Source of the DNA: Arachis hypogaea
Taxonomy: Eukaryota > Streptophyta > Magnoliopsida > Fabales > Fabaceae
Length of the DNA stretch: 64,000 nt
Assembly (NCBI RefSeq): GCF_003086295.3
Contig: NC_092042.1
Coordinates: forward strand, 42,716,137-42,780,136
Direction of reading: 5' to 3'
Shown: positions 1-64,000 of the stretch, one piece after another
How positions within the stretch are numbered: the first letter of the stretch is position 1
How the letters are laid out: every line of letters starts with the position of its first letter
The notes under the pieces: generated by a model
Seen by the model: only the letters and a program-made list of their open reading frames with translations
Told to the model about the DNA's origin: nothing
The model's database searches: none
Position numbers and translations under genes: made by a program

Positions 1-165
1 TAAGTATGACAGGGGAGGTCATGGATATGCGGAAGGTCGTGCGTACGAGTGACATGGAAAACTAGGAGGTTGCGCGTACACGAGGGGCATGCGTACACGC
101 GACTTGCCCAACACACAGCAATGGCATGGTACTGGCACAACGAGCCAAACTCTCTGTTCAGGTTG

Positions 166-1805
166 TGACGAGCGGATAATTTATACGCTTTTTGGCATTG
201 TTTTTAGTATGTTTTTAGTATGATCTAGTTAGTTTTTAGTATATTTTTATTAGTTTTTAGTTAAAATTCATTTTTCTAGACTTTACTATGAGTTTGTGTG
301 TTTTTCTGTGATTTCAGGTATTTTCTGGCTGATATTGAGGGACCTGAGCAAAAATCTGATTCAGAGACTAAAAAGGACTGCAGATGCTGTTGGATTCTGA
401 CCTTCCTGCACTCGAAGTGGATTTTCTGGAGCTACAGAAGCCCAATTGGCGCGGTCTCAACGGCGTTGGAAAGTAGACATCCTGGGCTTTCCAGCAATAT
501 ATGATAGTCCATACTTTGCCCAAGATTTGATGGCCCAAACCGGCGTTCAAAGTCACCTTCAGAATTCCCAGCGTTAAACGCCGGAACTGGCACAAGGATG
601 GGAGTTAAACGCCCAAACTGGCATAAAAGCTGGCGTTTAACTCCAAGAAGAGTCTCTACACGAAAATGCTTCAATGCTCAGCCCAAGCACACACCAAGTG
701 GGCCCGGAAGTGGATTTTTATGTCATTTACTCATCTCTGTACACCCTAGGCTACTAGTTCTCTATATATAGGACCTTTTACTATTGTATTTTAAGCTTTT
801 GATCATGTATTTATGATTAAACCCTCTTTGGGAGGCTGGCCATTCAGCCATGCCTAGACCTTGTTCTTATGTATTTTCATCGGTGGAGTTTCTACACACC
901 ATAGATTAAGGTGTGGAGCTCTGCTGTACCTCGAGTATTAATGCAATTACTATTGTTCTTCTATTCAATTCCGCTTGTTCTTGTTCTAAGATATCACTTG
1001 TTCTTCAACTTGATGCATGTGATGATCCGTGACACTCATCATCATTCTCACCTATGAACGTGTGCCTGACAACCACCTCCGTTCTACCTTAGATTGGGTG
1101 AATATCTCTTGGATTCCTGATACACGATGCATGGTTGATCGCCTGACAACCGAGTGCTCGCCTGACAACCGAGCCAGCCATTCCGTGAGATCAGAGTCTT
1201 CGTGGTATAGGCTAGAACTGATGGCGGCATTCAAGAGAATCCGGAAGGTCTAACCTTGTCTGTGGTATTCTGAGTAGAATTCAATGATTGAATGACTGTG
1301 ACGAGCTTCAAACTCCTGAGGGCGGGGCGTTAGTGACAGACGCAAAAGAATCACTGGATTCTATTCCGGCCTGATTGAGAACCGACAGATGGATAGCCGT
1401 GCCGTGACAGGGTGCGTTGAACATTTCCACTGAGAGGATGGGAGGTAGCCACTGGCAACGGTGAAACCCTTGCATAAGCTTGCCATGGAAAGGAGTAAGA
1501 AGGATTGGATGAAGACAGTAGGAAAGCAGAGAGACGGAAGGGACCAAGCATCTTCATACGCTTATCTGAAATTCCCACCAATGAATTACATAAGTATCTC
1601 TATCTTTATCTTTATGTTTTATTCGTATATCACCCATATCCATTTGAGTTTGCCTGACTAAGATTTACAAGGTGACCATAGCTTGCTTCATACCAACAAT
1701 CTCTGTGGGATCGACCCTTACTCGCGTAAGGTTTATTACTTGGACGACCCAGTACACTTGCTGGTTAGTTGTGCGAAGTTGTAGTGATCACAATTTCGTC
1801 CACCA
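166..1805 (+). repeat. Solo LTR, long subtype (1640 bp)
   Basis: The sequence starts TGACGAGCGGATAATTTATA and ends in CGTCCACCA, the same ends as the other TGATGAGCGG...GCACCA LTRs here. No PBS follows it and no internal sequence precedes it. Both flanks look like element F, so this is a solo LTR left by recombination between two LTRs. The flanks are 'ggttg' (161-165) and 'ggtgt' (1806-1810); a CAGGT repeat at 159-163 and 1804-1808 overlaps the right end, so the 5-bp duplication is decayed or ambiguous. It contains three 31-bp-spaced palindrome half-sites (570, 601, 632) and a candidate TATA box. Small ORFs inside it are not genes. Confidence 0.8.
761..772 (+). promoter_or_regulatory. Candidate TATA box of the LTR
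   Basis: The run TCTATATATAGG lies downstream of the palindrome block, in the middle of the LTR, where a retrotransposon promoter is expected. Equivalent places in other LTRs read TATTAATAGG (short subtype, about 17648) or TATAAAGAGG (LTR C, about 28831). The call is by position and composition only; no transcription start can be seen. Confidence 0.35.
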
Positions 1806-2147
1806 GGTGTCACGTGTACGAAGAGGGTCATGCGTACGCGGGACCTCTCCCTTTTTTTATATATAGGACAAGCCAAACTCCAAAATTAACAAAACTTTTA
1901 AATATGCAATGCAAAACAAAAAGACAATTCAAGATAAGATTATTGACTATTGAAATATGCAACCTAAAACAAAATTTATCCAAGAAATGAACATATAAGA
2001 GCAATATATAAAAGAATGATATAGAGAAGGGAAGTACCTAATAATGGAAATTCAATTTATTCATCAACTATATACAAAAGAAAAAGTGGAAAGAGTTTAC
2101 CATGGTGGGGTGTCTCCCACCTAGCACTTTTATTTATTGTCCTTAAG

Positions 2148-3800
2148 TTAGACAATTGGCGATACCCTTGTTTTGGTGGCTTTTACTTGAATTCTTCCTT
2201 GAATCCCCAGCAATGCTTGCATATCCAATGTCCACCGGGATCCCAAACTAGGCATACCAAGCTTCCAAGAAATCTCAAGCAAGTAACAAGACCCCAAAGT
2301 TGTTGATTCCCAGATTGTATTCCAGGGTCCCAAACCTTGTTTGTCAACACCTTTTCTTCTTGATCTTCATGCTTCTATTCGGGTGTCATCACTTCAGAAT
2401 TCTCGTTCAAACACTAAATCATCCTCTTAGACCTATTCAATTTGGCATTCCTCCAACCATGACACTTAAGCCTTGAGGTTTTAACTTTAATGAGCCTAAC
2501 ATTATTTTGCTAACCACTACACAACTTTCTCTTACTCTTCAATCCACAAAGAGCTCTAAGTTGACCATCCATTTCAAATAAACCATATTCAAGTGGGACA
2601 AAAAAGCTAAGAGATATGAATGTTACCCACTCAAATGATATGCTGGACGGTTGCATAGTAAAAGGGGCTCTAACTAGCTTTGGCAAGGTGATTGCAACTC
2701 CCTTTTCCTCTTCTTGAATTACCTCCCCCTCTTGACAAACTTCCTCAATTTCAATTCCTTGTTCATCAACTTCTTCTACACATTTCTCATTGCTCAAGTA
2801 ATGTGTTAGAGGTTGTGCACGGTCCTCTTTATCATCAATTTCACAACACAATGAGGAATTTTCAACAATATCAAATAGCACATTGGTTGGTGCGGAATCA
2901 TCTTCAATGGTGGGGCTTGTCACTTACTCAATTTCTTCCAATCTTTCATCATTCACAATATGTCTTGGAGGTTGTACATTATCCTCCTCAACATCAATTT
3001 CAAGCTCAATGGAAGAAGATTCTATAACCTTGGAATCCACCTCACACTCAACTTCTCCTAGATCTTCAATCACTTCTTTCTCTTCAATAATTTTGGCTTC
3101 CTCCACTTGTTGCAAGACATACTCCATCTCATTGTTCTCAAGTTGAGATTCTAAAATCTCCTTCATGCTATGCTCTTTCGTTGATTCTCCACATTCATCC
3201 ATGGAAATGCTTTGTTTGTGGCCATGAATCTCGTGAGTCTAAATTGACTTTAATTTTGGCAAGATTATCCATGATAACTTCGTGCCTCTTTTGGGCTTCC
3301 TTTTGCTCCTTGAGAGAAATGATTGCTTTTAGCCGATCTATCGCTTCCATGAGACAATCCATTGGCTCTTGTTCCACTTGGCTAAAATAATTAGAATCAT
3401 GTTACTCTTGGATCGATGAATATGGATATTCTTCTATAGAGGGTTGTAGTAAAAGGGAGAATTCATCATGTGGTTGAAAGTTCTCATATATGGGAGTTGA
3501 TTCATCTTAGTGATGGTATGAAGGTGGTGTATATAGAGGTAGTAGTTCTTGAAAGTATTGATGTTGGAATTGTGATGGCTCTAAGTATGGTTCATATGGC
3601 TCATATGGTTGGTGGTATGGTGGATATGAGTTGGGATCATATGGAGGTGTTTGGTTGTATAAGACTTGTGAGTTTGGTTGAGAACAATGTTGAGGAGGGG
3701 GTTCATAAGCATATAGTAGTTGTGGTAGATAACCACAAGGAGGTTCACCATATCCATTATATTGGTATGCACCATGGGATGGATTATGCTCATAGTATGC
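2148..3800 (-). pseudogene. Tyr/Pro-rich non-autonomous element protein, degraded (element F)
   Basis: Minus-strand remnant of the same protein family as the ORF of element B. The N-terminal part (3507-3800) is rich in Tyr, Pro, His and Gln with PPxYxP-like repeats. The middle (2924-3377) is acidic (Glu-rich). The C-terminal part (2510-2700) has the block LEYGLFEMDGQLRALCG, which matches LEYGLFETDGQLRMICG in element B. There is a frame change near 3195-3202. A TAG at 2510-2512 stands where B has Trp in the SGWHCKSR context, a G-to-A change. Reading continues below it in degraded form to about 2148. The 5' end is removed by insertion of element D at 3801. Function unknown. Confidence 0.6.
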
Positions 3801-5103
3801 TGGTGTGGATTTTAGGATATCCACAACTAAACCGGCAAGTGCACTGGGTCGTCCAAGTAATACCTCAGGTAAGTGAGGGTTGATCCCACAAGGACTGAGA
3901 AACTGAGCAACAATGGTTAACTGATTGGATTATTTAGGCAAATAAAGAAGTTGGTTTGGTGGTTTAAATCACATAAGACAAAAAATCAAAGAGTAAAGAA
4001 AGTAAATAAGATGTTTGGTGTAAAAACAGTGAGAAAACAGTTAAGGTATCAAAGATATTTACTTTTCCGGATTAAAACTTCTTACCAACTATTTTAACAA
4101 TGCATGATTCATTTCATGGCAAACTGTAAATAATTAAACCCTATTGTCTTAGTGATGTAGTCTCATCTAACCTTCATTAACCGCCACCGTCGTGGTCACT
4201 TAATTCTGATTAGAGGGTTAAGTTCAAAACTAGTTTATGGCTACAAAAACCCTAATTACCAAAAGCTAACAAGATCATATGTCATGTATCCCAATTAGTT
4301 AATGTAATTAGCAATTTAGGAGAAATTTACTTTCAAGCTGCGTTCAGGTGAGAGACTTCTTCCAAGGGTCACAAGAACACATCTAAAATAAGGGTCATAC
4401 TTTCGTTCCACCCAGATTCATAAAATTAAGTACGAAAGTAATCCTTAAACCTGAATCAATAAATCAATTAAAATAGAAAAGCAATAATCTTAATCCATAG
4501 AAGATAAACAAAGCTCCTAACCTTAACCAAAAATTTTAGTGACTCATGACTTATAGAGAAAACTAGGGTTCTGAAAAGTGTGCCAGAAACCAAAAGGGTT
4601 TGAATCCATAAAAGGGAGAATCTTTTTCCTTTTATATCTAACCTAATTTGTTTTTAAAATAAAATAAAATATTAAATCCTAAAACTAAAAGGTATTGTTT
4701 GTAATTAAAAATTACAAAAATATAAGATAAGATAACTAATAAGGGCTAAACCCAACTAGAGATGCAACTAAGAGCGGGCTTCACTTCAGGCTACCTGGCG
4801 CTAAACACCGGTTGGACATTTAGCGCCCAAGGATGGTAGAATGTTGCTGAGTTGTGGGGCTTGCCGGTGCTAAATGCCAGCTTGGCATTTAGCACCCAAG
4901 AGGGGGAAGGTCCAACTCCTTTCCTTTTGTCTCCAAACTCTGCCAAATTGCTTCGAATTTTACCTGAAATCGTAAAAACACTAAAACAACTCAAAGTAGC
5001 ATCCAAAGAAGATTTTTGCACTAAAACAATATAAAACTTAATAAATTCTAACTAAAAACAACTTGAAAATAAGGGAAAAAGGGTACAAAATGCTCACGCA
5101 TCA
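3801..5103 (-). repeat. 3' LTR of element D (1303 bp)
   Basis: Begins TGGTGTGGAT and ends ATGCTCACGCATCA, so on the element strand it is TGATGCGTGAGC...CCACACCA, with TG...CA ends. The internal segment 'gcaagtgcactgggtcgtccaagtaatacc' class near 3835 matches the 3' end of the other LTRs, but the rest is divergent: a distinct LTR family. It carries its own long hairpin: GGCGCTAAA near 4797 pairs with TTTAGCGCC near 4819, a variant of the palindromes in the other families. No genes inside. Confidence 0.75.
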
Positions 5104-5122
5104 CACCACCAAACTTAAACTG

Positions 5123-5140
5123 TTGCTTGTCCTCAAGCAA
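5123..5140 (-). promoter_or_regulatory. 3'-LTR-proximal hairpin of element D
   Basis: On the element strand the sequence is TTGCTTG-AGGA-CAAGCAA: a perfect 7-bp stem with a 4-nt loop. It lies exactly 19 nt from the LTR end (5103). The spacer contains TTTAAGTTTGGTGGTG, the presumed polypurine-tract region. The same geometry is present in A1, A2, B and both H copies. Confidence 0.7.
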
Positions 5141-5969
5141 CTAAAACAATATAGGATTGAGAAAAGAAGAGAAAACACTTAAGTCTTTAGTGTTCAATTA
5201 AGCTCATGTATAAATATTGAGTGGGGCTAATAGCACTCTAATTCTGAATAGGTTCGGCATCTCACTGTCCATTGAAGCTCAGAAGTATTGGTGTCTCTTA
5301 GTATTAGAACCTGGATGATATTATGAATTCTCTCTTTCTCTTGAAGCTCTGATTGATGTTGAACACAACGTTTTCTTTTCTTTTGGTGTTTTGCACCTTT
5401 GTAATTGCAATTGGCCACAACTCTTGGTGTGCTGTCTCAAGGATTACTCGACACATTCTACCACAAGCATATGGTTAGGAAAAACCACTCTTTTGAGCTT
5501 TAGATCAATTTTGACCCTTATAACCATTGATGCACAAAGCCTTGGACCTTATTATTCTCTTTCTCTTTTTTTTGAAATTGTTTGTTTTACTTCAAGGATC
5601 AATGTCTTACTGATTTCAAAGAATTCATAATACTTTTCTAAATTCATGTACCTCAAGAACCAATATTCTTAACTTCAACATCAAATATGCACTGTCCAGT
5701 TCATACATTCAGAATTAAAGATAATGTCACCACATTAAAGTAATTAGAACAACTAATAATATATATCTCAACCCTCATGCATTTTACTATTTCTTTTCAT
5801 CTCAATTTTTCTTTAAGCTTAGTGAGTAATACATGAGACATCTTTCAAAATAAACATAAAACAACTAAATAACTAAACTAGAAAGAACTAAAAGACTCTA
5901 ATGATCATGCAAAGATTTAAATAGAAAATAGAGAATAGGAAAAATAGAAGATAAAGAAACTTAACCACC

Positions 5970-7102
5970 TCAGTCATGGCGGCTATCGCTCCCTCCTGAG
6001 AATCCTCTCTGGCACTTCAGCTCCTCTATGTCGCGCCCCTGTCTCAGCTGCTCCTCGACTAGCCGGTGGAGGAGGACTAAGTGGTCTTGATGCTCAATCC
6101 TCAACTGATCAACTGATGATGTCATCTCCCCTATAGATGTAGTCAACTGGTCCCAATAGTCACAGTGAGGGAAATAAACTCCCTGAGGCATCTCTGGAAG
6201 GTATTGTGGAGGCGGTGGAACTGGCTCCTGCTATGGTCCATGCCCAAGCACTCTAGTGTGCTCCATACCCTTCCTAGTGATTGGTCTATGAACATCGTTC
6301 AGGGTATCTCCATCAATGTAAGCTCTAGCTTCTCCACATAGGCGGTGGATAAGGTGAAGAAAAGCCAGTCTCACAGAGGTGAACACTTTGTCATCTATTT
6401 TGTACAGTTCTTGAGGAATCACCTGATGCACCTCCACCTCATTTCCGAGCATGATACGGTGGATCATCACTGCTCGGTCAATTGTAACCTCAGAACGAAT
6501 ACATATAGGGATGATAGAGCATTGGATGAACTCCAACCATCCTCGAGCAACTGGCTTGAGGTCATGCCTACCCAGCTGGTACGACTGACTTCTAGAATCC
6601 CTCCTCCACTGAGCTCTGGAGAGGCAAATATCTATCAGGACTTTATCTAGCCTATGGTTAGTGTTGATCCTCTGAGTGTAGGAATGAGGGTCCTTTCTAG
6701 GCGATGGTATCTACAGTGCTACCCTCACATTCTCCGGGATAAAATCTAGAATATGCCCTCAGACCGTGGTACGCTAGTTCTTTGGATCCGGGTTCACACT
6801 ATAGACATGCTTGTAAGTGACCCAAGCATTGGCGTAGAATTTCTAAACCATCAATGCTCCAACCTCAGTTATGGAGTTGGCCAAAACTTTCCAACTCTAT
6901 CTCAGAATCTAGTACTGGACTCCGGGTACTCATCCTGCTTAAGCTCAAAGAGGACCTCTGGGATCACTCTCTTCTTGCTCACCACTTCATTATAGTGATC
7001 CTCATAGGTCTTGGAAAAGAACTGGGTAAAGTCCCACGGGCCCGGGGTGGGAGCCTTCTCTTTCCTCTGCCTTGAGAAGGATTCTCCGATTTTGGGTGCC
7101 AT
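5970..7102 (-). pseudogene. Second ORF (putative plant transposon protein family), degraded
   Basis: Minus-strand remnant of the ORF that follows gag-pol in these elements. The start is taken at 7102 (MAPKIGES), aligning with MAPKAGES of the intact copy at 50611. Recognisable blocks are VIPEVLFELK (about 6985), the VTIDRAVMIHRIMLG region (about 6450-6500) and the C-terminal coiled stretch with QGRDIEELK (about 6030). Between 6536 and 6902 the frame is broken by stops. From memory the family is the Pfam 'putative plant transposon protein' domain; its role is unknown and it has no visible catalytic motif. Confidence 0.65.
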
Positions 7103-7154
7103 GAGGATGGTAGAAATGAAGGAAAGTAGAGCGCCCCATACCAAACATAAAATT

Positions 7155-7172
7155 TTGCTCATCCCCGAGAAA
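7155..7172 (-). promoter_or_regulatory. Decayed hairpin upstream of ORF2 (element D)
   Basis: On the element strand TTTCTCG-GGGA-TGAGCAA, followed by a variant of TTAAGTTTGGTG. One stem pair is lost and one is a G-T wobble. It lies 52 nt upstream of the ORF2 start, as in A1, A2 and H. Confidence 0.45.
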
Positions 7173-7282
7173 AGTAAAATAGAAAATAAAGAAAAGAAAT
7201 AGAAGATGTGAAGGAGAGAGGCTCTTCGACTTTAAGAGGGAAAGAAAAGGGAATGGGAAGTGTATGTAAAGAGAGTGTGAGT

Positions 7283-8866
7283 TGTTGAAGGAAAATCAAT
7301 TCCACACAAACTAATCGACAAGTCTACCGGGTCGCATCAAGTAGTAAAACTCACCGGAGTGAGGTCAATCCCACAGGGATTTGATGGATCAAGCAATTTT
7401 AGTATGGTGATTAGTCTAGTTAAGCTAATATTGATGAGCTGAGTGAAATTGGATTAACAGAAAGTGGAGTGCAAGAAATCTAAATTGCAGAATGTAAAGA
7501 GATTGAAAAGTAAATGGCAAGAAGCTTAAATTGCTGAAACTTAAAGTGCAAGAAATTAAAAGAACTGAATCTTAAATTGCAGGGAATGTAAATAACTGAA
7601 TCTTAAAGTGCAGAAAATTAAAATTACAAAAAGTAAATGGCAAGGAAGCTTAAATTGCATGAATTATAAAGGGAATTTGGGTGCAGAAAACCAAAACAGA
7701 ATTGAACAATGTAAATTGCAATAAAATCAGAGATATCTAAGTTGAAGAAATTCAAAGAAAATGATTCATCAGGGATTGGTGATATCATAATCCATCATGA
7801 ATCAAATGGGTCTCAACTTCTTTCTCAATCATATGAGTAGATCTATGGCAGATTGAAATTGATTGGATCCCAATTCCTTGGCAATCCAATCTCTCTAATC
7901 ACAATCAATCTTGCCAATTCCTTGATCTAATTGTCATGAAAAGAGGTTAAGTGCATATCTCTCTTCCATAAGCCACACTAACTTTCAAGATCTCAATTCT
8001 TTCCGAATGGTGTTGATCAAGAGAATAGTGAAGGATAGAGCTCCAAATCTAATGCAAGTGATTTCCCTTCCGGGGCTCACACAAGCATTCACTGAATTAA
8101 ACCCCCTTCCGTAGTGAGTAATTCACAATCAAAACAGAATATACCCAATAGCTACACAATTGAGTTGAGAAGAAGAAGAATTTCATTAATTCATTGAAAT
8201 TACAATAGTGCTCCTCCCCCTAATGAAATTGAAGTTTAGTTCATCATTGCTCTAGTACAAAATAGAAAGAAAAAGTGTAGAAGATGAAGAATGAAAAATA
8301 AAAGTGAAATTGAGTGCAGAGCTTCCCAATTAGGGTCTCTCACTCCCTCAAATCTGTTTCCTTCCTCCCTCACTCACTAAGTAAGAATACTCTCTCTATT
8401 AAATTGAATTTTCCTCTATTTATATACTTTCTAATTCAGTTAACAAGTACTTGGAGTGGGCTTTTTGGCCTTCGTTAAAGTGGATCAGAGAAAGTCCGTA
8501 TTGGTGCTTCAATTCAGCTTCAGGAGAACGTAGCATTCTCAAAGAGAGCGCAACGCTCATTCACCGACGCGTACGCGTCCTATGTATGTGCGCGTCCTTT
8601 GCCTTTTTTCACATCGATGCGTATGCGTAACATACGCGTGCGCGTTATCACTATCTTCAGCCTCTGTTATGCGTGCATGTATCATGCATGGGTGTGCATC
8701 CTTTGGTAGCGCTCTTTAAATGAACGTAGCGCTTGCGCCATGAGCGCTCCCCACGCGTACGCGTCTTCTATGCGTACGCATGGATTGCAAAATAGCACTT
8801 CCATGCTGCAGCCTCATGTACGCGTTTGCACAAATCATCACCATTGTCACACCCACGCGTATGCAC
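7283..8866 (-). repeat. LTR fragment E, a different LTR family
   Basis: Begins TGTTGAAGGAAAATC and contains 'gtcaatcccacagggat' (about 7362), the counterpart of the tract GATCCCAC near the 3' ends of the other LTRs. Composition changes sharply at about 7283 from the ORF2 leader of element D. The distal part (8520-8866) holds CpG-rich palindromic steps such as ACGCGTACGCGT and AGCGCT/GCGCT words. It ends abruptly where LTR C starts at 8867. Neither its internal region nor its other end is identified. No gene is seen in these 1.6 kb. Confidence 0.5.
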
Positions 8867-9383
8867 TGATGATCGGATAATTTATATTCTTTTTGGCATT
8901 GTTTTTAGGTAGTTTTTAGTAGGATCTAGCTACTTTTTAGTATATTTTTATTAGTAAGCAAAATTCACATTTTTAGACTTTACTATGAGTTTTTGTGTTT
9001 TTCTATGATTTCAGGTATTTTCTGGCTGAAATTAAGGGACCTGAGCAAATATCTGATTCAGAGGCTGAAAAAGGAATGCAGATGCTGTTGGATTCTGACC
9101 TCCCTCTACTCGAAATTAATTCTATGGAGCTACAGAAGCCTAATTGGCACGCGCTAAATTGCGTTGGAAAGTAGACATCTTGGGCTTTCCAGAAATATAT
9201 AATAGTTCACACTTTGCCTGAGTTTTGACGATGCAAATTGGTGTTCAAACGCCAACTTCCTGCCCTATTCTGGCGTTAAACGCCAGAATCAAGATAAAAG
9301 CTGGAGTTAAACGCCCAAACTGGCATAAAAGCTGGCGTTTAACTCCAAGAAAAGTCTCTACACACGAAAGCTTCAATGCTCAG
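8867..9383 (+). repeat. Left part of the 5' LTR of element C
   Basis: Starts TGATGATCGGATAATTTATA and runs through the palindrome block to the CTCAG at 9379-9383, where element B is inserted. The same LTR continues at 28752 ('cccaagcacacaccaagtgggcc'), as proven by intact copies such as 17580-17600 where this junction is uninterrupted. Confidence 0.85.
9379..9383. repeat. Left target-site duplication of element B (CTCAG)
   Basis: CTCAG here and CTCAG at 28747-28751 flank TG...CA ends of element B exactly. Uninterrupted LTRs read GCTCAGCCCAAGC at this place, so the target is reconstructed without doubt. Confidence 0.9.
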
Positions 9384-10868
9384 TGATGATTGAATTTTTG
9401 ACGGTTTAGAATTTTACAAATGAAATTTCGTTGCTAGTATAGTTTTTAAACCAACACTAATCCTTTCATACAAAAATTTGTTTGTCACAAGTAACAAACC
9501 CCTAAAATTTATAAACCGAAGTATTCAAACCTCGGGTCGTTCTCCCTAGGAATTACAATAAAGTGTCTTGTTATTGGTTGTGAGTTATTTTGGGGTTTTT
9601 TAGATTTTAGACAAGAAATATAAATGGCAAAGAAAATAAACTAACAACTAACAAAGCTCTTGGCAAGATATGAGAACTAGAAGTCCTATTCTAGTTATCC
9701 TCCTTAATTGTGATAAAAAATTGTCTATTACTCCCACTTAGTTAACCTCTAACCGTGGAGGAAAGTCAAGTGGATGAATCAATTTGATTCCTCAAGTCCT
9801 AATCAACTGCTAAAGGAAAGACTAGCTTTAGAGGCATTCAAATCAATTAGCAACTTCTAATTATCAATCAACAAAGGAATTAGATAACTCAAGAGTCACT
9901 AATTACTCTACCTAGGCCAAGAGGAACAAAACATACACTAAAACCAAAAGAAGCATTTTATCAAACACATAAGAGGCATAGAAGGAAAGCACATGAAATC
10001 TACAACAAGAATGAAATATAACAACATTTATTGAAAGGAATTAACAACAACGATCAAAAGGAACACAATTATTATGATTTACCACAAATGGAATTGAAAG
10101 AGAGTAGAAGAAACAAAAGTAGATCTACAATAAAACACAAGAACAACATAAAAGAGATTACAACAAAAGAATATAAGAAGAATGAATGTAACAACAAAGA
10201 ATTGAAGAGTAGAAGTAGAAGAAAGAAAGAATGAAAACCTAGATCTAAGAACTAAACCTAATTCTAATCCTAATTCTAGAGAGAAATGAGAGCTTCTCTC
10301 TCTAGAAACTAACTCTAAACTAATCCTAATGAGTGTGAATGATGCTAAGTGAGTCAATCCCCTTTTCTCTTTAATCCTTGGCTTTAAATAGCAGTTTAGG
10401 CGCCAAAGTTGGTTGGAATTGGGCCCCACAACTCCTCAAATTCGTTGGGTGCAAATTCATTAAAAAATCATATATCAGCACCGACGCGTACGTGCACAGC
10501 ACGCGTACGCGTCCATGGGCCATTTCGCAGGGTGCTTGTAAGTGCCTGGTGCGCGCGCGCATCCATTGGCGAGTTCAATTCTTTAGCTTTTCCATGTGTT
10601 CTCCACTTTAGATGCTTTCCTCTTCACTCCTTTGATCCATTCCTAACCTTTTCAATCTGAAATCACTAACAAACACATCAAGGCATCTAGTGGAATCAAA
10701 GGGAGATTAAAATCATCAAGTTAACGGCCTAAAAAGCATGTTTTCACATCTAAGCACAAATAAGGAGACAATCACAAAATCATGCTAATTCATTTAATAA
10801 ATATGGGTAAAAGGTGATAAAATCCCCTAAAATAAATACAAGATAAATCCTAAATATGAGGTTTATCA
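9384..10868 (-). repeat. 3' LTR of element B (1485 bp)
   Basis: On the plus strand it starts TGATGATTGAATTTTTGACG and ends GGTTTATCA. It aligns with the right LTR from 15985. It holds CpG-rich ACGCGTACGCG words (10480-10515) and GCGCGCGC (10550-10558). A short Lys/Glu-rich frame at 10031-10234 appears in both LTRs but is A-rich low-complexity sequence, so I do not call it a gene. Confidence 0.85.
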
Positions 10869-10887
10869 ACCTCCCCACACTTAAACC

Positions 10888-10905
10888 AAGCATGTCCTCA
10901 TGCTT
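10888..10905 (-). promoter_or_regulatory. 3'-LTR-proximal hairpin of element B
   Basis: On the element strand AAGCATG-AGGA-CATGCTT: a perfect 7-bp stem and an AGGA loop, exactly 19 nt from the LTR end (10868). The stem sequence differs from the TTGCTTG/CAAGCAA stem of the other family, while pairing, loop and spacing are kept. Confidence 0.7.
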
Positions 10906-12380
10906 AAACCAAGAATGAAGTAAGGGTATGGCATTTATTCAATGGAACTAACTAAATTCAGTCTACCTATATCCATCTATCTAAATGAATACAATTGCTT
11001 GGTCAAAAAGCAATTCCCAAGAAGCTTATATGCACAAGGGCTAAGGAATAACAAGTCTAATCCACAATTCAATTGAGTTATTAAATATATTTTTCAAACT
11101 TGCATGAAAAGTGATGATTGTAGGTGGAAACATGTAATTGAGCAATCAAACCCTCACCGGATGTGTTTGCACTCTATTCGCTCAAGTGTTTAGGGTTGAT
11201 TCTCTCAATTCTCTCCTAATCATGCTTTCTACGATTTGTTCTTCTTCTAACAATCGACATATATTTCATGCATTTATACATCTATCATGAGGTCTTTTCT
11301 TTAGGTTGTAATAGGGTTAGGGTCAAGATAGGATGCATATATGGTCAAGTGAGCTTGAAATTTGAATCCTTGATAAGCTTAGACTTCCCACCTAGCCTAT
11401 GACATCCTATACAATTAAGTTCTAACCTAACTACCCATCCTTCACTTTTTCACATACTCATGTATTTTCTTTTCATTTCACAACACTTATGCATTGATTT
11501 TATTTGAGCTATACTTTGCTTTGGGGCATTTTGTCCCCTTTTTATTCCTTTCTTTTTCTTTATTTCTTTCTTTTTCTATTTTTTTCTTTTCTTTTTCATA
11601 TTATTTTTCTTTTTCTTTTCTTTTTTTTGTTTTTCTTTTCTCATTTTTTTCTTTCTATATACAAGAGTATCAATGCATAAGGTTTTACATTTGATCAATA
11701 CATGAGTATGTACCCAATTCTCAATATTTTCAATAACAATACAAAACTACCCTTTTATTCACCCAATGTCCCAAGATTCCCACACTTGAATGATACACAC
11801 ACTAGCCTAAGCTAATCAAAGATCCAAATAAGGACATTTATTGTTTTTCGCTTTAGGGCTTGTAATGTGCTAAATTAAAGAACAAAGTGGGTTAGTCGTA
11901 GGCTCAAATTGGCTAACAATGGATGATAAAAGGTAGGTTATTTGAGTAAGTGAGCTAATGAAATTATGGCCTCAATCATATAAATGCATGAATATACAAA
12001 ATAATGGATATAAAGAATCAAACAAATCAAAGATTACAATCATAGAAAGAGAATAATGCACACAAGAAGGAAAATAAATGGTTATAAGATGTAACCACAC
12101 CATTAGGCTCAAATCTCACTTGCTTGTGTTCTTAGCTCAAAAACATGATCCACAATATATATAATTCAAGTAAGTTCTATAAAAAGTTTTCACTCAAATC
12201 AAATCAATTGGTGCCCTTATAGATAGAATTCTTGGAAAAATTTCATTATTTTGACTAAGCTTATTGTGTATACATATGCAAAAATAAGAAAATGAAAGTA
12301 AAAATCCTAAAAACCTAAAATGAAATGCAAAAGTGTTGGAATTAGAAACTCGTCACCCAAAATCACCGATTGGTCGGACG

Positions 12381-12419
12381 ACCTCCCCACACTTAAAAGT
12401 TTGCATTGTCCTCGGTGCA
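12381..12419 (-). promoter_or_regulatory. Second PPT-hairpin module in element B
   Basis: Repeats the layout found next to the LTR: on the element strand TGCACCG-AGGA-CAATGCA (12402-12419, partly decayed stem, same loop), then AAGTGTGGGGAGGT (about 12381-12394). B has no second ORF. In the related elements a second module lies just upstream of that ORF, so this may mark a lost gene. Confidence 0.5.
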
Positions 12420-13360
12420 CTCAAAGATGAGTAAGGGGGTACGACGACTCTTCGAATTGCTACCTTCAGCTGGTAGGTCAACCGGTTGCTGCGCGTTCTT
12501 TCTTCTACTTCCATTTTTGCTTGCGGTGCATCATTCATTAAAAACAAAAATATAACACCATAAGATGAGAAAACAAAAGCAAGGAAGCATACATTGTTGG
12601 AATGAGGTAATGATCACTTGAATGAGGTGAGTGAATGAGGTGAGTGGATTAGTGTGACATTAAGAAATATTAGGTATGTGAATTTTAAATTGTGCGGTTT
12701 GGAACACACATTAGCATAAAAGTCATGTCACAAAAGAAGCATGCACATCACTTATCCTAGTGTGCTTGAGATGCTTTAAGTAAACTTGTAAGGTAAAACA
12801 AGCACTAAAGAGGCATGAAAGCATTCAAGTCAAACATATATGGATGCATAGAATCATGAAATACAATGCATTAAGGTAAATGCACAACATCATCCATCAA
12901 GAGGTTGCCCACTCAAAGAGAGAGTTCAAATCACATGGTGGCTAGCTACAACATGCAATTCAAAAGAGTCCCAAGCTCGAAGGCAATTCTCATCACTTGG
13001 TATTTTTCAAAAGGTAAGCATGAAAAACTCAAAACCAAGTAGCAAAATATAACCTCAACAATAGAATCCAACAAGGATTATAAACATAGTGATGTTAAGA
13101 AAACATCCCTTTTTTAAGACTCAGCAGCAATTAATGGTAAACAAGAATAACAATCCAACACTTACAATGAAAAAGAGAAAATGAAATGAAAACTAACTAA
13201 AACTAACTAATCATTTAACTAACTAACTAATTAAATAACTAAAATAAATGGTTATCCATGGTGTTTGGAGGTGTTGGATGAGGGGTAGAAGAAGGGGAGA
13301 AGACAAGAGAAGGAAAGAAATGGAAAGAGAAGAAGAAAAGAAATGTAGTGAAGGAAAGAA

Positions 13361-13650
13361 ATCCACGCGTACACACGCATGGTGCGCGCACGGGTGGTGG
13401 TGCAATGGACACGACACGGACGCGTACAAGGTGCGTCCGCATCAATGGATTATTTCGAGAGTGGCGCGCACGCGTCATGTGCGCGTACGCGCGAGTGGGG
13501 TTGTGCCAAAGGCACAACGTTGGCCCAGCGCAGGCACAACTCTCGGGTCAATGTAGGGAAGGTGAAACTTCTCAATCCACGCATACGCGTGCATGGCGCG
13601 TTCGCGTGGGTTAGCAAAACGCGTGCAGTGCGCGTACGCGTGGATGGTGC
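13361..13650. repeat. CpG-rich palindromic repeats (ACGCGTACGCG type)
   Basis: Dense ACGCGTAC, GCGCGTACGCG and CATGCGCG words within an otherwise AT-rich element. Similar words occur at 10480-10560 and 16930-16950 in the B LTRs, at 8560-8770 in LTR E, and at 30-110 and 1800-1845 in element F. Overlapping ORFs on both strands (Arg/Thr/His-rich) are by-products of the repeat. Confidence 0.65.
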
Positions 13651-13913
13651 TTTATTTTTTTCAAAATTTTTCTCAATGTTTTTGCACCAATCCAAGCCTT
13701 CCAAACCTCCCAACAGCTACCAGGACACCCTAAAACCTTATTTAACATGATAAAATACTAATTAAACTCACTAAACTAATCAAAACATGAAATTAAACTA
13801 CTTTTACCAATATGTACAAAAAAAGAAAATGAAAAGAAGTTACCATGGTGGGGTGTCTCCCACCTAGCACTTTTGTTTATTGTCCTTAAGTTGGACTTAT
13901 GGGGAGCTCCTCA

Positions 13914-15824
13914 TCAAGGTGGCTTGTGCTTGTATTCATCCTTGAACTCCCACCAATGCTTGGTTCTCCATTGTGCCCCAAAATTTTTATTGAGTTTCAT
14001 CAAGTGTTGATGGAGTTCTTCACAAGCTTGGGGCTCCCAATGTTGATCCTCTTTTTCTAATTTGGGATCCCATACTTTATTTTCACACCCATCTTGAAGT
14101 TGATCATCATTATTAATCCATCCGGGTGGTAAGCAAGATGAATTCTCAAGGTGATACCAAACTCTCTTTTTAGACCCATTCAAGTGAGCACTAGCCCAAC
14201 CCTTGCATCTAAGCCTTAAGGTATCAACCAAAATGAGCCTTGATTTGCAATGCCAACCGCTAAACATTCTTTTCTTACGCTTTATCCCACAAATCATCCT
14301 AAGTTGGCCATCCGTTTCAAACAAACCATACTCAAGTGGGACAATAAAGCTAATAGAAATGAGTTTTACCCACTCAAGTGAAGGAATATATGACAACCTA
14401 GGCAAAGAAGCTTCCAAGGATTTTGATAAAGCGTACTCAACTCCCGTCCTTCTTTTTCTAAGGACTTTCACCTCTTTACAAGATTTTTCAAATTCAATCC
14501 TTTATTAATCGATTTCATCTAACTCTTCTCCATCACTCAAATCATAAATGGGAGGTTGAGAGAAATTTACCTCCACATCGCTCTCAATTTCACCGGGAGA
14601 AGGTTCATCAAGTTCAAAGGATTCACCACCACTATGATTTGATGCTCGTTCTTCATTGCCATGGGGACTCAATTCTTGTTCTATCCTATCCAAGTCTTCA
14701 TATGGAATATGCCTTGGAGATTGTGCACATCCCTCCTCAACATCAATTTCAATCTTCTTGGAAGGGTCTTCTTCAACTCTAGGTTCTCATGGAGGTTCCG
14801 CATCTCCTAAGTCTTCAACCATTTCTTCCTTTTCTTCGATAATTCTAGCTTCCTCCAATTGTTCCAACACAAAGCAACTTCCCTCATTTCCCACTGGTGT
14901 TTCCAATCTCTCCTTCATGCTATGTTCTTCATTTGATTCTTTACATGTAGCCATGAGAGTTCCTTGAGTGTTCAAGCATTGGGAGGCTAATTGATTTGTT
15001 ACCGCATCCAAGGCGGCCATGAAATTTTGCACATCCCTTTTCATCTCTTCTTGCCCTTGAACAAGAACACCAAGGGTTTCATCCATTAGAGATTGGGGTG
15101 AGTGAAAGGGTTCATCATTTTGGGGGAAGGGTTCATAGTAGGAAGGTGGTTCCTCTTGGTAGAGTTGTGGTGGTTCAATATTTTCCATTCTTTCCACTTG
15201 TTGCACAACACACTCCATGGTTGCTTGAAATTGATCCAATGCTTCCTTGAGATGATCCCTTGACTCTTGTTCCTCTTGAATATCATGAGTAGGATCATAG
15301 GGCTCTTGGATTGAAGGACATGAGTATTCTTCCATGGGAGGTTGTGGTGAAAAGTAGTATTCATCTTGTAGTTGGAAATTTTCATATATTAGAGGTGGTT
15401 CATCTTGGTCATAATATGGAGAAGGTGGCTCTTGGAAGTGTTGATATTGTGGTGGTTCCATGTATGGCTCATATGGTTCAAAAGGTTGTTGGTATGGTGG
15501 ATAAGGATTAGGGTCATATGGAGGTGTTTGGTGGTATGGGGCTTGTGAGCATGGTAGTTCAAAGCTATGTTGAGGAGGGGGTTCATAGGCATATGGTGGT
15601 TCTTGAAAGTCACAAGGAGATTCACCATAGCCATTGGATTGATATGCATCATAGAATGGCTCTTCTTCATAGTGCATTGGTGGATGTTGTTGCCATGAGG
15701 ATTGATCATATGCATATGGCTTCTCCCACCTTTGGTTGTCCCATCCTTGGTGCATGTTGTCATTAAAATTCACATCTCCTACAACATAATTGTAATCACA
15801 CTCATAGCCAAAGTGAGAATTCAT
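13914..15824 (-). pseudogene. Tyr/Pro-rich protein of non-autonomous element B, function unknown
   Basis: One frame runs from ATG 15824 (MNSHFGYECDYNYVVG) to the stop at 13914, about 636 codons, broken by TGA at 14787-14789 and a TAATAA pair at 14505-14510. An upstream ATG at 15884 would add a hydrophobic stretch of about 20 residues; I prefer 15824. Layout: residues 1-60 leader; 60-190 Tyr/Pro-rich repeats (PPYDPNPYPPYQQPFEPY); 200-370 Gln/Glu-rich, coiled-coil-like; after the breaks an acidic segment and a C-terminal domain with SLEWVKLISISFIVPLEYG. Element F carries a relative, including that C-terminal domain. The TGA replaces an Arg CGA by C-to-T. It sits where gag normally is and may be a replacement structural protein; that is inference. 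Confidence 0.65.
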
Positions 15825-15963
15825 GATGAAAAGAGAAAATAAAAACAAAATCCAATAGAAAACAAGAGAAACAAAATTCGACAACTAGCAAACAAAGCAA
15901 AAAAGCAAGATATTCACACTATTCACATATGTACAATAACCAATAACGTAACACCATTGCAAC

Positions 15964-15981
15964 TCCCCAGCAACGGCGCCA
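15964..15981 (-). other. Primer-binding site of element B (tRNA-Asp type)
   Basis: Plus strand TCCCCAGCAACGGCGCCA equals the 3' end of plant tRNA-Asp (TCCCCGGCAACGGCGCCA) with one mismatch. It lies 3 nt from the LTR start at 15985. It shows that B is read on the minus strand. Confidence 0.85.
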
Positions 15982-15984
15982 TTT

Positions 15985-17067
15985 TGATGATTGGATTTTT
16001 GACAGTTTAGAATTTTACAAATGAAATCTCGTTGCTAGTATAGTTTCTAAACCAACACTAATCCTTTCATACAAAATTTTTTTTGTCACAAGTAACAAAC
16101 CCCTAAAATTTATAAACCAAAGCATTCAAACCTCGTGTCGTTCTCCCTAGGAATTACAATAAAGTGTCTTGTTATTGATTGTGAGTTATTTTGGGGTTTT
16201 GAGATTTTAGACAAGAAATATAAATGGCAATGAAAATAAACTAACAACTAACAAAGCTCTTGGCAAGATATGAGAACTAGAAGTCCTATCCTAGTTATCC
16301 TCCTCAATTGTGATAACAAATTGTCCATTACTCCCACTTAGTTAACCTCTAACCGTGGAGGAAAGTCAAGTGGATGAATCAATTTGATTCCTCAAGTCCT
16401 AATCAACTTCTAAAGGAAAGACTAGCTTTAGAGGCATTCAAATCAATTAGCAACTTCTAATTATCAATCAACAAAGGAATTAGATAACTCAAGAGTCACT
16501 AGTTACTCTACCTAGGCCAAGAGGAACAAAACCTACACTAAAACCAAAAGAAGCATTTTATCAAACACATAAGAAGCATAGAAGGAAAGCACATGAAGTC
16601 TACAACAAGAATGAAATCTAACAATATTTATTGAAAGGAATTAACAACAACAATCAAAAGGAACACAATTATTATGATTTACCTCAAATGGAATTGAAAG
16701 AGAGTAGAAGAAACAAAAGTAGATCTACAACAAAACACAAGAACAACATAAAAGAGATTATAACAAAAGAATGGAAGAAGAATGAATGTAACAACAAAAA
16801 ATTGAGGAGTAGAAGTAGAAGAAAGAATGAATGAAAACCTAGATCTAAGAACTAAACCTAATCCTAATCCTAATTCTAGAAAGAAGTGAGAGCTTCTCTC
16901 TTTGGAAACTAACTCTAAACTAAGCGCCTGGTGCGCGCGCGCGTCCATGGGCGAGTTCAATTATTTAGCTTTTCTATGTGTTCTCCACTTTGCATGCTTT
17001 TTCTTCACTCCTTTGATCCATTCCTAGCCTTTTCAATCTGAAATCACTAACAAACACATCAAGGCAT
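15985..17067 (-). repeat. 5' LTR of element B, main part
   Basis: Aligns with 9384-10868 but lacks about 220 bp at the point where 'ctctaaactaa' is followed by 'gcgcctggtgcgcgcg' (about 16922). Interrupted after 17067 by A1. The remainder is 28565-28746. Confidence 0.85.
17063..17067. repeat. Left target-site duplication of A1 (GGCAT)
   Basis: GGCAT at 17063-17067 and 28560-28564. The uninterrupted target is seen in the other B LTR at about 10681 (AAGGCATCTAGTGG), which confirms the insertion point and the LTR ends. Confidence 0.93.
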
Positions 17068-18589
17068 TGATGAGCGGATAATTTATACGCTTTTTGGCAT
17101 TATTTTTAGTATGTTTTTAGTATGATATAGTTAGTTTTTAGTATATTTTTATTAGTTTTTAGTTAAAATTCACTTTCCTGGACTTTACTATGAGTTTGTG
17201 TGTTTTTCTGTGATTTCAGGTATTTTCTGGCCGAAATTGAGGGTCCTGAGCAAAAATCTGATTCAGAGACTGAAAAGGACTGCAGATGCTGTTGGATTCT
17301 GACCTCCCTGCACTTGAAGTGGATTTTCTGGAGCTACAGAAGCCCAATTGGCGCGCTCTCAACGGCATTGGGAAGTAGACATCCTGGGCTTTCCAGCAAT
17401 GTATAATAGTCCATACTTTGCCCGAGATTTGATGGCCCAAACCGGCGTGGCAAAACAGCCTCAGAATTTCCAGCGTTTAACGCTGGAACTGGCATAAAAC
17501 TTGGAGTTAAACGCCCAAACTGGCATAAAAGCTGGCGTTTAACTCCAGAAAAAGTCTCTACACATGAAAGCTTCAATGCTCAGCCCAAGCACACACTAAG
17601 TGGACCCAGAAGTGGATTTTTACGTCATTTACTCATTTCTGTATACCCTAGGTTACTAGTTCACTATTAATAGGATCTTTTGACATTGTATCTGTACCTC
17701 ATGACACTTTACACGTTTCTTTGTGTACCTCCCACGGCATGAGTCTCTAAACCCCATGGTTGGGGGTGAGGAGCTCTGCTGTGTCTTGATGGATTAATGC
17801 AATTACTACTGTTTTTCATTCAATCATGCTTGCTTCCATTCTAAGATATCACTTGTTCTTAATTCGGATGAATGTGATGATCCGTGACAATCATCATCAT
17901 TCTCAACTATGAACGTGTGCCTAACAACCACCTCCGTTCTACCTTAGATTAAGTAGATATCTCTTGGATTCCTTAACCGGAATCTTCGTAGTATAAGCTA
18001 GAACTGATGGCGGCATTCAAGAGAATCCGGAAGGTCTAAACCTTGTCTGTGGTATTCTGAGTAGGATTCAATGATTGAATGACTGTGACGAGCTTCAAAC
18101 TCCTGAGGGCGGGGCGTTAGTGACAGATGCAAAAGAATCACTGGATTCTATTCCGGCCTGATTGAGAACCGACAGATGGATAGCCGTACCGTGACAGGGT
18201 GCGTTGAACATTTCCACTGAGAGGATGGGAGGTAGCCACTGACAACGGTGAAACCCTTGCATACAGCTTGCCATGGAAGGAGCCTTGCGTGCTTGAAGAA
18301 GAAGACAGTAGGAAAGCGGAGATTCAGAAGATGGAGCATCTCCAAAACCTCAACCTGTTCCCCAATACTGCAAAACAAGTACTTATTTCATGTTCTTTTA
18401 CTCTTCACAATCAATCCTGATAATTTCTGATATCCTGACTAAGATTTACAAGATAACCATAGCTTGCTTCAAGCCGACAATCTCCGTGGGATCGACCCTT
18501 ACTCACGTAAGGTATTACTTGGACGACCCAGTGCACTTGCTGGTTAGTTGTGCGGGGTTGCAAAAGTGTGATTGCAATTTCGTGCACCA
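17068..18589 (+). repeat. 5' LTR of A1 (short subtype, 1522 bp)
   Basis: TGATGAGCGG...GTGCACCA. Aligns base for base with 27038-28559. It contains three palindrome units at 17472, 17503 and 17534 (31-bp steps). Short frames inside (for example 17200-17406) recur in every LTR copy on both strands and are not supported as genes. Confidence 0.93.
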
Positions 18590-18595
18590 AGTTTT

Positions 18596-18613
18596 TGGCG
18601 CCGTTGCCGGGGA
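18596..18613 (+). other. Primer-binding site of A1 (tRNA-Asp)
   Basis: TGGCGCCGTTGCCGGGGA is a perfect 18-nt complement of the tRNA-Asp 3' end including CCA. A 6-nt spacer (AGTTTT) separates it from the LTR. tRNA-Asp priming is a hallmark of Athila-type elements. Confidence 0.92.
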
Positions 18614-19147
18614 TTGTTCGAGTTTGGACAACTGACGGCTTATCTTGTTGCTTAGATTAGGACTGTTTTATTTTTGTTGGTTTAAAGTCTTTTAGTTGAG
18701 TCTAGTTTCATATTTTAAGTTTGGTGTCAATTGCATGCTTTTGTTTTTCTTTTAATTTTCGAATTTTTATGTCTTTAGTCCCTTTTTGATCCGTAAAAAT
18801 TCTAAGTTTGGTGTCCTCTTTGTGTTTTTCCCTTAAAATTTTCGAAAAATTAGTGTGTGATTCTCTAAAAATTTTAAGTTTGGTGTCATTTTGTTGTTTT
18901 TCTCTTTCCTCATTTCAAAAATCAAATCTTTTTCATAAAATTTTTTCAATCATATCTTTCTAATTGCTAATCTCAAAATCTTTTTAATTAACTAATTGAT
19001 TCAGTTTTCAATTTGTTTTGATCCTATTTTCTTTTAATTTTCGAATTTTTATTTTATTTTCCCTTTGTTTTTATTTTATTTTTCGGTTAATTCAAAAAAA
19101 AAATATTTTTATCTACTTGCAATCCATATCATTTCCCTTTATCCATC
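18614..19147 (+). other. 5' leader of A1
   Basis: T-rich untranslated region of about 530 nt with no gene. It carries three copies of AAGTTTGGTGT (18717, 18804, 18876) and several TTTTCGAA palindromes. A packaging signal would be expected here but none can be recognised. Confidence 0.6.
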
Positions 19148-22100
19148 ATGGACCTAAGTGGAATTGAACAGTCCAGAAGGACTCTGGGGTCTTATGCTAA
19201 CCCCATTACGGCTGCATATGGGAGTAGCATCTGTACACCTCCCATCAAAGCAAGCAGCTTTGAGCTAAACCCTCAACTCATTATCATAGTGCAGCAAAAT
19301 TGCCAGTATTCCGGTCTTCCACAGGAAGAGCATACTGAGTTTCTGGCACAGTTCTTACAAATTGCTGACACAGTACATGATAAAGAGGTGGATCAGGATG
19401 TCTACAGACTATTACTGTTTCCATTTGCTGTAAAAGATCAAGCTAAAAGGTGGTTGAATAACCAACCTACAGCAAGCATAAAGACATGGAAATAGTTATC
19501 AGACAAATTCCTGAATCACTTTTACCCTCCAAAGAGGATGACACAGCTAAGGCTGAACATCCAAGGCTTTAAACAAGAGGATAATGAATCCCTTTATAAT
19601 GCCTGGGAGAGGTATAGAGGTATGCTAAGAAAATGCCCCTCTGAAATATTTTCAGAGTGGGTACAGTTAGACATCTTCTACTATGGGCTTACAGAAAAAG
19701 CTCAGATGTCTTTAGACCACTCAGCTGGTGGATCTATACACATGAGGAAGACAATTGAAGAGGCTCAAGAGCTTATAGACACTGTTGCTAGAAATCAATA
19801 TTTGTACTCTAGCAATGAGTTCTCTCCAAAAGAGGAAGTCATGACAGTAGTCACTGATCCTAATCCTCAAGAACAGATGATTGAGCTTAATCAACAATTG
19901 CTCCTGATGACAGAACAGTTAGCAGAATTTAAAGAGATGCTCCATGAAACTAAAGTTGCTAACAAGAACATAGAACTGCAGTTGAATCAAGCAAAACAGC
20001 AAATATCTAAACAGATAACAGAGGAATGTCAAGCAGTTCAACTGAGGAGTGGGAAAACACTGAATAACACTGCTCAAAAGAGCAAAAAGCCAAATAAGGA
20101 ACAATTGACAGAGGATAACCAAACCACTGTGCAAAATCCCTCTGAGGACAGTAAGAGCCCAGAGAGGAACACTTTTGGCGTTCAAACGCCAAAAAAGGGG
20201 GGAAAGCTGGCGTTAAACGCCCATTCCCTGCCCAGTTCTGGCGTTCAAACGCCAGAAAACGGGGAAAAGTTGGCGTTAAACGCCCATTTTCCACCCAATC
20301 CTGGCGTTCAGACGCCAAGGGAAGATCAGACACCTGAGAGTGCTGACAGTAATCTTTCTAACAAGGCTTCTTCAACCACTTCTGTAAGGAATAAACCTGC
20401 AGCATCTAAGGTTGAAGACTATAAAGCCAAGATGCCTTATCCTCAAAAACTCCGCCAAGCGGAATAGGATAAGCAATTTGCCCGCTTTGCAGACTATCTA
20501 AGGACTCTTGAAATAAAGATTCCGTTTGCAGAGGCACTTGAGCAAATACCTTCTTATGCTAAGTTCATGAAAGAAATCTTAAGTCATAAGAAGGATTGGA
20601 GAGAAACTGAAAAAGTGTTTCTCACTGAAGAATGCAGTGCAGTCATTCTGAAAAGCTTACCAGAAAAGCTTCAAGATCCAGGAAGCTTTATGATACCATG
20701 CACATTAGAAGGTGCTTGCACCAAGACAGCCCTATGTGATCTTGGAGCAAGCATCAATCTAATACCTGCATCCACTATCAGAAAGCTTGGGTTGACTGGA
20801 GAAGTCAAACCAACCCGGATATGCCTCCAACTTGCTGATGGCTCCATTAAATATCCATCATGCATAATAGAGGATATGATTGTCAAGGTTGGGCCATTCG
20901 CCTTTCCAACTAACTTTGTGGTGCTGGAGATGGAGGAGCACAAGAGTGCAACTCTCATTCTAGGAAGACCTTTCCTAGCAACTGGACGAACTCTCATTGA
21001 TGTACAAAAAGGGGAAGTAACCCTGAGAGTCAATGAGCATGAGTTCAAGTTGAATGCTGTAAAAGCTATGCAGCATCCAGACACACCAAATGACTGCATG
21101 GGCGCTGACATTATTGACTCTCTGGTAGAAGAGATCAATATGACTGAAAGCCTAGAATCAGAGCTTGAGGACATCTTCAAAGATGCTCAACCTGATCAAG
21201 AAGAACCAGAGGAAACAAAGGAATTTTCGAAAATTCCTCAGGAGGAGGATAAGCCTCCCAAACCTGAACTCAAACCACTACCACCATCCCTGAAGTATGC
21301 ATTTCTGGGAGAGGGTGACACTTTTCCAGTGATTATAAGCTCTGCTTTAAATCCACAGGAAGAGGAAGCACTGATTCGAGTGCTAAGGACACACAAGACA
21401 GCTCTTGGGTGGTCCATAAGTGATCTTAAGGGCATTAGCCCAGCTAGATGCATGCACAAGATCCTGTTGGAGGATAATGCCAAACCAGTGGTCCAACCAC
21501 AGAGGAGGCTAAATCCAGCCATGAAGGAGGTGGTGCAGAAAGAGGTCACTAAATTACTGGAGGCTGGGATTATTTATCCTATTTCTGATAGCCCCTGGGT
21601 GAGCCCTGTCCAAGTTGTCCCCAAAAAGGGAGGCATGACAGTGGTTCATAATGAAAAAAATGAACTGGTTCCTACAAGAACAGTCACAGGGTGGCGTATG
21701 TGTATTGACTACAGAAGGCTCAATACAGCCACCAGAAAGGATCATTTTCCTTTACCATTCATAGACCAAATGCTAGAAAGACTAGCTGGTCATGATTATT
21801 ACTGCTTTTTGGATGGCTATTCAGGTTACAACCAAATTGCAGTAGATCCTCAGGACCAAGAGAAACAGCATTTACTTGCCCTTCTGGCGTGTTTGCCTAC
21901 AGGAGGATGCCTTTTGGTCTGTGTGATGCTCCTGCAACCTTTCAGAGATGCATGTTATCCATCTTCTCTGATATGGTGGAGAAATTCCTGAAAGTCTTCA
22001 TGGATGACTTCTCAGTATATGGAGACTCATTCAGCTCCTGTCTTAATCACCTAGCACTTGTCCTGAAAAGGTGCCAAGAGACTAACCTGGTTTTAAACTG

Positions 22101-24153
22101 GGAGAAATGTCACTTTATGGTGACTGAAGGAATTGTCCCTGGGCACAAAATTTCAAGCAGGGGAATAGAGGTGGATAAGGCAAAGGTAGAGGTAATTGAG
22201 AAATTACCACCACCTGCCAATGTTAAGGCAATCAGAAGCTTTCTGGGGCATGCAGGATTCTACAAAAGGTTTATAAAGGATTTTTCGAAAATTGCAAAAC
22301 CTTTGAGTAACCTGCTAGCTGCTGACACACCATTTGTGTTTGACACACAGTGTCTGCAGGCATTTGAGACCCTGAAAGCTAAGCTGGTCACAGCACCGGT
22401 CATCTCTGCACCAGATTGGACATTGCCATTTGAACTAATGTGTGATGCCAGTGACCATGCCATTGGTGCAGTGTTGGGACAGAGGCATAACAAGCTTCTG
22501 CACGTCATTTATTATGCCAGCCGTATTCTAAATGACGCACAGAAGAATTACACAACCACAGAAAAAGAGTTACTTGCAGTGGTCTATGCCATTGACAAGT
22601 TTAGATCCTATCTAGTGGGATCCAAAGTGGTTGTGTACACTGACCATGCTGCTCTTAAATACTTACTCACAAAGCAGGATTCAAAACCCAGGCTTATCAG
22701 ATGGGTGTTGCTTCTGCAAGAGTTTGATATAGAAATAAGAGACAGAAAAGGGACAGAGAACCAAGTAGCTGATCATCTGTCCCGAATAGAACCAGTAGCT
22801 GGGGCGTCCCTCCCTTCTACTGAGATATCTGAGATTTTCCCAGATGAGCAACTCTTTGCCATTCAGGAAGCTCCATGGTTTGCAGATATTGCAAACTATA
22901 AAGCTGTGAGGTTCATACCCCAGGAGTACAGCAGAGTGCAAAGAAAGAAATTAATTTCAGATGCCAAGTACTACCTATGGGATGAGCCATATCTCTTCAA
23001 GAGATGCGCAGACGGAATGATCCGCAGATGTGTACCCAGAGAAGAAGCACAAAGGATCCTATGGCACTGCCATGGATCACAGTATGGAGGTCATTTTGGA
23101 AGTGAGCGAACAGCCACTAAAGTCCTCCAATGTGGCTTCTACTGGCCTACTCTCTATAAAGATTCCCGAGAGTTTGTGTGTAACTGTGACAGTTGCCAAA
23201 GAGCTGGTAACTTGCCTCACGGATATGCCATGCCTCAACAAGGGATATTAGAGATAAAATTGTTTGATGTATGGGGAATTGACTTCATGGGGCCATTCCC
23301 ACCATCATACTCAAACACTTACATTCTGGTGGCAGTGGACTATGTATCTAAGTGGGTAGAAGCAATTGCTACACCCACTAATGATACCAAGACCGTACTG
23401 AAGTTCCTCCAGAAACACATCTTCAGCAGGTTTGGTGTTCCCAGAGTACTAATCAGTGACAGGGGCACTCATTTCTGCAATAGACAGCTATACTCCGCTA
23501 TGGTAAGATATGGAATTAGCCACAAAGTGGCAACTCCGTATCATCCACAGACAAATGGGCAAGCTGAAGTCTCTAACAGAGAGCTAAAAAGAATCCTAGA
23601 ACGGACTGTGATAGCCCGAAGAAAGGATTGGGCAAAGAGTTTGGATGATGCTCTGTGGGCATACAGAACAGCATTCAAGACTCCTATAGGAACCTCTCCA
23701 TACCAACTGGTGTATGGAAAGGCCTGTCATCTGCCCGTGGAACTGGAACATAAAGCCTACTGGGCAACCAGATTCCTAAACCTGGATGCTCAGTTAGCTG
23801 GTGAAAAAAGATTGCTCCAGCTAAATGAGCTAGAGGAGTTCAGACTCAATGCCTTTGAAAATGCAAAAATTTATAAGGAAAAGGCAAAGAAGTGGCATGA
23901 TAAGAAGTTGTCATCCAGAGTCTTTGAGCCAGGACAAAAAGTTCTGCTCTTTAACTCTAGGCTCAGATTGTTTTCAGGAAAACTTAAATCCCGATGGAGG
24001 GGTCCATATGTGATTACAGGAGTATCACCATATAGGTATGTTGAGCTTCAGGATATTGATTCTGACAAAAAGTTCATTGTTAATGGACAGAGAATCAAGC
24101 ATTATCTTGAAAGCAATTTTGAGCAGGAATGCTCAAAACTGAGACTTGAGTAA
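19148..24153 (+). pseudogene. gag-pol polyprotein of A1, interrupted
   Basis: About 1668 codons from MDLSGIEQ. Gag: the retrotransposon gag core lies around 19400-19700 (LFPFAVKDQAKRWL, ESLYNAWERYRGM). Protease: active site DLGAS at 20738. [13 protein letters not shown] near 21810 and catalytic FMDDF at 21997. RNase [15 protein letters not shown] at 22441. Integrase: HHCC zinc finger 23060-23210, then catalytic Asp 23281, Asp 23458 and Glu 23566 (35 residues between the last two), and a GPY/F-like end (RWRGPY near 23995). Breaks: TAG at 19493-19495 and 20465-20467 (both CAG-to-TAG against A2), and a 1-base loss in an A run at 21863-21865 that shifts the rest to another frame. All catalytic residues are otherwise kept. 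This is a cytoplasmic replication polyprotein with no env-like region. Confidence 0.9.
20177..20316 (+). repeat. Palindrome array inside gag coding sequence (A1)
   Basis: Five GGCGTT(N)AAACGCC palindromes start at 20177, 20209, 20240, 20272 and 20303, spaced 32, 31, 32 and 31 bp. Two steps equal 63 bp (21 codons), so the frame is kept and the units are translated alternately as GVQTP and LALNAH. Located in the hinge between gag and protease. Confidence 0.85.
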
Positions 24154-24302
24154 TTCTCAGTAAAGGTCCAGCTAAAGACAGTAAAGAAGTGCTTGCTGGG
24201 AGGCAACCCAGTCATTAGCAGGTTATATGTTTTGATTAAAAATGAAGGAATTCACAGAGTTACAGAAGGATTCAGTGCAAAAAGTAGAGAAAAAGAGCTT
24301 AC

Positions 24303-24600
24303 TGGCGAAAAAATGCCAGTAAGGGGCATTTTGGGCGTTAAACGCCAGAATGGGCACCATTCTGGGCGTTTAACGCCAGTAAAGGTGCCATTTTGGGCGT
24401 TAAACGCCAGAATGGGCACCATTCTGGGCGTTTAACACCAGGTGTGCAGCATCCTGGGCGTTTAGCAAAACGCCCAGTGATAAAGGAATTCTGGCGTTTA
24501 ACGCCAGCCAGGGCACCTGGCTGGGCGTTAAACGCCCACAATGGGCAACAAATGGGCGTTAAACGCCAGAATGGATGCCATTCTGGGCGTTTAACGCCAG
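24303..24600. repeat. 31-bp-phased palindrome array after pol (A1)
   Basis: Nine clear GGCGTT(T)AACGCC units start at 24333, 24364, 24395, 24426, 24456, 24493, 24523, 24554 and 24585, plus one degenerate unit at 24303. Steps are 30-31 bp with one of 37. The spacers of the first units are themselves inverted repeats (AGAATGG-GCA-CCATTCT). The region 24154-24302 before it has no gene. Confidence 0.9.
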
Positions 24601-24931
24601 AAAGGTGGGGGGACCAAGATTTTGCTTTCCAATCAAATTTTTTTCAAACTTTCTTTTTTTTACCCATACTTTTCTACATAAACACAATTCAACCTTTCAT
24701 CATTCACTTTCAAATCTTCAAAAATCAAAATCATTCTTCAAATCTCTCTCAAATCAATCCCAAATCTTGTTCAAAAACTCACCCTTCTCTCAAATTCTCT
24801 CCATATCTTCTCAAATCTCCTTTCAATTTTTTTGAAATCTCCTTCCCCCCCTTATAAAAACACGTTCGGCCCCTTCATTCCCCCCACACCATTCGAATTT
24901 GCTCTTCTCCTCTCTCTCTTCCTTCCTTTCT

Positions 24932-24951
24932 TTTGCTTGAGGACAAGCAAA
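24932..24951 (+). promoter_or_regulatory. Hairpin upstream of ORF2 (A1)
   Basis: TTTGCTTG-AGGA-CAAGCAAA, a perfect 8-bp stem, followed by CTAAGTTTGGTGTG at 24955. Lies 54 nt upstream of the ORF2 ATG. Same module as at the 3' LTR (27001-27018). Confidence 0.65.
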
Positions 24952-25005
24952 CCTCTAAGTTTGGTGTGCTTTTCCGTGATCACTAAGCCAAGATTCATCA
25001 AGATC

Positions 25006-26118
25006 ATGGCTCCTAAGGGAAAACAAACCAATTTAAGAGGAAAGAAAGAGAATAATCCAAAGAATCTTTGGAATCAAGAGAAGTTCTTAACCAAAGAACA
25101 CGAAGACCATTATCACAAAATAATGGGTCTGAGGTCAGTGATCCCGGAAGTTAAATTTGATCTGAAAGAAGATGAATATTCGGGGATCCAAGAGCAAATT
25201 CGAAACAGAGGATGGGAAGTTCTAACCAATCCTGAAATAAAGGTTGGAAGGAATATGGTTCAGGAATTCTACTCAAATCTGTGGCTAACAGATAAGCAGA
25301 GAATGACTGGAACTGCTTACCATACTTACAGAACCATGGTCAGAGGGAAAGTTATGTACTTCCATCTGGACAAAATAAGAGAAATCTTCAAATTGCCTTA
25401 ACTGCAGGATGATCCTGAATCCTTTAATAGGAGAATGGTGAGAGCAGATAAAGGGTTGGATCAAGTTCTAGAGGACATATGCCTCCCTGGAACTAAGTGG
25501 ATAACCAATTCAAAGGGTGTCCCAAACCAACTCAAGAGGGGAGACCTCAAACCAATTGCAAGAGGTTGGCTAGACTTTATTGGGCGTTCCATACTGCCCA
25601 CTAGCAACCGTTCTGAGGTCACTATCAAGAGAGCAGTGATGATTCATTGCATTATGCTTGGAAAAGAAGTGGAGGTTCATCATGTGATTGCTTGTGAGAT
25701 CTACACAATTGCAAACAAGAATTCCACTGAAGCCAAACTGGCTTACCCAAGCTTGATCTCCTTGCTCTGTAAAGAGGCTGGGGTAAAGATGGGAGTAGAT
25801 GAATTCATACCCATTGAACATCCAATCACCAAGAAGTCAATGGAAGGACAAATGCAAGACAACTGTATCAAAAGGAGGGCGCAGGAGTCCCTCCCTGAAT
25901 TCCCTGAAATTGGCTACTGGGCCAGCCTAGAAGCATCTATCACCAAGTTGCAAGAGACTATGGAGCAACTTAAGGAAGAACAGCAGAATCAGAACTGCAT
26001 GCTCTGCAAATTGCTGAAGGAACAAGAGAAGCAGGGGCGTGAACTTCAAGAACTGAAACGCCAAAAGTTCTCCCCTCAATTTGAGGGAGCATCCACTTCT
26101 CAAAATCAAGGTTGTTGA
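25006..26118 (+). pseudogene. Second ORF of A1 (putative plant transposon protein family)
   Basis: Frame of about 370 codons starting MAPKGKQTNLRG, with one in-frame TAA at 25399-25401 (a CAA-to-TAA change next to KLP). Layout: basic N-terminus; a globular domain with HYHKIMGLRSVIPEV, NRGWEVLTNP and, after the stop, ARGWLDFIGRSILPTSNRSEVT; a C-terminal coiled coil ending EKQGRELQELKRQ. Homologous to 49463-50611 and 41129-42277. From memory the central domain is the 'putative plant transposon protein' family often found beside Athila-type elements. No transmembrane segment or signal peptide, so it is not envelope-like. Role unknown. Confidence 0.75.
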
Positions 26119-27037
26119 GTCCTAACTCTGTGAAAACCTCTATCATTAGGAGCCTATTTAAATTTTTTGTTTTCTATTTTTCTATTTTTAGTCTCATCTT
26201 ATATCTATCTTTGAGTCTTGTTCTTAATTCATAATTAATAAAATTTAAAATTCATGTCTTAAAGCTATGAATATCCTATGAATCCATCACCTCTCTTAAA
26301 TGAAAAATGCTCTAATCACAAAAGAACAAGAAGTACAGGATTTCAAAATTATCCTTGAAACTAGTTGAATTAGTTTGATGTGGTGACAATAATTTTTGTT
26401 TTTCCGAATGAATGCTTGAACAGTGCATATGTCTTTTGAATTTGCTGTTTTAAGAATGTTAAAATTGTTGGCTCTTGAAAGAATGAGGGAAAAAGAGAAC
26501 TGTTATTGAGGATCTAAAAAATTATCAAATTGATTCTTGAAGCAAGAAAAAGCAAAAAAAAAAAACGAAAAAAAAAGAGAGAAAGAAATAAAGTTGTGAT
26601 CCAAGGCAAAAAGAGTGTGCTTAAGAACCCTGGACACCTCTAATTGGGGACTCTAGCAAAGCTGGGTCACAATCTGAAAAGGTTTACCCAAGTATGTGTC
26701 TGTGGCATGTATGTATCTGGTGGTAATACTGGATGACAGAGTGCTTTGGGCCACAGCCAAGACTCATGACATAGCTATGTTCAAGAATCATTATACTTAA
26801 CTAGGAGAATCAATAACACTATCTGAGTTCTGAGTTCTTATGGATGCCAATCATTCTGAACTTCAAAGGATAGAGTGAGATGCCAAAACTGTTCGGAAGC
26901 AAAAAGCTACTAGTCCCGCTCATCTAATTGGAGCTAAGTTTCCTTGATATTTTGGAGCCTATAGTATATTCTCTTCTTTTTATCCTATTTTGATTTTCAG
27001 TTGCTTGGGGACAAGCAACAATTTAAGTTTGGTGTTG
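26119..27037 (+). other. 3' non-coding region of A1
   Basis: No gene. Contains an A-rich stretch (26550-26585), sequence shared with A2 (58316-59237) and, inverted, with H (40071-41128), then the hairpin and the PPT region just before the 3' LTR. The PPT is not a simple purine run: TTTAAGTTTGGTGTTG ends at the LTR. Confidence 0.6.
27001..27018 (+). promoter_or_regulatory. 3'-LTR-proximal hairpin of A1
   Basis: TTGCTTG-GGGA-CAAGCAA, perfect 7-bp stem, ending exactly 19 nt before the 3' LTR (27038). Confidence 0.75.
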
Positions 27038-28559
27038 TGATGAGCGGATAATTTATACGCTTTTTGGCATTGTTTTTAGTATGTTTTTAGTATGATATAG
27101 TTAGTTTTTAGTATATTTTTATTAGTTTTTAGTTAAAATTCACTTTCCTGGACTTTACTATGAGTTTGTGTGTTTTTCTGTGATTTCAGGTATTTTCTGG
27201 CCAAAATTGAGGGTCCTAAGCAAAAATCTGATTTAGAGACTGAAAAGGACTGCAGATGCTGTTGGATTCTGACCTCCCTGCACTTGAAGTGGATTTTCTG
27301 GAGCTACAGAAGCCCAATTGGCGCGCTCTCAACGGCATTGGGAAGTAGACATCCTGGGCTTTCCAGCAATGTATAATAGTCCATACTTTGCCCGAGATTT
27401 GATGGCCCAAACCGGCGTGGCAAAACAGCCTCAGAATTTCCAGCGTTTAACGCTGGAACTGGCATAAAACTTGGAGTTAAACGCCCAAACTGGCATAAAA
27501 GCTGGCGTTTAACTCCAGAAAAAGTCTCTACACATGAAAGCTTCAATGCTCAGCCCAAGCACACACTAAGTGGACCCAGAAGTGGATTTTTACGTCATTT
27601 ACTCATTTCTGTATACCCTAGGTTACTAGTTCACTATTAATAGGATCTTTTGACATTGTATCTGTACCTCATGACACTTTACACGTTTCTTTGTGTACCT
27701 CCCACGGCATGAGTCTCTAAACCCCATGGTTAGGGGTGAGGAGCTCTGCTGTGTCTTGATGGATTAATGCAATTACTACTGTTTTTCATTCAATCATGCT
27801 TGCTTCCATTCTAAGATATCACTTGTTCTTAATTCGGATGAATGTGATGATCCGTGACAATCATCATCATTCTCAACTATGAACGTGTGCCTGAAAACCA
27901 CCTCCGTTCTACCTTAGATTAAGTAGATATCTCTTGGATTCCTTAACCAGAATCTTCATGGTATAAGCTAGAACTGATGGCGGCATTCAAGAAAATCCGG
28001 AAGGTCTAAACCTTGTCTGTGGTATTCTGAGTAGGATTCAATGATTGAATGACTGTGACGAGCTTCAAACTCTTGAGGGTGGGGCGTTAGTGACAGACGC
28101 AAAAGAATCACTGGATTCTATTCCGGTCTGATTGAGAACCGACAGATGGATAGCCGTGCCGTGACAGGGTGCGTTGAACATTTCCACTGAGAGGATGGGA
28201 GGTAGCCACTGACAACGGTGAAACCCTTGCATACAGCTTGCCATGGAAGGAGCCTTGCGTGCTTGAAGAAGAAGACAGTAGGAAAGCAGAGATTCAGAAG
28301 ATGGAGCATCTCCAAAACGTCAACCTGTTCTCCATTACTGCAAAACAAGTACTTATTTCATGTTCTTTTACTCTTCACAATCAATCCTGATAATTTCTGA
28401 TATCCTGACTAAGATTTACAAGATAACCATAGCTTGCTTCAAGCCGACAATTTCCGTGGGATCGACCCTTACTAACGTAAGGTATTACTTCGACGACCCA
28501 GTGCACTTGCTGGTTAGTTGTGCGGGGTTGCAAAAGTGTGATTGCAATTTCGTGCACCA
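27038..28559 (+). repeat. 3' LTR of A1 (1522 bp)
   Basis: Same length as the 5' LTR with about 23 single-base differences scattered along it, counted by eye. Followed by the GGCAT duplication. Confidence 0.93.
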
Positions 28560-28564
28560 GGCAT
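28560..28564. repeat. Right target-site duplication of A1 (GGCAT)
   Basis: Matches 17063-17067. Confidence 0.93.
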
Positions 28565-28746
28565 CTAGTGGAATCAAAGGGAGATTAAAATCATCAAGTT
28601 AAAGGCCTAAAAAGCATGTTTTCACATCTAAGCACAAATAAGGAGACAATCATAAAATCATGCTAATTCATTGAATAAATATGGGTAAAAGTTGATAAAA
28701 TTCCCTAAAATCAATACAAGATAAACCCTAAATATGGGGTTTATCA
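28565..28746 (-). repeat. 5' LTR of element B, remaining part
   Basis: CTAGTGGAATCAAAGG... to GGGTTTATCA, matching 10686-10868 of the other LTR. Its end is the outer end of element B and is followed by CTCAG (28747-28751). Confidence 0.88.
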
Positions 28747-29029
28747 CTCAGCCCAAGCACACACCAAGTGGGCCCGGAAGTGGATTTCTGCATCATTTAC
28801 TTATTTCTGTAATTCTAGTAACTAGTTTAGTATAAAGAGGACTTTTTACTATTGTACTAAGGAATCTTTGGACATTTAGTCCTTAGACCTAGGTCTTGGT
28901 TATTCTGGTTCCCTCTCTGGTGCTGAAACCAATGAACACCATTATCACTTATGTATTTCCAACGGTGGAGTTTCTACACCTCGTAGATTAAGGTGTGGAG
29001 CTCTTCCTTTATGTTCTCTTCTTTTTCAT

Positions 29030-31182
29030 ATGAGCAGGAGCAAGGACAAGAACATTCTTGTTGAAGCTGACCCTGAACCTGAAAGGACTCTGAAGAAGAA
29101 GCTAAGAGAAGCTAAAGAACAATAATCCAAAGAAAACCTTACAGAGAATCTCGAAAAAGAAGTAATGGCTGAACCCAACAACAATAACAATGCAAGGAAG
29201 GTGTTTAGTGATTTTACAACACCAACTTCCAACTTCCATGGAAGAAGCATCTCAATCCCTGCCATTGGAGCAAACAATTTTGAGCTTAAGCCTCAATTAG
29301 TTTCTCTGATGCAACAGAATTGCAAATTCTATGGACTTCCATCAGAAGATCCTTTTTAGTTCTTAACTGAATTCTTGTATATCTGTGATACTGTTAAGAC
29401 CAATGGAGTTGATCCTGAGGTCTACAAGCTTATGCTTTTCCCTGTTGCTGTAAAAGACAGAGCTAGAATATGGTTAGACTCTCAACCTAGAGATAGCCTA
29501 AACTCTTGGGATAAGCTGGTCACGACTTTGTTAGCCAAATTCTTTCCTCCTCAAAAGCTGATCAAGCTTAGAGTGGATGTTCAAACCTTCAGGAAGAAAG
29601 AAGGTGAATCCCTCTATGAAGCTTGGGAAAGATACAAGCAACTGACTAAAAAGTGTCATTCTGACATGCTCTCAGAATGGACCATCCTGGATATATTCTA
29701 TGATGGTCTGTCTGAATTGTCTAAGATGTCATTGAACCATTCTACAGGTGGATCTATTCACCTGAAGAAAACGCCTGCAGAAGCTAAGGAACTCATTGAA
29801 ATTATTGCAAATAACCAGTTCATGTACACCTCTGAAAGGAATCCTGTGAATAATGGGACGCCTCAGAGGAAGTGAGTTCTTGAAATTGATACTCTGAACG
29901 CCATATTGGCTCAGAACAAAATGTTGATTCAGCAAGTCAATATGATTTCTCAGAGTCTGAATGGATTGCAAACTGCATCCAACAGTACTAAACAAGCATC
30001 TTCTGAAGAAGAAGTGTATGATCCTGAGAACCCTGCAATGGCAGAGGCGAATTACATGGGTGAAACTTATGGAAACACTTATAATTCGTCATGGAGAAAT
30101 CATCCAAATTTCTCATGGAAGGATCAACAAAAGCCTCAACAAGGCTTTAACAATAATAATGGTGGAAGAAACAGGTTTAGCAATGGCAAGCCTTTTCCAT
30201 CATCCTCTCAGCAACAGATAGATAATTCTGAGCAGAATCTATCTAGCTTAGCAAATATAGTCTCTGATCTATCTAAGGCCACTCTTAGTTTCATGAATGA
30301 AACAAGGTCCTCCATCAGAAACTTGGAGGCACAAGTGGGTCAGTTGAGTAAAAGGTTTACTGAAACTCCTCCTTGCACTCTCCCAAGCAATACAGAAGAG
30401 AATCCCAAAAGAGAGTGCAAGGCCATAACTGTGACCAACATGGTTGAACCTGGAGAGAGTGAAAAGGCAGTGATTCCCAGTAAGGAAGACCTCAGGGAAC
30501 GTCCACTGGCCATTATGGAGTACCCCAGTGAGGGACCAAAGGAATCTGAGACTCATACAGAGACCATAGAGATTCCATTGAACATCCTTTTACCATTCAT
30601 GAGCTCTGATGACTATTCATCTTCTGAAGAAGATGAAGACGTTGCTGAAGGGAAAGTTGCCAGTATCTAGGAGCAATCATAAAGCTGAATGCCAAGCTAT
30701 TTGGTAATGAGACTTAGGAGGATGAACCTCCATTGCTCATTAATGAACTGAATACCTGGGTTCAGCAAACTTTACCTCAAAAGAAACAGGATCCTGGTAA
30801 ATTCTTAATACCCTGTACCATAGGCACCATGACCTTTGAGAAGGCTCTGTGTGACCTAGGGTCAGGTATTAACCTCATGCCATTCTCTGTAATAGAGAAA
30901 CTAGGAATCTTTGAGGTACAAGCTGCAAGAATCTCACTAGAGATGGTAGATAAATCAATGAAACATGCTTATGGACTAGTAGAGGACGTGTTGGTGAAGG
31001 TTGAAGGCCTTTACATCCCTGCTGATTTCATAATCCTAGACACTGGGAAGGATGAGGATGAATCTATCATCCTTGGTAAACCTTTCCTAGCCACAGCAAA
31101 AGCTGTGATAGATGTTGACAGAAGAGAGTTGGTCCTTCAAGACTTAAGGTTCTCCTTCTGTACACATGGAAAAGAAGCATGA
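29030..31182 (+). pseudogene. gag-protease of element C, degraded
   Basis: Starts at ATG 29030. Gag core between 29290 and 29760 (ELKPQLVSLMQQNCKFYGLP, KFFPPQKL, GESLYEAWERYKQ), Gln/Asn-rich middle, protease with ALCDLGSGINLMP near 30846. Breaks: TAA 29123-29125, TAG 29357-29359, TGA 29873-29875, a 1-base loss near 30660, and TAG 30715-30717 where relatives have Trp (ETWEGE). The end of the protease reading is frame-shifted at about 31140. Such elements keep only the structural protein and protease and rely on RT and integrase in trans; this is inferred from what is absent. Confidence 0.8.
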
Positions 31183-31494
31183 AAGGCTTCTCTCAATATA
31201 GAATCAAACAAAGCCCCCACATTCAAACTCTAAGTTTGGTGTTGGGAGGCCACAACCATGCTCTCATTATCTGTGAGGCTCCATAAGAGCCCAATGTCAA
31301 GCTATTGACATTAAAGAAGCACTTATTGGGAGGCAACACAATTTTTATTTATCTATGTTAAATTTCCATTTTCCATTATTATTTTATGTTTTCTTTAGGT
31401 TGATGATCATGTGGAGTCACAAAAACAACTGCAATAATCAAAGCAAATTCAAAAACAGCATTAAAAACAGCACACCCTGGAGGAAGAACTTACT

Positions 31495-31696
31495 GGCGTT
31501 TAAACGCCAGTAAGGGTAGCAGGATGGGCGTTAAACGCCCAGTCTGGAACCATTTTGGGCGTTTAACGCAAGAAATGGGCACCAGACTGGCGTTTAATGC
31601 CAGAACAGGGCACCTAGTTGGCGTTAAACACCAGGAAAGGTATAAAAGCTGGCGTTTAACGTCAGAAACAGGCAGTAGTCTGGCGTTAAACACTAG
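31495..31696. repeat. 31-bp-phased palindrome array (element C)
   Basis: Seven units start at 31495, 31527, 31558, 31589, 31620, 31651 and 31682: steps 32, 31, 31, 31, 31, 31. Several arms carry mutations (for example AACGCA, AATGCC, AACGTC) but the phase is unchanged. Confidence 0.88.
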
Positions 31697-31725
31697 AGTT
31701 ACATTCTAAGGGCATATTTAGAACA

Positions 31726-31743
31726 TTGCTCGCCCTCGAGCAA
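31726..31743 (-). promoter_or_regulatory. ORF2-upstream hairpin of element G
   Basis: On the element strand TTGCTCG-AGGG-CGAGCAA: a perfect stem in which the sixth pair is C-G instead of the T-A seen in A1, so both sides changed together. The ORF2 it would precede is missing. Confidence 0.6.
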
Positions 31744-32015
31744 AAAAAGAAAGAATAGAAGAAGAAGAAGAAAATATGGAGGAGAGGGAGAGAGGTGTGT
31801 GTTTCGGCCAAGGGTGGGTTTGGGTGGGAAAGAGATTTTGAAGAGTGGATGAATGTGATTGGTGAAGGGGTAATGGGGAAGAGAGATTGAGGTGATTGTG
31901 TGGAGAAGATAGAAGTAGGGTAGGTGGGGATCCTGTGGGGTCCACAGATCCTGAGATGATCCTGTGGGGTCCATAGATCCTGAGGTGTCAAGGATTTACA
32001 TCCCTGCACCAATAA
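31744..32015 (-). other. Non-coding segment of element G
   Basis: No gene. Holds an imperfect duplication of 'gatcctgtggggtcca' (about 31930 and 31958), also present once in H at 42690 and 51040 and, inverted, in A2 at about 57865. Confidence 0.5.
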
Positions 32016-32285
32016 GGCGTGTAAAACGCCCACTGCATGCAATCCTGGCGTTTAACGCCAGATTGATGCTTGTTTCTGGCGTTAAACGCCAGTTCTATGC
32101 TTGTTTTAGGCATTCAACGCCAGTCTGCAGCATGTTTCTGGCGTTGAACGCCAGCTTTCCTCAGTGTGCAATCCTAGCATTTAAACACCAGATTGCTGCA
32201 TGTTTCTGGCGTTCAACGCCAGATCCATGCTCTGTTCTGGCGTTGAACGCCAGCCAGATGCTCCTTACTGGCGTTTAAACGCCAG
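32016..32285. repeat. 31-bp-phased palindrome array (element G)
   Basis: Nine units start at 32016, 32047, 32078, 32109, 32140, about 32176, 32208, 32239 and 32270. Seven of eight steps are 31-32 bp and one is 36. Confidence 0.88.
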
Positions 32286-32513
32286 TAAGCCCTTCCTCTA
32301 GGGTGTGCTATTTCTTCTGCTATTTTTGATGCTATTTTTAATTTTTGTATTTGTTTTTTGACTCCACATGATCATGAACCTAATAAAGCATTAAAGAACA
32401 ATAAAAATAAAAATAGAATTAGATAAATAAAAATTGGGTTGTCTCCCAATAAGTGCTTCTTTAATGTCACTAGCTTGACAATGGGCTCTCATGGAGCCTC
32501 ACAGGTGATTAAG

Positions 32514-34837
32514 TCAATGTTGTGGAATCCCAACACCAAACTTAGAGTTTGAATGTGGGGGTTTAACACGAAACTTAGAGTTTGGTTGTGGCCTCCCAAT
32601 ACCAAACTTAGAGTTTGATTGTGGGGGCTTTGTTTGACTTTGTATTGAGAGAAGCTTTTCATGCTTCCTCTCCATGGTTGCAGAAGAAGGTCCTTGAGGG
32701 TTAAACACAAGGTAGTCCCCATTTAATTGAAGGACTAGCTCTCCTCTGTCAACATCAATCACAGCTACTGCTGTGGCTAGGAAGGATCTTCCAAGGATGA
32801 TGCATTCATCCTCCTCCTTCCTAGTGTCTAACATTATGAAATCAGCAGGGATGTAGAGGCCTTTAACCTTCACTAACACATCCTCTACTAATCCATAAGC
32901 TTGTCTTTGTGATCCGTCTTCCATCTCTAATGAGAATGTGGCAGGCTTTACCTCAATGATCCCCACCTTCTCCATTACAGAGAGTGGCATAAGATTTATG
33001 CCTAACCCTAGGTCACACAGAGCCTTCTCAAAGGTCATGGTGCCTATGGTATAGGGTATTAAGAATTTACCAGGATCTTGTTTCTTTTGAGCTAACGTTC
33101 GCTGAACCCATGTATCTAATTCACTAATGAGCAAGGGAGGTTCACCTTCCCAAGTCTCATTACCAAACAACTTGGCATTCAGTTTCATGATGGCTCCTAG
33201 ATATTGAGCAACTTTCTCTCCAGTTATATCTTTATCCTCTTCAGAGGAAGAATAGTCTTCAGAGCTCATGAATGGCAGAAGAAAGTTTAATAGGATCTCT
33301 ATGGTCTCTATATGACCTTCAGATTCCTTTGGGTCCTCAATAGGGAACTCCTTCTTGCTTGAGAGACGTCCCATGAGGTCTTCCTCATTGGGATTCACAT
33401 CCTCTCCTTCCCCTCTAGGTTCGGCCATGTTGATTATGTTAATGGCATTGCACTCTCTTTTTGGATTCTCTTCAGTATTGCTTGGGAGAGTACTAGGAGG
33501 AGTTTCAGTGACTTTCTTTCTCAGCTGGCCCACTTGTGCCTCCAAATTTCTGATGGACAACCTTGTTTCACTCATGAAACTTAAAAAAGTGGCCTTAGAC
33601 AGATCAGAGACTATGTTTGCTAAGTTAGAGGTGTTCTGCTCAGAATTCTCTGTCTGTTGCTGAGAAGATTATGGAAAAGGCTTGCTATTGCTGAGCCTAT
33701 TTCTTCCACCATTATTAAAGCCTTGTTGAGGCTTTTGTTGATCCTTCCATGAGAAATTTGGATGATTTCTCCATGAAGAATTATAGGTGTTTCCATAAGG
33801 TTCACCCATGTAATTTACCTCTACTATTGCAGGTTCTCAGGATCATAAGCTTCTTCTTCAGAAGATGCCCCTTTAGTACTTTTGGATGCATTTTGCCATC
33901 CATTCAGGCTTTGAGAAATCATGTTGACTTGCTGAGTCAACATTTTGTTCTGAGCCAACATGGCATTCAGAGCATCAATTTCAAGAACTCCCTTCCTCTA
34001 AGGCGTCCCATTATTCACAGAATTCCTCTCAGAAGTGTACATGAACTGGATATTTGCAACCATGTCAATGAGTTCTTGAGCTTCTGTAGGCGTTTTCTTT
34101 AGGTGAATGGATCCACCTACAGAATGGTCCAGTGACATCTTAGAGAACTCAGATAGACCATAATAGAATATATCCAAAATGGTCCATTCTGAAAGCATGT
34201 CAGAAGGACACCTTTTGGTCATTTGTTTGTATCTTTCCCAAGCTTCATAGAGGGATTCACCTTCTTTTTGTTTGAAGGTCTGAACATCCACTCTAAGCTT
34301 GCTCAACTTTTGAGGAGGAAAGAACTTAGTCAAGAAGGCCGTGACCAGCTTATCCTAGGAGTCCAGGCTATCTTTAGGTTGTGAGTCTAACCATGTTCTA
34401 GCTCTGTCTCTTACAGCAAAAGGGAAAAGCATGAGCCTGTAGACTTCAGGATCTACTCCATTAGTCTTAACAGTCTCACAGATCTGCAAGAACTCAGTTA
34501 AAAACTGATAGAAATCTTCTGATGGAAGTCCATGGAACTTGCAGTTTTGTTGCATTAGTGCAACTAGTTGAGGTTTCAACTCAAAATTGTTTGCTCTAAT
34601 GGTAGGAATTGAGATGCTTCTTCCATCAAACTTGGAAGTAGGTGTAGTATAGTCACCAAGCATCCTCCTTGCATTATTGTTGTTGGGTTCGGCTACCATA
34701 TCCTTTTCTTGTTCGAAAATTTCAGTAAGGTTGTCTCTGGATTGTTGTATTTTAGCTTCTCTCAGTTTCCTCTTCAGAGTCCTTTCAGGTTTAGGATCAG
34801 CTTCAACAAGAATGCCTTTTTCCTTGTTCCTGCTCAT
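32514..34837 (-). pseudogene. gag-protease of element G, degraded
   Basis: Minus-strand frame from MSRNKEKGILVEAD. Gag core 34000-34600 (FAVRDRARTWLDSQ; GESLYEAWERYKQM), a Gln/Ser-rich linker, and protease with ALCDLGLGINLMP near 33020. The tail contains two to three copies of NSKFGVG/NSKFRV, which are translations of TCTAAGTTTGGTGTTGG. Breaks: TAG at 34355 where relatives have Trp, TAG at 33998 where relatives have Gln, and a frame change between 33998 and 33575. No RT or integrase. The 32290-32513 stretch downstream has no gene. Confidence 0.8.
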
Positions 34838-35737
34838 ATGAAAAAGAAGAGAACAGAAAAGGAAGAGGAATCTTCTATGTCAGAGTATAGAGATTCCTTT
34901 ATGTTAGTAGAAGAAGAAAGGAATAGAAGAAGGAAAAGAGTTAAGAATCCAAACACAAGGGGGAAGATAGGTTCGAATTCCTGAGATGAAGAGAAGTGTT
35001 AGTAAATAAATAAATAATAGAAGAAGATGAGAGAGGGAGAAATTCGAAAAGAAATTTTGAAAAAGGGTTAGTGATTTTCAAAAATTAAGAGAAGAAAAAC
35101 AATTAAAATTAAAATTTGAAACAATTAGTTAATTAAAAGAATTTTTGAAAAAGGGAGAGGAATTTTCGAAAATTAGAGAGGGAAAAGTAGTTAGGTGATT
35201 TTGAAAAAGATAAGAAATAGTAAAACAAACAAAAAGTCAATTAGTTAGTTAAAAAAGATTTGAAATTCAATTTTGAAAAGATAAGAAGTTGGAAAAGATT
35301 TTGAAATTGAATTTGAAAAAGATACAATTTGAAAAGATATGATTGAAAAAGATATTTTGGAAAAGATTTGATTTTTAAAATTAAAATTGATTACTTGACT
35401 AACAAGAAACTAAAAGATATGATTCTAGAATTTAAAGATTGAACCTTTCTTAACAAGAAAGTAACAAACTTCAAATTTTTGAATCAATCACATTAATTGT
35501 TAGTAAAGTTTTCGAAATTTTGAAATAAAGATAAGAAAAAGATTTTGAAATTAAATTTAAAAATTTTTTTCGAAAATAATAAAAAAATGAAAAAGATTTG
35601 ATTTTTGAAAAAGATTTTGAAAAGATAGGTTTTTTTAAAATTGAAAATTTGACTTGACTTTTAAGGAATAGCTAAGTTTTAAAAAGTTTTGTCTAAGTCA
35701 ACTCAAATTTTCGAAAATTATGAGAGAAATAAGGAGC

Positions 35738-35807
<70 letters not shown>

Positions 35808-36662
35808 TATTTTTTGAATTTTTAATGATGAGAGAGAAAAACATAAAAATGACTCACAACATGAAAATTATGAATCAAAACCAATGATGCATGCAAGAAC
35901 ACTATGAATGTCAAGATGAACACCAAGAACACTTTGAAGATCAAGATGAACATCAAGACTTACTTTTGAAAAATTTTCAAGAAAGGAAAACATGCAAGAT
36001 ACCAAACTTAGAAATCTTTAATGCTTAGACACTATGAATGCAAAAATGCACATGAAAAACAACAAAAGGCATAAAAGAAGAAAATATCAAGATCGAACAA
36101 GAAGACTTACCAAGAACAACTTGAAGATCATGAAGAACACATGCATGAATTTTCAAAAAAATGCATAAATTTTAAAAACATGCAATTGACACCAAACTTA
36201 AAAATTGACACTAGACTCAAACAAGAAACACAAAATATTTTTGATTTTATGATTTTACAAAAAAAATTTTTTTCGAAACTTTATGGGAAAAAGAAAATAA
36301 GAAATTCAAAATTTTTAATAAGAATTCCAGGAATCTTTCAATGGCTTAATAACCAGCCAGCTTTAGGATATAAATTAGGCATGCAATAGTTGATACTTCA
36401 TCCAACTCCATATACATGCCTTTTATGCTGACAAGTGGAAGCCTCAATCCAAAAGAATTTGGACATGGCTTTACAGCCAGCCAGGCTTCAATATGTTACC
36501 ATGAAACTCTAGAATTCATTCTTAAAAATTTAGAATAATTTTTGAAAACAAAGGAAAAAAATTTTTTTGAAAGATTTTTGAAAAATTTTTGAAAATAAAA
36601 TAAAAAGAAAATTACCTAATCTAAGCAACAAGATGAACCGTCAGTTGTCCAAACTCGAACAA
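34838..36662 (-). other. Leader of element G
   Basis: About 1.8 kb, strongly A/T-biased, with many TTTTCGAAAA palindromes and GAAAAAGAT words, AAGTTTGGTGT copies (about 36001, 36186) and a (TA)n microsatellite. Small ORFs (34709-34984, 36141-36389) are low-complexity and on the antisense strand. No gene. Confidence 0.6.
35741..35802. repeat. (TA)31 microsatellite
   Basis: Sixty-two bases of uninterrupted TA repeats in the leader of element G. The corresponding place in H (about 46030) has no such run. Confidence 0.98.
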
Positions 36663-36680
36663 TCTCCGGCAACGGCGCCA
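36663..36680 (-). other. Primer-binding site of element G (tRNA-Asp type)
   Basis: TCTCCGGCAACGGCGCCA, one mismatch to the tRNA-Asp 3' end, with a 6-nt spacer AAAACT to the LTR at 36687. Confidence 0.85.
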
Positions 36681-36686
36681 AAAACT

Positions 36687-38336
36687 TGGTGCACGAAATT
36701 GTGATCATCAACAATGGCTCCAATGACTTGGTGCTCTCAAAAGTGAATCACACTTTGTCACAACTCCGCACAACTAACCAGCAAGTGCACTGGGTCGTCC
36801 AAGTAATAAACCTTACATGAATAAGGGTCGATCCCACGGAGATTGTTGATATGAAGCAAGCTATGGTCATCTTGTAAATCTCAGTTAGGCGGATTCATAT
36901 AGTTATAATGGTTTTTTAAAATAATAATAAATAAACAGAAAATAAAGATAGAAGTACTTATGTAAATCATTGGTGGGAATTTCAGATAAGTGTATGAAGA
37001 TGCTGTGTTCCTTCTGAATCTCTGCTTTCCTGCTGCTTTCATCCAATCCCTCTTACTCTTTTCCATGGTAAGCTTTCTGTAGGGCATCACTGTTGTCAAT
37101 GGTTACATCCCATCCTCTCAATGAAAATAGTCCAAATGCTCTGTCACAGCACGGCTAATCATCTGTCGGTTCTCGATCATGTCAGAATAGAATCCATTGA
37201 TTCTTTTGCGTTTGTCATCACGCCCAACAATCGCGAGTTTGAAGCTCGTCACAGCCATTCAATCCCTGAATCCTACTCAGAATACCACAGACAAGGTTTA
37301 GACTTTTCGGATCCTCAAGAATGGCCGCCAAAAGGTTCTAGCTTATACCACGAAGATTCTGGTTAGGGAATCCAAGAGATACTCGCTCGTTCTAAGGTAG
37401 AACGGAAGTGGTTGTCAATCACTCATTCATACGTGAGAATGATGATGAGTGTCACGGATCATCACATTCATCATGTTGAAGTGCAACGAATATCTTAGAG
37501 TAAGAATAAGCCGAATTGAATAGAAAACTGTAGTACTTTGCATTAAAACTCGAGGTACAGCAGAGCTCCACACCTTAATCTATGGTGCGTAGAAACTCCA
37601 CCATTGAAAATACATAAGTGATCAAGGTTCATTCATGGCTGAATGGCCAGCCCACAAAGTCTAAGAACTAAACGTCCAAAGATGGATGCTAAGATAAAAG
37701 ACGAAAACCAAGATGTCTAATACAATAGTAAAATGTCCTATTTATACTAGACTAGCTACTAGGGTTTACAGAAGTAAGTAATTAATGCAGAAATCCACTT
37801 CTGGAGCCCACTTGGTGTGTGCTTGGGCTGAGCTTGAACTTTACATGTGCAGAGGCTTCTCTTAGAGTTAAATGCCAAGTTATAACGTGTTTTTGGCGTT
37901 TAACTCTGGTTTATGATGTGTTTCTGGCGTTTGACTCCAGAATGCAGCATGGAACTGGCATTGAACACCAGTTTGTGTCGTCTAACCTCGAATAATATTA
38001 TATATTACTGGAAAGCTCTGGATGTCTACTTGCCAACGCCGTTAAGAGCGCGCCATTTGGAGTTTTGTAGCTCCAGAAAATCTATTTCGAGTGCAGGGAG
38101 GTCAGAATCCAACAGCATCAGTAGTCCTTTGTCAGCCTTCTATCAGAGTTTTGCTCAGGTCCCTCAATTTTAACCATAAAATACCTGAAATCACAGAAAA
38201 ATACACAAACTCATAGTAAAGTCCAGAAATGTGAATTTTGCATGAAAATTAACGAAAACATCCCTAAAAGTAGCTAGATCCTACTAGAAACTACCTAAAA
38301 ACAATGCCAAAAAGCGTATAAATTATCCGCTCATCA
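36687..38336 (-). repeat. 5' LTR of element G (long subtype, 1650 bp)
   Basis: Plus strand starts TGGTGCACGAAATTGTGA and ends TTATCCGCTCATCA. It matches the long subtype (solo LTR 166-1805 and 46701-48367) rather than the 1522-bp subtype. It contains degenerate palindrome units around 37865-37975. Confidence 0.85.
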
Positions 38337-38511
38337 GTGCCCAACACCAAACTTAGGTTTGATGTTAGGGAGAACTGTATGGGTTTCTACCAAGGGGAAG
38401 GCTTAAGCAATGAACTCTGTTTGTAGGTGCCTCCTTCTCTAGAGAGTGGTGAAGGTTTAAAAACCTTGAATACAAAATAGTCGTCCCAGAGCCTTAGGAC
38501 CACTTCGCCTC
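38337..38511 (-). mobile_element. Remnant of another element's internal region
   Basis: On the minus strand it reads like the end of a gag-protease ORF: DDYFVFKVF followed by CTAAGTTTGGTGTTGGGCAC directly at the LTR end. It is unlike the neighbours at base level. It may be the sequence into which G or H inserted. Too short to classify. Confidence 0.4.
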
Positions 38512-40033
38512 TTGGTGCACGAAATTGCAATCACACTTTGCAACCCCGCACAACTAACCAGCAAGTGCACTGGGTCATCCAAGTATTACCTTACGTGAGT
38601 AAGGGTCGATCCCACGGAGATTGTCGGCTTGAAGCAAGCTATGATTATCTTGTAAATCTTAGTCAGGATATCAGAAATTATCAGGATTGATTGTGAAGAG
38701 TAAAAGAACATGAAATAAGTACTTGTTTTGCAGTATTGGGGAACAGGTTGAGGTTTTGGAGATGCTCCATCTTCTGAATCTCCGCTTTCCTACTGTCTTC
38801 TTCTTCAAGCACGCAAGGCTCCTTCCATGGCAAGCTGTATGCAAGGGTTTCACCGTTGTCAGTGGCTACCTCCCATCCTCTCAGTGGAAATGTTCAACGC
38901 ACCCTGTCACGGCACGGCTATACATCTGTCGGTTCTCAATCAGGCCGGAATAGAATCCAGTGATTCTTTTGTGTCTGTCACTAATGCCCCGCCCTCAGGA
39001 GTTTGAAGCTCGTCACAGTCATTCAATCATTGAATCCTACTCAGAATACCACAGACAAGGTTTAGACCTTCCGGATTCTCTTGAATGCCGCCATCAGTTC
39101 TAGCTTATACCACGAGGATTCCGATTAAAGAATCCAAGAGATATCTACTCAATCTAAGATAGAATGGAGGTGGTTGTCAGGCACACGTTCATAGTCGAGA
39201 ATGATGATGAGTGTCACGGATCATCACATTCATCTGGGTTAAGAGCAAGTAATATCTTAGAATGGAAGCAAGCATGATTGAATGAAAAATAGTAGTAATT
39301 GCATTAATCCATCAAGACACAGCAGAGCTCCTCACCCCCAACCATGGGGTTTAGAGACTCATACTGTAAAAGGTACACAAAGAAACGTGTAAAGTGTCAT
39401 GAGGTACAGATACAATGTCAAAAGATCCTATTAATAGTGAACTAGTAATCTAGGGTATACAGAAATGAGTAAATGACGTAAAAATCCACTTCTGGGTCCA
39501 CTTAGTGTGTGCTTGGGCTGAGCATTGAAGCATTTTCGTGTAGAGACTCTTTCTGGAGTTAAACGCCAGCTTTTATGCCAGTTTGGGCGTTTAACTCCAA
39601 TTTTTATGCCAGTTCTAGCATTAAACGCTGGGAATTCTGAAGCTGATTTGCAACGCCGGTTTGGGCCATCAAATCTCGGGCAAAGTATAGACTATTATAT
39701 ATTGCTGGAACGCCCAGGATGTCTACTTTCCAACGCCGTTGAGAGCGCGCCAGTTGGGCTTCTGTAGCCCCAGAAAATCAACTTCGAGTGCAGGGAGGTC
39801 AGAATCCAACAGCATCTGCAGTCCTTTTCAGTCTCTGAATCAGATTTTTGCTCAGGACCCTCAATTTCAGCCAGAAAATACCTGAAATCACAGAAAAGCA
39901 CACAAACTCATAGTAAAGTCCAGAAAAGTGAATTTTAACTAAAAACTAATAAAAATATACCAAAAACTAACTAGATCATACTAAAAATATACTAAAAACA
40001 ATGCCAAAAAGCGTATAAATTATCCGCTCATCA
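38512..40033 (-). repeat. 3' LTR of H copy 1 (short subtype, 1522 bp)
   Basis: Same length and sequence type as the LTRs of A1, in reverse. It differs from the 5' LTR of the same copy (46701-48367, long subtype), although the LTRs of one insertion should start out identical. Confidence 0.88.
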
Positions 40034-40052
40034 CAACACCAAACTTAAATTG

Positions 40053-40070
40053 TTGCTTGTCCTCAAGCAA
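40053..40070 (-). promoter_or_regulatory. 3'-LTR-proximal hairpin, H copy 1
   Basis: On the element strand TTGCTTG-AGGA-CAAGCAA, 19 nt from the LTR end at 40033. Confidence 0.72.
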
Positions 40071-41128
40071 CTGAAAATCAATATAGGATAAAAGAAGAGA
40101 ATATACTATAGACTCCAAAATATCAAAGAAACTTAGCTCCAATTAGATGAGCGGGACTAGTAGCTTTTTGCTTCTGAACAGTTTTGGCATCTCACTCTAT
40201 CCTTTGAGGTTTAGAATGATTGGCATCCATAGGAACTCAGAACTCAGATAGTGTTATTGATTCTCCTAGTTAAGTATGTTGATTCTTGAACACAGCTACT
40301 TTCTGAGTCTTGGCCGTGGCCCAAAGCACTCTGTCTTCCAGTATTACCACCGGATACATACATGCCACAGACACATACTTGTGTGAACCTTTTCAAATTG
40401 TGACTCAGCTTTGCTAGAGTCCCCAATTAGAGGTGTCCAGGGTTCTTAAGCACATTCTTTTGCTTTGGATCACGACTTTAACCACTCGGTCTCAAGCTTT
40501 TCACTTGGGCCTTCATGACACAAGCACATGGTTAGGGACAGCTTGGTTTAGCCGCTTAGGCCTGGATTTTATTTCCTTGGGCCCTCCTATCCATTGATGC
40601 TCAAAGCCTTGGATCCTTTTTACCCTTGCCTTTTGGTTTTAAGGGCTATTGGCTTTTTCTGCTTGCTTTTTCTTTTTCTTTCTATTTTTTTATTTTTATT
40701 TTTTTCGCAAGCTTTTGTTTTTCACTACTTTTTCTTGCTTCAAGAATCAATTTCATGATTTTTCAGATTATCAATAACATTTCTCTTTGTTCATCATTCT
40801 TTCAAGAGCCAACATTTTTAACATTCATAAACAACAAGATCAAAAATTTGCACTGTTTAAGCATTCATTCAGAAAATAAAAAGTATTGTCACCACATTAA
40901 TATAATTAAACTAAATTCAAGGATAAATTTGGAATTCATGTACTTCTTTGTTCTTTTGAATTAAAAACATTTTTCATTTAAGAGAGGTGAAGGATTAATG
41001 GAATTATTCATAACTTTAAGACATAGTTACTAAACACTAATGATCATGAAGTAGAGACACAAAACATAGATAAACATATAATATAAAAACCAAACAGCAG
41101 AAAAGTAAGAACAAGGAATGAATCCACC
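40071..41128 (-). other. 3' non-coding region of H copy 1
   Basis: No gene. T-rich and repeated in copy 2 (48405-49462). An apparent 112-residue ORF at 40626-40964 is Phe/Ser low-complexity on the antisense strand. Confidence 0.55.
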
Positions 41129-42277
41129 TTAGTGGCGTCTTCTTCTTGAAGGACCAACAATGTCCTTAAGCTCTTCTATGTCCCTTCCTTGCCTTTGTTG
41201 GTCCTCCCTCATTGCTCTTTGATCTTCTCTTATTTCATGGAGAATCATGGAGTGCTCATGATGTTCCACCCTTAATTGTTCCACATTGTAGCTCAAATCT
41301 TCTAGGAAAGTGTTGAGTTGTTCCCAATAGTTGTTGGGAGGAAAGTGCATCCCTTGAGGCATCTCAGGGATTTCTTGATGATGAACTTCCTCATGCATCT
41401 CTTGAGATCCGTGGAGGGTCTCTCTTGCTTGCTCCATCCTTTTCTTGGTGATGGGCTTATCCTCTTCAACGAGGATGTCTCCTTCTATGATAACTCCAGC
41501 TGAGTAACATAGATGGCAAATAAGATGAGGAAAAGCTAGCCTTGCCATGGTGGAGGACTTTTCGGCTATTTTGTAGAATTCATGGGAGATGACTTCATGA
41601 ACTTCTACTTCCTCTCCAATCATGATGCTATGAATCATGATGGCCCGATCCACAGTAACTTTAGATCGGTTGCTAGTGGGGATGATGGAGCATTGAATGA
41701 ACTCTAACCACCCTCTAGCCACAGGCTTGAGGTCCAGTCTTCTTAGTTGAACCGGTTTGCCTTTGGAGTCTCTTTTCCATTGAGCTCCTTCCACACATAT
41801 GTCCATAAGGACTTGGTCCAACCTTTAATTAAAGTTGACCCTTCTAGTGTAGGGGCGTTCATCTCCTTGCATCATGGGCAAGTGGAATGCCAACCTCACA
41901 TTTTCCAGACTAAAATCTAAGTATTTTTCCCAAACCATTGTGAGATAATTCTTTGGACTCGGATTCACACTTTGATCATGGTTCCTAGTGATCCATGCAT
42001 TGGCATAGAACTCTTGAACCATTAAGATTCCGACTTGTTGCATGGGGTTGGTTAGGACTTCCCAACCTCTTCTTCGGATTTCATGTCGGATCTCCAGATA
42101 CTCATTTTTCTTGAGTTTGAAAGGGATCTCAGGGATCACCTTTTTCTTTGCCACAACATCATAGAAGTGGTCTTGATGGCTTTTGGAGATGAATCTTTCC
42201 ATCTCCCATGACTCGGAGGTGGAAGCTTTTGTCTTCCCTTTTCCTTTTCTAGAGGATTCTCCGGCGTTAGGTGCCAT
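41129..42277 (-). pseudogene. Second ORF of H copy 1 (one nonsense codon)
   Basis: 383 codons from MAPNAGESSRKGKG to the stop at 41129, broken by a single TAA at 41825-41827 (CAA-to-TAA compared with copy 2). Otherwise nearly identical to the intact ORF at 49463-50611; see there for domains. Confidence 0.8.
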
Positions 42278-42332
42278 TGATGGTAATGGAAAAACAAAAA
42301 GATTATGCTTTGACCACACCAAACTTAAAATA

Positions 42333-42350
42333 TTGCTCGTCCTCAAGCAA
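42333..42350 (-). promoter_or_regulatory. ORF2-upstream hairpin, H copy 1
   Basis: On the element strand TTGCTTG-AGGA-CGAGCAA; the sixth pair is a T-G wobble. 55 nt before the ORF2 ATG, followed by TTAAGTTTGGTGTGG. Confidence 0.6.
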
Positions 42351-42829
42351 TAGAAGAAAGAAGAGAAGAAGAAGAAGAAGAAAATATGGAGGAGAGTGAG
42401 GGAAGGTTTTTCGGTCAAGGTGTAGAAGAGGGGGTTTGTGTTGTGTGAAAATGAAGTATAATGGAAGGGTATATATAGGGAGGGGAGTGGGTGTAGTTTC
42501 GGTCATTTAGGGTGGGTTTGGGTGGGAAAGATTTTTGAATTTTGAAGGTGGGTGGGGTTTATGAGGAAGAGTGGATGGATGTGAGTGGTGAAGGGGGTAA
42601 TTGGGAAGAGAGGTTTGAGGTGATTGGTGAAGGGTGTTTATTGGAAAGAGAGAATGAATGTTGAGAAGAGGGGAGAATATGTTAGGTGGGGATCCTGTGG
42701 GGTCCACAGATCCTGAGGTGTCAAGGATTTACATCCCTGCACCAATTAGGCATGTAAAATGCCTTTGCACACCATTCTGGCATTTAAACGCCGAAGTGAT
42801 GCACACTCTGGCATTTGAATGAGGGGGCT

Positions 42830-45098
42830 TCTCAACACCAAACTTAGAGTTTGGTTGTGGCCTCCCAACACCAAACTTAGAGTTTGACTGTGGGGGCTCT
42901 TTTTGACTCTGTACTGAGAGAAGCTTTTCATGCTTCCTCTCCATAGTTGCAGAGGAAGGTCCTTGAGCTTTAAACACAAGGTAGTCCCCATTCAATTGAA
43001 AGGAGTAATTCTCCTCTGGTAACATCAATCACAGCTTCTGCTGTGGCTAGGAAGGGTCTTCCAAGGATGATGCATTCATCTTCTTCCCTCCTAGTGTCTA
43101 AGATTATGAAATCACCAGGGATGTAAAGGCCTTCAACCTTTACTAAAATGTCCTCTACTAATCCATAAGCTTGTCTTACTGACTTGTCTGCCAATTGAAG
43201 TGAGAATAAGGCAGGTTGTACCTCAATAATCCCAGTTTCTCCATTACAGAGAGTGGCATAAGATTTATGCCGGGCCCCAGGTCACACAGAGCCTTGTTAA
43301 AGGTCATGGTGCCTATGGTACAGGGTATTAAGAATTTACCAGGATCTTGTCTCTTTTGAGGTAGAGTTTTCTGAATCCATGTATCTAGTTCACTAATGAG
43401 CAAGGGGGATTCACCTTCCCAAGTCTCATTCCCAAACAACTTGGCATTCAGCTTCATGATAGCTCCTAGATATTGAGCAACTTACTCTCCAGTTACATCT
43501 TCATCCTCTTCTGAGGAGTAATAGTTTTCAGAGCTCATGAATGGCAGAAGGAGATTTAGTGGAATCTCTATGGTCTCTATATGAGCCTCAGATTCCTTTA
43601 GGTCCTCAATGGGGAACTCCTTCTTGTTTGAGAGACGTCCCAAGAGGTCTTTCTCACTAGGATTTTCGTCCATCTCCTCCCTTGTGCATTCGGCCATATT
43701 GATTACTTCAATGGCCTTGCAATCTCCTTTTGGATTCTCTTCTGTATTGCTTGGGATAATACTGGGAGGAGTTTCAATGACTTTCTTACTCAGCTGGCCC
43801 ACTTGTGCCTCCAGATTTCTAATGGAGGACCTTGTTTCACTCATGAAACTTAAAGTGGCTTTTGACAGATCAGAGACTAAGTTTGCTAAATTAGAGGGGC
43901 TCTGTTCAGAACTTTCTGTCTGTTGCTGGGAAGATGATAGAAAAGGCTTGTTATTACTGAGCCTATTTCCTCCACCATTGTTAAAGCCTTGTTGAGGCTT
44001 TTGTTGATCCTTCCATGAGAAATTTGGATGATTTCTCCATGATGAGTTATAGGTGTTTCCATGAGGTTCACCCATGTAATTAACCTCTACCATTGCAGGG
44101 TTCTCAGGATCATAAGCTTCTTCAGAAGCTGCCTCTTTAGTACTGTTGGATGCATTTTGCCATCCATTCAGACTTTAAGAGATCATGTTGATTTGCTGAG
44201 TCAACACTTTGTTCTGAGCCAATATGGCATTCAGAGTATCAATTTCAAGAACTCCCTTCCTCTGAGGTGTCCCACTATTCACGGAATTCCTCTTAGAAGT
44301 GTACATGAATTGGTTATTTGCAAACATGTCAATAAGTTCTTGAGCCTCTTCAGGCGTTTTCTTTAGGTGAATAGATCCACCTGCAAAATGGTCCAATGAC
44401 ATCCTGGAAAATTCAGATAGACCATAATAGAATATATCTAATATGGTCCATTCTGAAAACATGTCAGAAGGGCACTTTTTGGTTATCTACTTGTATCTTT
44501 CCCAAGCTTCATAGAGGGATTCACCATCTTTTTGCTTGAAGGTCTGAACATCCACTCTAAGCTTGCTCAGCTTTTGAGGAGGAAAGAATTTATCCAAGAA
44601 GGTCGTGACCAGCTTATCCCAGGAGTCCAGGCTATCTTTAGGTTGTGAGTCCAACCATGTTCTAGCTCTGTCTCTTACAGCAAAAGGGAAAAGGATGAGC
44701 CTGTAGACTTCAGGATCTACTCCATTTGTCTTAACAGTCTCACAAATCTGCAAGAACTCAATTAAAAACTGGTAAGGATCTTCAGATGGAAGTCCATAAA
44801 ACTTGCAGTTCTGTTGCATTAAAGCAACTAGTTGAGGCTTAAGCTCAAAATTGTTTCCTCCAATGGCAGGAATGGAGATGCTTCTTCCATCAAATTTGGA
44901 CGTTGGTTTTGTGAAGTCACCAATTCTCCTTGCATTATTGTTGTTGGGTTCGGCTGCCATCTCCTTCTCTTGTTCGAAAATTTCAGAAAGGTTGCCTCTG
45001 GATTGTTGTGGTTTAGCTTCTCTTAGTTTCCTCTTCAGAGTCCTTTTAGGTTCTGGATCAGCTTCAACAAGAGTGTTTTTTTCCTTGTTCCTGCTCAT
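42830..45098 (-). pseudogene. gag-protease of H copy 1, degraded
   Basis: Starts MSRNKEKNTLVEAD at 45098. One frame continues to about 43230 but is broken by TAG at 44487 (Gln in ERYKQM), TAA at 44175 (Gln in MISQSL) and TAA at 43482 (Gln in EQVAQY); all three are C-to-T changes. Protease ALCDLGPGINLMP lies near 43280. A single-base shift near 43230 moves the end (43194-42970) to another frame. The tail holds NSKFGVG repeats. Domain order as in elements C and G. Confidence 0.82.
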
Positions 45099-46676
45099 AT
45101 AGGAAAGAAGAGAACAAGAAAAGAAAGAGGAATCCTCTATGTCAAAGTATAGAGATTCCTTTATGTTAGTAGAAGAAAAAAAGGGTAGAGTAGTGAAGAA
45201 GAATGGGTAAGGATAAAAGTGGTGATCTGAGATGAAGAGAGATGAAGAGAAGTGTTAGTGAATAAATAAATAAATAGATAGAAGGAGAGATAGAGAATTT
45301 CAAAAATAATTTTGAAAAAGTGGTTAGTGATTTTCGAAAATTAAAGATAACACATGATTAAAATTAAAATTTAAACAATTAAAAAGAATTTTTTTGAAAA
45401 AGAGGGAGGTATTTTCGAAAATTAGAGGGCGAAAAGTAGTTATGTGGTTTTGAAAAAGATAACAAACAAATAAAAAGTCAAATAGTTAGTTGAAAAAGAT
45501 ATTAAAATCAAATTTGAAAAGATAAGAAGATAAGAAGTTAGATAAGATATTTTGAAATCAAATTTTTGAAAAAGATAAAATTTTGAAAAAGATTTGATAA
45601 AAAGATAAGATATAAAAGATATGATAAGATATGTTTGAAAAAGATTTAATTTTTAAAATTAAAATTAATTACTTTACTAACAAGAAACTACAAGATAAGA
45701 TTCTAGAATTTAAAGATTGAACCTTTTTCTTAACAAGAAAGTAACAAACTTCAAATTTTTAAATCAATCACATTAATTGTTAGTGTAATTTCGAAATTTT
45801 TGAAATAAAGATAAGGAAGAGATTTTGAAAATATTTTGAAAAAGATTTTTAAAATTTTCGAAAAAAAGAAAAAAATGAAAAAGATATGATTTTTGAAAAA
45901 AAATATTTTTGAAAAGATAAGATTTTTAAAATTTGAAAATTTGACTTGACTTGTAAGAAATAACTAATTTTGAAAATTTTTGACTAAGTCAACTTCAAAT
46001 TTTCGAAATTTTGAGAGAAAAAAGGAAAAGATATTTTTTTATTTTTGAATTTTTAATGATGAGAGAGAAAAATTAAAAACGTCATTTTTGTGTTTTTCTC
46101 TTTTCTTTATGGATCAAAACAAAGAATGCATGCAAGAACACTATGAATGTCAAGATGAACACCAAGAACACTATGAAGATCATGATGAACATCAAGAACA
46201 TAATTTTGAAAGATTTTTGATGCAAAGAAAACATGCAAGACACCAAACTTAGAAATCTTTAATGCATGGACTCTAAAAAACAAAAATTGCATATGAAAAA
46301 CAACAAACAACACAAAACAAGAAAACATCAAGATCAAACAAGAAGACTTGTCAAGAACAACTTGAAGATCATGAAGAACACCATGAATGCATGAATTTTC
46401 GAAAAATGCAAGAAAATTTTTTTTAAAGCATGCAATTGACACCAAACTTAAAAGTTTACTCAAGACTTGAACAAGAAACACAAAATATTTTTTATTTTTA
46501 TGATTTTATGATTTTTTTTGTATTTTTATTATTTTTTTCGAAAATTATATTTTAAGAAAACGACAATAAAGAAAAATTTTTGAAAGATTTTTGAAAACTT
46601 TTTTGAAAAGAAAATAAAAAGAAAATTACCTAATCTGAGCAACAAGATGAACCGTCAGTTGTCCATACTCGAACAA
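45099..46676 (-). other. Leader of H copy 1
   Basis: AT-rich 1.6 kb with TTTTCGAAAA palindromes and two AAGTTTGGTGT copies (about 46240, 46440). No gene; the 124-residue frame at 46107-46481 is low-complexity. Confidence 0.6.
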
Positions 46677-46694
46677 TCCCCGGCAACGGCGCCA
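46677..46694 (-). other. Primer-binding site of H copy 1 (tRNA-Asp)
   Basis: TCCCCGGCAACGGCGCCA, identical to the tRNA-Asp 3' end. Spacer AAAACT, then the LTR at 46701. Confidence 0.9.
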
Positions 46695-46700
46695 AAAACT

Positions 46701-48367
46701 TGGTGGACGAAATTGTGATTTGTACTCTTTGTACTTGTATGAAATTTAATTCGAGATAATAGCTCTTTACTATGTGTGGTCACAACTCTGTTCAACTAAC
46801 CAGCAAGTGTACTGGGTCGTCCAAGTAATAAACCTTACCTGAGTAAGGGTCGATCCCACAGAGATTGTTCGTATGAAGCAAGCTATGATCATCTTGTAAA
46901 TCTCAGTCAGGCTGATTTAAATAAATTATGGAATTTGGAAAATCAAATAATAGTAAATAAACATAAAATAAAGATAAAGTTACTCATGTATTTCCATGAT
47001 GGGAATTTCAGATAGGTGTATGGAGATGCTGTGCTCCTCCTGAATCTCTGCTTTCCTACTACTTCATCCAATCCTTCTTACTCCTTTCCATGGCAAGCTG
47101 TATATAGGGCATCACCATTGTCAATGGCTACATCCCATCCTCTCAGTGAAAAAGGTCCAAATGCTCTGTCACAGCACAGCTAATCATCTGTCGGTTCTCA
47201 ATCAGGTTGGAATATAATCCCTTAATTCTTTTGCGTCTGTCACTAACGCCCAGCCTTCAGGAGTTTGAAGTTCGTCACAGTCATTCAATCCCAGAATCCC
47301 ACTCGGAATATCACAGACAAGGTTTATACTTTCCGGATTCTCATGAATGCCGCCATCAATCTAGCTTATACCACGAAGATTCTGTTTAAGGAATCTAAGA
47401 GATACGCGCCCGGCCTAAGGTAGAACGGAAGTGGTTGTCAATCACGCGCGTTCATAGGTGAGAATGATGATGAGTGTCACGGATCATCACATTCATCAAG
47501 TTGAAGTGCAACGAATATCTTAGAATAGGAATAATTCAAATTGGATAGAAAATAATAGTAATTGCATTGAAACTTGAGGTACAGCAGAGCTCCACACCCT
47601 TAATCTATTGTGTGTAGAAACTCCACCGTTGAAAATACATAAGTGAAAGGTTCAGGCATGGCCGAATGGCCAGCCCCCCAAAACGTGATCAATAGTCTCC
47701 TCAGATGAAGAATAAAATAAAACTGAGACCAAAGATGTCTAATACAATAGTAAATTATCCTATTTATACTAGACTAGCTACTAGGGTTTACATGAGTAAG
47801 TAATTGATGCATAAATCCACTTCCGGGGCCCATTTGGTGTGTGTTTGGGCTGAGCTTGATCTATCCACGATCTGAGGCTTCTTTTGGAGTTGAACGCCAA
47901 GTTGTAACGGGTTTTGGGCGTTCAACTCCGGGTCGTGACGTGTTTCTGGCGTTTTACTCCAGATAGCAACATGGAACTGGCGTTGAGCGCCAGTTTGCGT
48001 CATCAATTCCCAAATAAAGTATGAACTATTATATATTTCTGGAAAGCTATGGATGTCTAGTTTCCAACGTCATTGAGAGCGCGCCATTTGGAGTTCTGTA
48101 GCTCCAGAAAATCCATTTCGAGTGCAGGGAGGTCAGATTCCAACAGCATCAGCAGTCCTTTGTCAGCCTCCTATCAGAGTTTTACTCAAGTCCCTCAATT
48201 TCAACCAGAAATTACCTGAAATCACAGAAAAATACACAAACTCGTAGTAAAGTCTAGAAATGTGAATTTAACATAAAAACTAATGAAAACATCCATAAAA
48301 GTAGCTTGAACTTACTAAAAACTACCTAAAAACAATGCCAAAAAGCGTATAAATTATCCGCTCATCA
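46701..48367 (-). repeat. Shared LTR of H (long subtype, 1667 bp)
   Basis: 5' LTR of copy 1 (PBS directly to its left) and, at the same time, 3' LTR of copy 2 (hairpin/PPT module directly to its right). Palindrome units start at 47886, 47917, 47948 and 47979, exactly 31 bp apart. Confidence 0.85.
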
Positions 48368-48386
48368 CAACACCAAACTTAAATTG

Positions 48387-48404
48387 TTGCTTGTCCCCAA
48401 GCAA
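48387..48404 (-). promoter_or_regulatory. 3'-LTR-proximal hairpin, H copy 2
   Basis: On the element strand TTGCTTG-GGGA-CAAGCAA, 19 nt from the LTR end at 48367. The loop is GGGA as in A1. Confidence 0.72.
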
Positions 48405-49462
48405 CTGAAAATCAAATAGAATAAAAAGAATAGAATATACTATAAATTCCAAAATATCAATGAATATTAATTCTAATTAGATGAGCGGGACTTGTAGCTT
48501 TTTGCTTCTGAACAGTTTTGGCATCTCACTTTTTCCTTTGAAGTTCAGAATGATTGGCTTCTCTAGGAACTTAGAATTTCGGATGGTGTTATTGATTCTC
48601 CTAGTTAAGTATGTTGATTCTTGAACACAGCTACTTATGAGTCTTGGCCGTGGCCCTAAGCACTTTGTTTTCCAGTATTACCACCAGATACATAAATGCC
48701 ACAGACACATGACTGGGTGAACTTTTTCAGATTGTGACTCAGCTTTGCTAGAGTCCCCAGTTAGAGGTGTCCAGGGCTCTTAAGCACACTCTTTTGCTTT
48801 GGATCATGACTTTAACCACTCGGTCTCAAGCTTTTCACTTGGGCCTTCATGACACAAGCACATGGTTAGGGACAGCTTGGTTTAGCCGCTTAGGCCTGGA
48901 TTTTATTTCCTTGGGCCCTCCTATCCATTGATGCTCAAAGCCTTGGATCCTTTTTACCCTTTCCTTTTGGTTTTAAGGGCTATTGGCTTTTTTTGCTTGC
49001 TTTTTCTTTTTCTTTCTATTTTTTTATTTTTATTTTTTTCGCAAGCTTTTGTTTTTCACTACTTTTTCTTGCTTCAAGAATCAATTTCATGATTTTTCAG
49101 ATTATCAATAACATTTCTCTTTGTTCATCATTCTTTCAAGAGCCAACAGTTTTAACATTCATAAACAACAAGATCAAAAATTTGCACTGTTTAAGCATTC
49201 ATTCAGAAAATAAAAAGTATTGTCACCATATTAATATAATTAAACTAAATTCAAGGATAAATTCAGAATTCATGTACTTCTTTGTTCTTTTGAATTAAAA
49301 ACATTTTTCATTTAAGAGAGGTGAAGGATTAATGGAATTATTCATAACTTTAAGACATAGTTACTAAACACTAATGATCATGAAGTAGAGACACAAAACA
49401 TAGATAAACATATAATATAAAAACCAAACAGCAGAAAAGTAAGAACAAGGAATGAATCCACC
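48405..49462 (-). other. 3' non-coding region of H copy 2
   Basis: Repeat of 40071-41128. No gene seen. Confidence 0.55.
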
Positions 49463-50611
49463 TTAGTGGCATCTTCTTCTTGAAGGACCAACAATGTCCT
49501 TAAGCTCTTCTATGTCCCTTCCTTGCCTTTGTTGCTCCTCCCTCATTGCTCTTTGATCTTCTCTTATTTCATAGAGAATCATGGAGTGCTCATGATGTTC
49601 CACCCTTAATTGTTCCACATTGTAGCTCAAATCTTCTAGGAAAGTGTTGAGTTGTTCCCAATAGTTGTTGGGAGGAAAGTGCATCCCTTGAGGCATCTCA
49701 GGGATTTCTTGATGATGAGCTTCCTCATGCATCTCTTGAGATCCGTGGAGGGTCTCTCTTGCTTGCTCCATCCTTTTCTTGGTGATGGGCTTATCCTCTT
49801 CAACGAGGATGTCTCCTTCTATGATAACTCCAACTGAGTAACATAGATGGAAAATAAGATGAGGAAAAGCTAGCCTTGCCATGGTGGAGGACTTTTCGGC
49901 TATTTTGTAAATTTCATGGGAGATGACTTCATGAACTTCTACTTCCTCTCCAATCATGATGCTATGAATCATGATGGCCCGATCCACAGTAACTTCAGAT
50001 CGGTTGCTAGTGGGGATGATAGAGCGTTGAATGAACTCTAACCACCCTCTAGCCACATGCTTGAGGTCCAGTCTTCTTAGTTGAACCGGCTTGCCTTTGG
50101 AGTCTCTTTTCCATTGAGCTCCTTCCACACATATGTCCATAAGGACTTGGTCTAACCTTTGATTAAAGTTGACCCTTCTAGTGTAGGGGCGTTCATCTCC
50201 TTGCATCATGGGCAAGTGGAATGCCAACCTCACATTTTCCAGACTAAAATCTAAGTATTTCCCCCGAACCATTGTGAGATAATTCTTTGGACTCGGATTC
50301 ACACTTTGATCATGGTTCCTAGTGATCCATGCATTGGCATAGAACTCTTGAACCATTAAGATTCCGACTTGTTGCATGGGGTTGGTTAGGACTTCCCAAC
50401 CTCTTCTTCGGATTTCATGTCGGATCTCCGGATACTCATTTTTCTTGAGTTTGAAAGGGACCTCAGGGATCACCTTCTTCTTTGCCACAACATCATAGAA
50501 GTGGTCTTGATGGCTTTTGGAGATGAATCTTTCCATCTCCCATGACTCGGAGGTGGAAGCTTTTGTCTTCCCTTTTCCTTTTCTAGAGGATTCTCCGGCC
50601 TTAGGTGCCAT
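49463..50611 (-). CDS. Intact second ORF (putative plant transposon protein family)
   Basis: Uninterrupted 382-residue frame from MAPKAGESSRKG, the only undamaged long copy in the window. The frame is open further upstream (to 50755), but MAPK is conserved in A1, A2, D and copy 1. Layout: residues 1-30 basic, Ser/Lys-rich; 30-250 globular domain with RRRGWEVLTNPMQQ, VARGWLEFIQRSIIPTSN and VDRAIMIHSIMIGEE; 290-370 coiled coil (NVEQLRVEHHEHSMI, QQRQGRDIEELK); basic end GPSRRRCH. From memory this domain is named for its association with plant transposons. No catalytic triad, zinc finger or membrane segment is visible. Expression is unproven. Confidence 0.75.
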   Translation of the reverse strand: MAPKAGESSRKGKGKTKASTSESWEMERFISKSHQDHFYDVVAKKKVIPEVPFKLKKNEYPEIRHEIRRRGWEVLTNPMQQVGILMVQEFYANAWITRNHDQSVNPSPKNYLTMVRGKYLDFSLENVRLAFHLPMMQGDERPYTRRVNFNQRLDQVLMDICVEGAQWKRDSKGKPVQLRRLDLKHVARGWLEFIQRSIIPTSNRSEVTVDRAIMIHSIMIGEEVEVHEVISHEIYKIAEKSSTMARLAFPHLIFHLCYSVGVIIEGDILVEEDKPITKKRMEQARETLHGSQEMHEEAHHQEIPEMPQGMHFPPNNYWEQLNTFLEDLSYNVEQLRVEHHEHSMILYEIREDQRAMREEQQRQGRDIEELKDIVGPSRRRCH

Positions 50612-50666
50612 TGATGGTAATGGAAAAACAAAAAGATTATGCTTTGACCACACCAAACTTAAAATA

Positions 50667-50684
50667 TTGCTCGCCCTCGAGAAA
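50667..50684 (-). promoter_or_regulatory. ORF2-upstream hairpin, H copy 2
   Basis: On the element strand TTTCTCG-AGGG-CGAGCAA; one mismatch, and C-G in the sixth pair as in G. 55 nt before the ORF2 ATG. Confidence 0.55.
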
Positions 50685-51193
50685 GAGAAGAAAGAAGAGA
50701 AGAAGAAGAAGAAGAAGAAAATATGGAGGAGAGTGAGGGAAGGTGTTTCGGTCAACGTGTAGAAGAGGGGGTTTGTGTTGTGTGAAAATGAAGTAGAATG
50801 GAAGGGTATATATAGGGAGGGGAGTGGGTGTAGTTTCGGTCATTTAGGGTGGGTTTGGGTGGGAAAGATTTTTGAATTTTGAAGCTGGGTGGGGTTTATG
50901 GGGAAGAGTGGATGGATGTGAGTGGTGAAGGGGGTAATTGGAAAGAGAGGTTTGAGGTGATTGGTGAAGGGTTTTTGGGGAAGTGTGTTTATTGGAAAGA
51001 GAGAATGAATGTTGAGAAGAGGGGAGAATATGTTAGGTGGGGATCCTGTGGGGTCCAAAGATCCTGAGGTGTTAAGGAGTTACATCCCTGCACCAATTAG
51101 GCATGTAAAATGCCTTTGCACACCATTCTGGCATTGAAACGCCGAAGTGATGCACACGCTGGGCGTTCAACGCCCATGTGTAGCATGTTTTTG
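50685..51193 (-). other. Non-coding region of H copy 2 left of A2
   Basis: No gene. Purine-rich on the plus strand (GAAGAAGAAG, 50690-50720), then 'gatcctgtggggtcc' near 51042, then the first units of the palindrome array (about 51128-51175) up to the A2 insertion. Confidence 0.55.
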
Positions 51194-51198
51194 GCCTT
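51194..51198. repeat. Left target-site duplication of A2 (GCCTT, mutated)
   Basis: GCCTT here against GCGTT at 60759-60763. The target was a GGCGTTGAACGCC palindrome, so GCGTT is the original and one base has changed. Confidence 0.75.
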
Positions 51199-52719
51199 TG
51201 ATGAGCGGATAATTTATACGCTTTTTGGCATTGTTTTTAGTATGTTTTTAGTATGATCTAGTTAGTTTTTAGTATATTTTTATTAGTTTTTAGTTAAAAT
51301 TCACTTTTCTAGACTTTACTATGAGTTTGTGTGTTTTTCTGTGATTTCAGGTATTTTCTGGCTGAAATTGAGGGTCCTGAGCAAAAATCTGATTCAGAGA
51401 CTGAAAAGGACTGCAGATGCTGTTGGATTCTGACCTCCCTGCACTCGAAGTAAATTTTCTGGAGCTACAGAAGCCCAATTGGAGTGCTCTCAAAAGCGTT
51501 GGAACGTAGACATCCTGGGCTTTCCAGCAATGTATAATAGTCCATACTTTATTCGAGATTTGAAGGCCCAAACCGGCGTGAAAAATCAGCCTCAGAATTT
51601 CCAGCGTTTAACGCTGGAACTGGCATAAAACTTGGAGTTAAACGCCCAAACTGGCATGAAAGCTGGCGTTTAACTCCAGAAAAAGTCTCTACACATGAAA
51701 GCTTCAATGCTCAGCCCAAGCACACACTAAGTGGACCCAGAAGTGGATTTTTACGTCATTTACTCATTTCTGTATACCCTAGGTTACTAGTTTACTATTA
51801 ATAGGATCTTTTGACATTGTATCTCCACCTCATGACACTTTACATGTTTCTTTGTGTACCTTCTACAGCATGAGTCTCTAAACCCCATGGTTGGGGGTGA
51901 GGAGCTCTGCTGTGTCTTGATGGATTAATGCAATTACTACTGTTTTTCATTCAATCATGCTTGCTTCCATTCTAAGATATCACTTGTTCTTAACCCGGAT
52001 GAATGTGATGATCCGTGACACTCATCATATTCTCAACTATGAACGCGTGCCTGACAACCACCTCTGTTCTACTTTAGATTAAGTAGATATCTCTTGGATT
52101 CCTTAATCAGAATCTTCGTGGTATAAGCTAGAACTGATGGCGGCATTCAAGAGAATCCGGAAGGTCTAAACCTTGTCTGTGGTATTCTGAGTAGGATTCA
52201 ATGATTGAATGACTGTGACGAGCTTCAAACTCCTGAGGGTGGGGCGTTAGTGACAGACGCAAAAGAATCAATGGATTCTATTCTGGCTTGATTGAGAACT
52301 GACAGATGGATAGCCGTGCCGTGACAGGGTGCGTTGAACATTTCCACTGAGAGGATGGGAGGTAGCCATTGACAACAGTGAAACCCTTGCATACAGCTTG
52401 CCATGGAAGGAGCCTTGCGTGCTTGAAGAAGAAGACAGTAGGAAAGCAGAGATTCAGAAGATGGAGCATCTCCAAAACCTCAACCTATTCTCTATCACTG
52501 CAAAACAAGTACTTATTTCATGTTCTTTTAGTTTTCACAATCAATCCTGATAATTTCTGATATCTTGACTAAGATTTACAAGATAACCATAGCTTGCTTC
52601 AAGCCGACAATCTCCGTGGGATCGACCCTTACTCACGTAAGGTATTACTTGGACGACCCAGTGCACTTGCTGGTTAGTTGTGCGGAATTGCAAAAGTGTG
52701 ATTGCAATTTCGTGCACCA
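51199..52719 (+). repeat. 5' LTR of A2 (1521 bp)
   Basis: TGATGAGCGG...GTGCACCA; same length as 59238-60758. Confidence 0.93.
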
Positions 52720-52725
52720 AGTTTT

Positions 52726-52743
52726 TGGCGCCGTTGCCGGGGA
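52726..52743 (+). other. Primer-binding site of A2 (tRNA-Asp)
   Basis: TGGCGCCGTTGCCGGGGA, perfect 18-nt match, spacer AGTTTT. Confidence 0.92.
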
Positions 52744-53401
52744 TTGTTCGAGTTTGGACAACTGATGGTTTATCTTGTTGCTTAGATTAGGACTGTTTTA
52801 TTTTTGTTGGTTTACAGTCTTTTATTTGAGTTTAGTTTTATATTTTAAGTTTGGTGTCTTCTTTGTGTTTTCCTTTAAGTTTTCGAAAATTTGTGTTTGA
52901 TTTTCTAAAAATTTTAAGTTTGGTGTCTTTTGTGCTTTTATTCACTTAAAAATTTTTCAAAAATTTGTTCTTGGTGTTCATCTTGATCTTCAAAGTGTTC
53001 TTGGTGTTCATCTTGACATTCAAAGTTTTCTTGTTTGTTCTCTTTGTTTTGATCTAAAATTTCTAAGTTTAGTGTCGTTCTGTTGTTTTTCTCTTTCCTC
53101 ATTAAAATTTAAAAATAAAAAAAAATATCCTTTCCTTGTTTTACTCATAATTTTCGAAATTTTGCATTAAATTAGTCAAAGATTTTCAAAATCATATCTT
53201 TTCAATCATTTTTATTTGCAATCATATCTTCTCAATCATATCTTTTTCAAAATAATTCTCAATCATATCTTTTTAATTAACTAATTGATTCAGTTTTCAA
53301 TTTGCTTTGATCTTATTTTCTGTTAATTTTCGAAAATTTATTTTATTCTCTATTTATTTTGTTTTATATTTTTTCGGTCACTTTTAAAAAATAAAAATAA
53401 A

Positions 53402-53432
<31 letters not shown>

Positions 53433-53467
53433 CTACTTGCAATCCATATCATTTCCCTTTCTCCATC
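52744..53467 (+). other. 5' leader of A2
   Basis: T-rich, no gene. Longer than in A1: it has an added stretch with a repeat of 'gttcttggtgttcatcttga' (about 52970 and 52998). AAGTTTGGTGT copies lie near 52848 and 52917, with a variant near 53065. An (AAAT)n run ends at about 53428. Confidence 0.6.
53398..53429. repeat. (AAAT)n microsatellite
   Basis: About eight AAAT units shortly before the gag start of A2. Confidence 0.9.
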
Positions 53468-56400
53468 ATGGACCTAAGTGGAATTGAGCAGTCCAGAAGG
53501 ACTCTGGGGTCATATGGTAACCCCATTACAGCTGCATATGGGAGTAGCATCTGTATACCTCCCATTAAAGCAAGCAGCTTTGAGTTAAATCCTCAACTCA
53601 TTATCATAGTGCAGCAAAATTGCCAGTATTCCGGTCTTCCACAGGAAGAACCTACTGAGTTTCTGGCACAGTTCTTACAAATTGCTGACACAGTACGTGA
53701 TAAAGAGGTGGATCAGGATGTCTACAGACTATTACTGTTTCCATTTGCTGTAAAAGATCAAGCTAAGAGGTGGTTGAATAACCAACCTACAGCAAGCATA
53801 AAGACATGAAAACAGTTATCAGACAAATTCCTGAATCACTTTTACCCTCCAAAGAGGATGACACAGCTAAGGCTGGACATCCAAGGCTTTAAACAAGAGG
53901 ATAATGAATCCCTTTATAATGCCTGGGAGAGGTATAGAGGTATGCTAAGAAAATGCCCCTCTGAAATGTTTTCAGAGTGGGTGCAGTTAGACATCTTCTA
54001 CTATGGGCTTACAGAAAAAGCTCAGATGTCTTTAGACCACTCAGCTGGCGGATCTATACACATGAGGAAGACAATTGAAGAGGCTCAAGAGCTCATAGAC
54101 ACTGTTGCTAGAAATCAATATTTGTACTCTGGCAATGAGTTCTCCCCAAAAGAGGAAGTCATGGCAGTAGCCACTGATCCTAATCCTCAAGAACAGATGA
54201 TTGAGCTTAATCAACAATTACACCTGATGACAAAACAGTTAGCAGAATTTAAAGAGATGCTCCAAGAAACTAAAATTGCTAACAAGAACATAGAATCACA
54301 GTTGAATCAAGCAAAACAGTAGCTATCTAAACAGATAACAGAAGAATGCCAAGCGGTTCAACTGAGGAGTGGGAAGACATTGAATAACACTGCTCAAAGT
54401 AGCAAAAAGCCAATAAAGGAACAATTGACAGAGGATAGCCAAATCACTATCCAAAATCCCTCTGAGGACAGTAAGAGCCCAGAGAGGAATACTCTTGGCG
54501 TTCAAACGCCAAAAAAGGGGGGAAAGCTGGCGTTAAACGCCCATTCCCTACCCAGTTCTGGCGTTCAAACGCCAGAAAAGGGGGAAAAGTTCGCGTTAAA
54601 CGCCCATTTTCCACCCAATCCCGGCGTTCAAACGCCAATAGGGAATCAGACACCTGAGAGTGCTGATAGTAACCCCTCTAAAAAGGCTTCTCCAACCACT
54701 TCTGTAAGGAATAAACCTACAGCAACTAAGGTTGAAGAATATAAAGCCAAGATGCCTTATCCTCAGAAACTCCGCCAAGCGGAACAGGATAAGCAATTTG
54801 CCCGCTTTGCAGACTATCTGAGGACTCTTGAAATAAAGATTCCGTTTGCAGAGGCACTTGAGCAAATACCTTCTTATACTAAGTTCATGAAAGAGATCTT
54901 AAGTCATAAGAAGGATTGGAGAGAAACTGAAAAAGTATTTCTCACTGAAGAATGCAGTGCAGTCATTCTGAAAAGCTTACCAGAAAAGCTTCAAGATCCA
55001 GGAAGCTTTATGATACCATGCACATTAGAAGGTGCTTGCACCAAGACAGCCCTGTGTGACCTTGGAGCAAGCATCAATCTAATACCTGCATCCACTATCA
55101 GAAAGCTTGGGTTGACTGAAGAAGTCAAACCAACTCGGATATGCCTCCAACTTGCTGATAGCTCCATTAAATATCCATTAGGCATAATTGAGGACATGAT
55201 TGTCAAGGTTGGGCCATTTGCCTTTCCAACTGACTTTGTAGTGCTGGAAATGGAGGAGCACAAGAGTGCAACTCTCATTCTAGGAAGACCTTTCCTAGCA
55301 ACTGGACAGACCCTCATTGACGTCCAAAAAGGGGAATTAACCCTGAGAGTCAATGAGGATGAGTTCAAGTTGAATGTTGTCAAAGCTATGCAGCATCCAG
55401 ACACAACAAATGACTGCATGAGCACTGATATTATTGACTCTTTGGTGGAGGAGGTCAATATGACTGAAAGTCTTGAATCAGAGCTAGATGACATCTTTAA
55501 AGATGTTCAGCCTGATCTGGAGGAACTAAAGGAAATAAAAGAAATTCTGAAAATTCCTCAAGAAGAAGATAAACCTCCTAAACCAGAGCTCAAGCCACTA
55601 CCACCATCCCTGAAATATGCATTTCTGGGAGAAGGTGACACTTTTCCAGTGATCATAAGCTCTGCTTTAAATCCATAGGAAGAGGAAGCACTAATTCAAG
55701 TGCTAAGGACACACAAGACAGCTCTTGGGTGGTCCATAAGTGATCTTAAGGGCATTAGCCCAGCAAGATGCATGCACAAGATCCTATTGGAGGATGATGC
55801 TAAGCCAGTGGTTCAACCACAAAGGCGGCTAAATCCAGCCATGAGGGAGGTGGTGCAGAAAGAGGTCACTAAGTTACTAGAGGCTGGGATTATTTATCCT
55901 ATTTCTGACAGCCCCTGGGTGAGCCCTGTCCATGTTGTCCCCAAGAAGGGAGGCATAACAGTGGTTCATAATGAAAAGAATGAACTGGTTCCTACAAGAA
56001 CAGTTACAGGGTGGCGTATGTGTATTGACTACAGAAGGCTCAATACAGTCACCAGAAAGGATCATTTTCCTTTACCATTCATAGACCAGATGCTAGAGAG
56101 ACTAGCAGGTCATGAATACTACTGCTTTTTGGACGGCTACTCAAGTTACAACCAAATTGCAGTAGATCCTCAGGACCAAGAGAAAACAGCATTTACATGT
56201 CCTTCTGGAGTATTTGCCTACAGAAGGATGCCTTTTGGTCTGTGTAATGCACCTGCAACCTTTCAGAGGTGCATGATCTCTATCTTCTCAGATATGGTAG
56301 AGAAATTTATGGAAGTCTTCATGGATGACTTTTCAGTAGTTGGAGACTCATTCAGCTCCTGCCTTAACCATCTAGCACTTGTTTTGAAAAGATGCCAAGA

Positions 56401-57418
56401 GACCAACCTAGTTTTAAACTGGGAAAAATGTCACTTTACGGTGACTGAAGGAATTGTCCTTGGGCATAAAATTTCAAACAAAGGAATAGAGGTGGATCAA
56501 GCTAAGGTTGAAGTAATTGAAAAATTACCACCACCTACCAATGTTAAGGCAATCAGAAGCTTTCTGGGGCATGCAGGATTCTACAGAAGGTTTATAAAGG
56601 ATTTTTCAAAAATTGCCAAACCGCTGAGTAATTTGCTAGCTGCTGACACGCCATTTATCTTTGATAAGGAGTGTCTGCAGGCGTTTGAGACCCTGAAAGC
56701 TAAGCTGGTCACAGTACCAGTCATCTCTGCACCAGACTGGACATTACCATTTGAACTAATGTGTGATGCCAGTGACCATGCCATTGGTGCAGTATTGGGA
56801 CAAAGGCATGGTAAGCTTCTGCACGTCATTTATTATGGCAGCCGTATCCTAAATGATGCACAGAAGAACTACACAACCACCGAAAAGGAGTTACTTGCAG
56901 TGGTTTATGCCATTGACAAGTTCAGATCTTATTTAGTAGGATCAAAAGTGATTGTGTACACTGACCATGCTGCTCTTAAATATCTACTCACAAAGCAGGA
57001 TTCAAAGCCCAGGCTCATAAGTTGGGTGTTGCTTCTACAAGAGTTTGATATAGAAATAAGAGACAGAAAAGGGACAGAGAATCAAGTAGCTGATCACCTG
57101 TCAAGGATAGAACCAGTAGCAGGAGCATCCCTCCTTCCTATTGAGATCTCTGAAACCTTTCCGGATGAGCAATTGTTTGCTATTCAGGAAGTTCCGTGGC
57201 TTGCAGACAGTGCAGACTATAAAAGTTCTCCTTCTGTAACCATGGAGAGGAAGCATGAAAAGCTCCTCTCAAAACAGAGTCAAACAGAGCTCCCACAGTC
57301 AAACTCTAAGTTTGGTGTTGGGAAGCCACAACCAACTTCTAAGTTTGGTGTTGAACCCCCACATTCAAACTCTAAGTTTGGTGTTGGGAGGTTCCAACAT
57401 GGCTCTGAGTATCTGTGA
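53468..57418 (+). pseudogene. gag-PR-RT-RNase H polyprotein of A2 fused to a gag-protease-type tail
   Basis: One frame of about 1317 codons from MDLSGIEQ, broken by TGA 53807-53809 (Trp), TAG 54320-54322 (Gln) and TAG 55676-55678 (Gln). No frameshift. Gag core near 53720-54050; protease DLGAS near 55058; RT with [11 protein letters not shown] (Ser replaces the Gly of A1) near 56130 and FMDDF near 56318; RNase [15 protein letters not shown] near 56763 and [11 protein letters not shown] near 56957. After SADYK (about 57223) the frame runs straight into [16 protein letters not shown] and NSKFGVG repeats, which is the protein tail of elements G and H. The HHCC finger and DDE integrase present in A1 are absent, so the element could move only with integrase supplied in trans. 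Confidence 0.9.
54497..54636 (+). repeat. Palindrome array inside gag coding sequence (A2)
   Basis: Units at 54497, 54529, 54560, 54592 and 54623: steps 32, 31, 32, 31, the same as in A1. The fourth unit starts CGCG instead of GGCG. Confidence 0.85.
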
Positions 57419-57622
57419 GGCTCCATGAGAGCCCACTGTCAAGCTACTGACATTAAAGAAGCGCTTGTTGGGAGGCAACCCAATGTTATATTTATTATTT
57501 TCCTTTGTTATTTTATGTTTTCTATAGGTTGATGATCATGGAAAGTCACAAAATCAATTGAAAAAGCAGAAACAGAATGAAAAACAGAAAGAAAAACAGC
57601 ACACCCTGGAGGAAAACTTGCT

Positions 57623-57792
57623 GGCGTTTAAACGCCAGTAAGGGCAGCAAATGGGCGTTTAACGCCCAGTCTGGCACCATTCTGGGCGTTTAACGCCAGA
57701 AAGGGGCACCAGACTGGCGTTAAACGCCAGGAATGGGCACCAAGCTGGCGTTAAACGCCAGAAATGGGCACCAGCCCGGCGTTTAACGCCAG
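57623..57792. repeat. 31-bp-phased palindrome array after pol (A2)
   Basis: Six units at 57623, 57654, 57685, 57716, 57747 and 57778, all exactly 31 bp apart. The region 57419-57622 before it has no gene. Confidence 0.92.
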
Positions 57793-57913
57793 GAATGGCA
57801 GAAGGAGCATTTTTGCTCGCCACTTGGTGCAGGGATGAATTATCCTTGACACCTCAGGATCTGTGGACCCCACAGGATCCCCACCTACCCCACCACTCTC
57901 TCTTCTTTCTTCT

Positions 57914-57933
57914 TTTGCTCAAGGACGAGCAAA
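57914..57933 (+). promoter_or_regulatory. ORF2-upstream hairpin of A2
   Basis: TTTGCTC-AAGGAC-GAGCAAA: compared with A1 the sixth pair changed from T-A to C-G on both sides and the seventh is open. Followed by CTATGTTTGGTGTGG. 54 nt before the ORF2 start. Confidence 0.6.
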
Positions 57934-57987
57934 CCTTCTATGTTTGGTGTGGTAAAAGCGTTGCTTTTTGTTTCTCCATAATCATTT

Positions 57988-58315
57988 ATGGCACCTAAGG
58001 CCGGAGAAACCTCTAGAAAGAGGAAAGGGAAGGCAAAAGCTTCCACCTCCGAGCCATGGGAGATGGAGATATTCATCTCAAGGGATGCACTTTCCTCCAC
58101 AAAACTATTGGGAGCAAATCAACACCTCCCTAGGAGAATTGAGTTCCAACATGGGACAACTAAGGGTGGAGCACCAAGAACATTCTATCCTCCTCCATGA
58201 AATTAAAGAAGATCATAGAATCATGAGAGAGGAGCAACAAAGGCAAGGAAGAGACATTGAGGAGCTCAAGCACTCCATAAGATCTTCAAGAGGAAGAACA
58301 AGCCGCCATCACTAA
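57988..58315 (+). pseudogene. Second ORF of A2, internally deleted
   Basis: Begins MAPKAGETSRKRKGKAKAS and ends with the conserved coiled coil (EEQQRQGRDIEELKHS). The whole globular domain of about 260 residues is missing; the joint lies near 58078-58082 and shifts the frame. Only the basic N-terminus and the coiled-coil end remain. Confidence 0.8.
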
Positions 58316-59237
58316 GGTGGACCCGTTCTTTAATTTCCTTGTTCTTTATTTTCTATTTTTTCGAATTTTTATGCTTATGTTTATCTATGTTTGTGTCTTA
58401 TTACATGATTATCAGTATCTTAGTGTCTATGCCTTAAAGCTATGAATGTCCTATGAATCCATCACCTCTCTTAAATGAAAAGTGCTTTAATCACAAAAGA
58501 ACAAGAAGTACAGGATTTCGAATTCATCTTTGAAACTAGTTGAATTAGTTTGATGTGGTGACAATACTTTTTGTTTTCTGAATGAATGCTTGAACAGTGC
58601 ATATGTCTTTTGAATTTTTTGTTTTACAAATGTTAAAATTTTTGGCTCTTGAAAGAATGATGGAAAAGGAGAACTGTTATTGAGGATCTGAAAAATCATT
58701 AAATTGATTCTTGAAGCAAGAAAAAGCAGTGAATCAAAAAAAATAAAAAGAAAGAAAGAAAAGAAAGAGAAAAAGAAAAAGAAAGAAATAAAGTTGTGAT
58801 CCAAGGCAAAAAGAGTGTGCTTAAGAACCCTGGACACCTCTAATTGGGGACTCTAGCAAAGCTGGGTCACAATCTGAAAAGGTTCACCCAAGTATGTGTC
58901 TGTGGCATGTATGTATCTGGTGGTAATACTAGATGACAGAGTGCTTTGGGCCACAGCCAAGACTCATGACATAGCTATGTTCAAGAATCATTATACTTAA
59001 CTAGGAGAATCAATAACACTATCTGAGTTCTGAGTTCTTATAGATGCCAATCATTCTGAACTTCAAAGGATAGAGTGAGATGCCAAAACTGTTCGGAAGC
59101 AAAAAGCTACTAGTCCCGCTCATCTAATTGGAGGTAAGTTTCCTTGATATTTTGGAGTCTATAGTATATTCTCTTCTTTTTATCCTATTTTGATTTTCAG
59201 TTGCTTGGGGACAAGCAACAATTTAAGTTTGGTATTG
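58316..59237 (+). other. 3' non-coding region of A2
   Basis: No gene. Matches 26119-27037 of A1. A-rich GAAAGAAA run near 58740-58790. Confidence 0.6.
59201..59218 (+). promoter_or_regulatory. 3'-LTR-proximal hairpin of A2
   Basis: TTGCTTG-GGGA-CAAGCAA, ending 19 nt before the LTR at 59238. Confidence 0.75.
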
Positions 59238-60758
59238 TGATGAGCGGATAATTTATACGCTTTTTGGCATTGTTTTTAGTATGTTTTTAGTATGATCTAG
59301 TTAGTTTTTAGTATATTTTTATTAGTTTTTAGTTAAAATTCACTTTTCTGGACTTTACTATGAGTTTGTGTGTTTTTCTGTGATTTCAGGTATTTTCTGG
59401 CTGAAATTGAGGGTCCTGAGCAAAAATCTGATTCAGAGACTGAAAAGGACTGCAGATGCTGTTGGATTCTGACCTCTCTACACTCGAAGTGGATTTTCTG
59501 GAGCTACAGAAGCCCAATTGGCGCGCTCTCAACGGCGTTGAAAAGTAGACATCCTGGGCTTTCCAGAAATGTATAATAGTTCATACTTTACTCGAGATTT
59601 GAAGGCCCAAATCGGCGTGGCAAATCAGCCTCAGAATTTCCAGCGTTTAACGCTGGAACTGGCATAAAACTTGGAGTTAAACGCCCAAACTGGCATGAAA
59701 GCTGGCGTTTAACTCCAGAAAAAGTCTCTACACATGAAAGCTTCAATGCTCAGCCCAAGCACACACTAAGTGGACCCAGAAGTGGATTTTTACGTCATTT
59801 ACTCATTTCTGTATACCCTAGGTTACTAGTTTACTATTAATAGGATCTTTTGACATTGTATCTCCACCTCATGACACTTTACACGTTTCTTTGTGTACCT
59901 TCTACAGCATGAGTCTCTAAACTCCATGGTTGGGGGTGAGGAGCTCTGCTGTGTCTTGATGGATTAATGCAATTACTACTGTTTTTCATTCAATCATGCT
60001 TGCTTCCATTCTAAGATATCACTTGTTCTTAACCCGGATGAATGTGATGATCCGTGACACTCATCATATTCTCAACTATGAACGCGTGCCTGACAACCAC
60101 CTCCGTTCTACTTTAGATTAAGTAGATATCTCTTGGATTCCTTAATCAGAATCTTCGTGGTATAAGCTAGAACTGATGGCGGCATTCAAGAGAATCCGGA
60201 AGGTCTAAACCTTGTCTGTGGTATTCTGAGTAGGATTCAATGATTGAATGACTGTGACGAGCTTCAAACTCCTGAGGGCGGGGCGTTAGTGACAGACGCA
60301 AAAGAATCAATGGATTCTATTCCGGCCTGATTGAGAACCGACAGATGGATAGCCGTGCCGTGACAGGGTGCGTTGAACATTTCCACTGAGAGGATGGGAG
60401 GTAGCCATTGACAACGGTGAAACCCTTGCATACAGCTTGCCATGGAAGGAGCCTTGCGTGCTTGAAGAAGAAGACAGTAGGAAAGCAGAGATTCAGAAGA
60501 TGGAGCATCTCCAAAACCTCAACCTATTCTCTATCACTGCAAAACAAGTACTTATTTCATGTTCTTTTACTTTTCACAATCAATCCTGATAATTTCTGAT
60601 ATCCTGACTAAGATTTACAAGATAACCATAGCTTGCTTCAAGCCGACAATCTCCGTGGGATCGACCCTTACTCACGTAAGGTATTACTTGGATGACCCAG
60701 TGCACTTGCTGGTTAGTTGTGCGGAATTGCAAAAGTGTGATTGCAATTTCGTGCACCA
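59238..60758 (+). repeat. 3' LTR of A2 (1521 bp)
   Basis: Aligns without gaps to the 5' LTR. Followed by GCGTT of the target palindrome. Confidence 0.93.
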
Positions 60759-60932
60759 GCGTTGAACGCCAGTTCCATGCTTGTTACTGGCGTTCAGCAC
60801 CAGCTTTCCTCAAGGCATTTCCTGGCGTTCAAACGCCAGGATGTTGCTTGTTTCTAGCGTTCAGCGCCAGAAACATGCTCTGTTCTGGCGTTGAACGCCA
60901 GCCAGATGCACCTTACTGGCGTTTAAACGCCA
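60759..60932. repeat. 31-bp-phased palindrome array, H copy 2 (right of A2)
   Basis: Units start at about 60758 (split by A2), 60789, 60824, 60856, 60887 and 60918; steps 31, 35, 32, 31, 31. Together with 51128-51193 this is the array of H copy 2. The 60933-61144 stretch has no gene. Confidence 0.85.
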
Positions 60933-61144
60933 GTAAGTCCTTCCTCCAGGGTGTGATTTTTCCTCTGCTATTTTTGATTCTGTTTTTAATTTTAGTATTT
61001 TTTCGTGACTTCACATGATCATGAACCTAATAAAACCCAAAATAACAATAAAATAAAATTAAAATTAGATATATAAAAATTGGGTTGCCTCCCAACAAGC
61101 GCTTCTTTAGTGTCATTAGCTTGACAGTGGGTTCTTATGGAGCC

Positions 61145-63478
61145 TCACAGATATTCAGAGCAGGATGAGGGCCTCCCAACACCAAACTTAGAGTTTGAAT
61201 GAGGGGGCTTCTCAACACCAATCTTAGAGTTTGGTTGTGGCCTCCCAACACCAAACTTAGAGTTTGACTGTGGGAGCTCTTTTTGACTCTGTACTGAGAG
61301 AAGCTTTTCATGCTTCCTCTCCATGGTTGCAGAGGAAGGTCCTTGAGCTTTAAACACAAGGTAGTCCCCATTCAATTGAAAGGAGTAATTCTCCTCTGGT
61401 AACATCAATCACAGCTTCTGCTGTGGCTAGGAAGGGTCTTCCAAGGATGATGCATTCATCTTCTTCCTTCCTAGTGTCTAAGATTATGAAATCAGCAGGG
61501 ATGTAAAGGCCTTCAACCTTTACTAACATGTCCTCTACTAATCCATAAGCTTGTCTTACTGACTTGTCTGCCAATTGAAGTGAGAATAAGGCAGGTTGTA
61601 CCTCAATAATCCCAGTTTCTCCATTACAGAGAGTGGCATAAGATTTATGCCTGGCCCCAGGTCACACAGAGCCTTGTTAAAGGTCATGGTGCCTATGGTA
61701 CATGGTATTAAGAATTTACCAGGATCTTGTCTCTTTTGAGGTAGAGTTTTCTGACCATGTATCTAGTTCACTAATGAGCAAGGGGAATTCACCTTCCCAA
61801 GTCTCATTACCAAACAACTTGGCATTCAGCTTCATGATAGCTCCTAGATATTGAGCAACTTGCTCTCCAGTTACATCTTCATCCTCTTCTGAGGAGGAAT
61901 AGTTTTCAGAGCTCATGAATGGCAGAAGAAGATTTAGTGGAATCTCCATGGTCTCTATATGAGCCTCAGATTCCTTTAGGTCCTCAATGGGGAACTCCTT
62001 CTTGTTTGAGAGACGTCCCAGGAGGTCTTTCTCACTAGGATTTTCGTCCTTCTCCTCCCTTGTGCATTCGCCCATATTGATTACTTCAATGGCCTTGCAA
62101 TCTCCTTTTGGATTCTCTTCTGTATTGCTTGGGAGAATACTGGGAGGAGTTTCAATGACTTTCTTACTCAGCTGGCCCACTTGTGCCTCCAGATTTCTAA
62201 TGGAGGACCTTGTTTCACTCATGAAACTTAAAGTGGCTTTTGACAGATCAGAGAATAAGTTTGCTAAATTAGAGGGGCTCTGTTCAGAATTTTCTGTCTG
62301 TTGCTGAGAAGATGATGAAAAAGGCTTGTTATTACTGAGCCTATTTCTTCCACCATTGTTAAAGCCTTGTTGAGGCTTTTGTTGATCCTTCCATGAGAAA
62401 TTTGGATGATTTCTCCATGATGAGTTATAGGTGTTTCCATAAGGTTCACCCATGTAATTAACCTCTGCCATTGTAGGGTTCTCAAGATCATAAGCTTCTT
62501 CAGAAGCTGCCTCTTTAGTACTATTGGATGCATTTTGCCATCCATTCAGACTTTGAGAGATCATGTTGACTTGCTGAGTCAACACTTTGTTCTGAGCCAA
62601 TATGGCATTCAGAGTATCAATTTCAAGAACTCCCTTCCTCTGAGGTGTCCCACTATTCACGGAATTCCTCTCAGAAGTGTGCATGAATTGGTTATTTGCA
62701 ACCATGTCAATAAGTTCCTGAGCCTCTTCAGGCGTTTTCTTTAGGTGAATAGATCCACCTGCAGAATGGTCCAATGACATCTTGGAAAATTCAGATAGAC
62801 CATAATAGAATATATCTAATATGGTCCATTCTGAAAATATGTCAGAAGGACACTTTTTGGTCATCTGCTTGTATCTTTCCCAAGCTTCATAGAGGGATTC
62901 ACCATCTTTTTGCTTGAAGGTTTGAACATCCACTCGAAGCTTGCTCAGCTTTTGAGGAGGAAAGAATTTATCCAAGAAGGCCGTGACCAGCTTATCCCAG
63001 GAGTCCAGGCTATCTTTAGGTTGTGAGTCCAACCATGTTCTAGCTCTGTCTCTTATAGCAAAAGGGAAAAGCATGAGCCTATAGACTTCAGGATCTACTC
63101 CATTTGTCTTAACAGTCTCCCAAATCTGCAAGAACTCAGTTAAAAACTGGTAAGGATCTTCAGATGAAAGTCCATAAAACTTGCAGTTCTGTTGCATTAA
63201 AGCAACTAGTTGAGGCTTAAGCTCAAAATTGTTGGCTCCAATGGTAGGAATGTAGATGCTTCTTCCATCAAATTTGGACGTTGGTTTTGTGAAGTCAGCA
63301 AGCATTCTCCTTTCATTATTGTTGTTGGGTTTGGCTGCCATCTCCTTCTCTTGTCGAAAATTTCAGAAAGGTTGCCTCTGGATTGTTGTAGTTTAGCTTC
63401 TCTTAGTTTCCTCTTCAGAGTCCTTTCAGGTTCTGGATTAGCTTCAACAAGAGTGTCTTTTTCCTTGTTCCTGCTCAT
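61145..63478 (-). pseudogene. gag-protease of H copy 2, nearly intact gag
   Basis: From MSRNKEKDTLVEAN at 63478. A 1-base loss near 63354 separates the first 40 codons from a long open frame 63341-61716 (541 codons). That frame has the gag core (FAIRDRARTWLDSQ, GESLYEAWERYKQM), an Asn/Gln/Ser-rich middle (about 62300-62450), a SETRSSIRNLEAQVGQLSKK segment and an acidic end. A small deletion near 61753 shifts out of the protease, whose pieces are at 61574-61350 and in the NSKFGVG tail. No nonsense codon interrupts gag here, unlike copy 1. No RT or integrase. Confidence 0.82.
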
Positions 63479-64000
63479 ATAGGGAAGAAGAGAACAAGAA
63501 AAGAAAGAGGAATCCTCTATGTCAAAGTATAGAGATTCCTTTATGTTAGTAGAAGAAAAAAAGGGTAGAGTAGTGAAGAAGAATGGGTAAGGATAAAAGT
63601 GGTGATCTGAGATGAAGAGAGATGAAGAGAAGTGTTAGTGAATAAATAAATAAATAGATAGAAGGAGAGATAGAGAATTTCAAAAATAATTTTGAAAAAG
63701 TGGTTAGTGATTTTCGAAAATTAAAGATAACACATGATTAAAATTAAAATTTAAACAATTAAAAAGAATTTTTTTGAAAAAGAGGGAGGTATTTTCGAAA
63801 ATTAGAGGGGGAAAAGTAGTTAGGTGGTTTTGAAAAAGATAACAAACAAATAAAAAGTCAAATAGTTAGTTGAAAAAGATATTAAAATCAAATTTGAAAA
63901 GATAAGAAGATAAGAAGTTAGATAAGATATTTTGAAATCAAATTTTTGAAAAAGATAAAATTTTGAAAAAGATATGATGAAAAGATAAGATATAAAAGAT
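63479..64000 (-). other. Leader of H copy 2, cut by the window end
   Basis: Nearly identical to 45099-45620. AT-rich, no gene. PBS and outer LTR would lie beyond 64000. Confidence 0.7.

Follow-up and report, generated by a model that had tools for sequence, protein, structure and literature searches.

The env-bearing elements Athila4 and Calypso carry one extra PPT (PMC2829016, citing Wright and Voytas 2002), and an additional PPT is also described for the beet chromovirus Bongo3 (PMC3605345). In the Ty1/copia Sireviruses, several PPTs occur together with an inverted repeat that carries the terminal PPT in its loop (Bousios 2010, PMC2829016), and this repeat was proposed to guide primer formation (PMC2829016). 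Upstream of the PPT, retroviruses and Ty1 have a U-box or T-box (PMC10085805). Going by the parts of these papers available to us, an extra PPT in the Athila lineage and a different kind of inverted repeat at the Sirevirus PPT are already in print. The accessible parts of the literature on Diaspora, Retand, Athila, plant LTR classification and Tat origins mention no hairpin at the PPT. Literature searches, in which subscription journals are thinly covered, gave no description of a hairpin beside a PPT among the matches listed, and a search by sequence words gave no retrotransposon title among the matches listed, as far as their text was accessible. Here we describe, from a 64,000-nt window of the Arachis hypogaea genome (NC_092042.1, positions 42,716,137 to 42,780,136) and from related sites elsewhere in that genome, a covarying hairpin that is part of a PPT module, usually present twice per element in a very abundant Athila-like group and read by us as a probable structured PPT with a central copy.

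Paired modules and their host elements

The initial annotation of the window had reported six hairpins with perfect 7-bp stems and AGGA or GGGA loops, each exactly 19 nt from a 3' LTR. Rechecking the window sequence bore out the coordinates, stems and loops of all six 18-nt hairpins (7-bp stem perfect in 6/6; Table 1); in element sense the loop is AGGA in elements D, B and H1, and GGGA in A1, H2 and A2. The spacing of 19 nt to the LTR start likewise held for 6/6 window ends, with the starts of A1, A2, H1 and H2 all set by alignment to the LTR copy at 17068 and that of B by alignment to the copy at 28746. "Exactly" did not hold in the wider set of 58 terminal copies, where the distance is 19 nt in 29, 20 nt in 28 and 21 nt in one, the value going by family; by inspection, some of the 20-nt spacings become 19 when an eighth pair is counted. 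Perfect 7+4+7 hairpins are scarce in the window (71, of which 46 lie inside one (AT)n run). Because the A and H ends belong to a single family, the six ends are not six independent cases, and the lineages among them number three: A/H, D and B.

In element sense, the order of parts is a pyrimidine-rich tract, the hairpin, about 3 nt, a PPT of the type TTTAAGT(G/T)TGG, and the LTR beginning TGAT. A partner module, with a hairpin, about 3 nt and a PPT-like TTTAAGT(G/T)TGG, lies 1.3-2.3 kb inside each of the six window elements, always upstream of the terminal module and on the same strand (6/6, 1286-2280 nt). We ran a covariance model of the 33-position module on 264 kb, made up of the window and C1:50.0-50.2 Mb of the same genome. 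It gave 38 matches of at least 24.9 bits, the next match scoring 19.2 bits and the rest at most 18.5, many of these matches being there by construction because the model was trained partly on these sequences. In the 200-kb C1 stretch, 10 of 13 terminal modules had an internal module upstream, 1239-2282 nt away, and for the other three the model found none within 4 kb. An interior copy of the terminal PPT region, as a central PPT requires, is present in these elements (6/6 in the window, 10/13 in the C1 stretch). Furthermore, the exact 16-nt form of the internal hairpin occurs 1.1-1.7 kb upstream of 41 of 94 B-type terminal sites (the shared range of the first 100 listed places per pattern on C1), against 0.56 expected after shifting.

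The paired arrangement bears on one function that the initial annotation had suggested, namely recognition of the LTR end by integrase. The hairpin is indeed close to the LTR, but it flanks the 3' LTR on the side of the element's interior, at neither end of the cDNA, and the second copy is 1.3-2.3 kb from the LTR and has none of its own. On this anatomy we rejected the integrase-end model, which we regard as scarcely credible.

Table 1. Modules, control sites and an ORF in the 64,000-nt window (position 1 is its first letter)
Feature	Position	Strand	Hairpin and other description	LTR start or distance	Score (bits)
Element D terminal module	5108..5140	-	hairpin 5123-5140, TTGCTTG-AGGA-CAAGCAA, 3 nt, PPT-like		46.1
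Element D LTR	5104, running left		start by homology to A-type ends only, 72% identity	5104	
Element B terminal module	10874..10905	-	hairpin 10888-10905, AAGCATG-AGGA-CATGCTT	10868	
Element A1 terminal module	27001..27033	+	hairpin 27001-27018, TTGCTTG-GGGA-CAAGCAA	27038	
Element H1 terminal module	40038..40070	-	hairpin 40053-40070, TTGCTTG-AGGA-CAAGCAA	40033	
Element H2 terminal module	48372..48404	-	hairpin 48387-48404, TTGCTTG-GGGA-CAAGCAA	48367	
Element A2 terminal module	59201..59233	+	hairpin 59201-59218, TTGCTTG-GGGA-CAAGCAA	59238	
Element D internal module	7140..7172	-	decayed	2032 nt upstream of terminal module	24.9
Element B internal module	12386..12419	-	stem TGCACCG/CAATGCA, two C.A mismatches	1514 nt upstream of terminal module	
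Element A1 internal module	24933..24965	+	TTGCTTG-AGGA-CAAGCAA after pyrimidine tract	2068 nt upstream of terminal module	
Element H1 internal module	42318..42350	-	TTGCTTG-AGGA-CGAGCAA, one U.G pair	2280 nt upstream of terminal module	
Element H2 internal module	50652..50684	-	TTTCTCG-AGGG-CGAGCAA, one mismatch	2280 nt upstream of terminal module	
Element A2 internal module	57915..57948	+	found by covariance model	1286 nt upstream of terminal module	26.4
Truncated internal module	31718..31743	-	hairpin intact, TTGCTCG-AGGG-CGAGCAA; PPT lost		19.2
TTTAAGTTTGGTGTC leader sites	18714, 18801, 18873, 52844, 52913	+			
TTTAAGTTTGGTGTC leader sites	46452, 46253, 36202, 36012	-			
Element A1 3' ORF part (PF20167)	25402..26115	+	between the two modules		

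The internal module sits between pol (or protease) and a 3' ORF. An ORF matching PF20167 is found between pol and the 3' LTR in A1, D, H1 and H2, where it lies between the two modules. Pfam families in the A1 ORF 21796-24150 are RVT_1, RT_RNaseH, Integrase_H2C2 and rve, with no further RNase H family at E 0.001; the additional RNase H of Tat/Ogre/Retand was found neither in A1 (from RT to integrase) nor in A2 (RT and RNase H only). A pol without a second RNase H, as in A1, is as expected for Athila rather than Tat, and by the domain content of A1 and the 3' ORF the elements appear to be Athila-like Ty3/gypsy. We saw GGCGCCGTTGCCGGGG-like flanks, which may represent a PBS; in Calypso and Diaspora the PBS is complementary to tRNA-Asp (PMC1142308).

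Using tblastn within the window, RT-integrase matches to the A1 pol were obtained in A1 and A2 only. The H elements have matches to gag, protease and the 3' ORF, and B has a 365-aa ORF without an assigned family. These H and B copies, which have no RT match, seem to need a partner's enzyme, yet they keep both modules.

The window also has some structural peculiarities. The 5' LTR of element B seems to be interrupted by element A1, its pieces stopping at 17067 and restarting at 28559. The 3' LTR of H1 is A-type (38511-40033, minus strand), while the LTR at 46779-48367 (minus strand) seems to serve as both the 3' LTR of H2 and the 5' LTR of H1; it is only about 75% identical to the H1 3' LTR, which could reflect a recombinant or shared-LTR arrangement. 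A tandem repeat of about 33 nt with TCTAAGTTTGGTGTTG occurs at 57305-57382 (plus strand) and at 42837-42887, 32535-32618 and 61181-61267 (minus strand), in the stretch that separates protease or pol from the internal module. At the gathering threshold, Rfam gave a single match in the window, away from the hairpins: snoR71 at 44461-44564 (plus strand), with 42.8 bits against a cut-off of 40, antisense to the gag region of H1.

Across the genome (2,557,474,382 bases searched), a 26-nt A-type terminal piece comprising the loop end, 3' arm, spacer and PPT, without the 5' arm, occurs 26,354 times, and the B-type PPT with LTR start 12,788 times. Two rarer PPT forms were found 1,314 and 211 times (5 and 2 for their reversed controls), and the B-type internal PPT form 966 times (control 0). 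Two patterns fitting 27/99 and 21/99 of the modules analysed below each gave 0 stretches in IMG/VR, and the former gave 0 in bacterial and archaeal genomes.

Covariation of the stem

A search for PPT-like sites found 183, of which 16 duplicates were taken out; the 167 distinct sites were classed by the sequence after the PPT. Of the 60 terminal-class sites, 54 form at least six of the seven stem pairs, as do 34 of the 50 internal-class sites, against 0/19 mid sites and 0/38 leader or repeat sites in the same elements. These site classes and the GAGGAC anchor used below were defined after the data had been seen, and all data come from one genome. If seven sites are reassigned as mid by their upstream motif, one of 26 mid sites reaches six pairs, all of them wobble pairs except a single Watson-Crick one. 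Among the controls are copies of the PPT-like TTTAAGTTTGGTGTC, repeated two or three times in the A/H 5' leaders without an AGGA hairpin. The suggestion in the initial annotation that the hairpin may help define a PPT that is not a plain purine run gains support from such PPT-like repeats elsewhere that lack it. In B-type elements, a third PPT-like site is found about 0.8-0.9 kb short of the 3' LTR (11790 in the window, minus strand; L079:2934 and L080:9455), and it is preceded by a conserved GATTAGCTTAGG-type motif, which is not the AGGA hairpin and forms a different small hairpin in some B-type elements.

For covariation we used 99 sites (58 terminal, 41 internal) with a core at most two mismatches from GAGGAC, chosen regardless of the other stem pairs; of the 11 terminal- or internal-class sites left out, seven were those reassigned as mid and four had no such core. 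PPT patterns supplied 62 of the sites, the C1 stretch 22 and the window 9, and the remaining 6 were loci retrieved with the A-type 3' arm as part of the pattern, which biases them to an intact 3' arm. The loop is AGGA in 73/99 and GGGA in 15/99, counts that are helped by the anchor, yet 59 of the 60 terminal-class sites had such a core. Self-dimerisation through loop-loop contacts was rejected because AGGA is not self-complementary. Hairpin and PPT are separated by 2-4 nt in 99/99 modules (search range 2-5).

The 99 sites contain 55 distinct 18-mer hairpins. In these, the closing pair is G-C in 45, G-U in 5 and unpaired in 5; 87.8% of cells are paired, and 137 cells have a two-sided change. 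Such changes occur at six of the seven stem pairs with pairing mostly retained; that the stem differs between families in the window and still pairs had been noticed in the initial annotation. The covariation score was 0.780; shuffled sets gave 0.215 +/- 0.024 (0/500 shuffles reach it), and sliding gave no more than 0.197. There was no excess over shuffles by two cruder measures, namely the number of pairs with any two-sided change (6 vs 6.4) and of further pair types (17 vs 17.3). RNAalifold recovered the same seven pairs, six of them with two-sided change. In addition, rough neighbour-joining with parsimony counted, starting from a Watson-Crick pair, about 19 two-sided changes, 16 on one side only and 42 that break the pair, with 13 others.

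Could the pairing simply be an inherited palindrome, passed on by shared descent with no selection on it? The families are related, and at least one pair is broken in 41/99 copies, as decay predicts; among terminal copies, 36/58 have all seven pairs and 54/58 at least six. Two-sided change at six of seven pairs does not fit such an origin, nor does a control for relatedness, in which 17 clusters by non-stem sequence yielded 12 distinct commonest stems (the first listed being taken in ties). These stems form 77 of 84 pairs; shuffles average 47.3 and go up to 71 at most, and 0/20,000 reach the observed value. Genome counts of 16-mers differing at stem pair 6 also speak against it: the C-G form occurs 11,338 times and the G-C form 2,158 times, against 30 for one unpaired cross form, the only one counted, all in any genome context and not in the module only. 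We therefore find shared descent alone highly improbable. A fixed-palindrome DNA-binding site was rejected because the sequence is not conserved.

Among the 693 stem cells, 23 are G.U, 28 A.C and 27 other mismatches. A comparison of G.U with A.C counts as a test of RNA against DNA showed no difference (23 vs 28), and since the two are about equal, folding of the RNA and of the minus-strand DNA are both possible. The hairpin is part of the predicted minimum-energy RNA fold in 7/9 module regions, being absent from 24893-24992 and from the decayed 50625-50724. By z-score the thermodynamic stability is modest, with values of -0.68 to -1.97 in 8/9 regions and +1.05 in the decayed 50625-50724. The AGGA hairpin was not in the predicted fold of two control PPT-like regions, one of which, a mid site, folds a different hairpin. 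Thus, the evidence from stability is weak and that from covariation is strong.

In summary, the covariation score, RNAalifold, the cluster-level test, the tree count and the genome 16-mer counts make it near certain that, in the Arachis hypogaea genome, the structure is under selection. This is in line with the initial annotation, which had argued for selection on structure rather than sequence and had named a lack of covariation as the result that would speak against it; within this genome, that result did not occur (0.780 vs 0.215).

Possible functions of the module

A role of the hairpin in plus-strand priming is likely, as inferred from the sequences. We think it probable that the hairpin is a structural part of a plus-strand-priming module in Athila-like Ty3/gypsy elements, at the terminal and at a central PPT. 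The basis is the conservation of structure over sequence, the near-fixed spacing to the PPT, the paired copies, the absence from PPT-like repeats elsewhere and the retention in copies without a detectable reverse transcriptase. Since the terminal and internal sites otherwise share only the PPT-like tract, the hairpin most likely helps that tract to prime. The module would consist of a U-box, the 7-bp hairpin, whose AGGA-type loop is closed by a G-C pair, a gap of 2-4 nt and the G-rich TTTAAGT(G/T)TGG tract. The hairpin would act in cis on the single-stranded template during reverse transcription and single out, among several PPT-like tracts, the one to be cut and to serve as primer. It may be read by RT/RNase H or by a nucleic-acid-binding protein derived from Gag. 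The terminal copy would define the U3 end, 19-20 nt downstream, and the internal copy, of the same design, would be a central PPT.

As for the U-box, pyrimidines make up a fraction of 0.75, 0.92, 0.73 and 0.58 of the stretch 25-60 nt before the PPT across the four module classes, compared with 0.51 in leader and 0.53 in mid controls; in the B-type internal modules, with 0.58, the tract is weak and barely above the controls. Upstream of B-type internal modules we noticed CCC(C) (upstream of 12419 in the window, and in loci L137 and L151), CCC being found in 28/30 of them and in 10/23 mid sites. It is suggestive that this CCC(C) could pair with the G run of the PPT as an outer helix in these modules.

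A more specific version of the priming model is that a hairpin in the template RNA stalls the polymerase and thereby places RNase H over the PPT/U3 junction. In retroviral RTs, 17-18 bp separate the two active sites. The 19-20 nt from hairpin to junction are near this spacing, and a fold kept while its stem sequence is free would suit a pause. In yeast Ty3 RT, however, the two active sites are about 13 bp apart (PMC5371799), and a plain 19-nt pause ruler does not follow from that value. Moreover, a conserved AGGA loop would be superfluous for a pause and the spacing has two main values, by family, so that we consider this sub-mechanism unlikely.

Another function to consider is binding of Gag or nucleocapsid, whose zinc knuckles would hold the AGGA loop for packaging or RNA chaperoning, the PPT neighbourhood being incidental or coupling packaging to priming. 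Purine tetraloops are known zinc-knuckle ligands in retroviruses, and a mostly conserved loop on a free stem, kept in copies without an RT match, would fit such binding. Against it stands the position, since at both sites the hairpin keeps within 2-4 nt of the PPT. The sole hairpin without a PPT that the covariance model returned is the truncated module at 31718-31743, although hairpins away from a PPT would escape this model because it includes the PPT. We give a packaging hairpin only a small chance.

The internal copy might instead serve the PF20167 3' ORF, its pyrimidine tract and hairpin forming a 3' splice site or translation leader from which the terminal copy was derived. Indeed, in 7/7 A/H copies inspected, including H2 with an ORF of 382 aa, the ATG of the 3' ORF lies 73 nt after the start of the internal hairpin, and in D 70 nt after it; this near-constant distance would suit a role in gene expression too, and counts to that extent against our preferred reading. 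The pyrimidine fraction of 0.92 belongs to the A/H-type internal class, and the env-like mRNA of barley Bagy2 is reported to be spliced (PMC7264820). On the other hand, no gene follows the terminal copy, where the fold is nevertheless kept, and the fold is also kept in three B-type internal copies inspected, including that of element B, which are followed by no long ORF. A role in 3' ORF expression as the primary function therefore appears quite improbable.

Extending the priming model, one may tentatively imagine that in this lineage a structured hairpin, in RNA or minus-strand DNA and with a loop for read-out, takes the place of a purine run in specifying the plus-strand primer. Two origins would then flank the 3' region, with synthesis built to start twice, and non-autonomous derivatives would keep the mark for a partner's enzyme.

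Comparison with known plus-strand origins

The way in which RT chooses a single short RNA tract to prime the plus strand is understood only in part, and in the accessible parts of the literature examined the PPTs under study are purine runs. A very abundant group of plant elements appears to add a covarying hairpin, usually two per element. The module offers a test case, comparative and in vitro, for structure-guided primer selection; it could be used as a marker for the 3' ends of Athila-like elements, and it is a cis signal that non-autonomous copies retain.

To our knowledge, no adjacent covarying hairpin accompanies the HIV-1 central PPT or Ty1 PPT2, and the peanut internal copy lies downstream of pol, unlike either of these. 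The likeness is in having a second plus-strand origin inside the element (PMC2829016). Bongo3 resembles the peanut elements in being a plant Ty3/gypsy element with a duplicated PPT; it differs as a chromovirus whose additional PPT overlaps the gag-pol stop codon, and the part of its description available to us mentions no hairpin (PMC3605345). Athila4 and Calypso belong to the same lineage of Ty3/gypsy elements and have their second PPT downstream of pol and ahead of the 3' LTR; we compare them by the citing passage in PMC2829016 alone, from which a hairpin is absent. As in retroviruses and Ty1, a pyrimidine-rich tract is located 5' of the PPT, with the difference that here the hairpin stands between tract and PPT (PMC10085805).

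With the Sireviruses, the peanut elements share an inverted repeat precisely placed at the terminal PPT and several PPT copies (PMC2829016). Sireviruses are, however, Ty1/copia elements with AGGGGGAG as the PPT, which lies inside the loop, the right arm of the repeat being within the LTR; we did not find this layout in the modules, where both hairpin arms are upstream of the PPT. According to the part of that description available to us, the upstream PPTs of Sireviruses are without the repeat, whereas the internal copy in the peanut elements has its hairpin.
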